Shown here one piece after another: positions 1 through 64,000 of a stretch of 64,000 bases of DNA. Every line of letters begins with the position of its first letter. Position 1 is the stretch's first letter. Origin of the DNA: Hysterangium stoloniferum (lineage: Eukaryota; Basidiomycota; Agaricomycetes; Hysterangiales; Hysterangiaceae); NCBI GenBank assembly GCA_015178975.1, contig WHVD01000078.1, positions 124,001 through 188,000 of the forward strand, given 5' to 3'. Under the pieces are notes generated by a model. That model was not told where the DNA came from, ran no database searches, and saw only the letters and a list, made by a program, of their open reading frames with translations. The position numbers and the translations under genes are program-made.

Positions 1-159
1 GATGGACGTTATTGCAGTCCGGAGTTCCTCATGGAGCTCATGGAGGTCCATGACAAACTCTTGAGCGTGGGCAGAGGCGAGATTTCATTCTGGGTGTACT
101 GTAATATTTGGATTGTACCCTTATTTGCAAAGAATGGGGAAATGCCAGTAGTGGCTGAA

Positions 160-589
160 TGTCACGAATCGATTATTCTTCAACAAAGTTGAATAATATT
201 CTACTGATCAAACTCAAAAGCCTCGTTTGACGAAGTATATATTCGCCCTGTCGATGAAGTAAGAGGCTATTACCAGTCGTGAGAACTCACAGAAGTATTT
301 GTCGAAGAAGTTATGACAAGTAGATTACTAGTATCACTAAATTACAGATATTTCGACTGACTTCCCTCACTCCTTTCGTAGCCCTTTTATGCTTTTCTTC
401 GTATCGTTATGACTATGCTATGAACTAATAATGAAATTATATATGACGTCGAAATGAGACATGTCGAAAGAGATTCAATGTTGTTGAATAATGTTCAGGT
501 TTGTTGAGTCGAATTTGATGAGTTGAAGAGTTTGTCGAAAGTTACCTTTGAATATTTGTGACAATATGTGACTTGTGACAGTTGTGACA
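160..589 (-). repeat. solo LTR, family A (430 bp), TSD CTGAA
   Basis: The repeat begins TGTCACGAATCG and ends GTTGTGACA, and is flanked by CTGAA at 155-159 and 590-594. Removing it restores the Gypsy-1 integrase sequence as seen uninterrupted in Gypsy-2 near 23270-23290. Other family A copies are at 26899, 33393, 40708 (partial), 51228 and 61805. Its sense orientation (TGTCACAACC first) is set by the copy at 51228, which follows a polypurine tract. Confidence 0.95.
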
Positions 590-594
590 CTGAA

Positions 595-2160
595 GGTGCA
601 TTGTTGTAAGCAAATTCTGCAAGTGGTAACAGGAATTTCCAATTGTCCTGTTGATAGTTGAGTTGCAATACATATGGAGATACATATTGTTCCAATGTCT
701 GATTGACATGCTCGGTTTGTCTGTCACCTTCCAGGTGATGTCCAGACGTGAAGTGTAGCTTCATGTCCAAGGATTTCCTGAGGGATCTAAAGAAGTGAGA
801 TACAAACTCTGATCCTCGATTGGAAGTTACAGTATGTGGGACGGAACTCCATGTGTGAGAGGTATGGCGAAATACACTCAGGAAATATAGTCGGATGAGC
901 TCTTACTATATCTCCTTTATTATTTCTATTTTCTCTCTTTTATTATATCTATAATTAGTTCAACGACCTATGTATGCAGTACATCGACTCTTGTGGGTGC
1001 ACACACGCCAGACTTATGTATTCTAGCGCCCGTAGTTTAGAACTCAGACACTTTTACACCACAACCACGACTTACTCAGACACCTGTTAGTGTCCTGTAA
1101 GTTGTGATTGGTGTATTGTCTTGACCGTCACAGATGGGCTTTAGCTACTCATTCAATCTGAGTTTTGAACTGTACCAGTTGAAACTCAATCCTTATCTCA
1201 ACCCGCATGGACTACATCCACGCTACTCTATTCTTCGACTCTCTAACTACTCTACTTGCACTCGAGCAGTCGTCCAGAATCACACTTAACAGTCGATTCT
1301 ACTTATTCATTCAAGCTATCTACCTTACTTTAGATAGCTACTTCTCTCTACCATATTGAACTAAGTAGTCAATACATCGTGGTATCGTACCTAAACGGTC
1401 GATATTCTTCGTATATAGAATGGTTAGAACTTCTACCACTCTTCACACCATGCTTGGGAAATACACTGATAATAAAAAGTTCTGCTAACTGCATAGATGT
1501 GATGGTATAATGTGTGGGAATGAATATACCTTGTTTTGAGAATCTGTCAACAATGACTAGAATGGCAGAAAAGCCTTCGGAGTCCAGTAGGTGTTCAATG
1601 AAATCCATAGAGATAGAATTCCACAGGTGTTCTGGTACCAGGAGTTGTTTCAGAAGGCCGTATGGCTTGTGATGCTGTGATTTAGAGTGTGGACAAGTAA
1701 TGCAAGATTTACAATAGTGCTTAATGAATCCTCGGAGTCCAGGCCAAGTATATTCTCTTCTTATTATTGATAGAGTCTTGTTGAACCTGAAATGTCCCAA
1801 GAGTGGATGGTCGTGTTTGTACTGGAGAATCCTGAGGTGGAGGCCATTGGAGTCTGGTACATAGATACGATTATCAAGTCTAATGAAACCGTGCTGATCA
1901 AGAGACCACTGAGGTTGACTGGGGTCCACAGGATTGTCAAGGTGTGCTTTGGTTATCGGGTATAGTGGAATTGCCAATAGAATATCTTGATGTAACTTCT
2001 CAATATCCATAATGATAATTCCATGGACAATGGGATGAACAAGGAAAGTTGCATGGACTGATATGGTAAGCTGCTGATTCGTGAAAATAGGTTTCAAGTT
2101 GTGTGGGTTTACTGTGGCATAGTTGTTGCTACCCTCTTCAGGATAGACATCCCATCATCT
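595..2160 (-). pseudogene. Gypsy-1 integrase region
   Basis: Reading leftward from about 2100, the zinc-binding N-terminal domain of a retroviral-type integrase is seen (HHCC, with GHFRFNKTL and CITCPHSKS), then the catalytic core with its DFIEHLLDSEGF stretch and VDRFSKQGIF. The core continues after the family B solo LTR and again after the family A solo LTR. It is a fossil with several breaks. Confidence 0.85.
854..1447. repeat. solo LTR, family B (594 bp), TSD CCATG
   Basis: TGTGAGAGG at the left end and CTCTTCACA at the right end, with CCATG at 849-853 and 1448-1452. The empty site is visible in Gypsy-2 near 23525. Two more copies are in the window (15724-20322 and 34149-34778). No internal region of this family is present, so the transcription direction is not known. 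Confidence 0.94.
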
Positions 2161-3337
2161 AGTTAAAGTGTTGGGTTTGCCACTGAGATGGCCAGGTCGA
2201 AAGTGGATAATCATGTTAAAGGCTGACAGATATTCAGACCAACAGGCCTGCTGGCAGGTTAAAAGTTTCATGGTAGAAAAGTATTCCAGGTTCTTGTGAT
2301 CTGTTACAATGTCAATCAGAATTCCCAAGCCTTCCAAATAGTGTCTCCATATTTTGAAAGCTGAAAGAATTGCTAGGAGTTCCTTGTCATGAACATCATA
2401 ATTGAGCTCTGTGCTGGTAAAAGTCCGGGACAGAAAAGCCATGGGGTGGACTTCTCTGTCAGAGTCCTGGATAGACAGAATGGCTCCAAGTGCATAGTCT
2501 GAGGCATCCATTTCAACAATGAGCGGGAAGTCTGGTTTCCAATGTGAAAGAATTGGAGCTGAAGAAAAATAATCTTTTAAAAGATTGAAAGCTTTTTGAC
2601 ACTTATCATTGAAATTCCACAGAGCACCTTGCAAGTAAGATGAGTAAGGGGGACCATGATTTCGGAATATCTGCAGATAAAATGTCTGTAAAAATTGGCA
2701 AAGCTGAGGAAAGATTGAATATCTTTTACTTTTCTGGGATCTGGCCAATCTTTGATGACTTGTACTTTAGTTTTGTCCATTTGGAGTCTGTGTCAAAAGT
2801 GCATTTTTTACCATTTGCAAATAAACCATGTTTTCTGAGTCTTCTGAGAACTTCATGGACTTGTTTGTCATGTTCCACAGGGTCCTCGAAATAGATAAGA
2901 ATGTCATCTAAGTAAACAATAATGCATACATCAAGCATGTCAGAGAAAATGTCATTAATAAAACATTGAAAAACAGACAGAGCATTGGTGAGTCTGAAAG
3001 GCATCACCAACCACTCAAAGGCCCCATAATGGGTTCTGAAAGTGGTTTTCTGCTCATCACCCACAGAGATCCAGACCAAATGGTAGGTGTGTTTAAGGTC
3101 TATTTTGGTGTAAATCCGGGCATTCCGTGGAGTGTCGAGCAAATCAGATATAAGTGGGAGTGGATACTTATCCTTTTTTGTGACAGCATTGAGTCCTCTG
3201 AAATCAACACATAGTCTAAGGGATCCATCCTTCTTCTTGATGAACAGAACAGGTGCTCCAAAAGGAGATTTTGAGGGTCTGATAAAACCTATGGACAGAT
3301 GTTCATCCAGGAAATTGCAGATTGCAGAAAGTTCCAT
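2155..3337 (-). pseudogene. Gypsy-1 reverse transcriptase and RNase H region
   Basis: The reverse transcriptase has [23 protein letters not shown], the [11 protein letters not shown] block and the catalytic YLDDILIY. Downstream the RNase H has VEMDASDYALGAIL and [10 protein letters not shown]. Motif order and wording are those of Ty3/gypsy chromoviruses. Overlapping plus-strand open frames here are shadows. Fossil, several breaks. Confidence 0.9.
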
Positions 3338-3429
3338 GGAGGAAAGTGGGTAAATATGTCCAAGGGGTGGCTGGGCACTTTCTTCGAGGTTGATTTTTAG
3401 GTCATACTCTCTATGGGGTGGAAGCTGGT

Positions 3430-5475
3430 CAGCTTTTCACTTACTAAAAACATCTGCAAAGTCATAATATTTCTCCGGGACACCTTTTAGATTAGTGGTT
3501 TGCTCAGATGCGGATACTGGAGTTGAAAAATGACCGGATGCTTCATCAATTTTCAAATTGATAGTGAATGCCTGGGATCCATCCATTTTTGTAGCCCTAA
3601 TAAACACTGCAGCATTAATAAGAGAAATAGACAGAGGTGCTGTGGGTTCCACAGAAGCTGTGGGTGCCATAGGGATCACAGGAGTCCTCGAGACTGCAGG
3701 TGCCAGGAAGGCCATGGGTACTGTGGAGGCTGTGTCAGGTATAGTTTTCTCAGAAGCTGTGGGTGTCCAGAAAGTTATGCTGTTTGCTACCCAGTCAATC
3801 AACGGATTGTAGTGGGTAAGTCAGTTATGTCCTAGGACAACCAAGCAACTTGAGTCTAACTGGGTCACATAGAAAGTGACCAATTGAGATGTTCCACATG
3901 GGAACTTGATGGATAAATTGCAAGCTTGGGTGATAACTGAATTGCTTGTGCCATTGAAAAGTCAGAGGCTGACCAGATTTATCAGATAGGTTGGCAACAG
4001 ATTATTTTGTGTAAATTTTGTATCTAAAAAACAATGAGTTGAGCCAGAATCTATGAGTGCTGAAAAAACAAATTTTGGAATCATATTAGACATAAGTTTA
4101 ATAAAAAACAAGTCAGAGTGTAAAAGAGCAGATGTGTTGAGATGGGTAAACTTGTGAATGTGTGGAGAGGCAACACAACCCCCAACCCATGTGGAGTCTG
4201 CAGGGTTGCTTACTCTTTTTTTGAGTCGGAAGCCGGTTTGTCCTTCGATGGAGTGTCTGTGGAGGAAATCTTGGCTGTTCGACCTTTTGCAGAGTTTGCT
4301 TTCACCAACAGACATTCTGGAACTTGATGACTGGGTTTTCCACACAAGAGACAAAGGTTTTTGTCCATATGTCGTTGTCATTCTTGTGGGTCAATTTGCC
4401 ATCGGGTTTGAGCTTGCCGGTAAGGTTGGGTTTTCCGGTTTGCTTGCTGGACTGTTGACCTTTGTTGTTGTTGTTGTTGTTAGAAGACTTTTTATCGTTC
4501 TTCTTGTCAGATTGTGTGGAGTTTTGGTTGCTGGTAGACAAAGTGTTGTTGTTGGTTTTATTGGCTGTGGACTTGACCTTGTCTGTGGAGGTCTTGCAGG
4601 CAACTTCTGTGTGATGTTCCCAATAGCGTGCATCCGCATTTTGAGCCTTGAGGTGCATACAGGACAATGTTTTTGGCTTGCCATCTTCTCCTTTTGAGAC
4701 TTCGTCTTTAAGGATGGCAGACTGGCATAGAATTGGTGGCAGAGAGCGGGATCGCCCCACTGACAATGAGCTGCAAGATTGTTGAACTGGACAATGTAGT
4801 CCATGATGCGCTGTGTGTCCTTCATACGAAGATTGGCGAGACTATTCTCGGCTTCTCCAGTCAGGTCATATGGGCCAAAGTTGGTTTCTAGCTCCTCAAT
4901 AAATGCATTCCAGTTGTCAAGCCAGAGCAGCTCTTCCTTGGAAAGTCTGCTAAAAGCCAGTTCGAACCATTTCAATGTGGGTCCCAAGAGATATGAAAGT
5001 GCATAATTGACTTTTTGGGAGTCTGTGGAAAATGTGGCAGATCGATCATGGAAATTAAAGTGACATTGCATAAGGAAAGTGGAAAGTTTGTTAGGGTTGG
5101 AACCTGTGAAGGGTTCCGGAGCATTGACTTTTGACCGTGGAGGTTCTTGTTCTTTCTTCTTTCATTCATCAAGCAGGTGCATCATAAATTTATCTATGGT
5201 GCTTGCTAAAAATTCAGAAGTAGGGTCCTCCATGTGCAGTCATTCCATAGCTGGGGTTTGTTCAATACCCTTGCCCTTGTTGGGGGCCACAGGATTGTCC
5301 TTGTGCTCAGATTTGTCCAGGTTTTCCAGGACTTCTTCAATACAGGCTTCTTCCATGGTGTCTGGCTGGTTTGTGAGTGTCTGGCTGGTATACAAAGTAA
5401 GTGGGGAATGAAGAGTTGATGGTCCAGGTAATGATTCCTATACATGTGCTTTTCTTCTTGGTGGCATATTGTCAA
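3430..5475 (-). pseudogene. Gypsy-1 gag and protease region
   Basis: From the right: a gag capsid-like part (4391-5071, with LSYLLGPTLKWFE and a block ending FGPYDLTGEAENSL), a Lys/Asn-rich linker, and an aspartic protease with [17 protein letters not shown] near 4020-4070, where DSG is the catalytic triad. A Pro/Ala-rich spacer leads into reverse transcriptase. The same modules in the same order are found in Gypsy-2. Fossil with several breaks. Confidence 0.85.
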
Positions 5476-5500
5476 TCTGTGGGTCTAAGTCAGAAAATAC

Positions 5501-6536
5501 TGTTAAGGGGTGCATGTGGAGCTTAGCAGAGGGTTCTGGGGAACCCATGGATATTCCGGTAGGATGTGGCTTCAGCCTATAGGCTGTGTCCTCATGAAAT
5601 CGTGTTGTCCAATTTCAGATAGGCAGACAGGAATCCTGGGGAGTCTAGGAGTAGTTGTTGAGTTGGTGGTTGAGGGTCAAGTAATAGGTTGAGTCGAAGG
5701 TTTGAGAGATAGATAGGTTGGAGCCTGTGGGCTCTGACAGGATAAGTAGTGGTATGACAAAGAGAGGAATAGGATAGGAAATCTAAGCTGAAAACTTAGT
5801 TGATTTTCTGACTGGAGTGTATGTACAAGATTAGCTAGTTTATATAGACTGCTGAGTGTATGCAGCACCAAATCCGGTAATGATGAGATCCAAACAAGTA
5901 ATCATGAAATGGGATAAGTAAACACCAAGTTTGGTGTTAGGAATGGAACAGAGCAGGAGCAGAGTCCAAATTGTGACAGGTCATTTGTCCATAATGGGAA
6001 TGGGGCTGTTGGAGAGCTGATGGGTTCTCCAAGTGGAGACCAGTGACTGATGTGTGGAACAAGGTTGGGGAGAGACAAGACAGATGTGTATGGGTCCTGG
6101 GTGGGTATTCTGGTGACTGATACATGAGACGGTGAAGGTCGAGCATGAACAGGATTGATGTCTGGGTCCTGGCAGGTATTCCAGCAAACTGATAACTGGT
6201 GCATATAGAGTGCGGGTGCGTATAGGGTGCAGGTGCGTATAGGGTGTGGGTGCGTATAGGGTGTGGGTGCGTATAGGGTGTGGGTGCGTATAGGGTGTGG
6301 GTGCGTATAGGGTGTGGGTGCGTATAGGGTGTGGGTGCGTATAGGGTGTGGGTGCGTATAGGGTGTGGGTGCGTATAGGGTGTGGGTGCATATAGGGTGT
6401 GGGTGCATATAGGGTGTGGGTGCATATAGGGTGTGGGTGCGTATAGGGTGTGGGTGCGTATAGGGTGTGGGTGCGTATAGGGTGCAGGTGCGGATAGGGT
6501 AATGCCCGGAGTCCGGCGGGTTTTCTGGTCATAACA
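5501..6536 (-). repeat. Gypsy-1 5' LTR (1036 bp)
   Basis: In element orientation it begins TGTTATGACCAG at 6536 and ends CCTTAACA at 5501. The next bases inward, GTATTTTCTGACT, are shared with Gypsy-2 at the same place. It is a divergent member of LTR family C. It is longer than the family's usual 805-819 bp because of an internal minisatellite. The right flank CTTCC (6537-6541) should be half of its TSD; the other half is outside the window. Confidence 0.88.
6203..6500. repeat. 17-bp minisatellite inside an LTR
   Basis: About 17 tandem copies of GGGTGTGGGTGCGTATA lie inside the Gypsy-1 LTR, nearly identical in the centre and more varied at both edges. Family C LTRs elsewhere hold only one or two copies of the same unit (for example near 21170-21195), so it expanded in this copy. 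As 17 is not a multiple of 3, all three minus frames stay open and give spurious His/Pro/Tyr-rich open frames. Confidence 0.95.
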
Positions 6537-8966
6537 CTTCCTGCACCAAGAATGGGGTAAAGATCCAGCACAAAAGGCTACCCAGGAAGGAATTATATCA
6601 CTTTTTAGGCAATACCTACTTGATATCAAGGAGAGAATAAATGTGTGTCTTAGTTTCTTTTTAAATATCAAACTTTTGAGCTAAAAACTTTATTTCAGGG
6701 CCCAATTGTCAAGGGCAAAGTTTCATTCATGTGTGACTGCTGGCAGGCAAGTAATGTGGACTCATACTTTGCTGTCATGGCACACTGGATTGAATGGACC
6801 AATTCAAAAACATGGACCCTACAAGCCTCACTAATTGGGTTTACAAAGATGAACTGCTCACACAGTGGCAAGTGGGTTGCAATGGCACTATTCGAACTTA
6901 TCAGCTGGGTTGATATTATAAAAAAGTAAGTACATATAACAATTACAATATCACAAGCCATTATTTAATATAATTTAATAGACTGGTTGGATCACATCTG
7001 ACAATGCAGCAAACAATGGCACAATGATGAGAGAGTTCATGGTCCTTTTTGAAGGAGCAACAGGTGAAAAATATGATTGGAAAGAACATCGTATTCGGTG
7101 AGTTTTTTGTTATGTCTGTTTTATACAATACTAACATTAAATAATATTAAAATTACAGTTGCCTTGCACATGTCATTAATTTGGCCACTCAAGCAATTAT
7201 CCCAACATATTCTGGTGCTAAACACTACAACCCACATGACCTTGAAGCATACCTTCCAACTCAAGGCACAGGTGACAAGAGGGATGTATTGGGGATAGTT
7301 CATGCCATAGTTGTGAAGGTATGTAATAAAAGATGTATTCAGTTCACACTGATACTATCTATATACTTCAGGTTCGAAGCTCAAGCAAACAAAAAGAACT
7401 ATTTCTCAAACTACAAAAGGACAAAGGCTCTGATCGCCCACAAACACTTTTATTAGATATGCCAGTTCATTGGTCATCTACATTTGTTATGGCGAACCAG
7501 GAATATCTTTTACAGGATGTAAGTGTTAAAACAGATACAATACTTGGTTATTCTGATATTTTATATTGGTTTACAGCATGTGGATCACTTTATATTTAAC
7601 ATAACTGCTGAAGAGAACAACACCATGAGGTATGCAAAACTTCGTTCACTTGCATTGGATAAGGCAGAATGGGATGAGATCCAGGAATTTCAGGAATTAA
7701 TAAGAGTAAGGATTTTATTCAATTTAACATCACATCATCCAGTTATCCATTGAATTGGTTTTATCAGTATGTAGATGCTACACAACAAGCCTTCTCATCC
7801 AAAAACCATCCTACACTTTATTTGGCAATTCCGGCACTTGAGGGATTGCATACTACATGGACAAAGCACCATTCTAAGTGTAGCCCATTGTTCATTTCAC
7901 CCCTAGGAGCTGGAATTGCAAAAATTGCTGAATACTACAACAAAACTGAGGAAACTGATGTCTATCTCATTGCCATGAGTACATCATATACATTATACTG
8001 ATCTGTCCCACTTCATAGTCCTTTATTCACAGTGCTTAATCCCTCACAAAAAGCACTGCATTTCAAGAAGTACTGGGGTGCCAAATTAAAAAATCAGGCA
8101 CTTGAGTGTGTTGAAAAGATAGTGAGAATCTGTGTTTTTCTGCTTTCAATCACTAATTTATTTTTATAGTTTCAGGAATGGTACATAAAGTTATATAGAA
8201 ATGGTGCTCCTGCCATTCAGCCTAAATACCCAAAAACCACAAAGCTATCGCAGCTTTTACTTGAACTCAAAAGTAGCAAGGATGATGACAACAACGAGAC
8301 TTCCTTGAGTGCATCACCTTGGATGCGTGAGTACCAGCACTGGTTTCAAACTCAAGAGGTAGTCCCAGAATCGAAGGGAATTGTGGAATGGTGGGGTGTA
8401 AGCTTTTAACTGCAATTTTATTTATTTCATATCCTCAATTTTTAAAACAGGTTAATTGTGATAGATATCCAGTATGGGCATCCTTAGCCCTGGATTATCT
8501 TCCCATTATGGCTTCCTCTGTATCTAGTGAGAGGGCATTTTTGGCGGGTGGCATTACACTCACATGCCGTCAAAACTGTTTAAAAAATGACATTGTTGAA
8601 GCACTTCAAGTTGTCAAATGTGCAATTCAAAAGGACCTCCTCATCCATCCTCCAATGCCTTCCTCTTCATTTGAGATGGATATTGAGAGTGACGAAGAAA
8701 TTGAAACAAGTTTACAGAGTGGGGATTCAGAGGCTGTATTGCTTGAAGTTGAGCTATCCTCTGATGAAGAGGAAATTTATGTGTAATATAAATTGATAAT
8801 ATTTTTGAGAAGTTTATTTGATTTTATTAGTAGACTACAAGTTTAAAAATCTGTTATACCACGGCCTGGGGCCCAAGCTGGGCCAGGCCAGGCCCAGGCT
8901 CTCTCTCAAAGCCCAGGCCATGAAAGCTGAGCCCAAGCCGGAGGCTTTAAGCCAGGCCGGGCCTTG
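6537..8966 (+). mobile_element. hAT DNA transposon, 3' part
   Basis: The right-hand part of a hAT transposon, whose left part is beyond Gypsy-1 outside the window. After the transposase stop comes a GGCC-rich subterminal zone (8865-8966), typical of hAT ends, and the complement of the last bases reads CAAGGCCCGG, a plausible hAT terminal inverted repeat. The following CCAATCAC could be one copy of an 8-bp target duplication, which cannot be checked here. The transposon seems to sit in the RT element to its right. Confidence 0.8.
6538..8786 (+). pseudogene. hAT transposase, N-terminal part missing
   Basis: Exons can be read at 6538-about 6640, 6699-6925, 6982-7097, 7159-7318, 7372-7518, 7577-7705, 7768-7978, 8033-8121, 8170-8397 and 8451-8786, with GT-AG introns of about 48-62 bp. 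The RNase H-like transposase core is seen (CDCWQASNVDSYF then WITSDNAANNGT, where an acidic residue follows the TSDN block, then RCLAHVINLATQA). The last exon holds the hAT dimerisation domain (YPVWASLALDYLPIMASS and SSERAFLAGG). The junction between the second and third exons does not keep frame with the splice sites I chose, so a small indel is likely there. The DNA-binding BED finger should be upstream, off the window. Probably inactive because it is split by Gypsy-1. Confidence 0.85.
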
Positions 8967-9437
8967 CCAATCACTAATTGCACTGATATTTCACCGAATA
9001 TTAAATAGGATGTCATAAGACTAGATATATACCATTTCTCTTTATCTCACTCTGGTCTGGTGAACAACATCATGTTGCAGTCTAAAGCGGGAGCCAGCTG
9101 CAACCACAGATGACAGAGAGGCATCCATAGTAGCAGGCATGGGCCAAACAGGGCAGAGCTTAGAAAGGCTGGAGGACTGGGAGAAGCGGTCTGTGAATGT
9201 AGCCATGAAGACCCGATGTTGTTAGGAATTGTTAGGAGACAATGGAAACAATAGGGCAAGTCCCGGTAAGGCTGTAGGTCGTCTTGAGAGAAAGAACCTT
9301 GGGGGAGACCTTGAGATTAAGGTTGGGGGTGATGGAGAACATGAGGGTGAATTCAAAGTGAGGCGGCATCAGCAATGGAATTATCTTTGGAAGGAAGCCA
9401 TTTAGATTCAAAAAGGAAGTCAAGCTGGGATGCGAGC

Positions 9438-10571
9438 TGTTACGATTGGAAATCCCACCGGACTCCGGGTACTAGCTTATATGCACCCGCACCCTATACA
9501 CACCCGTTATCAGTTCACCGGAATTCCCACTGGACTCTGTACATCAGACTTGTCTACGTTTGACTTCGTTATGTTGCGTTTCAGTCACCGGAAAACCCAC
9601 CGGACTCCATCTCTGTCTATTTCCGACCTCATCCCGCGCATCAGTCACCAGACCCCGCTCAGTAAATCCGTCACCTCTCTAACTGAGCCCTGTTCCCATT
9701 TTAGTCAAATGACCTGTTACAATTCGGACTCCACTCCCGCTCCATTTCCCATTATGGTTTATGATTTGTCACTATTCAGACTCTGCTCTGTTCTGTCCCA
9801 TTCCTAACACCAATTTGGTGTTTACTTTTCCCATTTTAAGTTTTGCTCATTCCATTTAATCATTACTGGATTTGGTATGACATTTACTCCATGGTCTATT
9901 TAAACTGGCAGATGTTGTACATACAATCCAGTCAGAAAATTAGCTTAGATTCCCCCCAGTAATCTAATACATTTTCCGCTCTAAAACCCTACTTGAATCA
10001 CACCGCTCACACTAGTCGGAGCCCACAGGCTCCGACACATCTATCTCTCTCACCAATCTCAACTCACGACCCACGACCTCTGACCCACGACCTCCGACCC
10101 ACGACCTCCGACCCACGACCTCCGACCCACGACCTCCAACCTCCAACCTCCCACCTCCAACCTCCAACCTCCAACCTCCAACCTCCAACCTCCAACCTCC
10201 AACCTCCAACCTCCAACCTCCAACCTCCAACCTACAACCTCCGACCTACGACCTCCGACCTACGACCTCCGACCTACGACCTCCGACCTACGACCTCCGA
10301 CCTATGACCTCCGACCTACGACCTCCGACCTATGACCTCCGACCTACGACCTCCGACCTCCGACCTACGACCTCCGACCTCCGACCTCCGACCTCCGACC
10401 TACGACCCCTTGACCCACGACCCCTGCCCAGACTCCCTGGGATTCCTGTCCATCCATCTGAAATTGGACAACACGATCTAGTGAGGGTGCAGCCTATAAG
10501 CTGAAGCCGAGTCCTACTGGATATCCCGCAGGTTTCTCTGGAAACCCACCCTGTATGTATGTATCCTAACA
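9438..10571 (+). repeat. solo LTR, family C (1134 bp), TSD CGAGC
   Basis: Starts TGTTACGATTGG and ends TATCCTAACA, flanked by CGAGC at 9433-9437 and 10572-10576. Same family as the LTRs of Gypsy-2. It is about 320 bp longer than those because of the internal minisatellite at about 10062-10425. Confidence 0.95.
10062..10425. repeat. 7/14-bp minisatellite in a solo LTR
   Basis: Tandem heptamers of the type CCTCCAA, CCTCCGA and CCTACGA, partly in 14-bp pairs, in the 3' part of the LTR. Other family C LTRs have a short version of the same tract (for example 20569-20620). It causes spurious open frames in both directions. Confidence 0.92.
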
Positions 10572-10854
10572 CGAGCCCAAGGAATTGACACAAGAGTTCC
10601 ATTGTGGGAGATGAGCGGATGGAGAGCTTGGTAATAGTGGAGTGTACATTTTGATTATCAGTATGAAATATAACACGATGGCCCAAGAAATGGGGACCCC
10701 AGCATAAAATAGCATGAATGATGGTGTAAAATTCTTTAAATTGGATGTCAGTGCCTGAATAATGATGAGGAATTCGACAAGAAAACCATTGATTGTCAAA
10801 TACCCCACCTGCACCCTTTGTGCCACTTGCATCAGTGAAGATGTGGAGGGTAGT

Positions 10855-11890
10855 TCAGGAAGGGGAGATGAAATGGACCCCATTCCAACTGGGGGCATAA
10901 GTGGCCCACCAAGTAATGTCCCAATGTGCAGGGTGAGTAAGATGGTGGTGAGCAAAAGGAGAGGTGAACAATATTGCAAAATCGAACAGTGAGTGCATGA
11001 AGGCTTTGGAGAAAGGGATGATCTGCGAGCAGAATTGAAGAAAACCAGTTAATTCCTGTAACTCATGGAGGGTGCAATGCATCTTGGCCTGCCATTTGAT
11101 GAGAAGGTTTGACAGATATATCAGTTTACCTGTGGGTAGATGAGCCTCCATAGCCATAGAGTCAAGTTTGATGCCTAAATATTCAAGGAAGGTTGATGGC
11201 CCCTCAATTTTAGATTCTTGGAAACAGAGACCAAGGGCATTTGCTAAGCCATGGATCCATTCAAGAGCTGAATGGATAAGAGGAAGTGGGGTATGTAGCC
11301 TGAAAATCTGCAAAAAATCATCCAAATAATGCCAAATGAAGGCAGGAAGATGGCGGTGCAAGATCCAGTGGAGGCCCTCCAAGAATAAGTTGAAGATATA
11401 TGGAGCAGAATGCAGACCAAACATAAGGAAAAGCTCATAATAAAAATTTCCTGCCCAATGGAAGCCACTACTGGGGCCAATCAGCTGGTCAGATAGGAAT
11501 GTGGTGAAAGGCTTGTTCAAGATTTAATTTGAGCATGATTGATCCAGGGCCAGACTCAATGAGATCAGTGACGGCAGTCTGAAACATATCATACTTAATA
11601 TGTGCTTCAGAATCTGGTATACCATCATTAACACAGGAGCCATGAGGCCAAGAGAGATGATGGATCCGGCGAAGTTTATTGGAATGCTTTCGTGCAGCAA
11701 CACCCAGTGGTGAGGAGGGGAAATGAGGTAAAGGCAGGGATAGAAAGGGACCTCGGAGTCGCCCACACTCAAGCTGGGTGTCGATATCAGAAGCAATTGC
11801 ATCAGGAAAGGAAGAAGCTGTAGGAAGATTAGGACATGATTGGCTACATGCCCTGTCACCTCTGAAGCCAATGTCACAGCCATGGTCAAT
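10855..11890 (-). pseudogene. DIRS/Ngaro-like reverse transcriptase
   Basis: The N-terminal palm part is around 11500-11700 (IHHLSWPHGS, MLKLNLEQAFHHIPI); the part with the HYLDDFL box and the CFQESKIEGPSTFLEYLG thumb-side block is at 10855-11520. RNase H with FHTDNQNVHS follows at about 10640-10690. Fossil. Confidence 0.75.
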
Positions 11891-11934
11891 GATATGCAAT
11901 AGAGCGACTACAAATGGTCAGTCCGGATAGTCCA

Positions 11935-12768
11935 CTAAGAAAAAGGCCCATGCATCACAGTTGAGGGTAGAAGATACATGGGGCAGCGCAGAGGGTCACC
12001 TGGACATGCATTAATACGGGGATCGGAGTTGGGGCATGGTGGAGGATTCCCTCGAGGAGGGAAGAGGTGAGCATGGGGAAGCGGGAAGTCGCCATCAGCA
12101 GGGGACAATGCTAGTGCAGAGGTCCAAGATGGTTGTGCCTTTGACTCAATGGAGAGGAGCAGTGGCTTGGCATTGCAAGGTAAAATAATGGATGTGCAAA
12201 CTTTGGGGGACAGGGAAGAGCTGTCAGTCAATAGACCAGAGCTATTGGGAGGTGGTTGGGATGAGAGAGAGCCATCTTGGGAGGGAAAGACATCCTCCAA
12301 TGGAAAGCCGGGAACAAGTGGGCCAGCAATAGTAATGGGTACTGTGGACCCGTCACAGAGGAGCAGACTTAACTGTTGTCCAAGCTCGGGAGGTGGTTGG
12401 GATGAGCGAGAGCCATCCTGGGAGGGAAAGACGTCCTCCAATGGGAAGCCAGGAACAAGTGGGCCGGCGATAGTAATGGGTGCTGCAGACTCATCACAGA
12501 GGAGTGGACTTAAATGTTGTCCAAGCTCGGCACCAAGGAAGTGGGTGTGGTGGCATGTAGGCTTGAAGTGGCGCGAACGCTGGCGCACACCAGCATAAAA
12601 TTGAGTGAAGCTGAGTGGGTCTTGGATCACTAGCCGGGGTGAGCATGGCAAAAAGAGCTTAAAGCGCTGCTGGTTGTTGTTACTTCTGCGAGTAAATGGG
12701 CCACCCATCGAAGCCAGTAGTGGAATGCGCCATATCAGAAGTATTGTGGGGCCAACGAAGTGGCCCAC
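11935..12768 (-). CDS. proline-rich open frame upstream of RT, with a 141-bp tandem duplication
   Basis: An open frame of 277 codons from 12768 to 11935, rich in Pro, Ser and Leu. It holds two adjacent copies of a 141-bp unit (12250-12390 and 12391-12531), so a segment with AGPLVPGFPLEDVFPSQDG appears twice. By position it could be the gag-like protein of the RT element to its left. I recognise no domain, and it may be a chance open frame in an old element. Confidence 0.4.
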   Translation of the reverse strand: MGHFVGPTILLIWRIPLLASMGGPFTRRSNNNQQRFKLFLPCSPRLVIQDPLSFTQFYAGVRQRSRHFKPTCHHTHFLGAELGQHLSPLLCDESAAPITIAGPLVPGFPLEDVFPSQDGSRSSQPPPELGQQLSLLLCDGSTVPITIAGPLVPGFPLEDVFPSQDGSLSSQPPPNSSGLLTDSSSLSPKVCTSIILPCNAKPLLLSIESKAQPSWTSALALSPADGDFPLPHAHLFPPRGNPPPCPNSDPRINACPGDPLRCPMYLLPSTVMHGPFS

Positions 12769-12830
12769 CGGTGGTCTTGCTCCTTCGAGTTCAGAGGTTC
12801 AGCAGTCGTGAAATAAAAAGAACTGTCACA

Positions 12831-13201
12831 GATGCTGCAAGCATCCTGTGAGATGGGAGACGAAGGCACAGAGATGAAGAGAAGGGGAAAGCGTTAGTGA
12901 ACAATAGGGGAGATTGTCACACGAAGTGACATTGGGTGAGACCTATTCATACACACCCCAAAGTATTGTGTCTTAATTGCCCCTCATTCTGGAAATATGG
13001 CACTTTTTGTCTGTGGGGATTTTTGTTAAAATTCCGAACTCCACCTTAGATACCCAGAACAGCTGTAATGTAACATAATGTTGACTGTTTATGGATAGGA
13101 GTGCATTGGGTTCCAAATAACAGGAAACAAAGTGCAGCACAGCGATCATGAACAGAATCACTATATAATGCAGCCAGACTAACAATACCTTGTAATCTTA
13201 A
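12831..13201. other. no gene seen
   Basis: Contains a short inverted repeat GTCAC-ACGAA-GTGAC near 12916-12930 that might belong to the end of the RT element to the left. I see no coding sequence that I can support. Confidence 0.4.
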
Positions 13202-14072
13202 TTGGATATGTCAGGATTAGTGCGCTAATAGTTCACTCACAGAATCTTTTACACATTGACGACATGCAGTACATTCAATCTCTTTGCCTTTGGAGAACTA
13301 TCACGGAGGATCCAGAAATTGACGACATAAACGACATTCGAAATGGGATTCTCGTGGATCCTGATGTTCACCGTTTTTTCGGTCTCTCCCATTTGGCTGT
13401 CTTACGTGTAAGTTTAGGGAGGTTCAGCTGTTTTGTCGAAATATCTACTGCCTGTAGACCCCCAATTTTGCTCTTGGTATGGATGAAGTCTTGCTAAACG
13501 CAACATATCAGAACCTGTCCTTCTGTTTTACCCCACATTTCTTTGTCCCTAATCCTTCTGATGCCACATTGGTCAAGATAAATTGGTATCAGTAAGATTT
13601 TCGTTACCCAGTGGAGATGGTTGATCAATGGCTGAAACACTGGCCCCTGGCTTTTCTATGGGATTTTATCTACGGTGTCATTATCATCAAGAAGTATGGA
13701 AATCGGAGCGCTGTTAACATTGCGAGTGTTGCATCGAAGATGAAGCTCTATCTGGATGGCATTCAAACAGCCACCCAGTGAGTGAAAGAAAACCTTGAGC
13801 ACAATATGCAAGAAAGTAAACAGAGGAAAGAGGCGCAGGACCGTGTGAGGGATGAAAGAGCGGATCGATGGGGAGGGATTCAGCAGCTCAACTTCTCTGA
13901 TGCAGCTGACATAGTCTTCTGTCTGTGGATGAATTCTCTTTTCGGGTAGTCTGGACAGGATGCGCAGTCGAAAAAGGTGGCAGAATGCACCAGGCACGAA
14001 CAAGAAGAGCTCTGTATAATGTCAGAAAGAGTGGATCGATGGAGGAATGATGTTGTAAATTCAGCTGACTGA
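13202..14072 (+). pseudogene. HNH-nuclease-like fungal hypothetical gene, broken
   Basis: Two exons are clear. The first ends at 13409 and carries DDINDIRNGILVDPDVHRFF; a GT-AG intron 13410-13458 joins it to an exon that continues with TPNFALGMDEV. The pairing RNGI-x-VHR-x-FF with LRTPNFAL is the wording I know from fungal HNH-type hypothetical proteins, so the family is inferred from memory. The same frame runs on as a plausible protein to 14072 (IKKYGNRSAVNIAS, then a charged helix with RVRDERADRWGGIQQLNF) but with in-frame stops at 13593-13595, 13779-13781 and 13947-13949. The 5' end is not visible. Likely a decayed host gene, not part of the flanking elements. Confidence 0.5.
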
Positions 14073-14346
14073 ATGTTTTATTGGTCATGGTATTTTCCAC
14101 AGTGTCTCCTTATATTCCATTTTTTTCCTGAGCTACCTTCTGTGCATAATACTGTAAATTCATATGTTTTACTTGTAGCTAATGTTTCTGACAAAACTCA
14201 GTTCAATTTGTCAATATGTTTGTGCAGACCCATAGCTGTAGCACCACGGTTCGTTAAACCACCCCCAACACCCACACCAATAATACTTAGGGTACTCCAC
14301 CTCCAAAATCCGAGCTGTTTCAGTCCGAAAGTACTCACACACTAGG
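14073..14346. other. no gene seen
   Basis: AT-rich spacer between the broken HNH-like gene and the first terminal repeat of the Ngaro-like element. Nothing else recognised. Confidence 0.4.
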
Positions 14347-14524
14347 TAGTGTCGAGTGTCGCACGATCCCACGCTTGCCGGGAAAGTGCGACACTCAACG
14401 TCCAGCTGAGCGAATGGAGGGCTCCCACACCTCCTGCTTCCTGACGATGACGATCAATTTACAGTCATTATAATTTTTCGCCTATTCCACATCATCATTC
14501 CTTTATCTTTCTGAATTAGTGTGT
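14347..14524 (+). repeat. Ngaro terminal repeat A1 with stem-loop
   Basis: Matches A2 at 32153-32328. It holds an 11-bp inverted repeat, GAGTGTCGCAC at 14354-14364 and its complement at 14386-14396, around a 21-nt loop. In A2 the stem is kept with one mismatch. In this group such a site could be the recombinase crossover site; that is inference. Confidence 0.85.
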
Positions 14525-14537
14525 TACATCTCTTCAC

Positions 14538-15723
14538 ATGACATATGGGTCCTTGCCACAGGAAGTTTTTGTGCACCTAGGCATCAACCTAGGTGGGGAA
14601 GGCCCCCCTCACTCTGATACAGGATTAGATGCCTTATCATCTTGGGTGGCTGGGTCCCAAGGGCATCCTACAGTATCTATTACAGATGCTGTGGGTGACA
14701 ACCAGGACACTGGTCATCTGGAGGAGCACTCATCAGCACTGGAGATTGAGCAGCTGGACTCCCAGATTGCTCGGCTGACAGCACACAGGAACTATCTACT
14801 GAACAGTGGCAATGCTGGAGAATGTGAGAGAAGGCCCATGGCCGAATCCCTGCCAGGTATCACAAGGCTGTTTGCAGAGCCTAACACAATACAAGCAGCC
14901 AGGGCCTCAGCATCAGCAAAGGAAAAAGCCTGGGGTGGTAAAAGAACTTCAATCCCAGAGATTATACCTGGATTCAAAGCAAATGCCTTGGAGATATGTA
15001 AGTCCCACCTTCCTTTGCACAGTACAGCCATGCACATCAGTTCAGGGTGCTCGTGGCAGGTGGCACCATACAGACAGTAGCTGTGATGCAGCAGGCACAC
15101 AGTCCAGTTCACACAGTCCAGTCTCATAGTGCAGCTGGCACTTGGACACATGGGGTGTGACCCTATATTGTGGCTTATTCACAGCAGTTCAGTATGATCT
15201 GAAGGACATGGTACTGGGGCTGGTGCACCCCCCCTCTTCTTTTCATTATCTACCATCTGTATAACCACCATGCTCATTCCCACAATACCTTTCAGCTATA
15301 CCATGGAAGGTGGAGGAGGCATTTAGGAACTTTCATTACGTCCCATATGTAGCCCTCACAACTGAAGCTCAGCAGAAAGCTGAAAGAAGTATGGAGAAAT
15401 TCACTTTCTCTCCAACAGGTAGTATCGTGGCCAAAGGGCTGGAGCACGAGAATGAAAGAGGTATCAGCATAATTGACTGGCTAGCAGCCGCAGCAGCTGC
15501 TGTGGATCGTACCAAGACACACAGTGGTGAGACTAGGGCTGAGGCACTCATAGCACACCATTCCATTGTGACCACCATTGCAAAATCACACAGCTGGGAG
15601 GTCACCATGGATTATAACATCCAGCAGCGCGAAGCAGCTGCCCGCAACTTAGCTCATGACCTGGGTTGCCTGGACACAAATGCGCTAACAATCATTGCGA
15701 CATGGGTGGCACTACAGGCATTG
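14538..15723 (+). pseudogene. Ngaro gag-like open frames
   Basis: Open frames 14538-15080 and 15310-15723 lie between A1 and the first insertion. The first has a helix-rich stretch (EIEQLDSQIARLTAHRNYL) like the N-terminal part of fungal DIRS-type gag proteins; the second has LAAAAAAVDRTKTHSGE and a helical tail. By position they are the element's structural protein; no catalytic motif is expected or seen. The open frame continuing past 15723 reads into the inserted LTR. Fossil. Confidence 0.6.
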
Positions 15724-17773
15724 TGTGAGAGGTACAGTGAAATATACTCGGGAAATATAGTCGGATAAGCTCATACTATATTTCCTTTATTATTTCTATT
15801 TTCTCTCTATTTTATTATACACTTATAATTAGTTCGACGACCTATGTTTGCAGTACATCGACTCTTGTGGGCACATACACGCCAGACTTATGCGTAGTTA
15901 AAACTCAGACACTTTTTACCTCGTAACCACAACTTACCCAGACACACAGTAAGTGTCCTGTAAGTCGTGATTGAGGTATTGTCTCGACCATCACAGACGG
16001 GCTTCAACTATCTACACATTCTTGGTTTCACACTGTACCAGTCGAAACCTTATCTATATCTCAATCCACGTGGACGACATCCACTGTAGAGAGTTCAATC
16101 GGAAAGTAACCTATATGGCAATAGTTTCAAGTCACGTCACAAGCACAAATTCTTATATATACTTTGGCACTCAATACGACTTCTACACAGCCAAATCAGT
16201 TTCATCAAACAGACGACCAAAACTCCATCATGTTCAACACTGCATCATCCTCCAAAGTAACCCTCAGTTCCTACTCAAAACCGACTCTTCACTCTCAAAT
16301 AGAACTCCAGCCAATAACATCTCGCTTCTCCTCATCTTCAGACATCATTTCCAAGCCCCTACCAGCCCACTCATGCTCCTCCAAGAAATACCATCATTTC
16401 TCCTGTCGACAAGGTATTCGACTCCCATATGCTCCAGACAATCCTGCCTTCATTCATATAGAACACTATGATGGCTCCTCCAAAATCCTCCACTATCGAT
16501 TCGATTGAGTGTTCCAGCAGGACTGTTCCCCACCGTCATTGGGAATCTGTTACATGGCAACGTTCACTCCAATAGGAGATCACAGAGGACCCAAGTTATT
16601 TAGGACCCCGGTTCCAGAGGGAAGTCAAGTAAAGCCTCATTGAGGTTGTTGTCAATTCGTGTTCCTTGCGTGGTTGTGGAGCCTACTCACCACCTGATTC
16701 TAAAATGGTGATTGATTGTGTCCCCTCCTTATACTGCAAATCTAGGAACAGAACACATCTAATCTTGGTTCATCGATTGGTAGTATTGTCAAGGTTTCGA
16801 AATCAAGCATAGCATTTGAGGGTGATGCATTATCATGGGATTCTTGAGTGTTTCTGACTCATATCATCGATGTTTCATCAGCCATCACTTCTATTACTCC
16901 ATCATCCCTATTGTCTGACTCACTTCCCCTATTGTTCTATTGTGTTTCCCCATTTATCCGTATCACATGTCTGATCTCATCTTTTGTTTGTCATTCTCTT
17001 ATTGTTCAGCACAGCCTCCCCCTATTATTGTTCACAGCTTTACTAACACTCCTATTGTGATGACTCAGAGATGACTCACACCATATCGCATCGTTATTGT
17101 GTCGTTGTTTGTAGATGTTTGATTTGACCTGTGCTCTCTCATGTATATAAGGGCCTCTCTTTTGCCCACTATTGAACAAGCAATTTTGTTGTATCTCATT
17201 TCAAAGCTCATTCTTAAGGACAACCTCTTAAGTCTTACTCTCAGTCTCACTCCTACAGCCCGTAAGGGATACTATAGTGTCTCTTATTGTTGAAGTTCTA
17301 CATTCTACGACATTGGGCTTACATCAGCCTTTTGTATTCATCTTCGATTACATCATCCAAGGTCCGATCTCTAGCCTCTCGCTCCGAGTGTGTTTGGTTA
17401 TAGACTGGTTTCAAGAACGACTGTGTCAGTGACCGTCATAAAGACTTGACCATTGCGCACAGGTTATTAGGTATATTCCTAGTAACAAACTTACATATTG
17501 GCTGCCCCAGAGAGGCCAGTGACACCTCATACACACAAATATCATCCATCACTCACATTGCATCGATCCTCCTTATTCGTAACTGATTGCCGCTTCTCTT
17601 ACATCAACATCAATCAAGCACAGCCTTCAGCCACAACAGATCAATATCTCCTCCTTCCATCCAACTTCTATTTCCACATACATTCCCTCTGACATCTCTT
17701 TCCTTATTTAGGTATCATCTAGGAACACCCAGCGCTTATAGGACAATTTAGGACATTTCAGGATTAAATCAAT

Positions 17774-18030
17774 ATGAATACCCAGGTCACACATACTAAA
17801 TTGGATTTCCCAACTCCTCGTTCATGTAATGCTCCAAAGATTTTCAAAGGTCGTTTCGATGAAGTAGAATCATTCCTAAAAGAATTTGACAAACTTTTGG
17901 ATGCCTACAATCTCTCAAATGATGACAAATTCGAACTTATTATCAATTATGTGTCAAGGAAGGTTCGAGAGACAATTGAAAGTCTTACCTCATTCGCTCA
18001 GAAGAACTGGACTGCCTTTTGCGATCAACT
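17774..18030 (+). pseudogene. family D gag start, left arm
   Basis: Opens with MNTQVTHTKLDFPTPRS and contains FDEVESFLKEFDKLLDAYN and YVSRKVRETIESL, the wording of a Ty3/gypsy gag capsid N-terminal domain. It stops being gag at the arm boundary. Fossil piece. Confidence 0.75.
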
Positions 18031-18372
18031 ATTCTCCTTGGAATTCTTGACAAACTTAGCCAGGTCCTTCTCTTTGTATCACTTCTCCATCTTGATATGA
18101 TTGTAGAGGAGCTTTAGTTGATCACAAAAGGCAGTCCAGTTGTTCTGAGCGAATGAGGTAAGACCTTCAATTGTCTCTCGAACCTTCCTTGACACATAAT
18201 TGATAATAAGTTCGAATTTGTCATCATTTGAGAGATTGTAGGCATCCAAAAGTTTGTCAAATTCTTTTAGGAATGATTCTACTTCATCTAAACAACCTTT
18301 GAAAATCTTCGGAGCATTACGTGAACGAGGAGTTGGGAAATCCAATTTAGTACATGTGACCTGGGTATTCAT
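18031..18372 (-). pseudogene. family D gag start, right arm plus spacer
   Basis: The same gag start on the minus strand. Its similarity to gag continues across the arm boundary (DQLKLLYNHIKMEK) and the sequence runs on through the 85-bp spacer, so the spacer is an extension of the right-arm copy, absent from the left arm. Confidence 0.75.
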
Positions 18373-20419
18373 ATTGATTTAATCCTGAAATGTCCTAAAT
18401 TGTCCTATAAGCGCTGGGTGTTCCTAGATGATACCTAAATAAGGAAAGAGATGTCAGAGGGAATGTATGTGGAAATAGAAGTTGGATGGAAGGAGGAGAT
18501 ATTGATCTGTTGTGGCTGAAGGCTGTGCTTGATTGATGTTGATGTAAGAGAAGCGGCAATCAGTTACGAATAAGGAGGATCGATGCAATGTGAGTGATGG
18601 ATGATATTTGTGTGTATGAGGTGTCACTGGCCTCTCTGGGGCAGCCAATATGTAAGTTTGTTACTAGGAATATACCTAATAACCTGTGCGCAATGGTCAA
18701 GTCTTTATGACGGTCACTGACACAGTCGTTCTTGAAACCAGTCTATAACCAAACACACTCGGAGCGAGAGGCTAGAGATCGGACCTTGGATGATGTAATC
18801 GAAGATGAATACAAAAGGCTGATGTAAGCCCAATGTCGTAGAATGTAGAACTTCAACAATAAGAGACACTATAGTATCCCTTACGGGCTGTAGGAGTGAG
18901 ACTGAGAGTAAGACTTAAGAGGTTGTCCTTAAGAATGAGCTTTGAAATGAGATACAACAAAATTGCTTGTTCAATAGTGGGCAAAAGAGAGGCCCTTATA
19001 TACATGAGAGAGCACAGGTCAAATCAAACATCTACAAACAACGACACAATAACGATGCGATATGGTGTGAGTCATCTCTGAGTCATCACAATAGGAGTGT
19101 TAGTAAAGCTGTGAACAATAATAGGGGGAGGCTGTGCTGAACAATAAGAGAATGACAAACAAAAGATGAGATCAGACATGTGATACGGATAAATGGGGAA
19201 ACACAATAGAACAATAGGGGAAGTGAGTCAGACAATAGGGATGATGGAGTAATAGAAGTGATGGCTGATGAAACATCGATGATATGAGTCAGAAACACTC
19301 AAGAATCCCATGATAATGCATCACCCTCAAATGCTATGCTTGATTTCGAAACCTTGACAATACTACCAATCGATGAACCAAGATTAGATGTGTTCTGTTC
19401 CTAGATTTGCAGTATAAGGAGGGGACACAATCAATCACCATTTTAGAACCAGGTGGTGAGTAGGCTCCACAACCACGCAAGGAACACGAATTGACAACAA
19501 CCTCAATGAGGCTCTACTTGACTTCCCTCTGGAACCGGGGTCCTAAATAACTTGGGTCCTCTGTGATCTCCTATTGGAGTGAACGTTGCCATGTAACAGA
19601 TTCCCAATGACGGTGGGGAACAGTCCTGCTGGAACATTCAATCGAATCGATAGTGGAGGATTTTGGAGGAGCCATCATAGTGTTCTATATTAATGAAGGC
19701 AGGATTGTCTGGAGCATATGGGAGTCGAATACCTTGTCGACAGAGGAAATGATGGTATTTCTTGGAGGAGCATGAGTGGGCTGGTAGGGGCTTGGAAATG
19801 ATGTCTGAAGATGAGGAGAAGCGAGATGTTATTGGCTGGAGTTCTATTTGAGAGTGAAGAGTCGGTTTTGAGTAGGAACTGAGGGTTACTTTGGAGGATG
19901 ATGCAGTGTTGAACATGATGGATTTTTGGTCGTCTGTTTGATGAAACTGATTTGGCTGTGTAGAAGTCGTATTGAGTGCCAAAGTATATATAAGAATTTG
20001 TGCTTGTGACGTGACTTGAAACTATTGCCATATAGGTTACTTTCCGATTGATCTCTCTACACCGCGCTACTCTATCATTCAACTCTCGTTATTCATTTCT
20101 ACACTTGAGCAGTCACTCAAGATCATACCTATGGTCAATTCCTTTATTTCGTTGTAGCTATCTACTCTACTTAGATAGTTACTTCACTTGGACATATTGA
20201 ACTAAATAGTTGATAATTGTCAGTGTGTATTGAACTTAGATAGTCCATACAACTACGTGTTGTACCTAAACGGTTGATATTCTTTGTATATAGAACGGTT
20301 AGAACTTCCACCACTCTTCACACATTGAAGGCGAGTGGCCCCCCAATCACACCACCTAAGCGCACATGGTCAGCAGCAGTGCTGCCCCATCACATCCCAT
20401 CATCATCTAAGAGGCCATG

Positions 20420-21234
20420 TGTTAGGATATGTACAGGGTGGGTTTCTGGAGAAACCCACGGGATATCTGGTAGGACTTGGCTTCAGCTTATAGGCTGCAC
20501 ACTCACTAGATTGTGTTGTCCAATTTCATATGGATGGACGGGAATCCTGGGGAGTCCGGGTGGGGGTCGTGGGTCGAGGGGTCGTAGGTCGGAGGTTGTG
20601 GGTCGTGAGTCGAGATTGGTGAGAGAGATAGATGCGCCAGAGCCCATGGGCTCCGACTAGTGTGAGCGGTGTGATTCAAGTAGGGTTTTAGAGTGGAAAA
20701 TGTATTAGATTACTGGGGGGAATCTAAGCCAATTTTCTGACTGGATTGTATGTACAACATCTGCCAGTTTAAATAGACCGTGGAGTGAATGTCATACCGA
20801 ATCCAGTAATGATGAAATGAAACGAGCAAAACATAAAACGGGAATAGTAAACACCAAATTGGTGTTAGGAACGGGATGGAATGGAGCGGAGTCCAAATAG
20901 TGACAAATCATAAACCATAATGGGAAATGGAATGGGATCGAAGTCCGAATTGTGACAGGTCATTTGACTAAAATGGGAATGGGGCTTGGGTAGAGGGATG
21001 ACGGGTTTTCTGAGTGGGGTCTGGTGACTGACATGTGGGATGAGGTTGGAAATAGACAGAGATGGAGTCCAGTGGGTTTTCCAATGACTGAAACACAATG
21101 TAATGAAGTCGAACGTAGACAAGTCTGATGTACAGAATCAGGTGGGAATTCCAGTAAATTGATAATGGGTGTGTATAGGGCGTGGGTGTGTATAAGTTAG
21201 TGCCCAGAGTCCGGCGGGATTTCCAGTCGTAACA
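20420..21234 (-). repeat. Gypsy-2 3' LTR (815 bp, family C)
   Basis: In element sense begins TGTTACGACTGG and ends TATCCTAACA. Preceded in sense by the polypurine tract. Contains the shared CATAAG/TATAAG-CTGAAGCC block near its 3' end (20471-20500). Confidence 0.95.
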
Positions 21235-21303
21235 GTACCCTCCCTTTATGCCGAAGTCCCAAAGAGGCTCTAGACCTCGATAAGGTTCTTGTCAGCTATG
21301 CGC

Positions 21304-21394
21304 ATGTGTCAAAAGTCATGTCGGTTACACATATGTGTCAAAGAGTCATGTGATCTGGAAGGTAAGGTTCAAACACAATGAGCCTATATATAAA
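21304..21394 (+). promoter_or_regulatory. likely promoter of the Gypsy-2 antisense gene
   Basis: A clear TATATATAAA at 21385-21394 lies 51 bp before the ATG at 21445. Upstream is a direct repeat of the form CATGTGTCAAAAGTCATGT (about 21304-21322 and 21333-21352), possible activator sites. All on the strand opposite to gag-pol. Confidence 0.65.
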
Positions 21395-21444
21395 TTTGAA
21401 AAAATAGAAATTTCTTCTTCTTTATTACTCCCATCTTCGACATA

Positions 21445-22401
21445 ATGGGACCAAAACCAATGCCACGCAGAGCAATGCTGACTGCCGGTCCTTCCACGGA
21501 CAACCTTTATCAGGCACTGCTCACCCAAATTTTGGCGCAGCGGGAGGAGCAACGACGACAATGGGAGGAGGCCGAAAAAGAAGCCAGGGAGGTTGAGGAT
21601 GCCCTGGATAGAAAGTACCAGGCAGCTTTGGCCACGGAGAAAGTGGCAGAGGAGAAGAGGAAGAGGGATGAGGAAGAGGCTGTGTGGGTTGCCGCAGAGA
21701 AAGCCCGGGCGGCTGTGGAGAGGGCCGCGGTAGTCGTGGGCAAGGTAAGTCCCTGTTCAACTTGTCGTTGTTTTTTTTTGACTTGGCATTTTCAGTGCAA
21801 GGTGACAGAAGTTGAGTCCAAGTTCAAGGGGGAGCTGGAGAGCCCCCAAAAGGTAAGCCTCGGATCTGTGGGATAACCGGGGAACTAACCATATCAACAG
21901 AAGGCAAGGAAGGCAGCACCAGTCTGCCTACCCACACGGAATGACCTGTGGTGTTCCAGTTGTAATGACCGGAACACTGAATGCAATCAAAAGTCTGGCT
22001 GGGGCCTGGGCTGCTACCAATGTGCGCACCTCAAAGCAAGGTGTTCTTTAGTTCATGAGCAGGCTGTGGGGTCTGGGGTGTGAGACATTAGCGGGTTGGA
22101 TGGATTTTCCAGGTTGGACGAAGTCCTGGGTCAGATCACCAAGGGCATTGAGGCCCAAAACGAGTTGCTCCAGAAGAGCAACAAGGTTCACATTGTGGTG
22201 GCGAAGGAACTGTGCAGATTCTGTGAGGAGTTTTGGAGATTCCTGGCAGAGTATGGCAGCTATATGTATGAAGAGCCGCAAGTTGGGAGTTCCGAGGATG
22301 CTGGGTCAGATGAGGACAGGGTTGCCGCAGAGGTCACAGAGCTCCCTGAGGAGATGGCTGAGGAAGTGGGAAAAAAGCACAGTCCCATAAATGTAGACTG
22401 A
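21445..22401 (+). CDS. antisense accessory gene of Gypsy-2: coiled coil plus Zn2Cys6-like cluster
   Basis: Three coding parts with GT-AG introns: 21445-21744, 21796-21852 and 21901-22401. The first is a long charged coiled coil (QREEQRRQWEEAEKEAREVE). The third opens with six cysteines spaced C-x2-C-x6-C-x9-C-x2-C-x6-C (CSSCNDRNTEC then CYQCAHLKARC), which fits the fungal Zn2Cys6 pattern, then a second helical part (LDEVLGQITKGIEAQNELLQ) and an acidic tail. The third part has one apparent break or a very short extra intron. It ends about 200 bp from the pol stop, tail to tail. Gypsy-3 and Gypsy-A have the same gene in the same place. DNA binding or transcription control is inferred only from the cysteine pattern; a packaging or coiled-coil partner role is as possible. 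Confidence 0.72.
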
Positions 22402-22601
22402 AAAAGTAGAATAGAAATTGATAATGATTTTTTTTTTGAAAGTAAAAGTAAAGCATGAAAAAAGACATAAGATCAAAGTTCACGGAAAATCTGCTTAAGG
22501 ACTTGAAAGACATGTCAAAACCTGTAAAAGCAAAGAGAGACATAGGGTGAGAGGGAATATGAAAATGAGTCCAAATGTAACACGGCGTCCACAGAGTGCG
22601 G

Positions 22602-23800
22602 TCAGAGAGACGATAGTGGCCCAGGTTTGAGTTGGTAAGCTGTATGAAAGTCAGTAATGATTTCCGTGGCATTACCGAGTTCCGTGGCCAAAATCCAAGA
22701 AGTTTCTTCATTGGTGCCCTCGTAACCTGCCCACTTGACCAAGTAAAGCAGTTTACAAGTGCGTCGACACTTGTCAATTTTCGAATCTAAAATTTGCGAG
22801 ATTTCAAACTCGGGTTCTCCATCAATAATGACTGGAGGAGGCAGAGATTGCACGTGATCCGGGATAGTGTTAGCAGTACAAGGTTCTAACATAGAAACAT
22901 GAAATACCGGGTGTACCACACACATGCTATCTGGAAGCCGTAGAGTCCAAGAGACTGAACCTACTTGTGTGATAATTTCAAACGGACCTAAATATTTTTC
23001 AGCAAGCTTTTTTGATGGACGGGTAGTCCGGAAGGATTGAGCTTTGACAAAAACATGATCGCCAATCTTGAAGTTGGGTGGCAGGATCCAGTGTTTGTCC
23101 GCTGAATGTTGATATTGCTCTTGGGCAGACATTATTGCAGTCTGGAGTTCCTTGTGGAGCTTGTGGAGGTCCATGGTGAACTCTTGAGCACGAGCAGAGG
23201 CAAGATTTTGTTCTGGATGTACTGTAATATTTGGAATATATCCTTTATTTGCAAAGAACGGGGAAATGCCAGTAGTGGCCAAAGGTGCATTGTTGTAAGC
23301 AAACTCTGCAAGTGGTAACAAGGATTTCCAATTGTCCTGTTGGTAGTTGCAATATATGCGGAGATATTGTTCCAATGTCTGATTGACACATTCGGTTTGT
23401 CCGTCGCCTTCCGGGTGATGTCCGGATGTGAAATGTAATGTCATGTCCAAGGATTTCCCGAGGGATCTAAAGAAGTGAGAGATGAACTCTGATCCTCGAT
23501 CGGAAGTCATGTGGGACGGAACTCCATGCTTGGAAAATACATGGATGATAAAAAGTTCCGCTAACTGCATGGACGTAATTGTGTCATAAGTAGGGATGAA
23601 TATGTATACCTTGTTTTGAGAATCTGTCAACAACAACTAGAATGGTGGAAAAGCATTCGGAGTCCAGTAGGTGTTCAATGAAATCCATAGAGATAGAATT
23701 CCATGGGTGGTTTGGTACCAGGAGTTGTTTGAAAAGGCCGTATGGCTTGTGTTGCTGAGATTTCGAGTGGGGACAAGTAGTGCAAGATTTCAATAGTGCT
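22602..23800 (-). pseudogene. Gypsy-2 integrase with C-terminal chromodomain
   Basis: A 344-codon open stretch (22602-23636) covers most of the DDE core (FTSGHHPEGDGQTECVNQTLEQ, catalytic Glu region), the C-terminal domain and a chromodomain (LLYLVKWAGYEGTNEETSW). The zinc-binding part is at 23584-23793. The chromodomain places the element among the chromoviruses and is known to guide insertion to marked chromatin. Fossil. Confidence 0.88.
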
Positions 23801-23839
23801 TAACAAATCCATGGAGTCTGGGCCAAGTGTATTCTCTTA

Positions 23840-25449
23840 TCAATGATAGAGTTTTGTTGTACCCGAAATGTCCTGAGAGTGGATGATCATGTTTGTATTG
23901 AAGTATCCTGAGGCAGAGGCCATTGGAGTCCGGTACATAGATTTGATTGTCAAGTCTAATGAAACCATGCTGATCAAGAGACCAGGTTGATCGGGGTCCA
24001 TGGGATTGTCAAGGTGAGCTTTAGTTATCGGGTCTAGTGGAATTGCCGATAGAATATCTTGATGTAACTTTTCAATGTCCATAATGATAATTCCACAGAC
24101 AATGGGATTGATGAGGAAAGTTGTGCGGACTGATGCGGTAAGTTGCTGATTCGTGAAAATAGGTTTCAGGTTGTGCGGGTTTACCGTGGCATAGTCATTG
24201 CTCCCCTCTTTAGGATAGACATCCCATTGTCTAGTTAAAGCGTCGGGTTTGCCGTCAAGACGGCCGGGTCGAAAACAGATAATCATGTTGAAGGTAGATA
24301 GATATTCAGACCAGTGGGCCTGCTGGCAGGTCAAAAGTTTTGTGGTAGAAAAGTATTCCAGGTTTTTGTGATCTGTTACAACGTCAATGGGAGTTCCCGA
24401 GCCTTCCAAATAGTGTCACCATGCTTTGAAAGCTGAAAAGATTGCCAGGAGTTCCTTATCATGAATGTCCAGTTGAGCTCTGCTCCGGTAAAAGTCCGGG
24501 ACAGAAAAGCCACGGGGTGGACTTCTCCGTCGGAGTCCTGGATAGACAGAATGGCTCCAAGTGCATAATCCGAGGCGTCCATTTCGACAATGAGCAGGAA
24601 GTCCGGTTTCCAATGTGACAGAATAGGAGCTGAAGAAAAAGAATTTTTTAAAAGATTGAAAGCTTTTTGACACTTATCATTAAAATTCCATGGAGTATCC
24701 TTACATGTAAGATGGGTAAGGGGTACTGTGATGTCGGAATATCCACGGATAAACCATCTGTAAAAATTGGCAAAGCCAAGGAAGGATTGTATATCTTTAA
24801 CGTTTCAGGGTTCAGGCCAATCTTTGATGACTTGTACTTTAGTTTCGTCCATGCAGAGTCCATCGGGTCCCATAATGAAACCCAGGTATTCCACGGAGTC
24901 CGTGTCAAAAGTACATTTCTTACCATTTGCGAATAAACCATGTTGTCTGAGTCTCTGGAGAACTTCACAGACTTGTTTGTCATGTTCCGTGGGATTCTCG
25001 GAGTAGATAAGAATGTTGTCCAAGTAAACAATAACGCATATATCGAGCATGTCAGAGAAAATGTCATTGATAAAACACTGAAAAACAGATGGAGCATTGG
25101 TGAGTCCAAGGGGCATCACCAACCACTCGAAGGCCCCATAGCGGGTTCTAAAAGTGGTTTTCCATTCGTTGCCCGTGGCGATCCAGACCAAGTGATATGC
25201 GTGTTTGAGATCTATTTTGGTGTAAATCGGGGCATTCTGCGAAGCATCGAGCAGATCAGATATGAGGGGGAGTGGATACTTATCCTTTTTGGTGACAGCA
25301 TTGAGTCCTCTAAAATCAACACATAGTTGAAGAGGTCCATCCTTTTTTCTGACAAACAGAACAGGTGCTCCAAAAGGAGACTTTGAGGGTCTTATAAAAC
25401 CTATGGACAAATGTTCATCCAGGAAATCGTGGATTGCAGAAAGTTCCAT
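23840..25449 (-). pseudogene. Gypsy-2 reverse transcriptase and RNase H
   Basis: RT at 24805-25449 (RLxVDFRGLN-type block, [25 protein letters not shown], then the VIVYLDxIL catalytic box) and RNase H at 24376-24582 (MDASDYALGAILS) with the connection domain after it. Fossil with several breaks. Confidence 0.88.
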
Positions 25450-25523
25450 GGACGAGAGCGGGTAAATACATATGTCCTAGGGGTGGCTGGGTGCCATCTT
25501 TGAGATCGATTTTTTAAGTCGTA

Positions 25524-26318
25524 TTATCTGTGGGGCGGAAACCGGTCAGCTTTCCACTTGCTAAAAACATCCACGAAGTCATGATATTTCTCTGGGACAC
25601 CTTCTAGGTCAGCGGCTTGCTCAGATTCGGATACTGGAGTTGAAAAATGTCCAGTTGCTTCATCAATTTCTAAGTTGATAGTGAATGCCTGGGACCCATC
25701 CATTTTTGAAGCCCTAATAAAAGCTGCAGCATTAATCAGAGGAATAGACGGAGGTGCCGTGGGTTCCGGGGAAGCCATGGGTGCCGTAGGGATCACAGGA
25801 GTCCTCGAGACTGCAGGTGCTGGGAAGGCCATGGGTGCTGTGGAGGCCAGGATGGGCGCAGTTTCCTCGGCTGCTGCGGGAGTCTGGAATGTTATACTGT
25901 TAGCTATCCAGTCAATCAACAGATTGTAGCAGGTAAGCCAGCTGTGTCCAAGGACCACTGAGCAACTTGAGTCTAACTGGGTCACATAGAAAGTGACCAA
26001 TTGAGATGTTCCACATGGGAAACAGATGGGTAAATCACAAGCTTGGGTAACAACCGAATTACTTGTGCCATCAAAGAGGTGGAGGCCAACGGGATTTATC
26101 GGATAAGTTGGCAACAAATGTTTTTGTGTGAATTTTGTATCTAAAAAACAATGAGTTGAGCCTGAATCTATAAGAGCTGAAAAAATGAATTTCGGAATCA
26201 TATTAGACATAAGTTTAATGAAAAATAAATCAGAATGTGAAAGAGTGGATGCATTGAGATGGGTAAACTCTTGAATGCACAGAGAGGCAATGCAACCCCC
26301 AACCCATGTGAAGTCCAC
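25524..26318 (-). pseudogene. Gypsy-2 protease region
   Basis: Aspartic protease with [18 protein letters not shown] and [19 protein letters not shown], followed by an Ala/Pro-rich spacer that leads to RT. Fossil. Confidence 0.82.
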
Positions 26319-26419
26319 GGGGTTGCTTACCCTTTTTTCGAGTCAGAAGCCAGTTTGTCCTTTGACGGGGATTCCGTGGAGACCTTGGCTGTTCGACCCT
26401 TTGAAGAGTTTGCTTTTGC

Positions 26420-28031
26420 CAGCGGACATTCCAGGACTCAATGACCGGGTTTCCCACACAAGAGACAGAGGTTATTGTCCATGCGACGTTGTCTTTCCTG
26501 TGGGGTCAATTTGCCATCAGGTCCAAGTTTGCCTGAGAGGTCGGATTTTCCGGCTTGCTTGCCAGACTGTTGACCCTTGTTATTGTCCTTGTTGTTGTTG
26601 TTAGAAGACTTTTTGTCGTTCTTCTTGTCAGATTGCATGGAGTTTTGGCTGCTGGTTGATGAGTTGTTGTTGTTGGTTTTATTGGCCGTGGACTTGTTTA
26701 CTTTGTCCATGGAGGTCTTGCAAGCAACTTCCGTGCGACATTCCCAATAACATGTGTCCGCGTTTTGAGCTTTGAGGTGCATACGGGACAGGGTTTTTGG
26801 CTTGCCATCTTCTCCTTTCGAGACTTCATTTTTAAGGTGGGATGGCAGACTGGCATAGAATTGGTGGCAGAGAGTGGGATCACCCCACTGATAACAAGTG
26901 TCATGAATCAATTATTCTTCTATAAAGTCGAATAATATTCTACTAATCGAACTCGAAAGCCTCATTCGACGAAGTATATATTCGCCCTGTTGATGAAGTA
27001 AGAGGCTGTTACCAGTCGCGAGAACTCATGGAAGTATTTGTCGAAGAAGTTATGACAAGATAGATTACTAATATCACTAATATACAGATATTTCAACTGA
27101 CTTCCCTTGCTCCTTTTGTAGCCCTTTTATGCTTTTCTTCATATCGTGATCACTATGTTATGAACTAATAATGAAATCATACATGACATTGAAATGAGAC
27201 ATGTTGAAAGAGATTCAATGTTGTCAAATAATGTTCAGGTTTCTCAAGTCGAATTCGATGTGTCGAAGAGTTGTCGAATATTACCTTTGATTGTTTGTGA
27301 CAGCTTTGTGACTTGTGATGGTTGTAACAACAAGCTGCAAGATTATTGAATTGGACAATGTAGTCCGTGATGTGCTGCATGTCCTTCATATGAAGATTTG
27401 TGAGGCTGTTCTCGGCTTCTCCTGTTGGGTCATACAGGCCAAACTTGGTTTCAAGCTCCTCAACAAAAGCATCCCAATCTTCAAGCCAAAGCGGCTCTTC
27501 CTCAGAAATTCCGCTAAAAGCCGGTTTGAACCATTTCAACGTGGATCCCGACAAGTATGAAAGTGCATAGTTGACTTTTCGGGAGTCCATGGAGAATGCA
27601 GCGGATCGATCGCAGAAATTGAAGCGACATTGCATGAGGAAAGTAGAGAGTTTGTTTGGGTTGGAACCTGTGAAGGGTTCCAGAGCATTGACTTTTGACC
27701 GTGGAGGTTCTTGTTCCTTTTTCTTTCGTTCTTCGAGCAGGTGTGTCATAAATTTATCTATAGTACCTGCTAAAAATTTAGAAGTAGGGTCCCCCAAGTG
27801 CGGTCGTTGACTAGGCAGAGGATTTTCGACACCTTTGCCCTTGTCGGGGGCCACGGATTTGTCCTTGTGCTTGGATTTGTCCTGGTTTTCCGGGACTTCT
27901 TTGATACAGGCTTCTTCCATGAGTTCCAATTGGTTTGCAAGCATCTGACTGGTATACAAAGTTAATGGGGAATGAAAAGTCGACGGTCCAGGTAATGATG
28001 CCTGTGTGTTCACTTTCTTTCTTGGTGGCAT
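26420..28031 (-). pseudogene. Gypsy-2 gag, split by a solo LTR
   Basis: Starts at 28031 (MPPRKKVNTQASLPGP). Capsid-like part with LSYLSGSTLKWFKPAF and FGLYDPTGEAENSL; the family A solo LTR at 26899-27329 splits it; beyond it come a Lys/Asn/Ser-rich linker and a CLLCGKPGH zinc knuckle near 26440. Fossil. Confidence 0.87.
26899..27329 (-). repeat. solo LTR, family A (431 bp), TSD ACAAG
   Basis: Starts TGTCATGAATC, ends GGTTGTAACA, flanked by ACAAG at 26894-26898 and 27330-27334. Sits inside Gypsy-2 gag. Confidence 0.95.
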
Positions 28032-28077
28032 ATTGAAAACAATCTGCGAGTCTTAGTCAGAAAATACTGTTAGGATA

Positions 28078-28882
28078 CGTACAGGGTGGGTTTCCGGAGA
28101 AACCTGCAGGATATCCGGTAGGACTTGGCTTCAGCTTATAGGCTGTGCCCTCACTAGATCATGTTGTCCAATTTCAGACAGACAGACGGGAATCCTGGGG
28201 AGTCCAGGCAGGGGTCGTGGGTCAAGGGGTCATAGGTCAGAGGTTGTGGGTCGTGAGTCGAGATTGGTGAGAGAGATAGATGTGCCGGAGCCCGTGGGCT
28301 CCGACTAGTGTGGGCGGTGTGATTCAAGTAGGGTTTTAGAGCAGAAAATGTATTAGATTACTGGGGGGAATCTAAGCTAATTTTCTGACTGGATTGTATG
28401 TACAACATCTGCCAGTTTAAATAGACCATGGAGTGAATGTCATACCGAATCCAGTAATGATGAAATGAAATGAGCAAAACATAAAACAGGACTAGTGAAC
28501 ACCAAATTGGTGTTAGGAACGGGATGGAATGGAGCGGAGTCCAAATAGTGACAAATCATAAACCATAACAGGAAACAGAGCGGGATCGGAGTCTGAATCG
28601 TGACAGGTCATTTGACTAAAACGGGAATGGGGCTCGGTTAGAGGCATGATGGGTTTTCTGAGCGGGGTCCAGTGACTGATGCGCGGGATGAGGTCGGAAA
28701 TAGACAGAGACGGAGTCTGGTGGGTTTTCCGATGACTGAAACACAATGTAATGAAGTCGAACGTAGACAAGTCTGACATACAGAGTCCGGTGGGAATTCC
28801 AGTAAACTGATAATGGGTGTGTATAGGGCACAGGTGCGTATAAGTTAGTGCCCAGAGTCTGGCAGGATTTCCAGTCATAACA
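28078..28882 (-). repeat. Gypsy-2 5' LTR (805 bp, family C)
   Basis: Partner of 20420-21234. Followed in element sense by GTATTTTCTGACTAAG, the same bases as in Gypsy-1, where the primer site should be; I could not match it to a tRNA end, so self-priming as in sushi/Tf1 relatives is possible. Confidence 0.95.
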
Positions 28883-29399
28883 CCATGCACAGACAGAGAT
28901 TCATTGCACTGTTTTTGGTGTGGAACACAAGGACACTTTCCAGCTGAATGCAAGTCAAAGCTCACAATGGCAGGAAAGACAGCAGCCCCAATCCCACACA
29001 GTGCCAGAAACAAGCACACCCTTGCCGCCCCCAATGGAAAACAATTCTACTTCAACTGGGCTCTTGGATCACAGTGCAAGTGAGGTGACAGCTGCACCAA
29101 CACTCATGCCTGCAGCATCTGCTTTGAGGACAACCACGGAGCAGGTGCCTGCAAACAGTTCTGACCCAAGATGGGTCACAATGCCGCTTGACCCCATCGA
29201 AGTGGCACATACATTAAGTAAATATGGCATTCAACAGGACTGGCAGCACGTTATAACTAGTTTAATTGAAGGATTCAACATTGGAGTAAAGGATCACATA
29301 TCACACACAGTAATTTTTCGAAAACCACAGCTCGGCATTAATAGACACAGGCTTTATAGACAACTACATTACAAGTAAACAGAAAATAGGGTGCTATTC

Positions 29400-30208
29400 C
29401 AGAGGCTTCACACCAGAGGAGCTGGAGCAGATTATTGGACCTTTCCAAACATCGCCCCTGGGGCTAATACCAAAACCGAATTCAAGTACTTACCACTTAA
29501 TACAAGACCTATCGTTCCCCTGAGAGGACCCAACTCACTCTTCCATAAACAGCTGCATAAACTCCAGTGACTTCCCAACAGAATGGGGCACCTTTGCAGA
29601 TGCCACAGCATTGATCCTCTCACTCCCAGAAGGTTCTGTAGCAGCTACTTTCGACATCTCAGCAGCATACCGAATGACGCCAGTAAAACTAGGCCAGCAG
29701 AATGCCTGTTGCATCTACTGGAAGGGCCTGGTGTATGTCGACCATGCAGTGGCATTCAGTTTGGCTTCGAGTGCCGGGGTATTCAGCAGCATAGCAGATA
29801 TGCTAATAGCGTTATATTGGAGAGCCAGCTTCAGATGCCTGCTCAAATGGGTAGATGATTTCCTGGCTGTGCAGCTCCCAGGACAGACATGGACAGAGGA
29901 TGATTTCATTGCCCTGATGGCACAGTTTGGTGTGCCATAGAGCCAAAGCAAAACAAGACCCTTTTCGTCAGTTCCAGAAATACATAGGTTTTTCATGGAA
30001 CCTGGACACCAAAATGGTATCAGTGCTGAAGGAGAAGCTGGATGCAGTGCTGGACTTGATCAAATGCTGGGCAGCAGAAGATGCATGTTTCTCAAGGAGG
30101 GAAGCAGACAGGCTGCATGGGAAATTAGTACACATCTCGTCTATTTTTCCATGGATAAGGCCTTTCTTACGATCCATTGCCTCCTTTGCGAACAACTTTG
30201 ATTCATGA
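29400..30208 (+). pseudogene. Ngaro reverse transcriptase
   Basis: The palm has a conserved FDISAAYRMTPV with the first catalytic Asp, then VAFSLASSAGVFSSIADM, and a KWVDDFLAV box in place of YxDD, as usual in this group. It is followed by FSWNLDTKMVSVLKEKLDA. Fossil with a few breaks. Confidence 0.8.
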
Positions 30209-30270
30209 AGAGCAGCATTCCCTCCAGGTGCAGCGGTCCAGGCCGATATATCGTGGATTCAGTATATAAT

Positions 30271-30606
30271 TCACCACCTACCAAATGAATTGCCAATCAC
30301 ATCGTCAGAGGTAGTGGACATGGGATGGTGGGGAGATGCCAGCACGTCCTTCAGGTTAGGTGTGGTGGTAGACAACCAGTGGGCAGCATGGAAGTGGGCA
30401 CCTGGCTTCAGGGTTGGCCCATATTGCCAGTGTGACATTGGCTGGGCAGAAGCAGTCACAATTGAAATGGGTCTGCGGGTGGCATTACAACAGGATTGGA
30501 TGCACCAGCGGAACCTGGCACATTCAATATTTTTGGTATGGTCAGACAACAGCAGTGTGGTCGCAGTTTTAAACAAAGGCTGATCGCGCAGCAAGGAGAC
30601 GAACAA
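30271..30606 (+). pseudogene. Ngaro RNase H domain
   Basis: MGWWGDASTSFRLGVVVDNQ carries the first Asp, and VWSDNSSVVAVLNKG the later Asp-Asn of an RNase H fold. Directly downstream of RT, in the order expected for DIRS-group retroelements. Fossil. Confidence 0.78.
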
Positions 30607-30846
30607 GATCCTAAAAGAGATTTACAAATTGTTAGTCACAAACCGAATACAGTTAAAGGCAATATATGTACCATCAAGGGACAATGTCGCAGATGCCCTC
30701 TCACAAGGACATATCGGTGAATTCCTCAAAGGTTTTCCAAAGGCCAACACACAGGCCAGAGTAGACATTCCTGGGCACCTAGTGCATTGGATCCAATCAT
30801 TGTAGCACTGGCGTTGACATCAGCACCATTTGCCCCTCCATTATGA

Positions 30847-31939
30847 ATGCTGGCGCTGAGCCAGTTGCAGGTAATTCCATCAGCACTCAGACCGCCATGT
30901 AAGGCAGGCGAGAGACTGTTCAAATGGAAAGGGGTCAACATCCCACTGCCATCCAAAATGCGACATCCAGTCTTACAGGCAATCACATCCTTAGCCTCAG
31001 AAGCTTCACTTAGGGAGGCAAATGGTTATGGAGCTGGCCTGCACAAATTTCACATCTTCTGCAATATTTTCTCCGTGGCCAAATCAGACAGGCTCCCAGC
31101 ATCCTTCCCAGTCTTACACTCCTTTGTATTATGGGCAGCAGCAGACCCAGCATTGCTGGGAGAGGGAGCTAGCTGCTGGGACGGCCTTTGAAACAATATC
31201 AGTCAGTGTAATGTGAAAGTACCTGTTAGCAATTAGGGCCTGGCACATAGCCCAAGGTTGGCCACCACCACTTTCAGATGATGAGTGCACAAGAGTAGAA
31301 TGGTCACTGCAGGGGTTAGATAACCTACAAGGTAATGCATGTAGACGGCCTCCAAGGCCCCCAGTGAAGTTGAGTATGCTGTTCACATTAAAGATGTCCT
31401 TGAACCTAGAGGACCCCTTTGACACCTGCATTTGGGCTGTATCAATGTGTGCCTTTTGGGGGCTGATGCATTTCGGAGAAGTCACTGTACCGTCTAGATC
31501 ACATTTTGACACCGGAAAGCACCTGAAACGAAAGGATGCCCTGATTAGTCGGGATGACAATGGAAAACACTACACATGCTTGGACTTACCTGCATCGAAA
31601 ACAGCCAAAGCTGGTAGCATGCAGTCAGTATTCCTGACAGAGCAACAAGGAACATGCCCAATTGAAGCCCTGATCAACTTATTGAGAGTTGTGCCAGCAG
31701 GGCCAGACAACCCACTGTTCTGCTGGCAAGACAACAAGGGTGATATCAGACCAGTAGTCAGAACAGCAGCACTCAAGTGGATAAATTCAATACTTACTCA
31801 AAAAGGATGGGGAACATCCTTTGGCCACTCATTTCATATTGGCAGTGCTTCCTTTTTCCTGGCACAGGGAGTCGATCCTGAAATAGTAAGGTTAGCAGGC
31901 AGATGGAAGTCACTAGCATATCAAACATACATACATTAG
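30847..31939 (+). pseudogene. Ngaro tyrosine recombinase
   Basis: The N-terminal SAM-like part is at about 30960-31200, the catalytic part at 31364-31939. FWGLMHFGEVTVPSR matches the box of the first catalytic Arg in this group, and the C-terminal boxes are GHSFHIGSASFFLAQGV, IVRLAGRWKS and YQTYIH with the Tyr. This replaces the DDE integrase of LTR elements and inserts a circular intermediate without TSD. Fossil, a few breaks. Confidence 0.82.
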
Positions 31940-32053
31940 GGCCTTCGAACAAATCACATCATATCATTTGAGGAATCTTTCCGCCAGAACAGCAGCTGCC
32001 TAGAGTTGGGTGGGCAGTGTAGCCTTGCCGTGTTTGTAGGCAGCCTTTGTGGG

Positions 32054-32152
32054 TGAGCGGTGAGTCTTCTCACGCTTACATGGAGAGCTAATGCTCTCCC
32101 CCTACCCAACCATACAGCTTGCAGATATCAGTCCGAGTTGGACAAGGCTGGA
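32054..32152 (+). repeat. Ngaro internal repeat B1
   Basis: About 98 bp, matches B2 at 32461-32557 with few differences (shared GAGAGCTAATGCTCTCC and AGTTGGACAAGGCTGGA). Abuts A2 directly. Confidence 0.88.
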
Positions 32153-32328
32153 TAGTGTTGAGTGTTGCACGATCCCACGCTTGCCAGGAAAGTGCGACAC
32201 TCAACATCCAGCTGAGCGAATGGAGGACTCCCATGCCTCCTGCTTCCTGACGACGACAATTGATTTACAGTCATTATAATTTTTCACCCATTCCACATCA
32301 TCGTTCCTTTATCTTTCTGAATTTGTGT
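32153..32328 (+). repeat. Ngaro internal repeat A2
   Basis: Matches A1 over 176 bp. Together with B1 it forms the internal B1-A2 junction of split direct repeats. Confidence 0.88.
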
Positions 32329-32460
32329 ACCCACCCACCCTCACCCTCATGCTGAGAACATTATTGATACAGTAAATAGCCAAATTAATGGATCAAGAGT
32401 AATTGGATTTTCTTGGATGATTATTGCAAAGTTGTAGAAGCATGGGGATGCCCACCCTCC

Positions 32461-32557
32461 TGAGTGGTGAGTCTTCCCACGCTTATGTGGAGAGCTAATG
32501 CTCTCCCACCCAACCATACAGCTTTGCAGATATCAGTCCGAGTTGGACAAGGCTGGA
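32461..32557 (+). repeat. Ngaro terminal repeat B2
   Basis: Second copy of B; marks the right end of the element. A 132-bp segment of unknown role (32329-32460) separates it from A2. Confidence 0.85.
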
Positions 32558-33392
32558 CATAGGGGCTGTAGCCTCTTCACCTTGATAAGTGGCATGTTGG
32601 TGCCAAGTGGTGGTGTAGGCAGGTGAACGTTAATGTTAAGAATGTTTTTATCAAAAATGCATCCTATGTGCTTCTGATGGAATTCTTTACTTGACCACTT
32701 TATGGAAATGGGAGCAGGTTCAAAGGGCGATAAAAGGCTTGATGAGATATTACATATAATAGTTTAGGGTTCCTTTTAGGTTTGAGAGAGGTTCTCTTTA
32801 TTTATTAAAATAGTTTTAGAGTTTAGAATTTAGGGTGTATGGTTTCCTTTTCCTATCAAAGCTCCTATTGATTTAGTAAAATTATGTCAAAATCATTATA
32901 AATGATTTTGAGATCAATCAAAATTCTCTTGGAATTCCCTTCGAGCTTTTTAAGTTTTAGAGTTCCATTAAACTCATTGTGAGGTATCAGCATTATCTCA
33001 TAAGGTTCTCTTAATTTTCTTTGAATTATTTAATATTTTCTCGAATTTATTGTATTTTTATTATATTTTTATTGTGAAATATAAGGCCTTATTCCTTTTG
33101 ACTTCACATAATAATAGCATATATGAGCTCATATAATGCTATTATATCTTAATTAATTTATTATAATTTTTAACTAATTATTTATATTTTATTTACTTAG
33201 TTATTGCCTTGTGGCACCTTGCTGCAGCCTTGTTTGCACTTTCTTGGTGTCATGTGACTTATTAGATAAGCCTCTGGTGTTGGGATATCATACAAGTCAC
33301 AGATGTGACTACTCAAGTCATTATTTGTTTCTGAGGCTCACCATGGTCCAAGTGTTGGAGATATAGTCTGGGAGAGATGTCAGCAGAGATCT
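32558..33392. other. AT-rich stretch without a gene
   Basis: About 830 bp, strongly AT-rich from 32760. The part near 33040-33130 (TATAAGGCCTTATTCCTTTT) resembles 51590-51640 in the insert at 51285, so this may be an old LTR of that kind. No coding sequence, no tRNA. Confidence 0.45.
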
Positions 33393-33439
33393 TGTCACAA
33401 CCATCACAAGTCACAACATTGTCACAAACAATCAAAGGT

Positions 33440-34078
33440 AATAAAAGTTACAAAGTCTCAGTCGACACAAGGTAAGAGATCGACTGAATATATATTGATA
33501 CCTATAAAAGTTACAAAGCCTTTCATATGTGTGAGCATTCGCATGTGAATATGCAACATTTGTAATGTACCTCAGTTGACACAAGGTAAGAGATCAACTT
33601 GTTAAAAGGTAACTCTATATGTATCTCAGTCTCGTATTAGTGTATAACGGACTATATTGTATATACCTATATGTATCTGATACATACAATTAATATAAGG
33701 GTAAAAGAAATATTACGCAGAGCAACACTCACCTCAGTCTCGTATTAGTGTATAACGGACTGAGGTGTAAATGTTGTAACTACGCAGTTTAAATACCACA
33801 CGGGGAACGATGACCGTGTATGTGCCTAACATGTGACGATAAGGTTTTACGGTGTTATCCCAACACGACTGAGGTTGGCTGGTTGAGCAGCTTGTAATTT
33901 ATAGTAGTCCGAAAAAAAATAGAAATAGTACGATGTCTCGGATTGGTATCACGAGTGCACACTAGGCACTCATTAGGCTTGAGGCACGTATTAAGCTTCG
34001 ATCCATACTTTGATTAGGTACGCATTAGACTTCGATCCATACTTTGATTAGGCACACATTAGGCTTCGATCCATAACA
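33440..34078 (-). repeat. Copia-1 3' LTR with insert
   Basis: Matches 39827-40195 outside the 266-bp family E insert and its duplicated bases. In element sense starts TGTTATGGATCG at 34078. Confidence 0.9.
33600..33865. repeat. solo LTR, family E (266 bp) inside a copia LTR
   Basis: TGTTAAAAGG to TATCCCAACA, flanked by CAACT (33595-33599) and CGACT (33866-33870). The partner copia LTR near 39985 shows the empty site. Contains two copies of CTCAGTCTCGTATTAGTG. Confidence 0.85.
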
Positions 34079-34148
34079 CACCCCCTGGCTAAGTGTGCTC
34101 GATGGATTCGCAAATGTGGAGGGCAATGCATTGTTGCTTGTGTGCGCG

Positions 34149-34778
34149 TGTGAGAGGTATGGCGAAATACACTCAGGAAATATAGTCGGATGAGCTCTTA
34201 CTATATTTCCTTTATTATTTCTATTTTCTCTCTTTTATTATATCTATAATTAGTTCGACGACCTATGTATGCAGTACATCGACTCTTGTGGGCGCACACA
34301 CGCCAGACTTATGTATTCTAGCGCCTGTAGTTTAGAACTCAGACACTTTTTACACCACAACCATGACTTACCCAGACACCCATTAGTGTCCTGTAAGTTG
34401 TGATTGGTGTATTGTCTTGACCGTCACAGATGGGCTTTAGCTATCTACTCTATCAGAGTTTCGAACTGTACCAGTCGAAACTCAATCCTCATCGCTACTC
34501 GCATGGACCACATCCACGCTATTCTATTATTCGACTCTCTAGTACTCTACCTTACTCTCAAGCAGTCGTTCAGCATCGCACTAGACAGTCAATTCTACTT
34601 ATTCGTTTTAGCTCTCTACCGTATTCTAGATAGCTACTTCCTTCTACCGTATTGAACTGAGTAGTCAATACGCATTTGTTCTGTATTAGACTTCGACAGT
34701 CAATACATCTTGGTGTTGTACCTAAACGGTCGATATTCTTCGTATATAGAACAGTTAGAACTTCCACCACTCTTCACA
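34149..34778. repeat. solo LTR, family B (630 bp)
   Basis: TGTGAGAGG to CTCTTCACA, flanked by GCGCG (34144-34148) and GCGTG (34779-34783), one mismatch. Lies between the 3' LTR and RNase H of Copia-1. Confidence 0.88.
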
Positions 34779-34864
34779 GCGTGGCATGGCAGTTGTTTAG
34801 TGAACATATCCACGAGATTCTCTGAGGAAGCGAGGCAGCCTATTTCCACATCACCATCTGCGAC

Positions 34865-36735
34865 TCATTCATGAATGTAGTGATAGCAAATGTCAATATG
34901 TTTAACCCTGGAATTGTGTTTCACATTCTTTGTTAGTGATACAGCCCCTGCATTATTGTTCCAAAGAATTGCTGGCCGTGGTTGGGGGTATCCAACTTCG
35001 TCCATTGCCAAATACATCCAAAGTATCTGTTTCATTGCCCTGGTTAGGGCCATATATTCCACCTCAGTAGTTGAAAGTACGATGGTAGGTTGATACTGCG
35101 TCCCCCATGCAGTAGGTCCACCTGCTTGGATAAAACATGCCCAGAACACGAGCAACGGTTGTCACGGTCCCCCCCGTAATCCGCGTCGACATATCCAATT
35201 GGTCTGAGATCCCTATGGTTTCCCCCATATGTTATTTTATAGTCGAGTGTTCCCTTGAGATAACGAAGGACATGTGTGAGGGCATTCCAGTGAGCATGGC
35301 CTGGGTTAGATGAAAATTTGCTGAGTGTAGATATTGCATAGGATAGATCAGGTCGTGTAGCAATTTGAGCATACATTATGGACCCAAGCAGTTCGCTGTA
35401 GGGTTTATCGGCCATAAAAGCGCGGTCCTCCGAAGTTGATGGTGCCATGTCCTGTGTGAGAACCACTCCTGGGGGAAGTGGTGTCTGTCTAGGGTTACAA
35501 TCTGTCATCCTGAATCATTCTATAATTCTTTCCAGGTAAGCCCATTGAGATATGCTTATGGTTCCAGCGGTTCGGTCCCTGTCAATTCGTATGCCTAGGA
35601 CCAGATTCGTGTCCCCCAAGTCCTTTATTTCATATGTCCATCCCAACTCCTCCTTCACCCTCTGCGCTTCCTCCCTAGTTGATGAGATCCCTGTGGTGTC
35701 GTCTGTGTACATACTGGTGATAGTTATGTCCCCATTATTGTGTCGTGACCGCACCGCTGGATCAGCTTTGGACCTGTAATACCCTAATTCCCCCATCTCT
35801 TTATTCAGAGCCTCCGCCCAGTTGAAAGCACCATCCATAGTCCCATATAGTGTTTTGTTGAGCTGTCCGATCTTTCCTTCTACTTTTGCCCCATCGGGCA
35901 ACTCAATGTATGTGATTGCTTGGGGGTGTGAGTTTAAGTATGCTGCCACATAGTCGATTTGCCAGGCCTCCATATCCATGGACGCCGCGATGGCGAGATT
36001 AATACGTAGGGACTCATAGCGGACGACGGATGCGTAGGTTTCGAAAAAATCTACCCCCGGGATCTGTGTAAAACCCTTTGCCACCAAACGCACTTTCTGA
36101 GCTATAAGGTTTCCATCCGCGTCATACTTATTTGCGAAGGTCCAACGTGTTTGTATTAGTCGGACATCTGAGGGTGGGTCAATTACCTTCCATATGTTTC
36201 TTTCTTTCATGACTGCCAACTCCTTTGCTATAGGTGCATCCCAGATATCTGGGTGTGTCATCGCCTCAGCATATGAACTCGGGAGCCAATAGTTCTGTGG
36301 GTCTGGAAGCTCGGCCATTGGCACTTCCCTCACAGTGGCTTGGATACTGTTAACGTTGGTAGGCCTTTTCCCATCCAACGCCCAATCTTCCCCAGCTTGT
36401 CTGGCATTTTCAGTATTACGTTTGGAATCTTGTGAATTGATAATTGCCTGCATTGGAGTGCGAATACAATTTGATGTATGGGGTGCGACTGGCAGATCAA
36501 CTACAGGAGCAGTTTGAGGATCAGTTGTATTATCTGTCAGGTCAGTATTGTTATTGAGTTGTCCTTGATCAGATGGCGTGATGCTGCCCTCGTCCTCACT
36601 CATCGATGACGATGGGAGGGGAGGTAACATTTTGTGTCCAACACCTTCCTCAAATATCACATCGTGTGACCGGATGATGTTCCGAGTAGTGGGGATATAC
36701 AGGCAGTAAGTGTCACATCCAAAATAGCCAATCAA
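34865..36735 (-). pseudogene. Copia-1 reverse transcriptase and RNase H
   Basis: A 406-codon open stretch (35515-36735) holds the RT with RWTFANKYDADGN, QIDYVAAYLNS and a SMYTDDT catalytic box. RNase H follows at 34865-35508 (IGYVDADYGGDRDNR, then STTEVEYMAL and RVKHIDICYHYIHE). The wording is typical of Ty1/copia. Fossil. Confidence 0.9.
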
Positions 36736-36929
36736 TATACACTTAACAGATCACGGTTCTAACTTGCCTAAACTGTTGCCTGATCCCACAGGTATTTTTG
36801 CATACGCAATGCATCCCAGGGGCCACAAGTGTGAGACATTTGGCTTCATGTGGTGCCACAGTTCGAATGGCATGATGGATGGGTTTCTTGCTGTAGGCAC
36901 GAAATTGTGAAGGTAAATGAGTGTAGAGG

Positions 36930-37652
36930 TGTTAAGAACTAGAAACTGACTAATGTCGGTGGCCGACGGGGACCGATCGGGAGGACTTGGCTTCAGCTTA
37001 TGTGCTGCGCCCTCGCAAATATCCGTAGGTTGTCCTTAAATTTCGGACAGGCGAAGACTAAATCCTAAGAAGAACCTTTCGGTGAGATACCGATCAGAAC
37101 CGAAGGACAAGTCAAGTGTCGGGCCAAGAGATCGGGGCCGAGAGTGGGCGAGCGCACGCGAAGGCGGAAGGGGGATTCTTCTAGTATGAGACTGCTACAG
37201 ATGTATGAGGGTATTCTGAGTCGATATTCTGATTGCCTAGTAACTACAATTACAGCGAGTTCATATACAAGTAACAGGTGTCTAGAAAGTACTAATGGGG
37301 AGGAGGGCGGAAAACGGCATTAACAATAAGCTTGACTAGGAACAGGAAGTTTATGATTAGTTCGGAGGCCGATGATAACTGAGAATGGAAATTACGATAA
37401 AAGGAAAAAGTTCAAGGACTACAAATATAGATAGACATATGTGGAACATAAGATGAGACGGATCAACATGATGAAAGGGACATATCAAAGCATAACCAGA
37501 CAGAAAGGCGTAGTCGGGTTTGATTGACCGGAGAGCATACGTCAGCGTCGGGGGACCGACGGCTTCTGAGATCTTGTATTGTCGAAGACGTATAATGAGG
37601 GTATTCCATCGGGGACCGTCGGCGTGCGAAGGGTTGCGACACAGTCGTAACA
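36930..37652 (-). repeat. solo LTR, family F (723 bp), TSD AGAGG
   Basis: Reads TGTTAAGAAC to GTCGTAACA on the plus strand, flanked by AGAGG at 36925-36929 and 37653-37657, in the Copia-1 integrase region. Sense is taken as minus because that direction begins TGTTACGAC, like families C and Gypsy-3. A second copy is at 61581-63878. Confidence 0.93.
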
Positions 37653-39430
37653 AGAGGCAATTTCACACCACATTGGAAAGGGCAACCCCATCTCATGTAG
37701 TACAACTCGTACCCATTCAATAATGGTTCGATGGGTACACTCCACAACACCGTTAGACTCGGAGGAGTATGCACTAGTTGTTTCATGTAATATACCTCGT
37801 TCTGCAATATAGTTGTCCCATAACGCATTGCAAAACTCGGTGCCCTCGTCTGTTCATATACAGCGAATCATTTGACCTGTTTGTCGTTCTGCCAAAGCCA
37901 CACTACATTTCAGGACATCCAATGTCATTTCTGCCTGCTTGTGCACCAAGAAAGAGCCTTGAATGAAACCAGAGAAACCATCAACGATAAGCATCATGTA
38001 GGATTTACCTCCAGCGGACTTCACATGGGATGGTCCCCACAGATCGATATAAATATGTTCCCCGATAATCACTTCTCATTGGTCATTGGTATAGAAGGGG
38101 CGTCGGGTGTGCTTGCCCATGATACAATCCTTGCAGGTCCCAGGTCTAGGAACTAGCGATGTTATATCTATCCCATTGGCAATTTGATTGTTATGCATAT
38201 CCCTGATTGCCTTGTAACCGACATGTCCAAAACGGTGATGCCACGTATTGATGTCTGTTGGCCGAACATGTGAGTGGGTGGCATACGCTGTTACCATGTT
38301 CTTGATGGTGATAGGATTCTTGGCCTCCTGGGAGTTCAGGGTAGAGTTGTTGTAGTGGATTGGTGAGTGCAAGTCTATCTCATACATGGTCCCTACATTT
38401 CTTCCTCTCATAAAGGGGGCGTTGGTTCTCTCGACGAAGGTTACCCCTCCTCCACCAAAAATCGTATGACATCCAGCCTTATCGAGGTGGCCAATTGAAA
38501 TCAAGTTGTGGGATAGATCTGGAGTATGTAGGGCATTTTCGAATATAACATTGGTTACCTTATGATCAAGAATAACCTGTTTTCTGACAGTGCCAATTCC
38601 GTGGATGCGGAATGTTCCCCAAACTGTAGCCGTTGTTCCACTTTTTCCGTTGCATATAGTGTATGATGAGAAATTGTTGACATCGACGAAACAATGATCA
38701 CTTGCTGCTGAATCAGCATATGTGACGGTATAGGATTTTTGGTCCTGGTCCTGGATACCTTGTGTTATAAGAACACAGTAATTTTCACTGGACGTGGTAG
38801 TTGTTGACCCTGCTGGTATTATTATGGCATTTGCTACTGTTGTTTGGCCAGGTTTCGCGGTGGAGGTATCGGTAGGGGTATCAGTGGCTTTCCCTTTCTT
38901 CTTCCACCAATCAGGGTACTGGCCCTCCATTCCCCCTCCTGGCTTGAAACACCTGTCAATTGTATGTCCTACTCTTTTACACCCTGGATTGGTACAGATG
39001 AGAGAGCAGTGTTTCCCCTTTGCTGTGTTGTGAGTAAGGACTGAGTATTTTGGGGCGTCACCTTTCTATGTCGTGCTATTGTGGCGTCATGCATACCAAG
39101 CCTCACGATAACATCAGCTGATGTCTTTTGCTCATACAGCATGCTGACGTAGATTGACCATTCACTGGGCATTGACCCTAATATAATGGTGCGGAACTCA
39201 GAGTCATCAATGGTACTACCTTGACTAATTGCCCTTTCCCAGGCTTCCCGGAGGGCTGCGAAATGTGCAGTTATGTCAGTACCATCGATATGTCTGATAG
39301 ATCGTAACGTGTTTTCTGCATTTAGTCGGCCAATGTCAGAAATGGCATCGTATGTTGTGATGAGGGCTTTCCATGCCTCCACTGCAATTTGCGTTGACTT
39401 GATTCCAAAGCCGAGTGGGTTTGACATTAA
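37653..39430 (-). pseudogene. Copia-1 gag, protease and integrase regions
   Basis: From the right: gag (38969-39427, IVLGSMPSEW-like block and a C-x4-C-x4-H-x4-C knuckle, CTNPGCKRVGHTIDRC), protease (YADSAASDHCF), the GAG-pre-integrase block (TWHHRFGHVGYKAIRDM and CKDCIMGKHTRRPF) in 38076-38930, and the start of the integrase core (HIYIDLWGPS, MLIVDGFSGF) at 37854-38072. The rest of integrase lies beyond the family F solo LTR. Fossil. Confidence 0.87.
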
Positions 39431-39810
39431 GCGTAATCATGCTTTTTGTGTAAGCATCTTGTTGTGCCTAGTCATCAGGGGTTGGTGTCATTGTGCCCTA
39501 GTAGCTCATTGGTGTTGGGACTGGTGCATTTAGAGTGTTCATTGCGGGTCTGATAATACTGCCATCTAGGTAGCCCTGAACTCCTCTGGCATGCGCTCCA
39601 GACAAAATGGTCTCCTTCTAAGTGAACCATCTGTTTCCATCGAAGCGCTCATCAGCAGGGAGTTGAAACAAAGATGGTTGCGTAGTCATATTGATCGTAG
39701 TTGGGTCAGGGTCAGGGTCAGTTGGTCAATGGGAGTCAGCGCGATCGTGGTCGGTTCCAGGTTCGTCAGTCGATTGTTTTAACAGTGTTTGACAGAGTTC
39801 AGCAACGTAG

Positions 39811-39826
39811 GTCGGGGCCCATAACC
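39811..39826 (-). other. Copia-1 primer-binding site, half-tRNA iMet type
   Basis: Element sense GGTTATGGGCCCCGAC directly after the 5' LTR. GGTTATGGGCCC is complementary to the 3' side of the anticodon arm of initiator Met tRNA, the priming mode known for Drosophila copia. Confidence 0.75.
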
Positions 39827-40195
39827 TATAAAAGTTACAAAGTCTCAGTCAACACAAGGTAAGAGATCGACTGAATATATATTGATACCTATATAAAAGT
39901 TACAAAGTCTTTCGTATGTGTGAGCATTCACATGTGAATATGCAACATTTGTAATGTACCTCAGTCGACACAAGGTAAGAGATTGACTGAGGTTGGCTGG
40001 TTGAGCAGCTCGTAATTTATAGTAGTCGGAAAAAAATAGAAATAGTACGATGTCTCGGATTGGTATCACGAGTGCACACTAGGCACTCATTAGGCTTGAG
40101 GCATGTATTAAGCTTCAATCCATACTTTGATTAGGTACGCATTAGACTTCAATCCATACTTTGATTAGTCACACATTAGGCTTCGATCCATAACA
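39827..40195 (-). repeat. Copia-1 5' LTR (369 bp)
   Basis: Starts in element sense with TGTTATGGATCG at 40195. Contains three copies of a TTAGGCTTCGATCCATA-like unit near its start. Confidence 0.92.
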
Positions 40196-40828
40196 AAGGT
40201 AATATTCGACAACATCAAATCTCTTTCAACATGTCTCATTTCGATGTCACGAATGATTTCATTATTAGTTCATAATATAGTCATAACGATACAAAGAAAA
40301 GCATAAAAGGGCCACAAAAGAAGTGAGGGAAGTCAGTCGAAATATCTGTAAATTAGTAATACTAGTAATCTAACTTGTTGTAACTTCTTCGACAAATACT
40401 TCTGTGAGTTCTCACGACTGGTAATAGCCTCTTACTTCATCAACAGGGCAAATATATACTTCGTCGAACAAGGCTTTCGAGTTCAATCAGTAGAATATTA
40501 TTTGACTTTATTGAAGAATACATAATTGATTCATGACAGATCTGACATACTGTCAATCAGTAGTATAAAGAGTAATCCTTCTGATGGCTTCTTGTCTAGA
40601 GTCAAAAGGATTCATCATTTAGAAGATAACCATTCACAGCTTGAGTTCAAAACTACTGGTAAGATCTAAACTAAAAAGGGGAGAAGGGGGCTCTAGTCAG
40701 GGGGCTGTGTCATGAATCAATTATTCTTCAATAAAGTCGAATAATATTCTACTAATCGAACTCGAAAGCCTCATTCGACGAAGTATATATTTGCCCTGTT
40801 GATGAAGTAAGAGGCTATTACCAGTCAC

Positions 40829-42720
40829 GAGAACTCAAGAACTCTTTCGACCTCCAAAATTAACTACGACACTTACGATAAAGAATTATTAGCAATATTC
40901 AAATCTTTCAAAATTTGGCGACATTATTTTGAAGGAACAAAAGAACCAATTGAAGTTTTAACGGATCACAAGAATCTCAAATATTTTGCGACAACTCGAA
41001 TTTTGTCCAGACAACAAGCTTGATGGGCAGAATATTTATCAACCTTTAATTTGATTATTTGATTTCGACCGGGAAAACTAAATTTGAAAACAGATGTTCT
41101 TTCTAGAAGAAATGACATTTATCCAAATGAACCCGATTACTCGAAAAAGAATCCAACTAATCTTCAACCAGTATTTACAAATGAGCAAATTCAAGCTTCC
41201 TTACGTGCAACATATTATCTTCCAATAGCGAGAAAAGCTACTCTCATGATGGATACAGATCAATTATTGAAAGATATATTCAAAGTTCAAAAAGAAGATC
41301 AATTTACTCTCGACAAAATTCAACAGATTTCCAACGGTACCAAAGAAGATTGGCAAAAGAATGAACAAGACTTTTTATGTTTCTGAAACAGAATTTACAT
41401 TCCCGATTATCAAACTCTATGACTTCGAGTTCTTCAATCACAACACAATCATATTACTGCAGGTCATTTCGGTCAAACAAAAACATATCGAACAATATAT
41501 CAAGATTTCTTTTGGCCATGACTCCGACAAGATATTCAAGATTTTATTTGATCATGTGTAATGTGTACAAAAATCAAAAACTCCACGACATCAACCTGTT
41601 GGATTACTTAAGCAACTCCCAATTCCTCTTCGACCATGGCATTCGATTTCGATGGACTTTATTGAACAATTACCAACCTCAAATGGTTACGACTCAATAC
41701 TTGTAATCGTCGATCGACTTTCGAAACAAGCAATATTCATTCCAACTTATACTACGATCAATGCTCCTGAACTCACTCGACTTTTATTACATGTCTTTTC
41801 AAAACATGGAGTCATGTAACTTCCGATCGAGGATCCGAATTTGTGTCACATTTCTTTCGATCTCTCGGAACAGCACTCGACATGAAATTACATTTCACTT
41901 TGAGATACCATCCTGAAGGCGATGGACAAACCGAACGAGTCAATCAAACTCTTGAACAATATTTACAAATATATTCCAATTATCAACAAGACAATTGGGC
42001 CAAACTACTTCCTTTAGCCAAATTCGCTTACAATAATGCACCTTCCGAAACAACTGGTGAAACACCATTTTTTGCTAATAAAGGTTATCATCCATTGTTA
42101 GAAATTCACCCTGAAAAAGATCTAGCTTCCACTCTAGCTCGCAATTATATGACAGATCTCGAAGCTCTACATAAACATCTCAAATCAAATATCCAGAAAG
42201 CACAAATACGTTATCAAAAATATTCCGACATACATACATCGAAAAGAATCATTCGACTTTCCAATTCATTCTCAAGTCTTTGTATGATCCAACTTCATTC
42301 AAACGACTCAACCATCGAAAAAATTATCAGAAAAACTATTAGGCCCATTCGAAATCATTGCTCGACTAGGATCTCATTCATATACATTAAAACTCCCCAA
42401 TCATCTCAAAGGAATTCATCCCATCTTTCACATCTCAATGTTAGAACCATTTTATCCCAATACTTTCCCAAATTGAAAACAACCTCCTCCTCCACCAATT
42501 TATGTTGAAGAAGAACCGAATATAAAATTTGAGAAATTTTGGATTCAAAATTCGATAAAAGATATAAAGATTCATTACAATATTTGGTTGCTTGGTTAGG
42601 TTACGAAGGAACAGACAAAGAAACTTCGTGGTTAGGCTCTCAAGATCTCGAACATGCTTTTGACCTTATCGAAGAATTTCATCAAAAATATCCAAATCTT
42701 CCATGACATTAAAAATTTGA
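40829..42720 (+). pseudogene. Gypsy-A RNase H, integrase and chromodomain
   Basis: Begins inside RNase H (INYDTYDKELLAIFKSFKIW, VLTDHKNLKYF), then the integrase zinc region, the core (VIVDRLSKQAIFIPT, FTLRYHPEGDGQTERVNQ) and a chromodomain (YLVAWLGYEGTDKETSW) ending near 42706. More AT-rich and more diverged than Gypsy-1, -2 and -3. Fossil with many breaks. Confidence 0.85.
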
Positions 42721-42818
42721 TTTAACTATCTTTCGACACTTATTTCGACATCTATTCAACAAAATCGAAAAACATATCAAAATGCCAAAAACATCAATTA
42801 TATCAAAATTTTAAGTAT

Positions 42819-43305
42819 CTACAAATCCTCAATTCCTTCCTCTCTCAATTCCACCATCTTATCAAACCATGCCCCCCTAAATCTTCCACTATTAACGCTA
42901 ATGTCAGTCTCCTCACTAAAATTGCCACTTTCGACCAATTTCTTCGACAAAACCGAAAAATCATCCCTAAACACTTTGACCTCACTGATTAAATCCTCCA
43001 TTCTTTCCTCCATTTTCGACATCCTTTCACCGATTGATTTTATTTCTTTTTCCAACTGATTATCTGACCAATATTCCGACCTTCTCAACCGTCTAGAAAA
43101 ATTTGACATTCTCGATATGATGTTGTGACGGACATTCTTCCTTTGCTTCAGTTTACGAATCCCTGGACTACCATTTTCACTTTCATTCTCTGATTCTTCG
43201 ATCACATTTTGACTCTTTTTTTGGTTTCGATGCAGTTTTCCGGCTGGCCTATTCACGGTCCAGTAACAAGCCCGATGCAATTGATTGCACCGATCACAAT
43301 TTGAT
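42819..43305 (-). pseudogene. Gypsy-A antisense accessory gene, part with cysteines and coiled coil
   Basis: Open frame on the strand opposite to pol, ending 112 bp from the pol stop. It has the first half of the six-Cys cluster (CDRCNQLHRAC, C-x2-C-x6-C), a basic stretch, then a heptad-like helix (KEIKSIGERMSKMEERMEDL). Gypsy-3 is inserted at its upstream edge. Relation to the genes in Gypsy-2 and Gypsy-3 rests on position, strand, cysteine spacing and helices. Confidence 0.65.
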
Positions 43306-43310
43306 GACAC

Positions 43311-43896
43311 TGTTACGACCCATTCCCAAATGTTTCAATATCTGACTTCCGATCTCCGACTACAGAACATCATAGTTACCATATCTTCCGCATTCTTCCC
43401 TTGTTCTGCATTTGGTAATTTGTCCATTGACAAGTATTCACTCGTTTGTCTATTATATTCCCGTTTCGGAATATTGTCTCCCTGATATGTCTTATTGTAT
43501 TTCCATTTCGGAATATTGTCTCCCTGATATGTCTTATTGTATTTCCATTTTAAGAATACTTCCATTTCCGTCTTATTATGGTCTCAGTTTGTAGTACAAT
43601 AACGAGAAGACATATATTAGTTTCCACGAATTTGTACTTTACCTTAGATCTGATATCGACTTAGTTTCTTATTCCTTCTTCCGTCTTTCTGTACGCTCAA
43701 TATTTGGAACTCTTCGGAACTCTGAATATCTGTATCTTTCATCATAAGTCTCACTTCTGAAATTAAGGACTTTGAGCATTTGCATAGAGGCACAGCACAT
43801 AAGCTGAAGCCAATGTCCTGACCCTATCCAATAGTTCCCGACTTCCCGGTGACTTTCCGATAGTTCCGGAATAAGTTCCTGACACGGCACTTAACA
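43311..43896 (+). repeat. Gypsy-3 5' LTR (586 bp)
   Basis: TGTTACGACCC to GGCACTTAACA. Holds two tandem copies of a 42-bp unit (about 43464-43547) where the 3' LTR has one. Confidence 0.94.
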
Positions 43897-43930
43897 GTAT
43901 ATCAGATCTCAACTCTGCGACTCGCTCATC

Positions 43931-45160
43931 ATGGGTCCCAAACGCAAAGCTGCTGAAGGACCATCCCAACTTCAATCCCCATTGCAACTTTACACCACTC
44001 AACCCGAAACCCCAATTCAGCCGACAACATCAGCTTCAGTCGAAGAAGTTACCAAGGAGGTTACCGAGGTAACAAAGGACCCCAATATTCCCCACACTTC
44101 CAACAACGAAGCAGAAGATCAGCCGGAGACATCGAAAAAGAAATCTTCTGACGAACCGACTGAAATGTTGTTTATCAACTCCATTGTGAAATTCGCTGAC
44201 TATTTGAAATCTGCTGAGGATAGTAAAGAATCATCCCGCACTGGAGTCAAAGAACCCGAACCATTTACCAGCAAGGATCCAAAAAAATTGAAGAATTTCC
44301 TTCTCCAATGCCATTTCAGTTTCCGTGATCAACCCATTGCATTTAAATCCGACAGTCAAAAAGTCAATTTTGCACTCTCTTATCTCAAGGATACTGCTCA
44401 AGATTGGTTCGAACCCGGACTATCTGGAATATCTGACGAGACACCTGTATGGCTCGATGACTGGGACGCTTTTGTGGAAGAACTGGAAACTAATTTTGGA
44501 CCTTACGATCAATCCAGCGAAGCAAAAATGAATTAATGACCCTTAAGATGAAGGACAATCAATGAGTTTCTGATTATCTTGTCAAGTTCAATACCTTCGC
44601 CGCACGATGTGGATGGGACGATTCCGCCCTCAGGCACCATTTCTATATGGGACTTCCATCACACCTTAAAGATGAGATCTGCAAAGATGGGAAGCCAAAA
44701 ACTCTCCAACTCATGCAGATTAAAGCTCAAACATCCGATGCCTGTTATTGGGAACGAAAAGCTGAGGTCTCTTGAGAGAACCCGACGGAACGTTCTCAGA
44801 ACAACAAGGTGTCGACTAGCAAGTCTTCCAGCAACAACTTAGGCAATAACACCGGCAACTCTGGCACTAATACTGGCAAATCAAACTCCGACTGGAAGAA
44901 AGACAAGAAATCCAACAAGGATAAACAGTCAAATTCCAACAAACCCAACATTTCCCATTTGTTGGGCACCGACGGTAAACTCACCCCGAAGGAGAAACAA
45001 TGAGGTATGGACAATGACCTCTGCCTTTTCTGCGGGAAAGGCGGACACAAGGTTTCCGACTGTACCGTTAAACCTAACTCTTCCAAGGCCCGCGTGGCAA
45101 CTTCCACTACGACTACAACGTCTAAGGAAAAACCCGCCATGGAGTTGAAAAAAGAGTAAG
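43931..45160 (+). pseudogene. Gypsy-3 gag
   Basis: Starts MGPKRKAAEGPSQ at 43931. The capsid-like part has FALSYLKDTAQDWFEPGL and NFGPYDQSSEA, followed by an Asn/Lys-rich linker and a zinc knuckle (CLFCGKGGHKVSDC) near 45020-45065. Fossil. Confidence 0.88.
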
Positions 45161-46675
45161 CAACCCTCCGGAATCTGCATGGACAGAGGGTTGCATTGAC
45201 TCTCTCTGTGTTTCCGAGGTTATCCGTCTCAACACGTCCGCTCTCTCTAATCCCAATTCATTATTTGTAAAACTCATCTCTGACTTTCTTGGAAATTTAG
45301 TGTTCTGAGCTCTGATAGATTCCGGCTCCACACACTGTTTTGTAGATACCACCTTTGCCACGAAACATAATCTGAAACTCCATTCTGTTCCTGCAATTTC
45401 CTTGCATTTGTTTGACAGCACTAGCAATACGGCAATTACCCAAGCCTGCAACATGTCTATCTGGTTCCCTTGTGGAACATCCCAGACGGTTACTTTTTTC
45501 GTAACACAGTTGGACTCTAGCTGTTCAGTAGTTGTTGGATACAACTGGCTCACCCGATATAATCCGTTGATTGACTGGGTATTGGGCAGTATTAATTTCC
45601 GAATTCCCGACACTTCAGTTCCTCCTGCAGCATCTCTTCCAGCCAACACCTTTTCGGCATCAACGGCATCAACGGCTTCTACCGAAACCTCCGTGCCTCC
45701 AAAAATCTCTCTCATCAATGCTTCAGCATTTGTTAGGGCGAGTAAACTGGATGGTTCACAGTGTTTTCGATCAGCTTAAAAGTTGATGAAGCATCTGGAT
45801 GTTTTGTGACTCCAGAATTATCCAAGCTAAAAGCTGACCTGGAAGGAGTTCCCGAAAAATACCATGATTTTGCGGACATTTTCAGTAAGCAAAAAGCTGA
45901 CAGGCTTGCACCACATAGGCCCTACGACTTGAAAATTGATATTGAGCCCAGTTCAAACCCTCCATTAGAACCTATTTACCCATTATCCCAATCGGAACTT
46001 TCATCCATTCGGGAGTTCCTGGATGAACATCTGTCGATAGGTTTTATTTGTCCCTCAAAGTCTCCATACAGAGTGCCTGTCCTTTTCATCAGAAAAAAGA
46101 ATGGCTCCCTTCGACTCTGTGTTGATTTCAGAGGATTAAATTCCATCACATGGAAATATAAGTATCCACTTCCACTCATTACCGATTTACTTGATGCCCC
46201 ATGGAAAGCTCGGATCTACACCAAAATAGACCTCAAACACACCTATCATTTGGTCCGAATTGCTGAGGGCGATGAATGGAAAACTGCTTTTCGGACTCGC
46301 TATGGATCCTTTGAATGGTTGGTTATGCCGTTCGGCCTTACCAATGCCCCTTCCACTTTTCAACGTTTTGTTAATGATATATTTTCCAACATGCTTGATG
46401 TATGTGTTATAGTCTATTTGGACGACATTTTGGTATTTTCCGAGGATCCCACTCTTCATGATGAACAGGTCTGTGAAGTCTTCCAAAGACTCCATAAAAA
46501 CGGCCTTTTCACCAACAGTAAAAAATGTTACTTTGACATGGATTCTATTGAATACTTAGGTTTCATTATTGGACCTGAGGGTCTCCGTATGGATGAAACC
46601 AAGGTTCAAGTGTCCGTGATTGGCCCGAACCACGGAAAGTCAAGGACATTCAGTCATTTTTAGGTTTTGCCAACT
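45160..46675 (+). pseudogene. Gypsy-3 protease and reverse transcriptase
   Basis: Protease with [16 protein letters not shown] near 45310-45360. A 300-codon open stretch (45761-46663) holds [51 protein letters not shown] and [14 protein letters not shown]. Fossil. Confidence 0.9.
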
Positions 46676-48834
46676 TTTACCGTTGTTTTATTCGGAATTA
46701 CTCGGATATTACAGTACCGCTCACTCGTCTTACCCGTAAAACTCAACCATGGGTCTTTGACGACAAATACTGCTCTGCTTTCCAGACTTTGAAAAATGCT
46801 TTCACTTCTGCCCCAATTCTTTCTCATTGGAAACCTGATGTTCCGATTATTGTGGAAACCGATGCTTCCGATTATGCAATTGCCATGATTCTTTTCATTC
46901 AAGATTCCGACGGTGAAATTCATCTGGTTGCATTCCTTTCTCAGACACTGAAAGTGTCCGAACTCAACTACGACGTTCATGATAAGGAACTTTTGGCAAT
47001 TTTTGAAGCTTTCAAACATTGGCGCCATTATCTCGACGGTTCCGCAACTCCTGTTGACATTGTTACCGATCACAAAAATCTTGAATATTTTTCTACCACT
47101 AAACTTTTAACCCACCGGCAAGCCCACTGGTCCGAATTCCTTTCCACTTTCAACATGATTATCCGTTTCTGACCCGGACATCTTGGTGGAAAACCAGATG
47201 CCATGACTCGACAATGGGACGTCTATCCTAAAGAGGGGGAAAGTAACTATGCTGTTGTTAATCTGCATAACTTGAAACCAGTTTTTACAATGCAACAACT
47301 TTCCCGAGCAACTTCCCTCTACTATCCAATTATGCATAGCATCATGATTATGGACATTGAGCAATTACATCAAGATATCCTTTCCACACTCACTTCCAAT
47401 CCGGCTCTCAAGCCACATCTAGAAGTTCCTGACAATCCCGACCAACCCCAATGGTCACAAGACTCTCAAGGTTTTATCTGTCTCGATGGACATATCTACG
47501 TTCCAGATTCCAACAATCTCCGACTCCACGTACTTCAGTACAAACACGATCATCCAATCTCCAGACATTACGGCATTAACAATACTCTTGGTTTGATCCG
47601 TAGAGAATTTACTTGGCCCAACCTCTGAGATTTCGTAACCCAGTTCTGTAAGTCATGCACCACCTGCTTACGCTCTAAGACCCAGAGGCATAAGCCATAC
47701 AGCCTTCTCAAGCAACTCCCAATACCGGAAAAACCCTGGAACTCAATTTCCATGGATTTCATCGAACAACTCCTGACTTCTGAAGGCTTTACATCCATTC
47801 TAGTTGTTGTGGATCGATTCTCGAAACAAGGCATTTTCATACCCACTCATGATACAATCACGTCCTTACAATTAGCGGAACTTTTCATTATTCACATATT
47901 TTCCAAACATGGAGTTCTGTCTCACGTACCTTCCGATCAAGGCTCCAAGTTCATCTCCCATTTCTTCCAGGCCCTCAGAAAAGCCCTCAACATGAAACTA
48001 CACTTCACCTCAGGATATCACCCGGAAGGTGATGGACAAACGGAACGCGTAAATCAAACATTGGAACAATATCTCCACATCTATTGCAATTATCAACAGG
48101 ACAACTGGAAATCCCTTCTTCTGATCATGGAATTCGCCTACAATAACTCTCTGAATGCAACTACTGGCATATCTCCTTTTTTCGCCAACAAAGGCTATAA
48201 TCCGAATCTCACTGTACATCCTGAACGAGATTTGGCTTCTGTCCGTGCTGAAGAATTTATTACCGACCTTGACAAATTACATCAAGAACTTCGGAAAGCT
48301 ATTTCTTCCGCACAGGAATATTATCAACGTTCTGCGGACAAAAACAGGATCCTGCCTCCTAATTTTGAAATTGGTGATCAGGTTTTTGTAAAAGCTCAAT
48401 TCTTCCATACCATCCGACCTTCTAAAGAAATTGCTGAGAAATTCTTAGGCCCATTTGAAATTATAGCACAAGCCGGTTCACTCTCATGGACTCTCCGACT
48501 TCCCGATAGTATGTGAGCAGTTCATCCCGTTTTCCACATTTCCATGTTAGAACCCTGTGTTCCTAACAAAATCCCAGAACGTATTCAACCTCTGTCCCCT
48601 CCAGTCATCATTGATGGAGAACCCGAATATGAAGTTTCTGAAATTTTGGATTCTAAAATTGACAATTGCCGACGTACTTGTAAATTGCTCTATTTAGTCA
48701 AATGGGCAGGTTATGAAGGTACCGACGAGGAAACTTCATGGATATTGGCCACGGAACTTGGACATGCTATGGAAATTGTTACTGACTTCCACACAGCTTA
48801 TCCAAGCAAACCCGGACCTTTATCATCACTCTAA
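46676..48834 (+). pseudogene. Gypsy-3 RNase H, integrase and chromodomain
   Basis: RNase H at 46789-47172 (VETDASDYAIAMIL, HDKELLAIFEAF), integrase at 47203-48516 (zinc region, VDRFSKQGIFIPTHDT, FTSGYHPEGDGQTERVNQ, a 254-codon open core) and chromodomain at 48544-48834 (LLYLVKWAGYEGTDEETSW). Fossil with several breaks. Confidence 0.9.
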
Positions 48835-48928
48835 CCCTTTTCTGTTTCTTTCTGTTCAGTCTCCGACACTTCCATTATCACACTCACTTTTAGGTTTTGC
48901 AAGTCAAAAAAATATTATTAGGACTATC

Positions 48929-50069
48929 TTAGAGTCTCTGATACCCCAAATCCACTTTCCATCCCGACTCCCATCTCATCAGCAACCTCCGCACTTTCCA
49001 CCATATCCTGCACCTCTTCATCCTCACTCTCTGATACTTCCAGCCCATTTCCTGACTCCCACCTTTTTTCGACACATTCCGCCAACGGATCATTAGGCTG
49101 TTCCCGTGTGCCTTATCGGAAAATCTCTCGGATACTGCGATAACACCGATGCTAACCATTATCTTCTCCAGAAATTCGTTTTGCCTCCGGAAATTCCGGA
49201 TCAATGAATGGAAACCCTTTTCCTGGATCTCATTATGGTGATCTAGTGTATCCCGCATTTTCATGACTTCCATCCCGATAAAGACCAACACATCAACGGT
49301 GTCCTTGAGGAGCTCAATGCCCATACTATCCGTTTTCGGCACCTCAGTTTCCGCAGCTTTGGCTGCTCCCGAACTTTCTGCATTGTTAGTTTTCTGAGCC
49401 TTCTCACCTTTTGGAATCCTTTTCGAGGCGAGAGTGCATGGAAGTTTAAGAACCGTGCAGGGATAGCAAGTTCCACCCCATTTTACCTTCTGTTTCCAAC
49501 ATGTCATATTCCATATGGAACATCGATAACACGGATTGTCATGGACGACTTCCATCCGTTCCAGAGCCTTGACCTTTGGCTTCTGTTTCGGAAGTTAATC
49601 AAATACTGACCTTTTGTAGATGCACTTACTTTAGGACTCGAAGGTCCAGCCTCTCCCTCTACCTCCACCTCCATGGCTTTTCGCTGTACCCAATAGTTAT
49701 CGGTTGGAACCATGGAAAAATTATGGATCGAACTTACCTTTCCTTCCCTTATCTCCTTAAGTTTTTCCACCACCTCTGACTCCCACTGTGATCTTTCCGG
49801 CTCTTCCTTCTTTCTCTGAGCCTCCACCATTTTCCGGATCCACGCTTCTTTTTCCGCCTTCACTCGCTCCAACTCCCGTTTTTCTGCCTCTTCCGCCTCT
49901 TTCAACTCCTGCATCAATGCCTTTTCCTCCTCCTCCTGTTGTCGCTTCAACTCCTCCATCCTTTGTCGTTTTTGTTGAAGTTCTGCGACCTTCGACATTT
50001 TTTGAAGTATGGCAATTTTGGTATCTGAATCTTCCGGGGTAGTGATGAATAATGGCCAACAAATCAACA
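48929..50069 (-). CDS. antisense accessory gene of Gypsy-3: coiled coil plus Zn2Cys6-like cluster
   Basis: Minus-strand parts with GT-AG introns: about 50069 or 49998 down to 49738, 49683-49630 (54 nt), and 49582 down to about 48929. The first is an unbroken charged coiled coil (ELKRQQEEEEKALMQELKEA). The third has six cysteines spaced C-x2-C-x6-C-x10-C-x2-C-x6-C (CYRCSIWNMTC then CYPCTVLKLPC), then a helical region and an acidic end, with one apparent break. A TATAAAAA box on this strand (50126-50119) is about 50 bp from the upstream ATG. The stop lies 94 bp from the pol stop, tail to tail. Exon plan and intron sizes match the Gypsy-2 gene although sequence identity is low. Confidence 0.7.
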
Positions 50070-50255
50070 TGCAAGTTGTGGATAAAGAAACAAAAACATT
50101 AATTCAAATATTTGGAGGTTTTTATACTCAGAACAACAGCCGAAACTCACACCTCCAGAATTGCATAAATTTCACAACACATAATAATCAGCCGTCGCTT
50201 CAATCACTCAGTACCTAATCGCCTCTATGGGATTTTGGCCTAACAGGGGGGTACT

Positions 50256-50798
50256 GTTACGACCCGTTCCTGGATGTTTCAATATCCGACTTCCGATCTC
50301 CGACTATGGAACATCATAGTTACCGTATCTTCCGCATTCTTCCCTTGTTCCGCATTTGGTAATTTGTCCATTGACAAGTATTCACTCGTTTGTCTATTAT
50401 ATTCCCATTTCGGAATATTGTCTCCCTGATATGTCTTATTGTATTTTTGTTTTAAGAATACTTCCGTTTCCGTCTTATTATGGTCTCAGTTTGTAGTACA
50501 ATAACGAGAAGACTTATATTAATTTCTGTGAATTTGTACTTTACCTTAGATCTGATATCAACTTAGTTTCTTATTCCTTCTTCCATCTTTCTGTACACTC
50601 GATATTTGGAACTCTTCAGAACTCTGAATATCCGTATCTTCCATTGTAAGTCTCACTTCTGAAATTAAGGACTTTGAGCGTTTGCGTAGAGGCGCAGCAC
50701 ATAAGCTGAAGCCAATGTCCTGACCCTATCCGATAGTTCCCAACTTCCCGGTGACTTTCTGATAGTTCCAGAATAAGTTCCCGACACGGCACTTAACA
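50256..50798 (+). repeat. Gypsy-3 3' LTR (543 bp)
   Basis: Partner of 43311-43896, with one copy of the 42-bp unit. Ends GGCACTTAACA before the TSD. Confidence 0.94.
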
Positions 50799-50803
50799 GA
50801 CAC

Positions 50804-51213
50804 ATTACTTTTCTTACACACGAAATTCATGTTGAAACACATCGTGCAACTGGAAAAAACAAATTAGCAAAATTCAACAAAAATTTGACAAAACCAAAAA
50901 ATTATGAATTTTCCAATTTTGCCTCAAATTCCCATTGCATCCCAATTCCCTTACGAGTCACCTTATTGAACGGTTCTTCACAGTCTTCTATGCGCTTTTT
51001 GGGAGTTTCTTCTAAAAAACAACTAATTAACTAATTTAAAGAAATCCCAGAAATTGACTTACCAACCGCATCAACAACTACATCTCTATCCTCGAAACCC
51101 AAAAACTCGGATCCTGATTCAAGCTGATCGACTTCTATATCAGACATTGATTGATGAACACGAAAATAGACGATGAAAAACTTTTCAAACTCCGACCTCA
51201 TGGGCTTGGTCAC
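50804..51213 (-). pseudogene. Gypsy-A antisense accessory gene, upstream part
   Basis: On the far side of Gypsy-3. An ATG at 51213, only 15 bp from the 3' LTR, opens an acidic segment (MSDIEVDQLESGSEFLGFED) followed by a GTAAGT site. A second possible coding stretch with TPKKRIEDCEEPF lies near 50930-51010. The promoter would be in the LTR, read in antisense. Confidence 0.5.
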
Positions 51214-51227
51214 AAAGGGAGGATACT

Positions 51228-53343
51228 GTCACAACCATCACAAGTCACAACATTGTCACAAACAATCAAAGGTAATATTCGTCCACCATCGTCTTGCTGT
51301 ATGGACATCGACAAATCCGATCCAGCAAGGAAACTTGCTGGCCTCGGTACTCACTCCCAACCGTATACTACCCACCACTGGGTCACCAAGATTCTCAGAG
51401 TTCGATGCACGCGTAGGTCGGCACGAATCATCTATCTTATCACTCCCTTTGGACCAGGCTCAGTAGTAGGAGCAGTAATTCTGGATGGGTGAAACGGTCG
51501 GGGTAGCGGTATTGTGATGTATCTAGTATATATTCATGAATTTTCCCTTAATTTTCCCGAATTTATTTCAATTTATTTTATTCTATTTTATTTTATTTAT
51601 TAATTCAAGAATTAGGCTATTTCCTTTTAACTTCGAATACTCAAAGCTTCGAATGACATCATATTATGTAATCGAAGCCTAGAGCGGTCGAAATATAAAT
51701 ATAATAAAGCCGGGTTATCTAATTTCGAGAGACCGGGTTTTTATTATATTATATTAGTACATATATGCGCATTATTATCGCGCGATCATGTGACATCACG
51801 TGATGACGACGTCACGACGTGTTTGCAAATCGTCGCGAGTAGTTTTTGCAGCCGCCCAGCCGCATTTATTTCCGTTTCAGCGCCACGGCTTATTTTGCTT
51901 CCACCCTCGGCCATCCCGGGTTTATTCTCTGACTCGACCGGTTTGGATCTTCGGTTCGGATCTTCGAGTCGGGTGATAGCTATGACATCATAGCGGAATT
52001 ATAGAAACTTTTAGAAGTTTCTAATAATTTCCTAATTAGTTATTTAGCTATTATTAAGCAAAAATCTCTACATGTATAAAAGGAGGCCTAAATCACTGAA
52101 TAAATGACAACTACTTTATTACTATCAACAGCACCAGCTCAAAGCTTATCTAATCATCCTAAGGACAAAAATAGCCTTAGTCTGATATCTAACTGCAAGC
52201 ACCTACACTTGCAGCATCTTGAACTCTTTCTCTTGAACTTAGCTAATTCATCTAAGTTCCCTCAGCTTCCCGGAAAACCTTTAGGCTTACTAATCACTTA
52301 AGTAAATCTAAATTCTCATTACTGAAATCCCTGCCCGTTTAGGTTATTCAAGAGCCCATTTTAACAGCACAGTTAATCGATCTTTAAACAAACGCTTGGA
52401 TATTTGACTCTCGGACAATCTCTCTATTTATAAATTATTTAACAGCTTGTTAAATCTTTATAAATAGTAAACTAAAAGGCTACAAGAAAGTGAAGGCTTA
52501 CGACAAGTTTCCGTCAACTTATTGCGCATACATTCAGCTCCCGAACCTTTATTCTCAAAGAGAACTTAACTTTCGTAAAGCACGTCACTACAAGTTCATC
52601 TGAATTTGTCAAGAGACCAAACAAATATTGACTTTAGTTGTTTAAGCTTAATAGCGCAGCTAATTAATCTATCAGTATTTAAATTACTGGACCTTTATTT
52701 GTTTATTTCTTGAATCCCTTGCCGTGTCAACGCTTGTTAATTATTTGAGAGAGTAAATAGCTGGATACCTTACAGATATCCCCCTGATGAGAGCTCTCAT
52801 CGGCTTGAAACCATTACTATCCCGTTTCCCCTAGCCACCCTCTACACTAGCTGACAAAGTTCTATCTTCGGAGACAACTGTTTGTGGCGAGTGATAAGGT
52901 GGTGGTCCGCCCAGCGGCGCTCTGGTGGACGCTGGTGACCATTGCGTTGTCATGGTCACCTGGCTAAACAACTCTTCGACCCATCAAATTCGACTCGACA
53001 AACCCGAACATTATTCGACAACATTGAATCTCTTTCGACATGTCTCATTTCAACATCATGTATGATTTCATTATTAGTTCATAACATAGTCATAACGATA
53101 CGAAGAAAAGCATAAAAGGGCTACGAAAGAAGTGAGGGAAGTCAGTCGAAATATCTGTATATTAGTGACATTAGTAATCTATCTTGTTGTAACTTCTTCG
53201 ACAAATACTTCTGTGAGTTCTCGCGACTGGTAATAGCCTCTTACTTCATCGACAGGGCGAATATATACTTTGTCGAACGAGGCTTTTGAGTTCAATTAGT
53301 AGAATATTATTTGACTTTATTGAAGAATAATCAATTTGTGACA
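51228..53343 (+). repeat. Gypsy-A 3' LTR (family A), interrupted
   Basis: Left part 51228-51284 and right part 52964-53343. Directly follows the purine tract, which fixes the sense direction of family A. Confidence 0.88.
51285..52963 (+). mobile_element. 1.7-kb insert without clear TSD, LTR-like core
   Basis: Interrupts the family A LTR between ATTCG and ACAACTC. The core, about 51513-52772, starts TGATGTATCTAG, has a TATAAAAG box at 52075-52082 and ends near GGATACCTTACA, so it could be an LTR of yet another family. About 220 bp on the left may be the tail of an internal region and about 190 bp on the right a leader. No TSD was found at the junctions. No pol motif seen. Confidence 0.5.
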
Positions 53344-53348
53344 GGCTG

Positions 53349-54576
53349 ATGATGAGAAATGAGCTAATTGGGGGGCTGATGATAGAGATCATACTAGTTG
53401 AAAGGTCCAACTCTATAAATGTAGTGGAGCTTGGCTTCAACTTATGTGTTGCACCCTTGTACAAACTGTTAGGGTGCTCTGGTATTTCAAACAGAGCAGA
53501 TAGTATGATGGAGACAAAATATGATACTTAGCTCAATCAGCCAGAGGGCTGAAATACTAAGGGTTAGAAAGTAAGAGTTTGCAGCTTGCCAAAAATCTCT
53601 TTGAGAGTATTGAGAAGGGAGGAAAAGGACTGAGAACTAATAGAGGTAATCTATGTCAATATTTGAACTGAGGAACTGTAGTATACATGAAGAAGATTTA
53701 TGCTACAATGAGATGGATGACCACAGGGCTGATCAAGGAAGCAAGGGATGGAACAGATCATGAGAAGTCGATGACAAGGTGGGGAGACTAAATGTGAAGT
53801 ATTAAACAATACTAAAGGGTCTGAGTGGCAAGTGGGACATGTAAAGGGGGATGGTGGTGATGGGGGAGTGAATGGGATGGAGATGGAATGGAAAACTAAA
53901 AGGTTAATTACTATAATGAAACAAGTGTCAGGGATGCTGCAAGTCATGATACATATGTGTTACAAGATGGAATTAAAGCTCAGGAAGAATTTCAGAAAAT
54001 ACAAACAAAAGTCTTGGCTAATCACCACATTCTTGTAAACTACAATCCTTCAGCAATACTGCCTCAAGCCACTCTAATCCCTACTATCTTTTCTATATTT
54101 CCATCAGAGGAATACTTTTGGCTTACAAACCCCAATAGGCTGGATATTCAAGATTACATTTGTATATCATGTTGCAGCAACCTTCCTAATTAAGAAGGTA
54201 ACTGCCAGGACATGCAAGTTTTTGGTGTAAACCTAGAACCCATGTCATTCAGAAGTTACATTTTGTTATTTTAGACTTTAATAAGTTTATTTGAGCATTA
54301 ATATTACTTAAGGAAGGGCTAAAACTAAGGATGTGCCAATTAAAGTGGTGCACAAGGTATATTTCACCAGGAAACTGTACACTAGATGTAACAATTCTCA
54401 TGTTTTGATGTTGTAACGCCAAATATAATTTTATTTTGACAATTTCCAATACAAAATTGATGAAGTATCTACTTATTCTGAAAAAAGAAATATGTCACGG
54501 CACTTGCGTGGCAGCGCGACATCCTGCACAGCACTTGCCTATAGCCCGACGTCACTAATGTTACAATTATTTGATT
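53349..54576. other. region without a recognised gene, partly repeat-derived
   Basis: Near 53425-53460 it holds a degenerate copy of the CTTGGCTTCAACTTATGTG block seen in several LTR families, so part of it is probably an old LTR. A plus-strand open stretch at 53957-54193 (AQEEFQKIQTKVLANHHILV) has no domain I know. Nothing else supported. Confidence 0.45.
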
Positions 54577-57500
54577 CTAAATTAGGTCCAGACTATGCCA
54601 GGCTATTCGCTTCTGCTTCCGCTCACTTTGCGCAACATTTATAAGGGGAATTGATGATGGCCTGAATTGTCATGGATCAATCTCCTCCGACATTGTCAGC
54701 AAAGACCTGTAACTTACCTCCCGTGTGCACACATGAATGGCCAGACCGTACACGACAACTGGAATATCAGTCTTTTGCATTGATCGATGTCAAGCGTATC
54801 GTTGAACATAATCGCGCCTGAAACCCGTCACAATACATCTATCACGCCATGAAAGAATTAATTACGTACCTCTGCAGGCCTTTGAATTCACCAAGTCAAC
54901 TAGCTCTCGAGGGCACCATCTCAAGGAAGTAGTCCAATGACTATCCGCATCTGGCGTAAAGTCGTGATCGTACCAGTCATCTTCGAGTCTGGCTAAAAAT
55001 CCTCTAATCAATTCTCGCATTTCTTCGGCCATCACTAACTATAACATTATTTGTGGGATGCTCAGCCATCGACGTTAACACGGAACATACCTTTTCGCCA
55101 ACCACCTCTGGAACCGCTTCAACAAAAACCTGCACGTATTCGGTCGACTGTGAACTTTCTTGTTCGGATTGGATTTCATTCATGCGTCCAAAGTGAAATC
55201 CCCATTTTTGGAGAGCTTGTCGAAATACCTCTGATCTAGCCAGAGCACGGGCTTCAATTCGAGTCAGCAGGATAGGCACAGGAGGATTTAACTCCCGAAC
55301 TTCTACGCCAACAGATGTCCCATGATCCAGAAAGCCTTGGCATAACTCACTCAAAAATCGTTCAACTCGGATACGCTCATCTGCGGCGTGCTGGTCGATC
55401 AAGATTAATACTTTGTTTGGTATGCCATTTTTGTCCTCGACTTCGGTTTCAATCAAACAGGCGACAAATTTTTTGTCGACCTGTCCTATAACTTCGGCGT
55501 GCTTTAGCTGCTCTTTGTCAAAAGACACGGATACGTCATCTGCATTTCGTCTTCGTCCGGATATCAACTTCGCATCAAAATATGCTTTATGCTTATTAGA
55601 TCCATGGCCGAATTCCGTCAGTGATTTTAGCCATGGTTGGTGAGAAGCAGAAGAAAGAGAGGTAAGAGTCGGTATACCAGGCTCGTCATGGCCGAATGTT
55701 GGGTTTTTCCAGCCCTAGTATCTCAATTCCTCAGCAGAGTAAATATTAAATATAGAGGTAATCACTCACCTGTAGAGCTTGTTGCATCCAGCCGGGGACG
55801 CCGGCATATTCTGAACAACAAGAATCTTGTACCTGGGGATCTCTCAACCGGCTAGTATCGACCAAAGATCTTCGGCCTGGTGGAATATTGTGTGGCGGGG
55901 CATTATCAGTCTCTACTCGGTTTTCATTGGCTAAGTATGAATTTCCAGTTTTTCGATCAACCAGATAAACTTGACCGCTCTGAGGGTCTGTCCACCGTGT
56001 CTCTCGGTTATGGTCAGTTGAAGGATTCTGTGTCAATTACGTCTGTGAGAGAGAACAATCGAGAACCCACACGATACTGACAACAGTTATAGCAACGGGT
56101 TCATCATTTGAATTGCTTGCAGAAAATGGCCGTGGTGGGGCTGGAGTACCAGTCGTTGGCGCGCACAGCATATCCATGTCGTTAATGTCTAGTCTCCTTT
56201 TTTTCCTGGGAGAGGGAGATCCCGTTGATCTCCTGGAAATATTACCTTTTTTCGGCGTTGGGGCTGGCGAAGAGGCGAAGCCATTTTTGAAGAGGAAAGA
56301 CTGTATAGTGTTTGATAACAAACCACACACGGCATCCGAATCCTTCAAATAATATCTTAAGCAACATAAAAACCGTTTTTATCGCTATTCTGAGTTACCT
56401 TTACGTGGATTATATTTTTTGCCGGGGTTAAGCAATTATCAATGGAACGCGGAGGAATGGTGACATTAAGGACATAAACCGCTTTTCTCTCGTTTTTCCG
56501 GGGGGATCTTCTAGTTACTAGACGATTATTTAGTCAAGTCATCTGTCATGTTAGAAAGAAAGTACCTGGTCGCGGTGGTGCCGTTTCCCCCATCTCGTCG
56601 AATGCCTAAAGTATGTTAAACGATTGTTTCATATAAAGAGACGTATACTCGCATGCTTTCCGAAAGAGCTGGCTGCAAATCTTGATTCGATTATGCGATG
56701 AAATTCGCAAGGGGATAGAGGATGACGGTTGATATCTGAGTATAATTTGATCAGGCGAGTGCAGGTAAAGTGCAGGTATGTAAATCGTACACAAATATTG
56801 AAACGCCTAACGGAAAGTTAGCAAAGTGTATTATAGCACAGATAAACTTTATCACCTTGGATTGTGCCCCGTCTAGACTCAGGAAGCCTTGAATTCTCAC
56901 ATCACCCGTAGTAACATCAATCTCTTCAATATGCTGATAAGATGTTCAATATTTGAAGGGACGGTTATTAAAACATGTGAGCACCTCGCACAACACTCGT
57001 CCAAATAGATGCCGGAATGCCAACAGCGAAGAAGATGTCTAGGTAAGTGTTCGGTAGATATTATATGTTAAGGAGGCACATAATACCTTGGGAATAGCTA
57101 GAATTCGACCTTTATCACCTATTTTGTTATTCTCCTTCGCGCTATTCTGGAGTGAGAAAGCTACATGGGGAAATACCAAAGCGATCGATTCCATATCTTT
57201 TCGAACGAATTCCAATGTGCGAGACGTAGTCGGATGAGAGCGACGACGAATTGGGAGCTACAAGAGGCGGTTAATCAGATTCAACAAAGTTGCTATTTGC
57301 TTCAAGCCGCACGTTATAGAAGGCGTCACGGATGAATACTGTAGTCCCAGGTCTTTCGCGTCTCCATCGAACAGCGGGGCCGTAGTACAGTTTCTTACCC
57401 CCCTGGACGCAAAATGTTAACAAAAGCGTCAAGAGTTAAGGTTATTTTTCACCTTAAAAATAATCGACCAGGTCTCGTTTGACGAATATGTTCTTGAACT

Positions 57501-57961
57501 TATCTCGAGACAAGAAATGTCGGCGGCAGAAGCTAAGGCTAGATGGACATTCATATTGAAGTGCAAATAAGAGCTATGGAAGCAAGTACTCACCCTCCCC
57601 ACGAAAACCGAATGTAGATGTTTCCCCTAATAATGCATTATCGTAATCCTTAGATGTTGCTTATATCTTTAATTATTCACCCTGAACAAAAGTAACATGA
57701 CAGCCAACTCATACCATATCTGGCCTCTTCGCCGCCCTTAACGAACAGTCTCATCCAGGCTGCGTCCACTCCACTCCCATCATCACGGACCCAGCATTGC
57801 CAGGCGTCAACATCTATTCCCACATCTATGTGTGAGCTCTCGGCATCTAATGAATTTTGAACAAGCTCGGAAATGATCTGAGAGAGAGATGTAAGGATTG
57901 TGGTTGATCTTAGCATAGACCGGGAGTCTTCAGGTAATTTAACTATTGAACAAGAAGACAT
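54577..57961 (-). CDS. MLH3: MutL homologue MLH3, DNA mismatch repair / meiotic crossover
   Basis: MutL-family protein; MLH3 pairs with MLH1 as a nuclear endonuclease in mismatch repair and meiotic crossover resolution. Exons read on minus: 57961-57715, 57659-57594, 57538-57453, 57402-57313, 57257-57087, 57038-56985, 56933-56856, one or more in 56740-56640, about 56345-56040, 56027-55770, 55714-55091, 55038-54870, 54817-54718, 54661-54577, with GT-AG introns around 50-60 bp. The GHKL ATPase shows ELVQNSLDAES, DDGSGV, GFRGEALASAAD and RPGTTVFIRDAFYN. The C-terminal domain has the complete endonuclease motif DQHAADERIRVE near 55360-55400 and ends with CAHGRPSSIPL. Assignment to MLH3 rather than PMS1 rests on the C-terminal wording. 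All visible frames are open, so probably functional. A few central splice sites are uncertain. Confidence 0.92.
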
Positions 57962-58357
57962 TCTTGCTGTTCCATCGATATCGAATGTGTGAGGGCTAAT
58001 ATCACATGTGAGTACATCTATTCACAAATAATAATATAGTATATATACATAATGAAGTGCAACCCAACGCTACGTTCAGCCTTGAAGCAAAGAGGATTTA
58101 TGGAGTCTAGCGTGAAGTCAATTAAACCTTGTCCTGGTGTCTGGCGTTTCGACATAGAAGATCCAAGTCACGTGCCTTAGTGGAAGACCACAGCCGTCGA
58201 AAACTTGAGTGCACAAGAGTGCATTAGGCTTTCGTCAGTCGAGTGCTGTATACAACTCTGAGATTATAGTCATATCTAAGTAGGTTATATCGTTTATTAC
58301 TTATATATAGTCATACGTTCAGCTCATTTGCTTATGAGATAGACTTTTGTCCCGCTA
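57962..58357. promoter_or_regulatory. shared upstream region of MLH3 and TPA1
   Basis: 396 bp between two divergent start codons. A TATATATAG stretch at 58302-58310 lies about 50 bp before the TPA1 ATG. No other gene fits here. Divergent transcription from a common promoter region is inferred from layout. Confidence 0.55.
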
Positions 58358-60462
58358 ATGGCTCCAACTCGCACGCGATCCCCGTCCCCAGATGCGTCAA
58401 ACAAACGCATGAAGGCTGACCATACATTATCAGAAGAATCTAATGTGGATTTATGTTTTACATCTGGTTTACTAGCCAATGCGAATGCCCTGAAACTAAA
58501 TGGGTCGTATCACCAAGCTCTCCCCTACAAGTACTGCGTGTTAGACCAATTGTTTGACGATGAGCTGTTGAGGAAGGTCAAGGATGAGTGTGTAGGTGAA
58601 TTAAGCTTCACAGAGAAGTCGACAGATATCTATCGAGTGAGCGTCCTGTACTGCTGCATATACCCCACCACCATTTGACTTCTCTTGGTCCTTTCAGGTC
58701 CATCAAACCGGAGACCTAGCTTCCTTATCCTATCTTCCCAAAGAAGAGTTACAATTACTGCCGTCTCTGCTAAGATTGCGAGATGCGCTATACTCTCCGC
58801 AGTTCCGAAGTTTCTTGCGGACCGTCACGGGATGCGGTCCTCTGTCTGGCTCCAAGCAGGACATGTCTGTGAACTCATACAAAACTGGATGTCATCTCCT
58901 TAACCATGACGACGTTATTGGATCGCGTTGTGTATCCTATATCCTTTATATGCCTCTTCCATGTGACCAGAAGTGGGACAAAGCCTGGGGAGGCGCTTTA
59001 GAGCTCTATCCGGTCACAGAAAACAATGAACCTCAATCAATTCCCTCCCGAAAAATTAGTCCTGCATGGAACCAATTTATTTTCTTCGAAGTCCAGCCTG
59101 GCCGGAGTTTCCATTCTGTTGAAGAAGTTGTAGTGGGTGGAGGGAGTGATCCCAGGGATCGATTGTCAATCAGTGGTTGGTTTCACAAAGCTCAGGAAGG
59201 AGAAGAAGGTTATGAACCCGAATTAACTGACCGAAAGAAAAGCTCTTTGGAGCAACTTGTAAGTCGAGCCTGCCCACTCTTCGTTTGCCTACATCTAAAC
59301 ATTCTTCGATAGTCTACTGCAGAACCTCGTCCTCTAACACCATATCCCATCGACGACGAGCCTCCTATCCCACCTATTATCACGGAAGCACAAATATCAT
59401 TCCTTTCTGATTATCTCGACCAGGTGAGTAGCTGCTTAGTGTCTTTGCTTGATCGATACAATGAAGTGTTGCAGGTTTACTTGTCGCCTAAAAATATCTC
59501 TATGCTTGCCAGCCGTTTTGCATCTGAATGCAGCTTGGAACTACACTCTTTCCTCCGCATGGATTTAGCAACTCAACTGGAAGCGGGCCTAAGAGGGCTT
59601 GATACAAAGGATCAATTAGGGACATCTCGGAAACAGCGTATTCCATCGCATACCAGCGGCATTTCAGAATCAAGCTGGTATTGCAAGGGTCCACCACATA
59701 AACAACGCTACTGTATTATTGGTGAAAAAGAGAGCTCTGACGAGACGCACATCCTCCTGCGGCGCCTTCAGGATGAACTATTCCCCTCGGCTGCCTTTCG
59801 CACATGGTTAGCCCTCCTTTCGGGGGTTGTACCAATGCAGTATGCAGTCGAAGCTCGGCGGTTCAGGCCAGGGTTGGATTACACTCTGGCCACCGCCGAA
59901 AAAGGAGATTCAAGGTTGGATGTTGTGCTGGGACTGACACCAGAGGTGGAAGTCAAGGGAAAGGGGAAAGGCAAGGCAGAGGCCAATTGGGAGAGCGGTG
60001 AATGGGGTGGTTGGGAGGTATGGCATACAATACTTTACTCATGGCCTGCTTTTATTTAAAAAATTTCTCTCATTGTAGTGCTATTTGCCGGCACGAGAAG
60101 AAGACGATGACCCAGCGGTGTATGGTTCGGGACGCAAGAAAAATCCTAACCATGCAGCAGACGCCATCAACGGCGACGGAACAGATGGTGATAGCGAAGA
60201 CGAGGATGACAGCACACTATTAACCGTGCAACCTGGTTTCAATCGTCTGCTTGTTGTGCTTCGGGATCCAGACGTCCTGCACTTCGTGAAATATGTATCT
60301 GCGATGGCGCCTGGTTCCAGATGGGATATTTGCGGAGAATGGGAGGTGGGGCAGGTGGAAGTAGAGGAAGAAGAGGACGAGGACGAGGCTGTGGCAGAAA
60401 ACGGAGAGCTCGAATGCGCTTCAGAAGGAATCGAAGATGATGAAAGGTCTGACGATGAATAG
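58358..60462 (+). CDS. TPA1: prolyl 3,4-dihydroxylase TPA1/OFD1 family (2-oxoglutarate, Fe(II) dependent)
   Basis: Five exons, 58358-58636, 58698-59258, 59313-59423, 59475-60017 and 60079-60462, all introns phase 0 and GT-AG, giving 625 residues. The family hydroxylates a proline of ribosomal protein uS12 (Rps23) and affects translation termination; S. pombe Ofd1 also controls the hypoxia factor Sre1. The N-terminal catalytic domain shows the iron ligands H163-x-D165 in GCHLLNHDD and H232 in GRSFHSVEE, and R248 (RLSISGWF) for 2-oxoglutarate. The C-terminal non-catalytic double-stranded beta-helix domain spans about residues 320-600 (WYCKGPPHKQRYCII), with Lys/Gly and acidic low-complexity inserts as in fungal orthologues. 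Length matches yeast Tpa1 (about 640). Intact. Confidence 0.93.
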
Positions 60463-60559
60463 CCGAGGGGGGAGGCTTTTTAATGATGATGTAATTAAAA
60501 TACAGTTTTGTTCCCGCTGGATGGTACAAGTGCTACCTTCTCCCGCTGTGCGACAAGGA
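60463..60559. other. 3' flank of TPA1, no gene
   Basis: AT-rich, with likely polyadenylation region of TPA1. The copia remnant begins somewhere after this. Confidence 0.4.
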
Positions 60560-61580
60560 AAAAATTGAGTAAAACAAAATCAATGACTTAATATGCATCT
60601 AAGTTAGATCTCTTTGGAGTCAGAAGTCCAAAGTAACTCTATCAAAATTAAGTTTTGCCTGCGTAACTAATGTTAGTTTTAATATCTCAGTGTCGATAAA
60701 ATCGCTGTATTGTACAATACCTAATAATAGTTTTAGCACTAAATATACATAATGAGTTATACTTTGAAATAAAGAGAAATACTCTCAGCATCGATAAAAT
60801 CCCTGAGAGACTTTTTCTTACTAGACTATGTGTATATAATAATAGGAGGTTTAAATCAAACAGATGTTATCATGTCATTTCGAAGCACATTGTCTCATTT
60901 TTGTTCACACGCTTAGTTCTTTAACACTCGTTCCCTAATACTCCTCCTTGAGTTTTGCATGAAGGACTACCCTAGATGTTGGGTATGATAGGAATGAATG
61001 GGGAAAGTGGCTTGGTCAATATATCTGTGATTATTTTTTTAGTTGAGTGGCAGTGAAGTTGAATTGTCCCATTTTCAATTAGATGTCAAATAAAATGATA
61101 CCTAACTTCGATATACTTCATTCTTCTTAATGTACAATGATTGGAAGTGAATGCAATCATTCCTTGATTATCTTCAAAGATAGCTGTCAGTTCTTCATAC
61201 ATGATATTGGATTCTTCCAAAAAGTGCCTTGTCCACATGATTTCATGAGCCACTTCTGAAAGTGCTACTGTTGTCTCCTTTTTTGAGTACCAAGACATAG
61301 GCCCCAAGCCAAAGAAAATGGCATAGCCTCCCATGGACCACCCACCCTCAATATCACCTGTAAATTTGGCATCCAAATACTCATGCATACATAAAGCTCC
61401 TACTAATTAAAGTTCAAATTTTTGGGTGGTGTACAGATATTGCAGAACATGTTTGGCTAAGTTCCAATGTGTTTGCACCAGATTGGATGAATACTGAAAT
61501 AATTTATTGACAGAATATGAGATATCCAGTCATGTTACAATGGATGTGAACATGGGGCTCCCAATGAGTTCTCAATATAG
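60560..61580 (-). mobile_element. Copia-2 remnant: RNase H end and probable 3' LTR
   Basis: On minus, 61400-61580 shows the RT-RNase H link (SVNKLFQYSSNLVQTHWNL), 61086-61388 an open RNase H (HEYLDAKFTGDIEGGW, SWYSKKETTVAL, IFEDNQGMIAF, KYIEVRYHFI) and about 60990-61080 the tail ITDILTKPLSP. A purine tract and TGTTAAAGAAC at 60926 would start its 3' LTR, whose far end I cannot place. It continues on the other side of the family F LTR, at 63884-64000. Different from Copia-1. Broken. Confidence 0.75.
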
Positions 61581-61804
61581 TGTTAAGAACTGAAAACTGA
61601 CTAATGTCGGTAGGCTGATGGGGACTGAATGGAAGGACTTGGCTTCAGCTTATATGCTGTGCTCTCACAAATAACCGTCAGGTGTCCTTAAATTTCGGAT
61701 GGGTGAAGACTAGTCCTAATGAGTACCTCACGGTGAGTTACCAATCAGGACTGAAGGATAAGTCAAGTGTCAGGCCAAGGGGTCAGGGACCGAGAGTGGG
61801 TGAG

Positions 61805-62533
61805 TGTCACGAATCGATTATTCTTCAATAAAGTCAAATAATATTCTACTGATCGAACTCGAAAGCCTTGTTTGACAAAGTATATATTTGCTCTGTCGAT
61901 GAAGTAAGAGGCTATTACCAGTTGCGAGAACTCACAGAAGTATTTGTCGAAGAAGTTACGACAAGTTAGATTACTAGTATCACTAATTTACAGATATTTC
62001 GACTGACTTCCCTCGCTCCTTTTGTAGCCCTTTTATGCTTTTCTTCATATTGTTATGACTATGTTATGAACTAATAATGAAATCATACATGACGTCGAAA
62101 TGAGACATGTCGAAAGTGTTAGAGTATGATGATTACGATTAGTATTAAATCATACCTTGTATTGTGAATGTATTTTTCCGGTCTGGTTCACATGTGATTA
62201 GCTATATTTAGTTTAGTGTTCCCTTAGTTCCAAACCAAGTGCACAGACCATGTAGCTTAGTATATAGTTACATCCAGATGAGAGTAGGACCTCATCTGGA
62301 AACCTAGCTATATCACCGGTTTACTTCTACCCGCTCAGTCCTTAGTGGCATTCGCTCCAAGTGCCGAGAGTCATCACACTGTGATCCCCCAGGCTTGCAG
62401 ATCCTAACAGAAAGAGATTCGATGTTGTCAAATAATGTTTGGGTTTGTTGAGTCAAATTCAATGAGTCAAAGAGTTGTCAAAAGTTACCTTTGAATATTT
62501 GTGACAGTATTGTGACTTGTGATGGTTGTGACA
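61805..62533 (-). repeat. solo LTR, family A, with nested LTR, TSD GTGAG
   Basis: TGTCACGAATCG to GGTTGTGACA, flanked by GTGAG at 61800-61804 and 62534-62538. Interrupted by the family G LTR. Confidence 0.94.
62117..62409. repeat. solo LTR, family G (293 bp), TSD GAAAG
   Basis: TGTTAGAGTATG to GATCCTAACA, flanked by GAAAG at 62112-62116 and 62410-62414. Size and ends fit a small copia-type LTR. The only copy in the window; the empty site is seen in other family A LTRs. Confidence 0.9.
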
Positions 62534-62691
62534 GTGAGTGCATGTGAAGGCGGAGAGCGGGATACTTAGTATAAGACTTCTAGAGATGTATGTGGGTGTT
62601 CTGAGTCGATATTCTGATTGCCTAGTAACTACAACTACAGCGGGTTCATATACAAGTATTCGGCGTTTAGAAAATACTAACTAAGGGAAGA

Positions 62692-63510
62692 TGTTACGAC
62701 CGGACAAATCCCGCCGGACTCCGGGCACTAACTCGTACGCCCCCACGCGCTACAAGCACCAATCGTCTGTTTATAGGATTTCCCGCCCGGACTCCGTTAC
62801 GTCAAGACTCGTTACGTTCGACCTCATTAAGACACATATCAGTCACCAGACTTCCCCCGGACCCCGTCTCTGTCTATGTCCGTCTTCGTCCCACGCATCA
62901 GTCACCGGAACCCGCTTAGAATCCCGTCACCGCTCTAATCGAGCCCCGTTCCCGTTTTAGTCAAATGACCTGTCACGATTTAGGACTCCGCTCCCGCTCC
63001 ATTTCCCGTTATGGGTTATGCTTTGTCACGATTCGGACTCCGCTCCGTTCCGTCCTGTTCCTAACACCAATTTGGTGTTTACTATTCCCGTTTTATGTTT
63101 TGCTCGTTTCGTCTCATTATTACTGGATTCGGTATGTCATGCATTCCACAGTCTATATAAACTGGCAGATGTTGTACATACAATCCAGTCAGAAAATTAG
63201 CTTAGATTCCCCCCAGTAATCTAATACATTTTCCTCTCTAAACCCTACTCTTATCAGACCGCTCGCACTAGTCGGAGCCCACAGGCTCCGGCGCATCTAT
63301 CTCTCTCGACTATCTCAATTCACGACTCACGACTCACGACCTACGACTCACAACCCACGAACCCCCGCCCGGACTCCCCGGGATTCCCGTCCGCCTGTCT
63401 GAAATTGGACAATACGATCTAGCGAGGGTGCAGCCTATAAGCTGAAGCCAAGTCCTACCGGATATCCCGTGGGTTTCTCTGGAAACCCGGCCTGAGTGTG
63501 TATCCTAACA
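62692..63510 (+). repeat. solo LTR, family C (819 bp), TSD GAAGA
   Basis: TGTTACGACCGG to TATCCTAACA, flanked by GAAGA at 62687-62691 and 63511-63515. It has many CpG sites that are TpG or CpA in the Gypsy-2 LTRs, so it is probably the least decayed family C copy here. Confidence 0.95.
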
Positions 63511-63883
63511 GAAGAGCAGAAACATTATTGACAAATAAGCTTGACTAGGAATGGGAAGGTTACAATAAGTTTGGAGGCCGTGATTAACTGAGAGCAAAAT
63601 TACGAGAAAAGGAAATAGTCCAAGGGGTACAAGTATATATAGGCATATGTGAAACATAGAGTAGAATGGATCATCATAATAAAAAGGGATGTATCAGAGT
63701 ATAACTAGATAGTACAAGTATATTTTGACAGGGGCATAAACAGGGTTTGATCGCCATGAAAGCATATGTCAGTGTTGGGCGACCGACAGTTTCTGATGTG
63801 ATGACTTGAGCGATAACTTGAAACATCAATAGGCAGCAATATCCTTGGGGACCGTCGGGTTGTGACATGGTCATAACATATAG

Positions 63884-64000
63884 TAATTTTGCTATTTCTT
63901 CTTTTCCTTTGTTCATTGGAGGATAACCAAAAACTTTAAAAGTGGAGAATAAGGAAATATTAATATTAATCTTGTATCTGACAAAAGTTAGTCAAACAAT
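63884..64000 (-). mobile_element. Copia-2 remnant continues to window end
   Basis: On minus, PPMNKGKEEIAKLLY then leads across the family F insertion into the RNase H side at 61580. Matches the copia RT C-terminal region that precedes the conserved IGSLMY-type block. Cut by the window edge. Confidence 0.6.

Follow-up and report, generated by a model that had tools for sequence, protein, structure and literature searches.

An antisense gene with a zinc-cluster-like domain is preserved by selection in three chromovirus families of the basidiomycete Hysterangium stoloniferum

Three families of chromoviral retrotransposons in the genome of Hysterangium stoloniferum, an ectomycorrhizal, truffle-like basidiomycete, carry a gene antisense to gag-pol, and computation shows that natural selection has preserved its protein through rounds of transposition. 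The window analysed is a 64 kb stretch (contig C531:124001-188000) of the genome (111 Mb, 554 contigs), in which the elements Gypsy-2, Gypsy-3 and Gypsy-A each carry the gene, with its two introns, between pol and the 3' LTR; each family has it at at least 40 places in the genome, the window included, the best 40 being scored in each case. We think it fairly probable that the product is an element-encoded nuclear zinc-cluster regulator, made from the gene's own antisense promoter. A sequence-only reading of the window had placed the gene antisense to gag-pol between pol and the 3' LTR, in a chromovirus, and both statements hold for all three elements. The Chromo domain that identifies a chromovirus sits at the integrase end in Gypsy-2, Gypsy-3 and Gypsy-A, scoring 28.5, 29.1 and 31.4 bits respectively, each above the Pfam cut-off of 25.1.

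The Gypsy-2 gene lies on the plus strand. The 3' LTR of the element (20420..21234, minus strand; start approximate, from the repeat pair 20420/28068) ends in ...TAACA and is adjoined by a purine-rich tract, AAAGGGAGGG, at 21247-21238 on the minus strand. A promoter-like region (21235..21444, plus strand) with the TATA-type sequence TATATATAAA from 21385 leads to exon 1 (21445..21744, 300 nt), which begins with ATG and whose product in a young copy is a long run rich in E, A, K, R and Q, devoid of P or G and coiled-coil-like. Intron 1 (21745..21795, 51 nt, GTAAGT...CAG), exon 2 (21796..21852, 57 nt), intron 2 (21853..21900, 48 nt, GTAAGC...CAG) and exon 3 (21901..22401, 501 nt) follow on the same strand; exon 3 contains the zinc-cluster-like region (21952-22044), a premature TGA in the window copy (22081-22083), the acidic tail and the stop codon (22399-22401). 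The end of exon 1, exon 2 and the start of exon 3 encode a basic stretch, KRK...KKARK in young copies. Pol is convergent with the gene, its C-terminus (22602..23636, minus strand) comprising the integrase end, SH3_Tf2-1 and Chromo domains with the stop codon at the low end. The gene was aligned over 37 sequences, these being the window and 36 of 39 copies, with L022, L046 and L047 omitted as short matches. The intron 1 donor reads GTAAGT in 35 sequences, GTATGT in one and GCAAGT in one, and the acceptor CAG in 35, TAG in one and CAA in one; intron 2 has a GT donor and a CAG acceptor in all 37. A third intron around the TGA at 22081 was considered and rejected, since the alignment is continuous there and the codon is TGA in 12 of the 37 sequences and mostly TGG, CGA or CAA in the rest, as expected of CpG-type decay. 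The window also holds a very large, near-perfect palindrome adjoining Gypsy-2 (arms 16085-18031 and 18115-20061, each of 1947 nt, 99% complementary and 83 nt apart) and tandem arrays at 10018-10458 and 6130-6568, with units of 14 and 17 nt respectively.

Gypsy-3 (43311..50798, plus strand, TGTTA...TAACA) is inserted into the antisense gene of Gypsy-A, between the codons for its third and fourth cysteines, and is flanked by a 5-bp duplication, GACAC, read by eye at 43306-43310 and 50799-50803. Its own antisense gene runs on the minus strand from a TATA box, TATAAAA, beginning at 50126, through exon 1 (49738..50070, 333 nt), exon 2 (49630..49683, 54 nt) and exon 3 (48924..49582, 659 nt in the window copy, with a frameshift near the C-terminus), the last containing the zinc-cluster-like region (49436-49531); the introns of the window copy measure 54 and 47 nt. 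The alignment for this family comprises 21 sequences, the window and 20 copies from 39 other listed places. Short GT-AG introns about middle exons of 57 and 54 nt, as first described for Gypsy-2 and Gypsy-3, are borne out. The gene end originally proposed for Gypsy-3, 48929, was dropped for that of the frame common to the other copies, 48924. In Gypsy-A the gene, also on the minus strand, consists of exon 1 (51063..51147, 85 nt), exon 2 (50906..51011, 106 nt; the donor of the next intron reads AT in the window copy) and an exon 3 divided into a first part encoding cysteines 1-3 (50804..50849) and a remainder encoding cysteines 4-6, a helix-rich part and the stop (42819..43305). The Gypsy-A set comprises 12 copies from 39 listed places, to seven of which the splice pattern can be applied. 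The idea of one plan in three elements stands for Gypsy-2 and Gypsy-3 and holds only in part for Gypsy-A, in which the exons measure 85, 106 and 535 nt (uninterrupted copy L079, stop codon not counted) and the protein has, by eye, no N-terminal coiled coil. The expected spacing of 94-200 bp between gene and pol stop agrees with 200 bp in Gypsy-2 (22401 on the plus strand to 22602 on the minus), 112 bp in Gypsy-A (42819 to a pol end at 42706) and 94 bp in Gypsy-3, measured from 48929 to the pol C-terminus with its Chromo domain (48517..48834, plus strand; stop ending at 48834), or 89 bp from the stop at 48924 used by other copies.

The gene had been called open in all three elements, a description that fails in the window: Gypsy-2 has the in-frame TGA, Gypsy-3 is frameshifted and Gypsy-A is split by Gypsy-3. 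An uninterrupted spliced product is encoded by two of 37 aligned Gypsy-2 and one of 21 Gypsy-3 sequences, and none of the seven spliceable Gypsy-A copies is free of stops or shifts. TGA accounts for 70 of the 79 stop cells in the Gypsy-2 alignment, mostly where other copies have CGA, CAA, TGG or similar, as expected of CpG-type decay after insertion. Most differences among the Gypsy-2 copies L009-L047 are C/T or G/A transitions; at third positions the value is 0.249 with all changes counted and 0.059 with transversions only. These transitions, with TGA as the main stop, represent CpG-type repeat decay in H. stoloniferum. Eight young elements were chosen for their open pol frames (seven of 1276-1368 aa, one of 873 aa) among 150 places listed from a domain search, and seven of them carry the antisense gene. 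Six of these seven encode a full spliced product of 294-298 aa, with all six cysteines in five and one cluster cysteine replaced in the other, L086; the product of the seventh, L085, stops at 188 aa. In the remaining young element, L081, a scan for ORFs and the cysteine pattern found no recognisable antisense gene.

Selection on the protein was assessed from transversions only, which keeps CpG decay out of the test, by counting changes shared by at least two copies and changes private to one; the resulting omegas are approximate count ratios, not model fits. The comparison assumes that private changes are neutral post-insertion decay and that shared changes mostly predate insertion, a distinction that repeated mutation and duplicated insertions blur; L035 and L036, for example, are nearly identical and perhaps one insertion found twice, which would make a few private changes count as shared. 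Shared transversions at codon positions 1/2/3 number 26/27/79 in Gypsy-2 (37 sequences), 2/2/18 in Gypsy-3 (21) and 2/3/12 in Gypsy-A (12), giving third-position shares of 79/132, 18/22 and 12/17 (binomial p for the excess 4e-10, 4e-6 and 0.002), against private counts of 33/38/36, 19/17/27 and 8/4/8. Omega is accordingly 0.24 for shared versus 0.85 for private changes in Gypsy-2, 0.21 versus 0.59 in Gypsy-3 and 0.14 versus 0.69 in Gypsy-A, the contrast having a Fisher p of 4e-5, 0.0015 and 0.062, the last being weak for Gypsy-A alone. Read in its other frames, the Gypsy-2 gene has shared omegas of 1.26, 1.40, 1.64, 0.44 and 2.0; the 0.44 comes from an antisense frame and is explained by that frame sharing its third positions with the gene. 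As a control, Gypsy-2 pol (26 of 40 sequences) has an omega of 0.13 shared versus 0.83 private (4/5/17 versus 26/29/30 by position), and a short piece of Gypsy-3 pol (16 of 21 sequences) has 0/0/4 shared versus 14/4/11 private changes, with a private omega of 0.75. The coding conservation of the Gypsy-2 gene, at 0.24 versus 0.13 for pol, is thus like that of other genes of the element, and its introns vary like third positions, with 0.329 and 0.281 shared transversions per column.

Constraint is strongest, on few events, in the six-cysteine cluster and the preceding basic stretch. Shared omega in Gypsy-2 is 0.05 in the cluster (six events) and 0.09 in the basic stretch (11 events), rising to 0.26 in exon 1, 0.35 in the later helical part and 0.34 in the acidic tail; the private values are 0.48 (eight events), 2.05, 0.81, 0.82 and 0.99 for the same regions. 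Dozens of decayed copies supply an internal neutral control, which makes this evidence for a selected protein unusually direct. The sequence-only reading had taken the kept layout as a sign of selection and had named beforehand, among its own refuting conditions, a lack of purifying selection among genomic copies; such selection was found at the level of the protein in all three families, and the selection tests likewise support the gene as more than a chance reading frame.

The cysteines follow the spacing C-x2-C-x6-C-x(8-10)-C-x2-C-x6-C, with the linkers of x9 in Gypsy-2 and x10 in Gypsy-3 that had been reported and x8 in Gypsy-A, and the pattern is retained across family members, in 34 of 37 Gypsy-2, 18 of 21 Gypsy-3 and 12 of 12 Gypsy-A sequences. 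An hhalign comparison establishes homology between the proteins of Gypsy-2 and Gypsy-3 in the part encoded by exon 2 and in the cluster (probability 96.6, E 5.9e-10, 41% identity across 71 columns), and Gypsy-A aligns on the same cysteines with weak profile matches to the other two (p 0.0034 and 0.023). Fungal Zn2Cys6 clusters have the general motif C-x2-C-x6-C-x(5-12)-C-x2-C-x6-C, within which the spacing of the antisense gene falls (PF00172). Against the Zn_clus profile, which has a cut-off of 21 bits, fragments of two young Gypsy-2 copies score 15.4 and 15.3, another Gypsy-2 fragment 14.5 and a Gypsy-3 fragment 12.4; as whole proteins, two Gypsy-2 sequences score 7.6 and 8.0 bits and Gypsy-3 is not listed. 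With E allowed up to 10, Zn_clus was matched in four of ten proteins (lowest E 0.017). The profile found with a Gypsy-A fragment was instead PHD_2, likewise below cut-off, and six half-clusters scanned alone gave no Zn_clus match. The profile matches two stretches in each of the two young Gypsy-2 fragments, and the best match sets the first half of the cluster on positions 16-31 or 16-32 of 39, which is the profile's second half; the Gypsy-3 fragment aligns in normal order. To judge from the alignment order, the zinc cluster is apparently half-swapped.

Between cysteines 2 and 3, Zn2Cys6 proteins have basic residues that contact DNA. The example copies of the three families largely lack these, with one K or R in that interval in Gypsy-2 L080 and none in Gypsy-3 L065 or Gypsy-A L079; in some further Gypsy-3 copies the interval has a single R. 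The linker of the three example copies contains three, three and two K or R, respectively. A ten-sequence profile compared with the PDB at E<=10 retrieved only the zinc-cluster proteins LEU3 (two entries) and PPR1, at weak E-values of 0.65-5.6, and a single cluster fragment retrieved no match there. Among the antisense-gene places listed (best 40 per family), none coincides with any of the 42 PF00172 matches in the genome. Groups of two to four nearby Zn_clus matches occur at C56:27459-28077, C56:39173-39800, C56:44795-45410, C115:74483-75050 and C209:14977-15583, some apparently in one open frame, and may be multi-cluster Zn2Cys6 proteins. Structure prediction for a piece of Gypsy-3 exon 3 was uninformative (pLDDT 39.5). 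The description of the product as Zn2Cys6-like is therefore upheld in the spacing and not in PF00172 membership, scores reaching 15.4 bits at most against 21 and the order of the halves being apparently swapped; in our view the product probably works like a zinc-cluster protein and should not be filed as a member of that family. Protein searches for relatives outside the genome, of limited sensitivity (one covered the best 8000 candidates sharing most words, and another gave no match), returned only P0001 and P0002 of H. stoloniferum itself, weak evidence for a lack of relatives, since protein sets often omit transposon genes. Nothing in the analysis confirmed that other agaricomycetes have similar proteins with a coiled coil and six cysteines.

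The region upstream of the gene is itself conserved. A TATA box lies 57-60 bp upstream of the ATG in all seven young carriers, and across 34 of 40 sequences the 131 columns of 21236-21366 contain two shared transversions, whereas the 5' leader of the Gypsy-2 gene has 11 in 49 columns; private transversions occur at 0.08-0.10 per column in the former and 0.245 in the latter. Part of 21236-21366 doubles as the purine-rich primer region. Within the conserved stretch, a direct repeat around ATGTGTCAAA...AGTCATGT was seen by eye about 100-150 nt before the ATG in seven young copies (L080 and L082-L087), at 21300-21366 in the window, and is a candidate regulatory site. CGG-containing runs such as ACGGAACGGAGCGGAGTCCG occur in the LTRs of the same seven copies, about 500-580 nt before the ATG. 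CGG half-sites in the LTR were considered and dropped, because the triplets are enriched in seven LTRs (z 1.7-3.6) and equally in three gene regions (z 2.3-3.7), and so are not specific to the LTR.

Twenty-five sequences, the window among them, are present in both Gypsy-2 alignments. At third positions their transversion divergence is roughly threefold higher in the gene (0.059) than in pol (0.018), and pairwise distances for gene and pol are nearly uncorrelated (r 0.14). The density of shared transversions peaks at 0.187 per column in 21420-21719 (16-26 sequences per piece). In pieces from the LTR and its edge it is 0.043-0.098, and in those from 22420 onwards 0.010-0.056; private density ranges over 0.067-0.132 across the same pieces. 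Incompatible site pairs amount to 0.22 to 0.46 within the gene, rising with distance, and to 0.66 between gene and pol; pol-pol pairs are incompatible in 27 of 36 cases from only nine sites, a high value which implies that recombination extends beyond the gene-pol border. Together these patterns suggest template switching between lineages, with tighter codon constraint on pol as an alternative that may account for some of them; repeated mutation may add to the incompatible pairs. A wider proposal, which we hold tentatively and rate as somewhat doubtful, is that basidiomycete chromoviruses might encode a sequence-specific nuclear regulator of their own, with a half-swapped zinc cluster, whose gene would be a fast-diversifying module that recombines apart from pol. 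Such a module would be expected if it co-evolved with binding sites in the LTR or with host silencing.

Taken as a nuclear regulator, the product would be made and act as follows. Host RNA polymerase II would transcribe the antisense gene from the conserved, TATA-containing upstream region. Introns in sense orientation are expected to be lost from retrotransposon genes; here they would persist because the genomic RNA, the template for reverse transcription, contains them in reverse and cannot have them spliced out, and that they are retained is consistent with expression solely from an antisense promoter of the gene's own. Four features mark the product: the basic stretch (KRK...KKARK in L080), the helical segments, the cluster and the acidic tail. 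It would enter the nucleus through the first, pair through the second, use the zinc-cluster-like region to bind the LTRs of its own element, as DNA or as chromatin, and contact the transcription machinery through its tail. In this way the element would encode a regulator of its own expression or silencing state. Of the mobile regulator first proposed, the core is sustained by selection in three families, together with the promoter-like region, the basic stretch and the constraint on the cluster, and membership of PF00172 is not.

A post-entry accessory protein, travelling with the cDNA-integrase complex and serving nuclear import, RNA or cDNA handling or the choice of integration site rather than transcription, we regard as unlikely: its own promoter-like region and antisense orientation set the gene apart from the Gag-Pol precursor, and the spacing is that of a binuclear cluster and not of a CCHC knuckle, although the basic stretch, helical parts and cysteine cluster would suit a handler of nucleic acids. 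A review that discusses such ORFs mentions nuclear function and the pre-integration complex (PMC7264820). The convergent layout with pol and the nucleic-acid-binding look of the product would equally accommodate a nuclear protein that acts on the sense RNA of the element, controlling its splicing, export or silencing, but the best, if weak, profile relatives are DNA-binding factors, and we consider this improbable. That the element recently captured the gene from its host and carries it as a passenger serving a host function is very improbable despite the gene's spliced structure and host-like promoter region, given three families with diverged proteins, selection that acts inside the element and protein searches, of limited sensitivity, without a match outside the genome. 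Least credible of all is an antisense transcript that acts as RNA with an incidental reading frame, for which the stops in the spliced frame of 35 of 37 Gypsy-2 and 20 of 21 Gypsy-3 sequences (at least one in each) might speak, and which is opposed by the bias in codon position that shared changes show in all three families and private changes show weakly or not at all, by the predominance of TGA among Gypsy-2 stops that CpG codon decay after insertion predicts and by the full-length frame in six of seven young carriers.

Antisense accessory genes have so far been known from plants and one ascomycete element. Since constraint here centres on one small cysteine cluster, the question of function becomes testable, with three handles on it: a candidate domain of 31 residues, roughly 130 bp of conserved sequence upstream, and young copies still intact in a living fungus. 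A retrotransposon with its own zinc-containing, DNA-binding-like regulator, as read from these sequences, suggests that jumping genes may control themselves. The sequence-only reading named such antisense genes in plants and knew of no fungal chromovirus with a Zn2Cys6-like one; a fungal precedent for the arrangement does exist: two papers describe brtn, credited to Zhao et al. 2011, as an antisense gene between pol and the 3' LTR of Boty-like Ty3/Gypsy elements of Botrytis cinerea (PMC7264820, PMC8365987). Compared by those descriptions only, brtn resembles the Hysterangium gene as an extra antisense gene in the same place in a fungal LTR element. The host of brtn is an ascomycete and the present one a basidiomycete. 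A survey of fungal elements does not use the word antisense in its main text (PMC3248453), and no title or opening of an abstract among the open-licence papers listed, a body without most subscription journals, describes such a gene in basidiomycetes or with a zinc cluster.

Plant Ty3/Gypsy elements described as having an antisense ORF between pol and the 3' LTR, the place and orientation of the Hysterangium gene, are Grande (gene23), RIRE2 and Retand (PMC7264820, PMC11963269); gene23 is equipped with a promoter of its own and its product is nuclear (PMC7264820), and the Retand products are proposed to be DNA binders with a regulatory role (PMC11963269). Retand differs in belonging to a non-chromovirus plant lineage and in having a TRP28 domain in place of the six-cysteine cluster. 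HBZ of HTLV-1 is likewise an antisense retroelement gene; its product is nuclear (PMC11963269) and its antisense promoter lies in the 3' LTR (PMC7264820), and the likeness is one of analogy only. Zn2Cys6 factors such as LEU3, PPR1 and GAL4 (PF00172) share with the Hysterangium protein the spacing of six cysteines and the union of basic, helical and acidic parts in one protein, from which it differs in its sub-threshold score, in a first half that, for fragments of young Gypsy-2 copies, aligns with the profile's second half, in basic residues that lie mostly in the linker and second half and in being borne by a retrotransposon. Set beside these systems, what is new, as far as we found, is the occurrence of such a gene in basidiomycete chromoviruses, its two conserved introns, its zinc-cluster-like domain and a selection test with an internal neutral control; should the product prove to be a regulator that binds DNA, zinc-cluster regulation encoded by the element itself would join the repertoire of chromoviruses.
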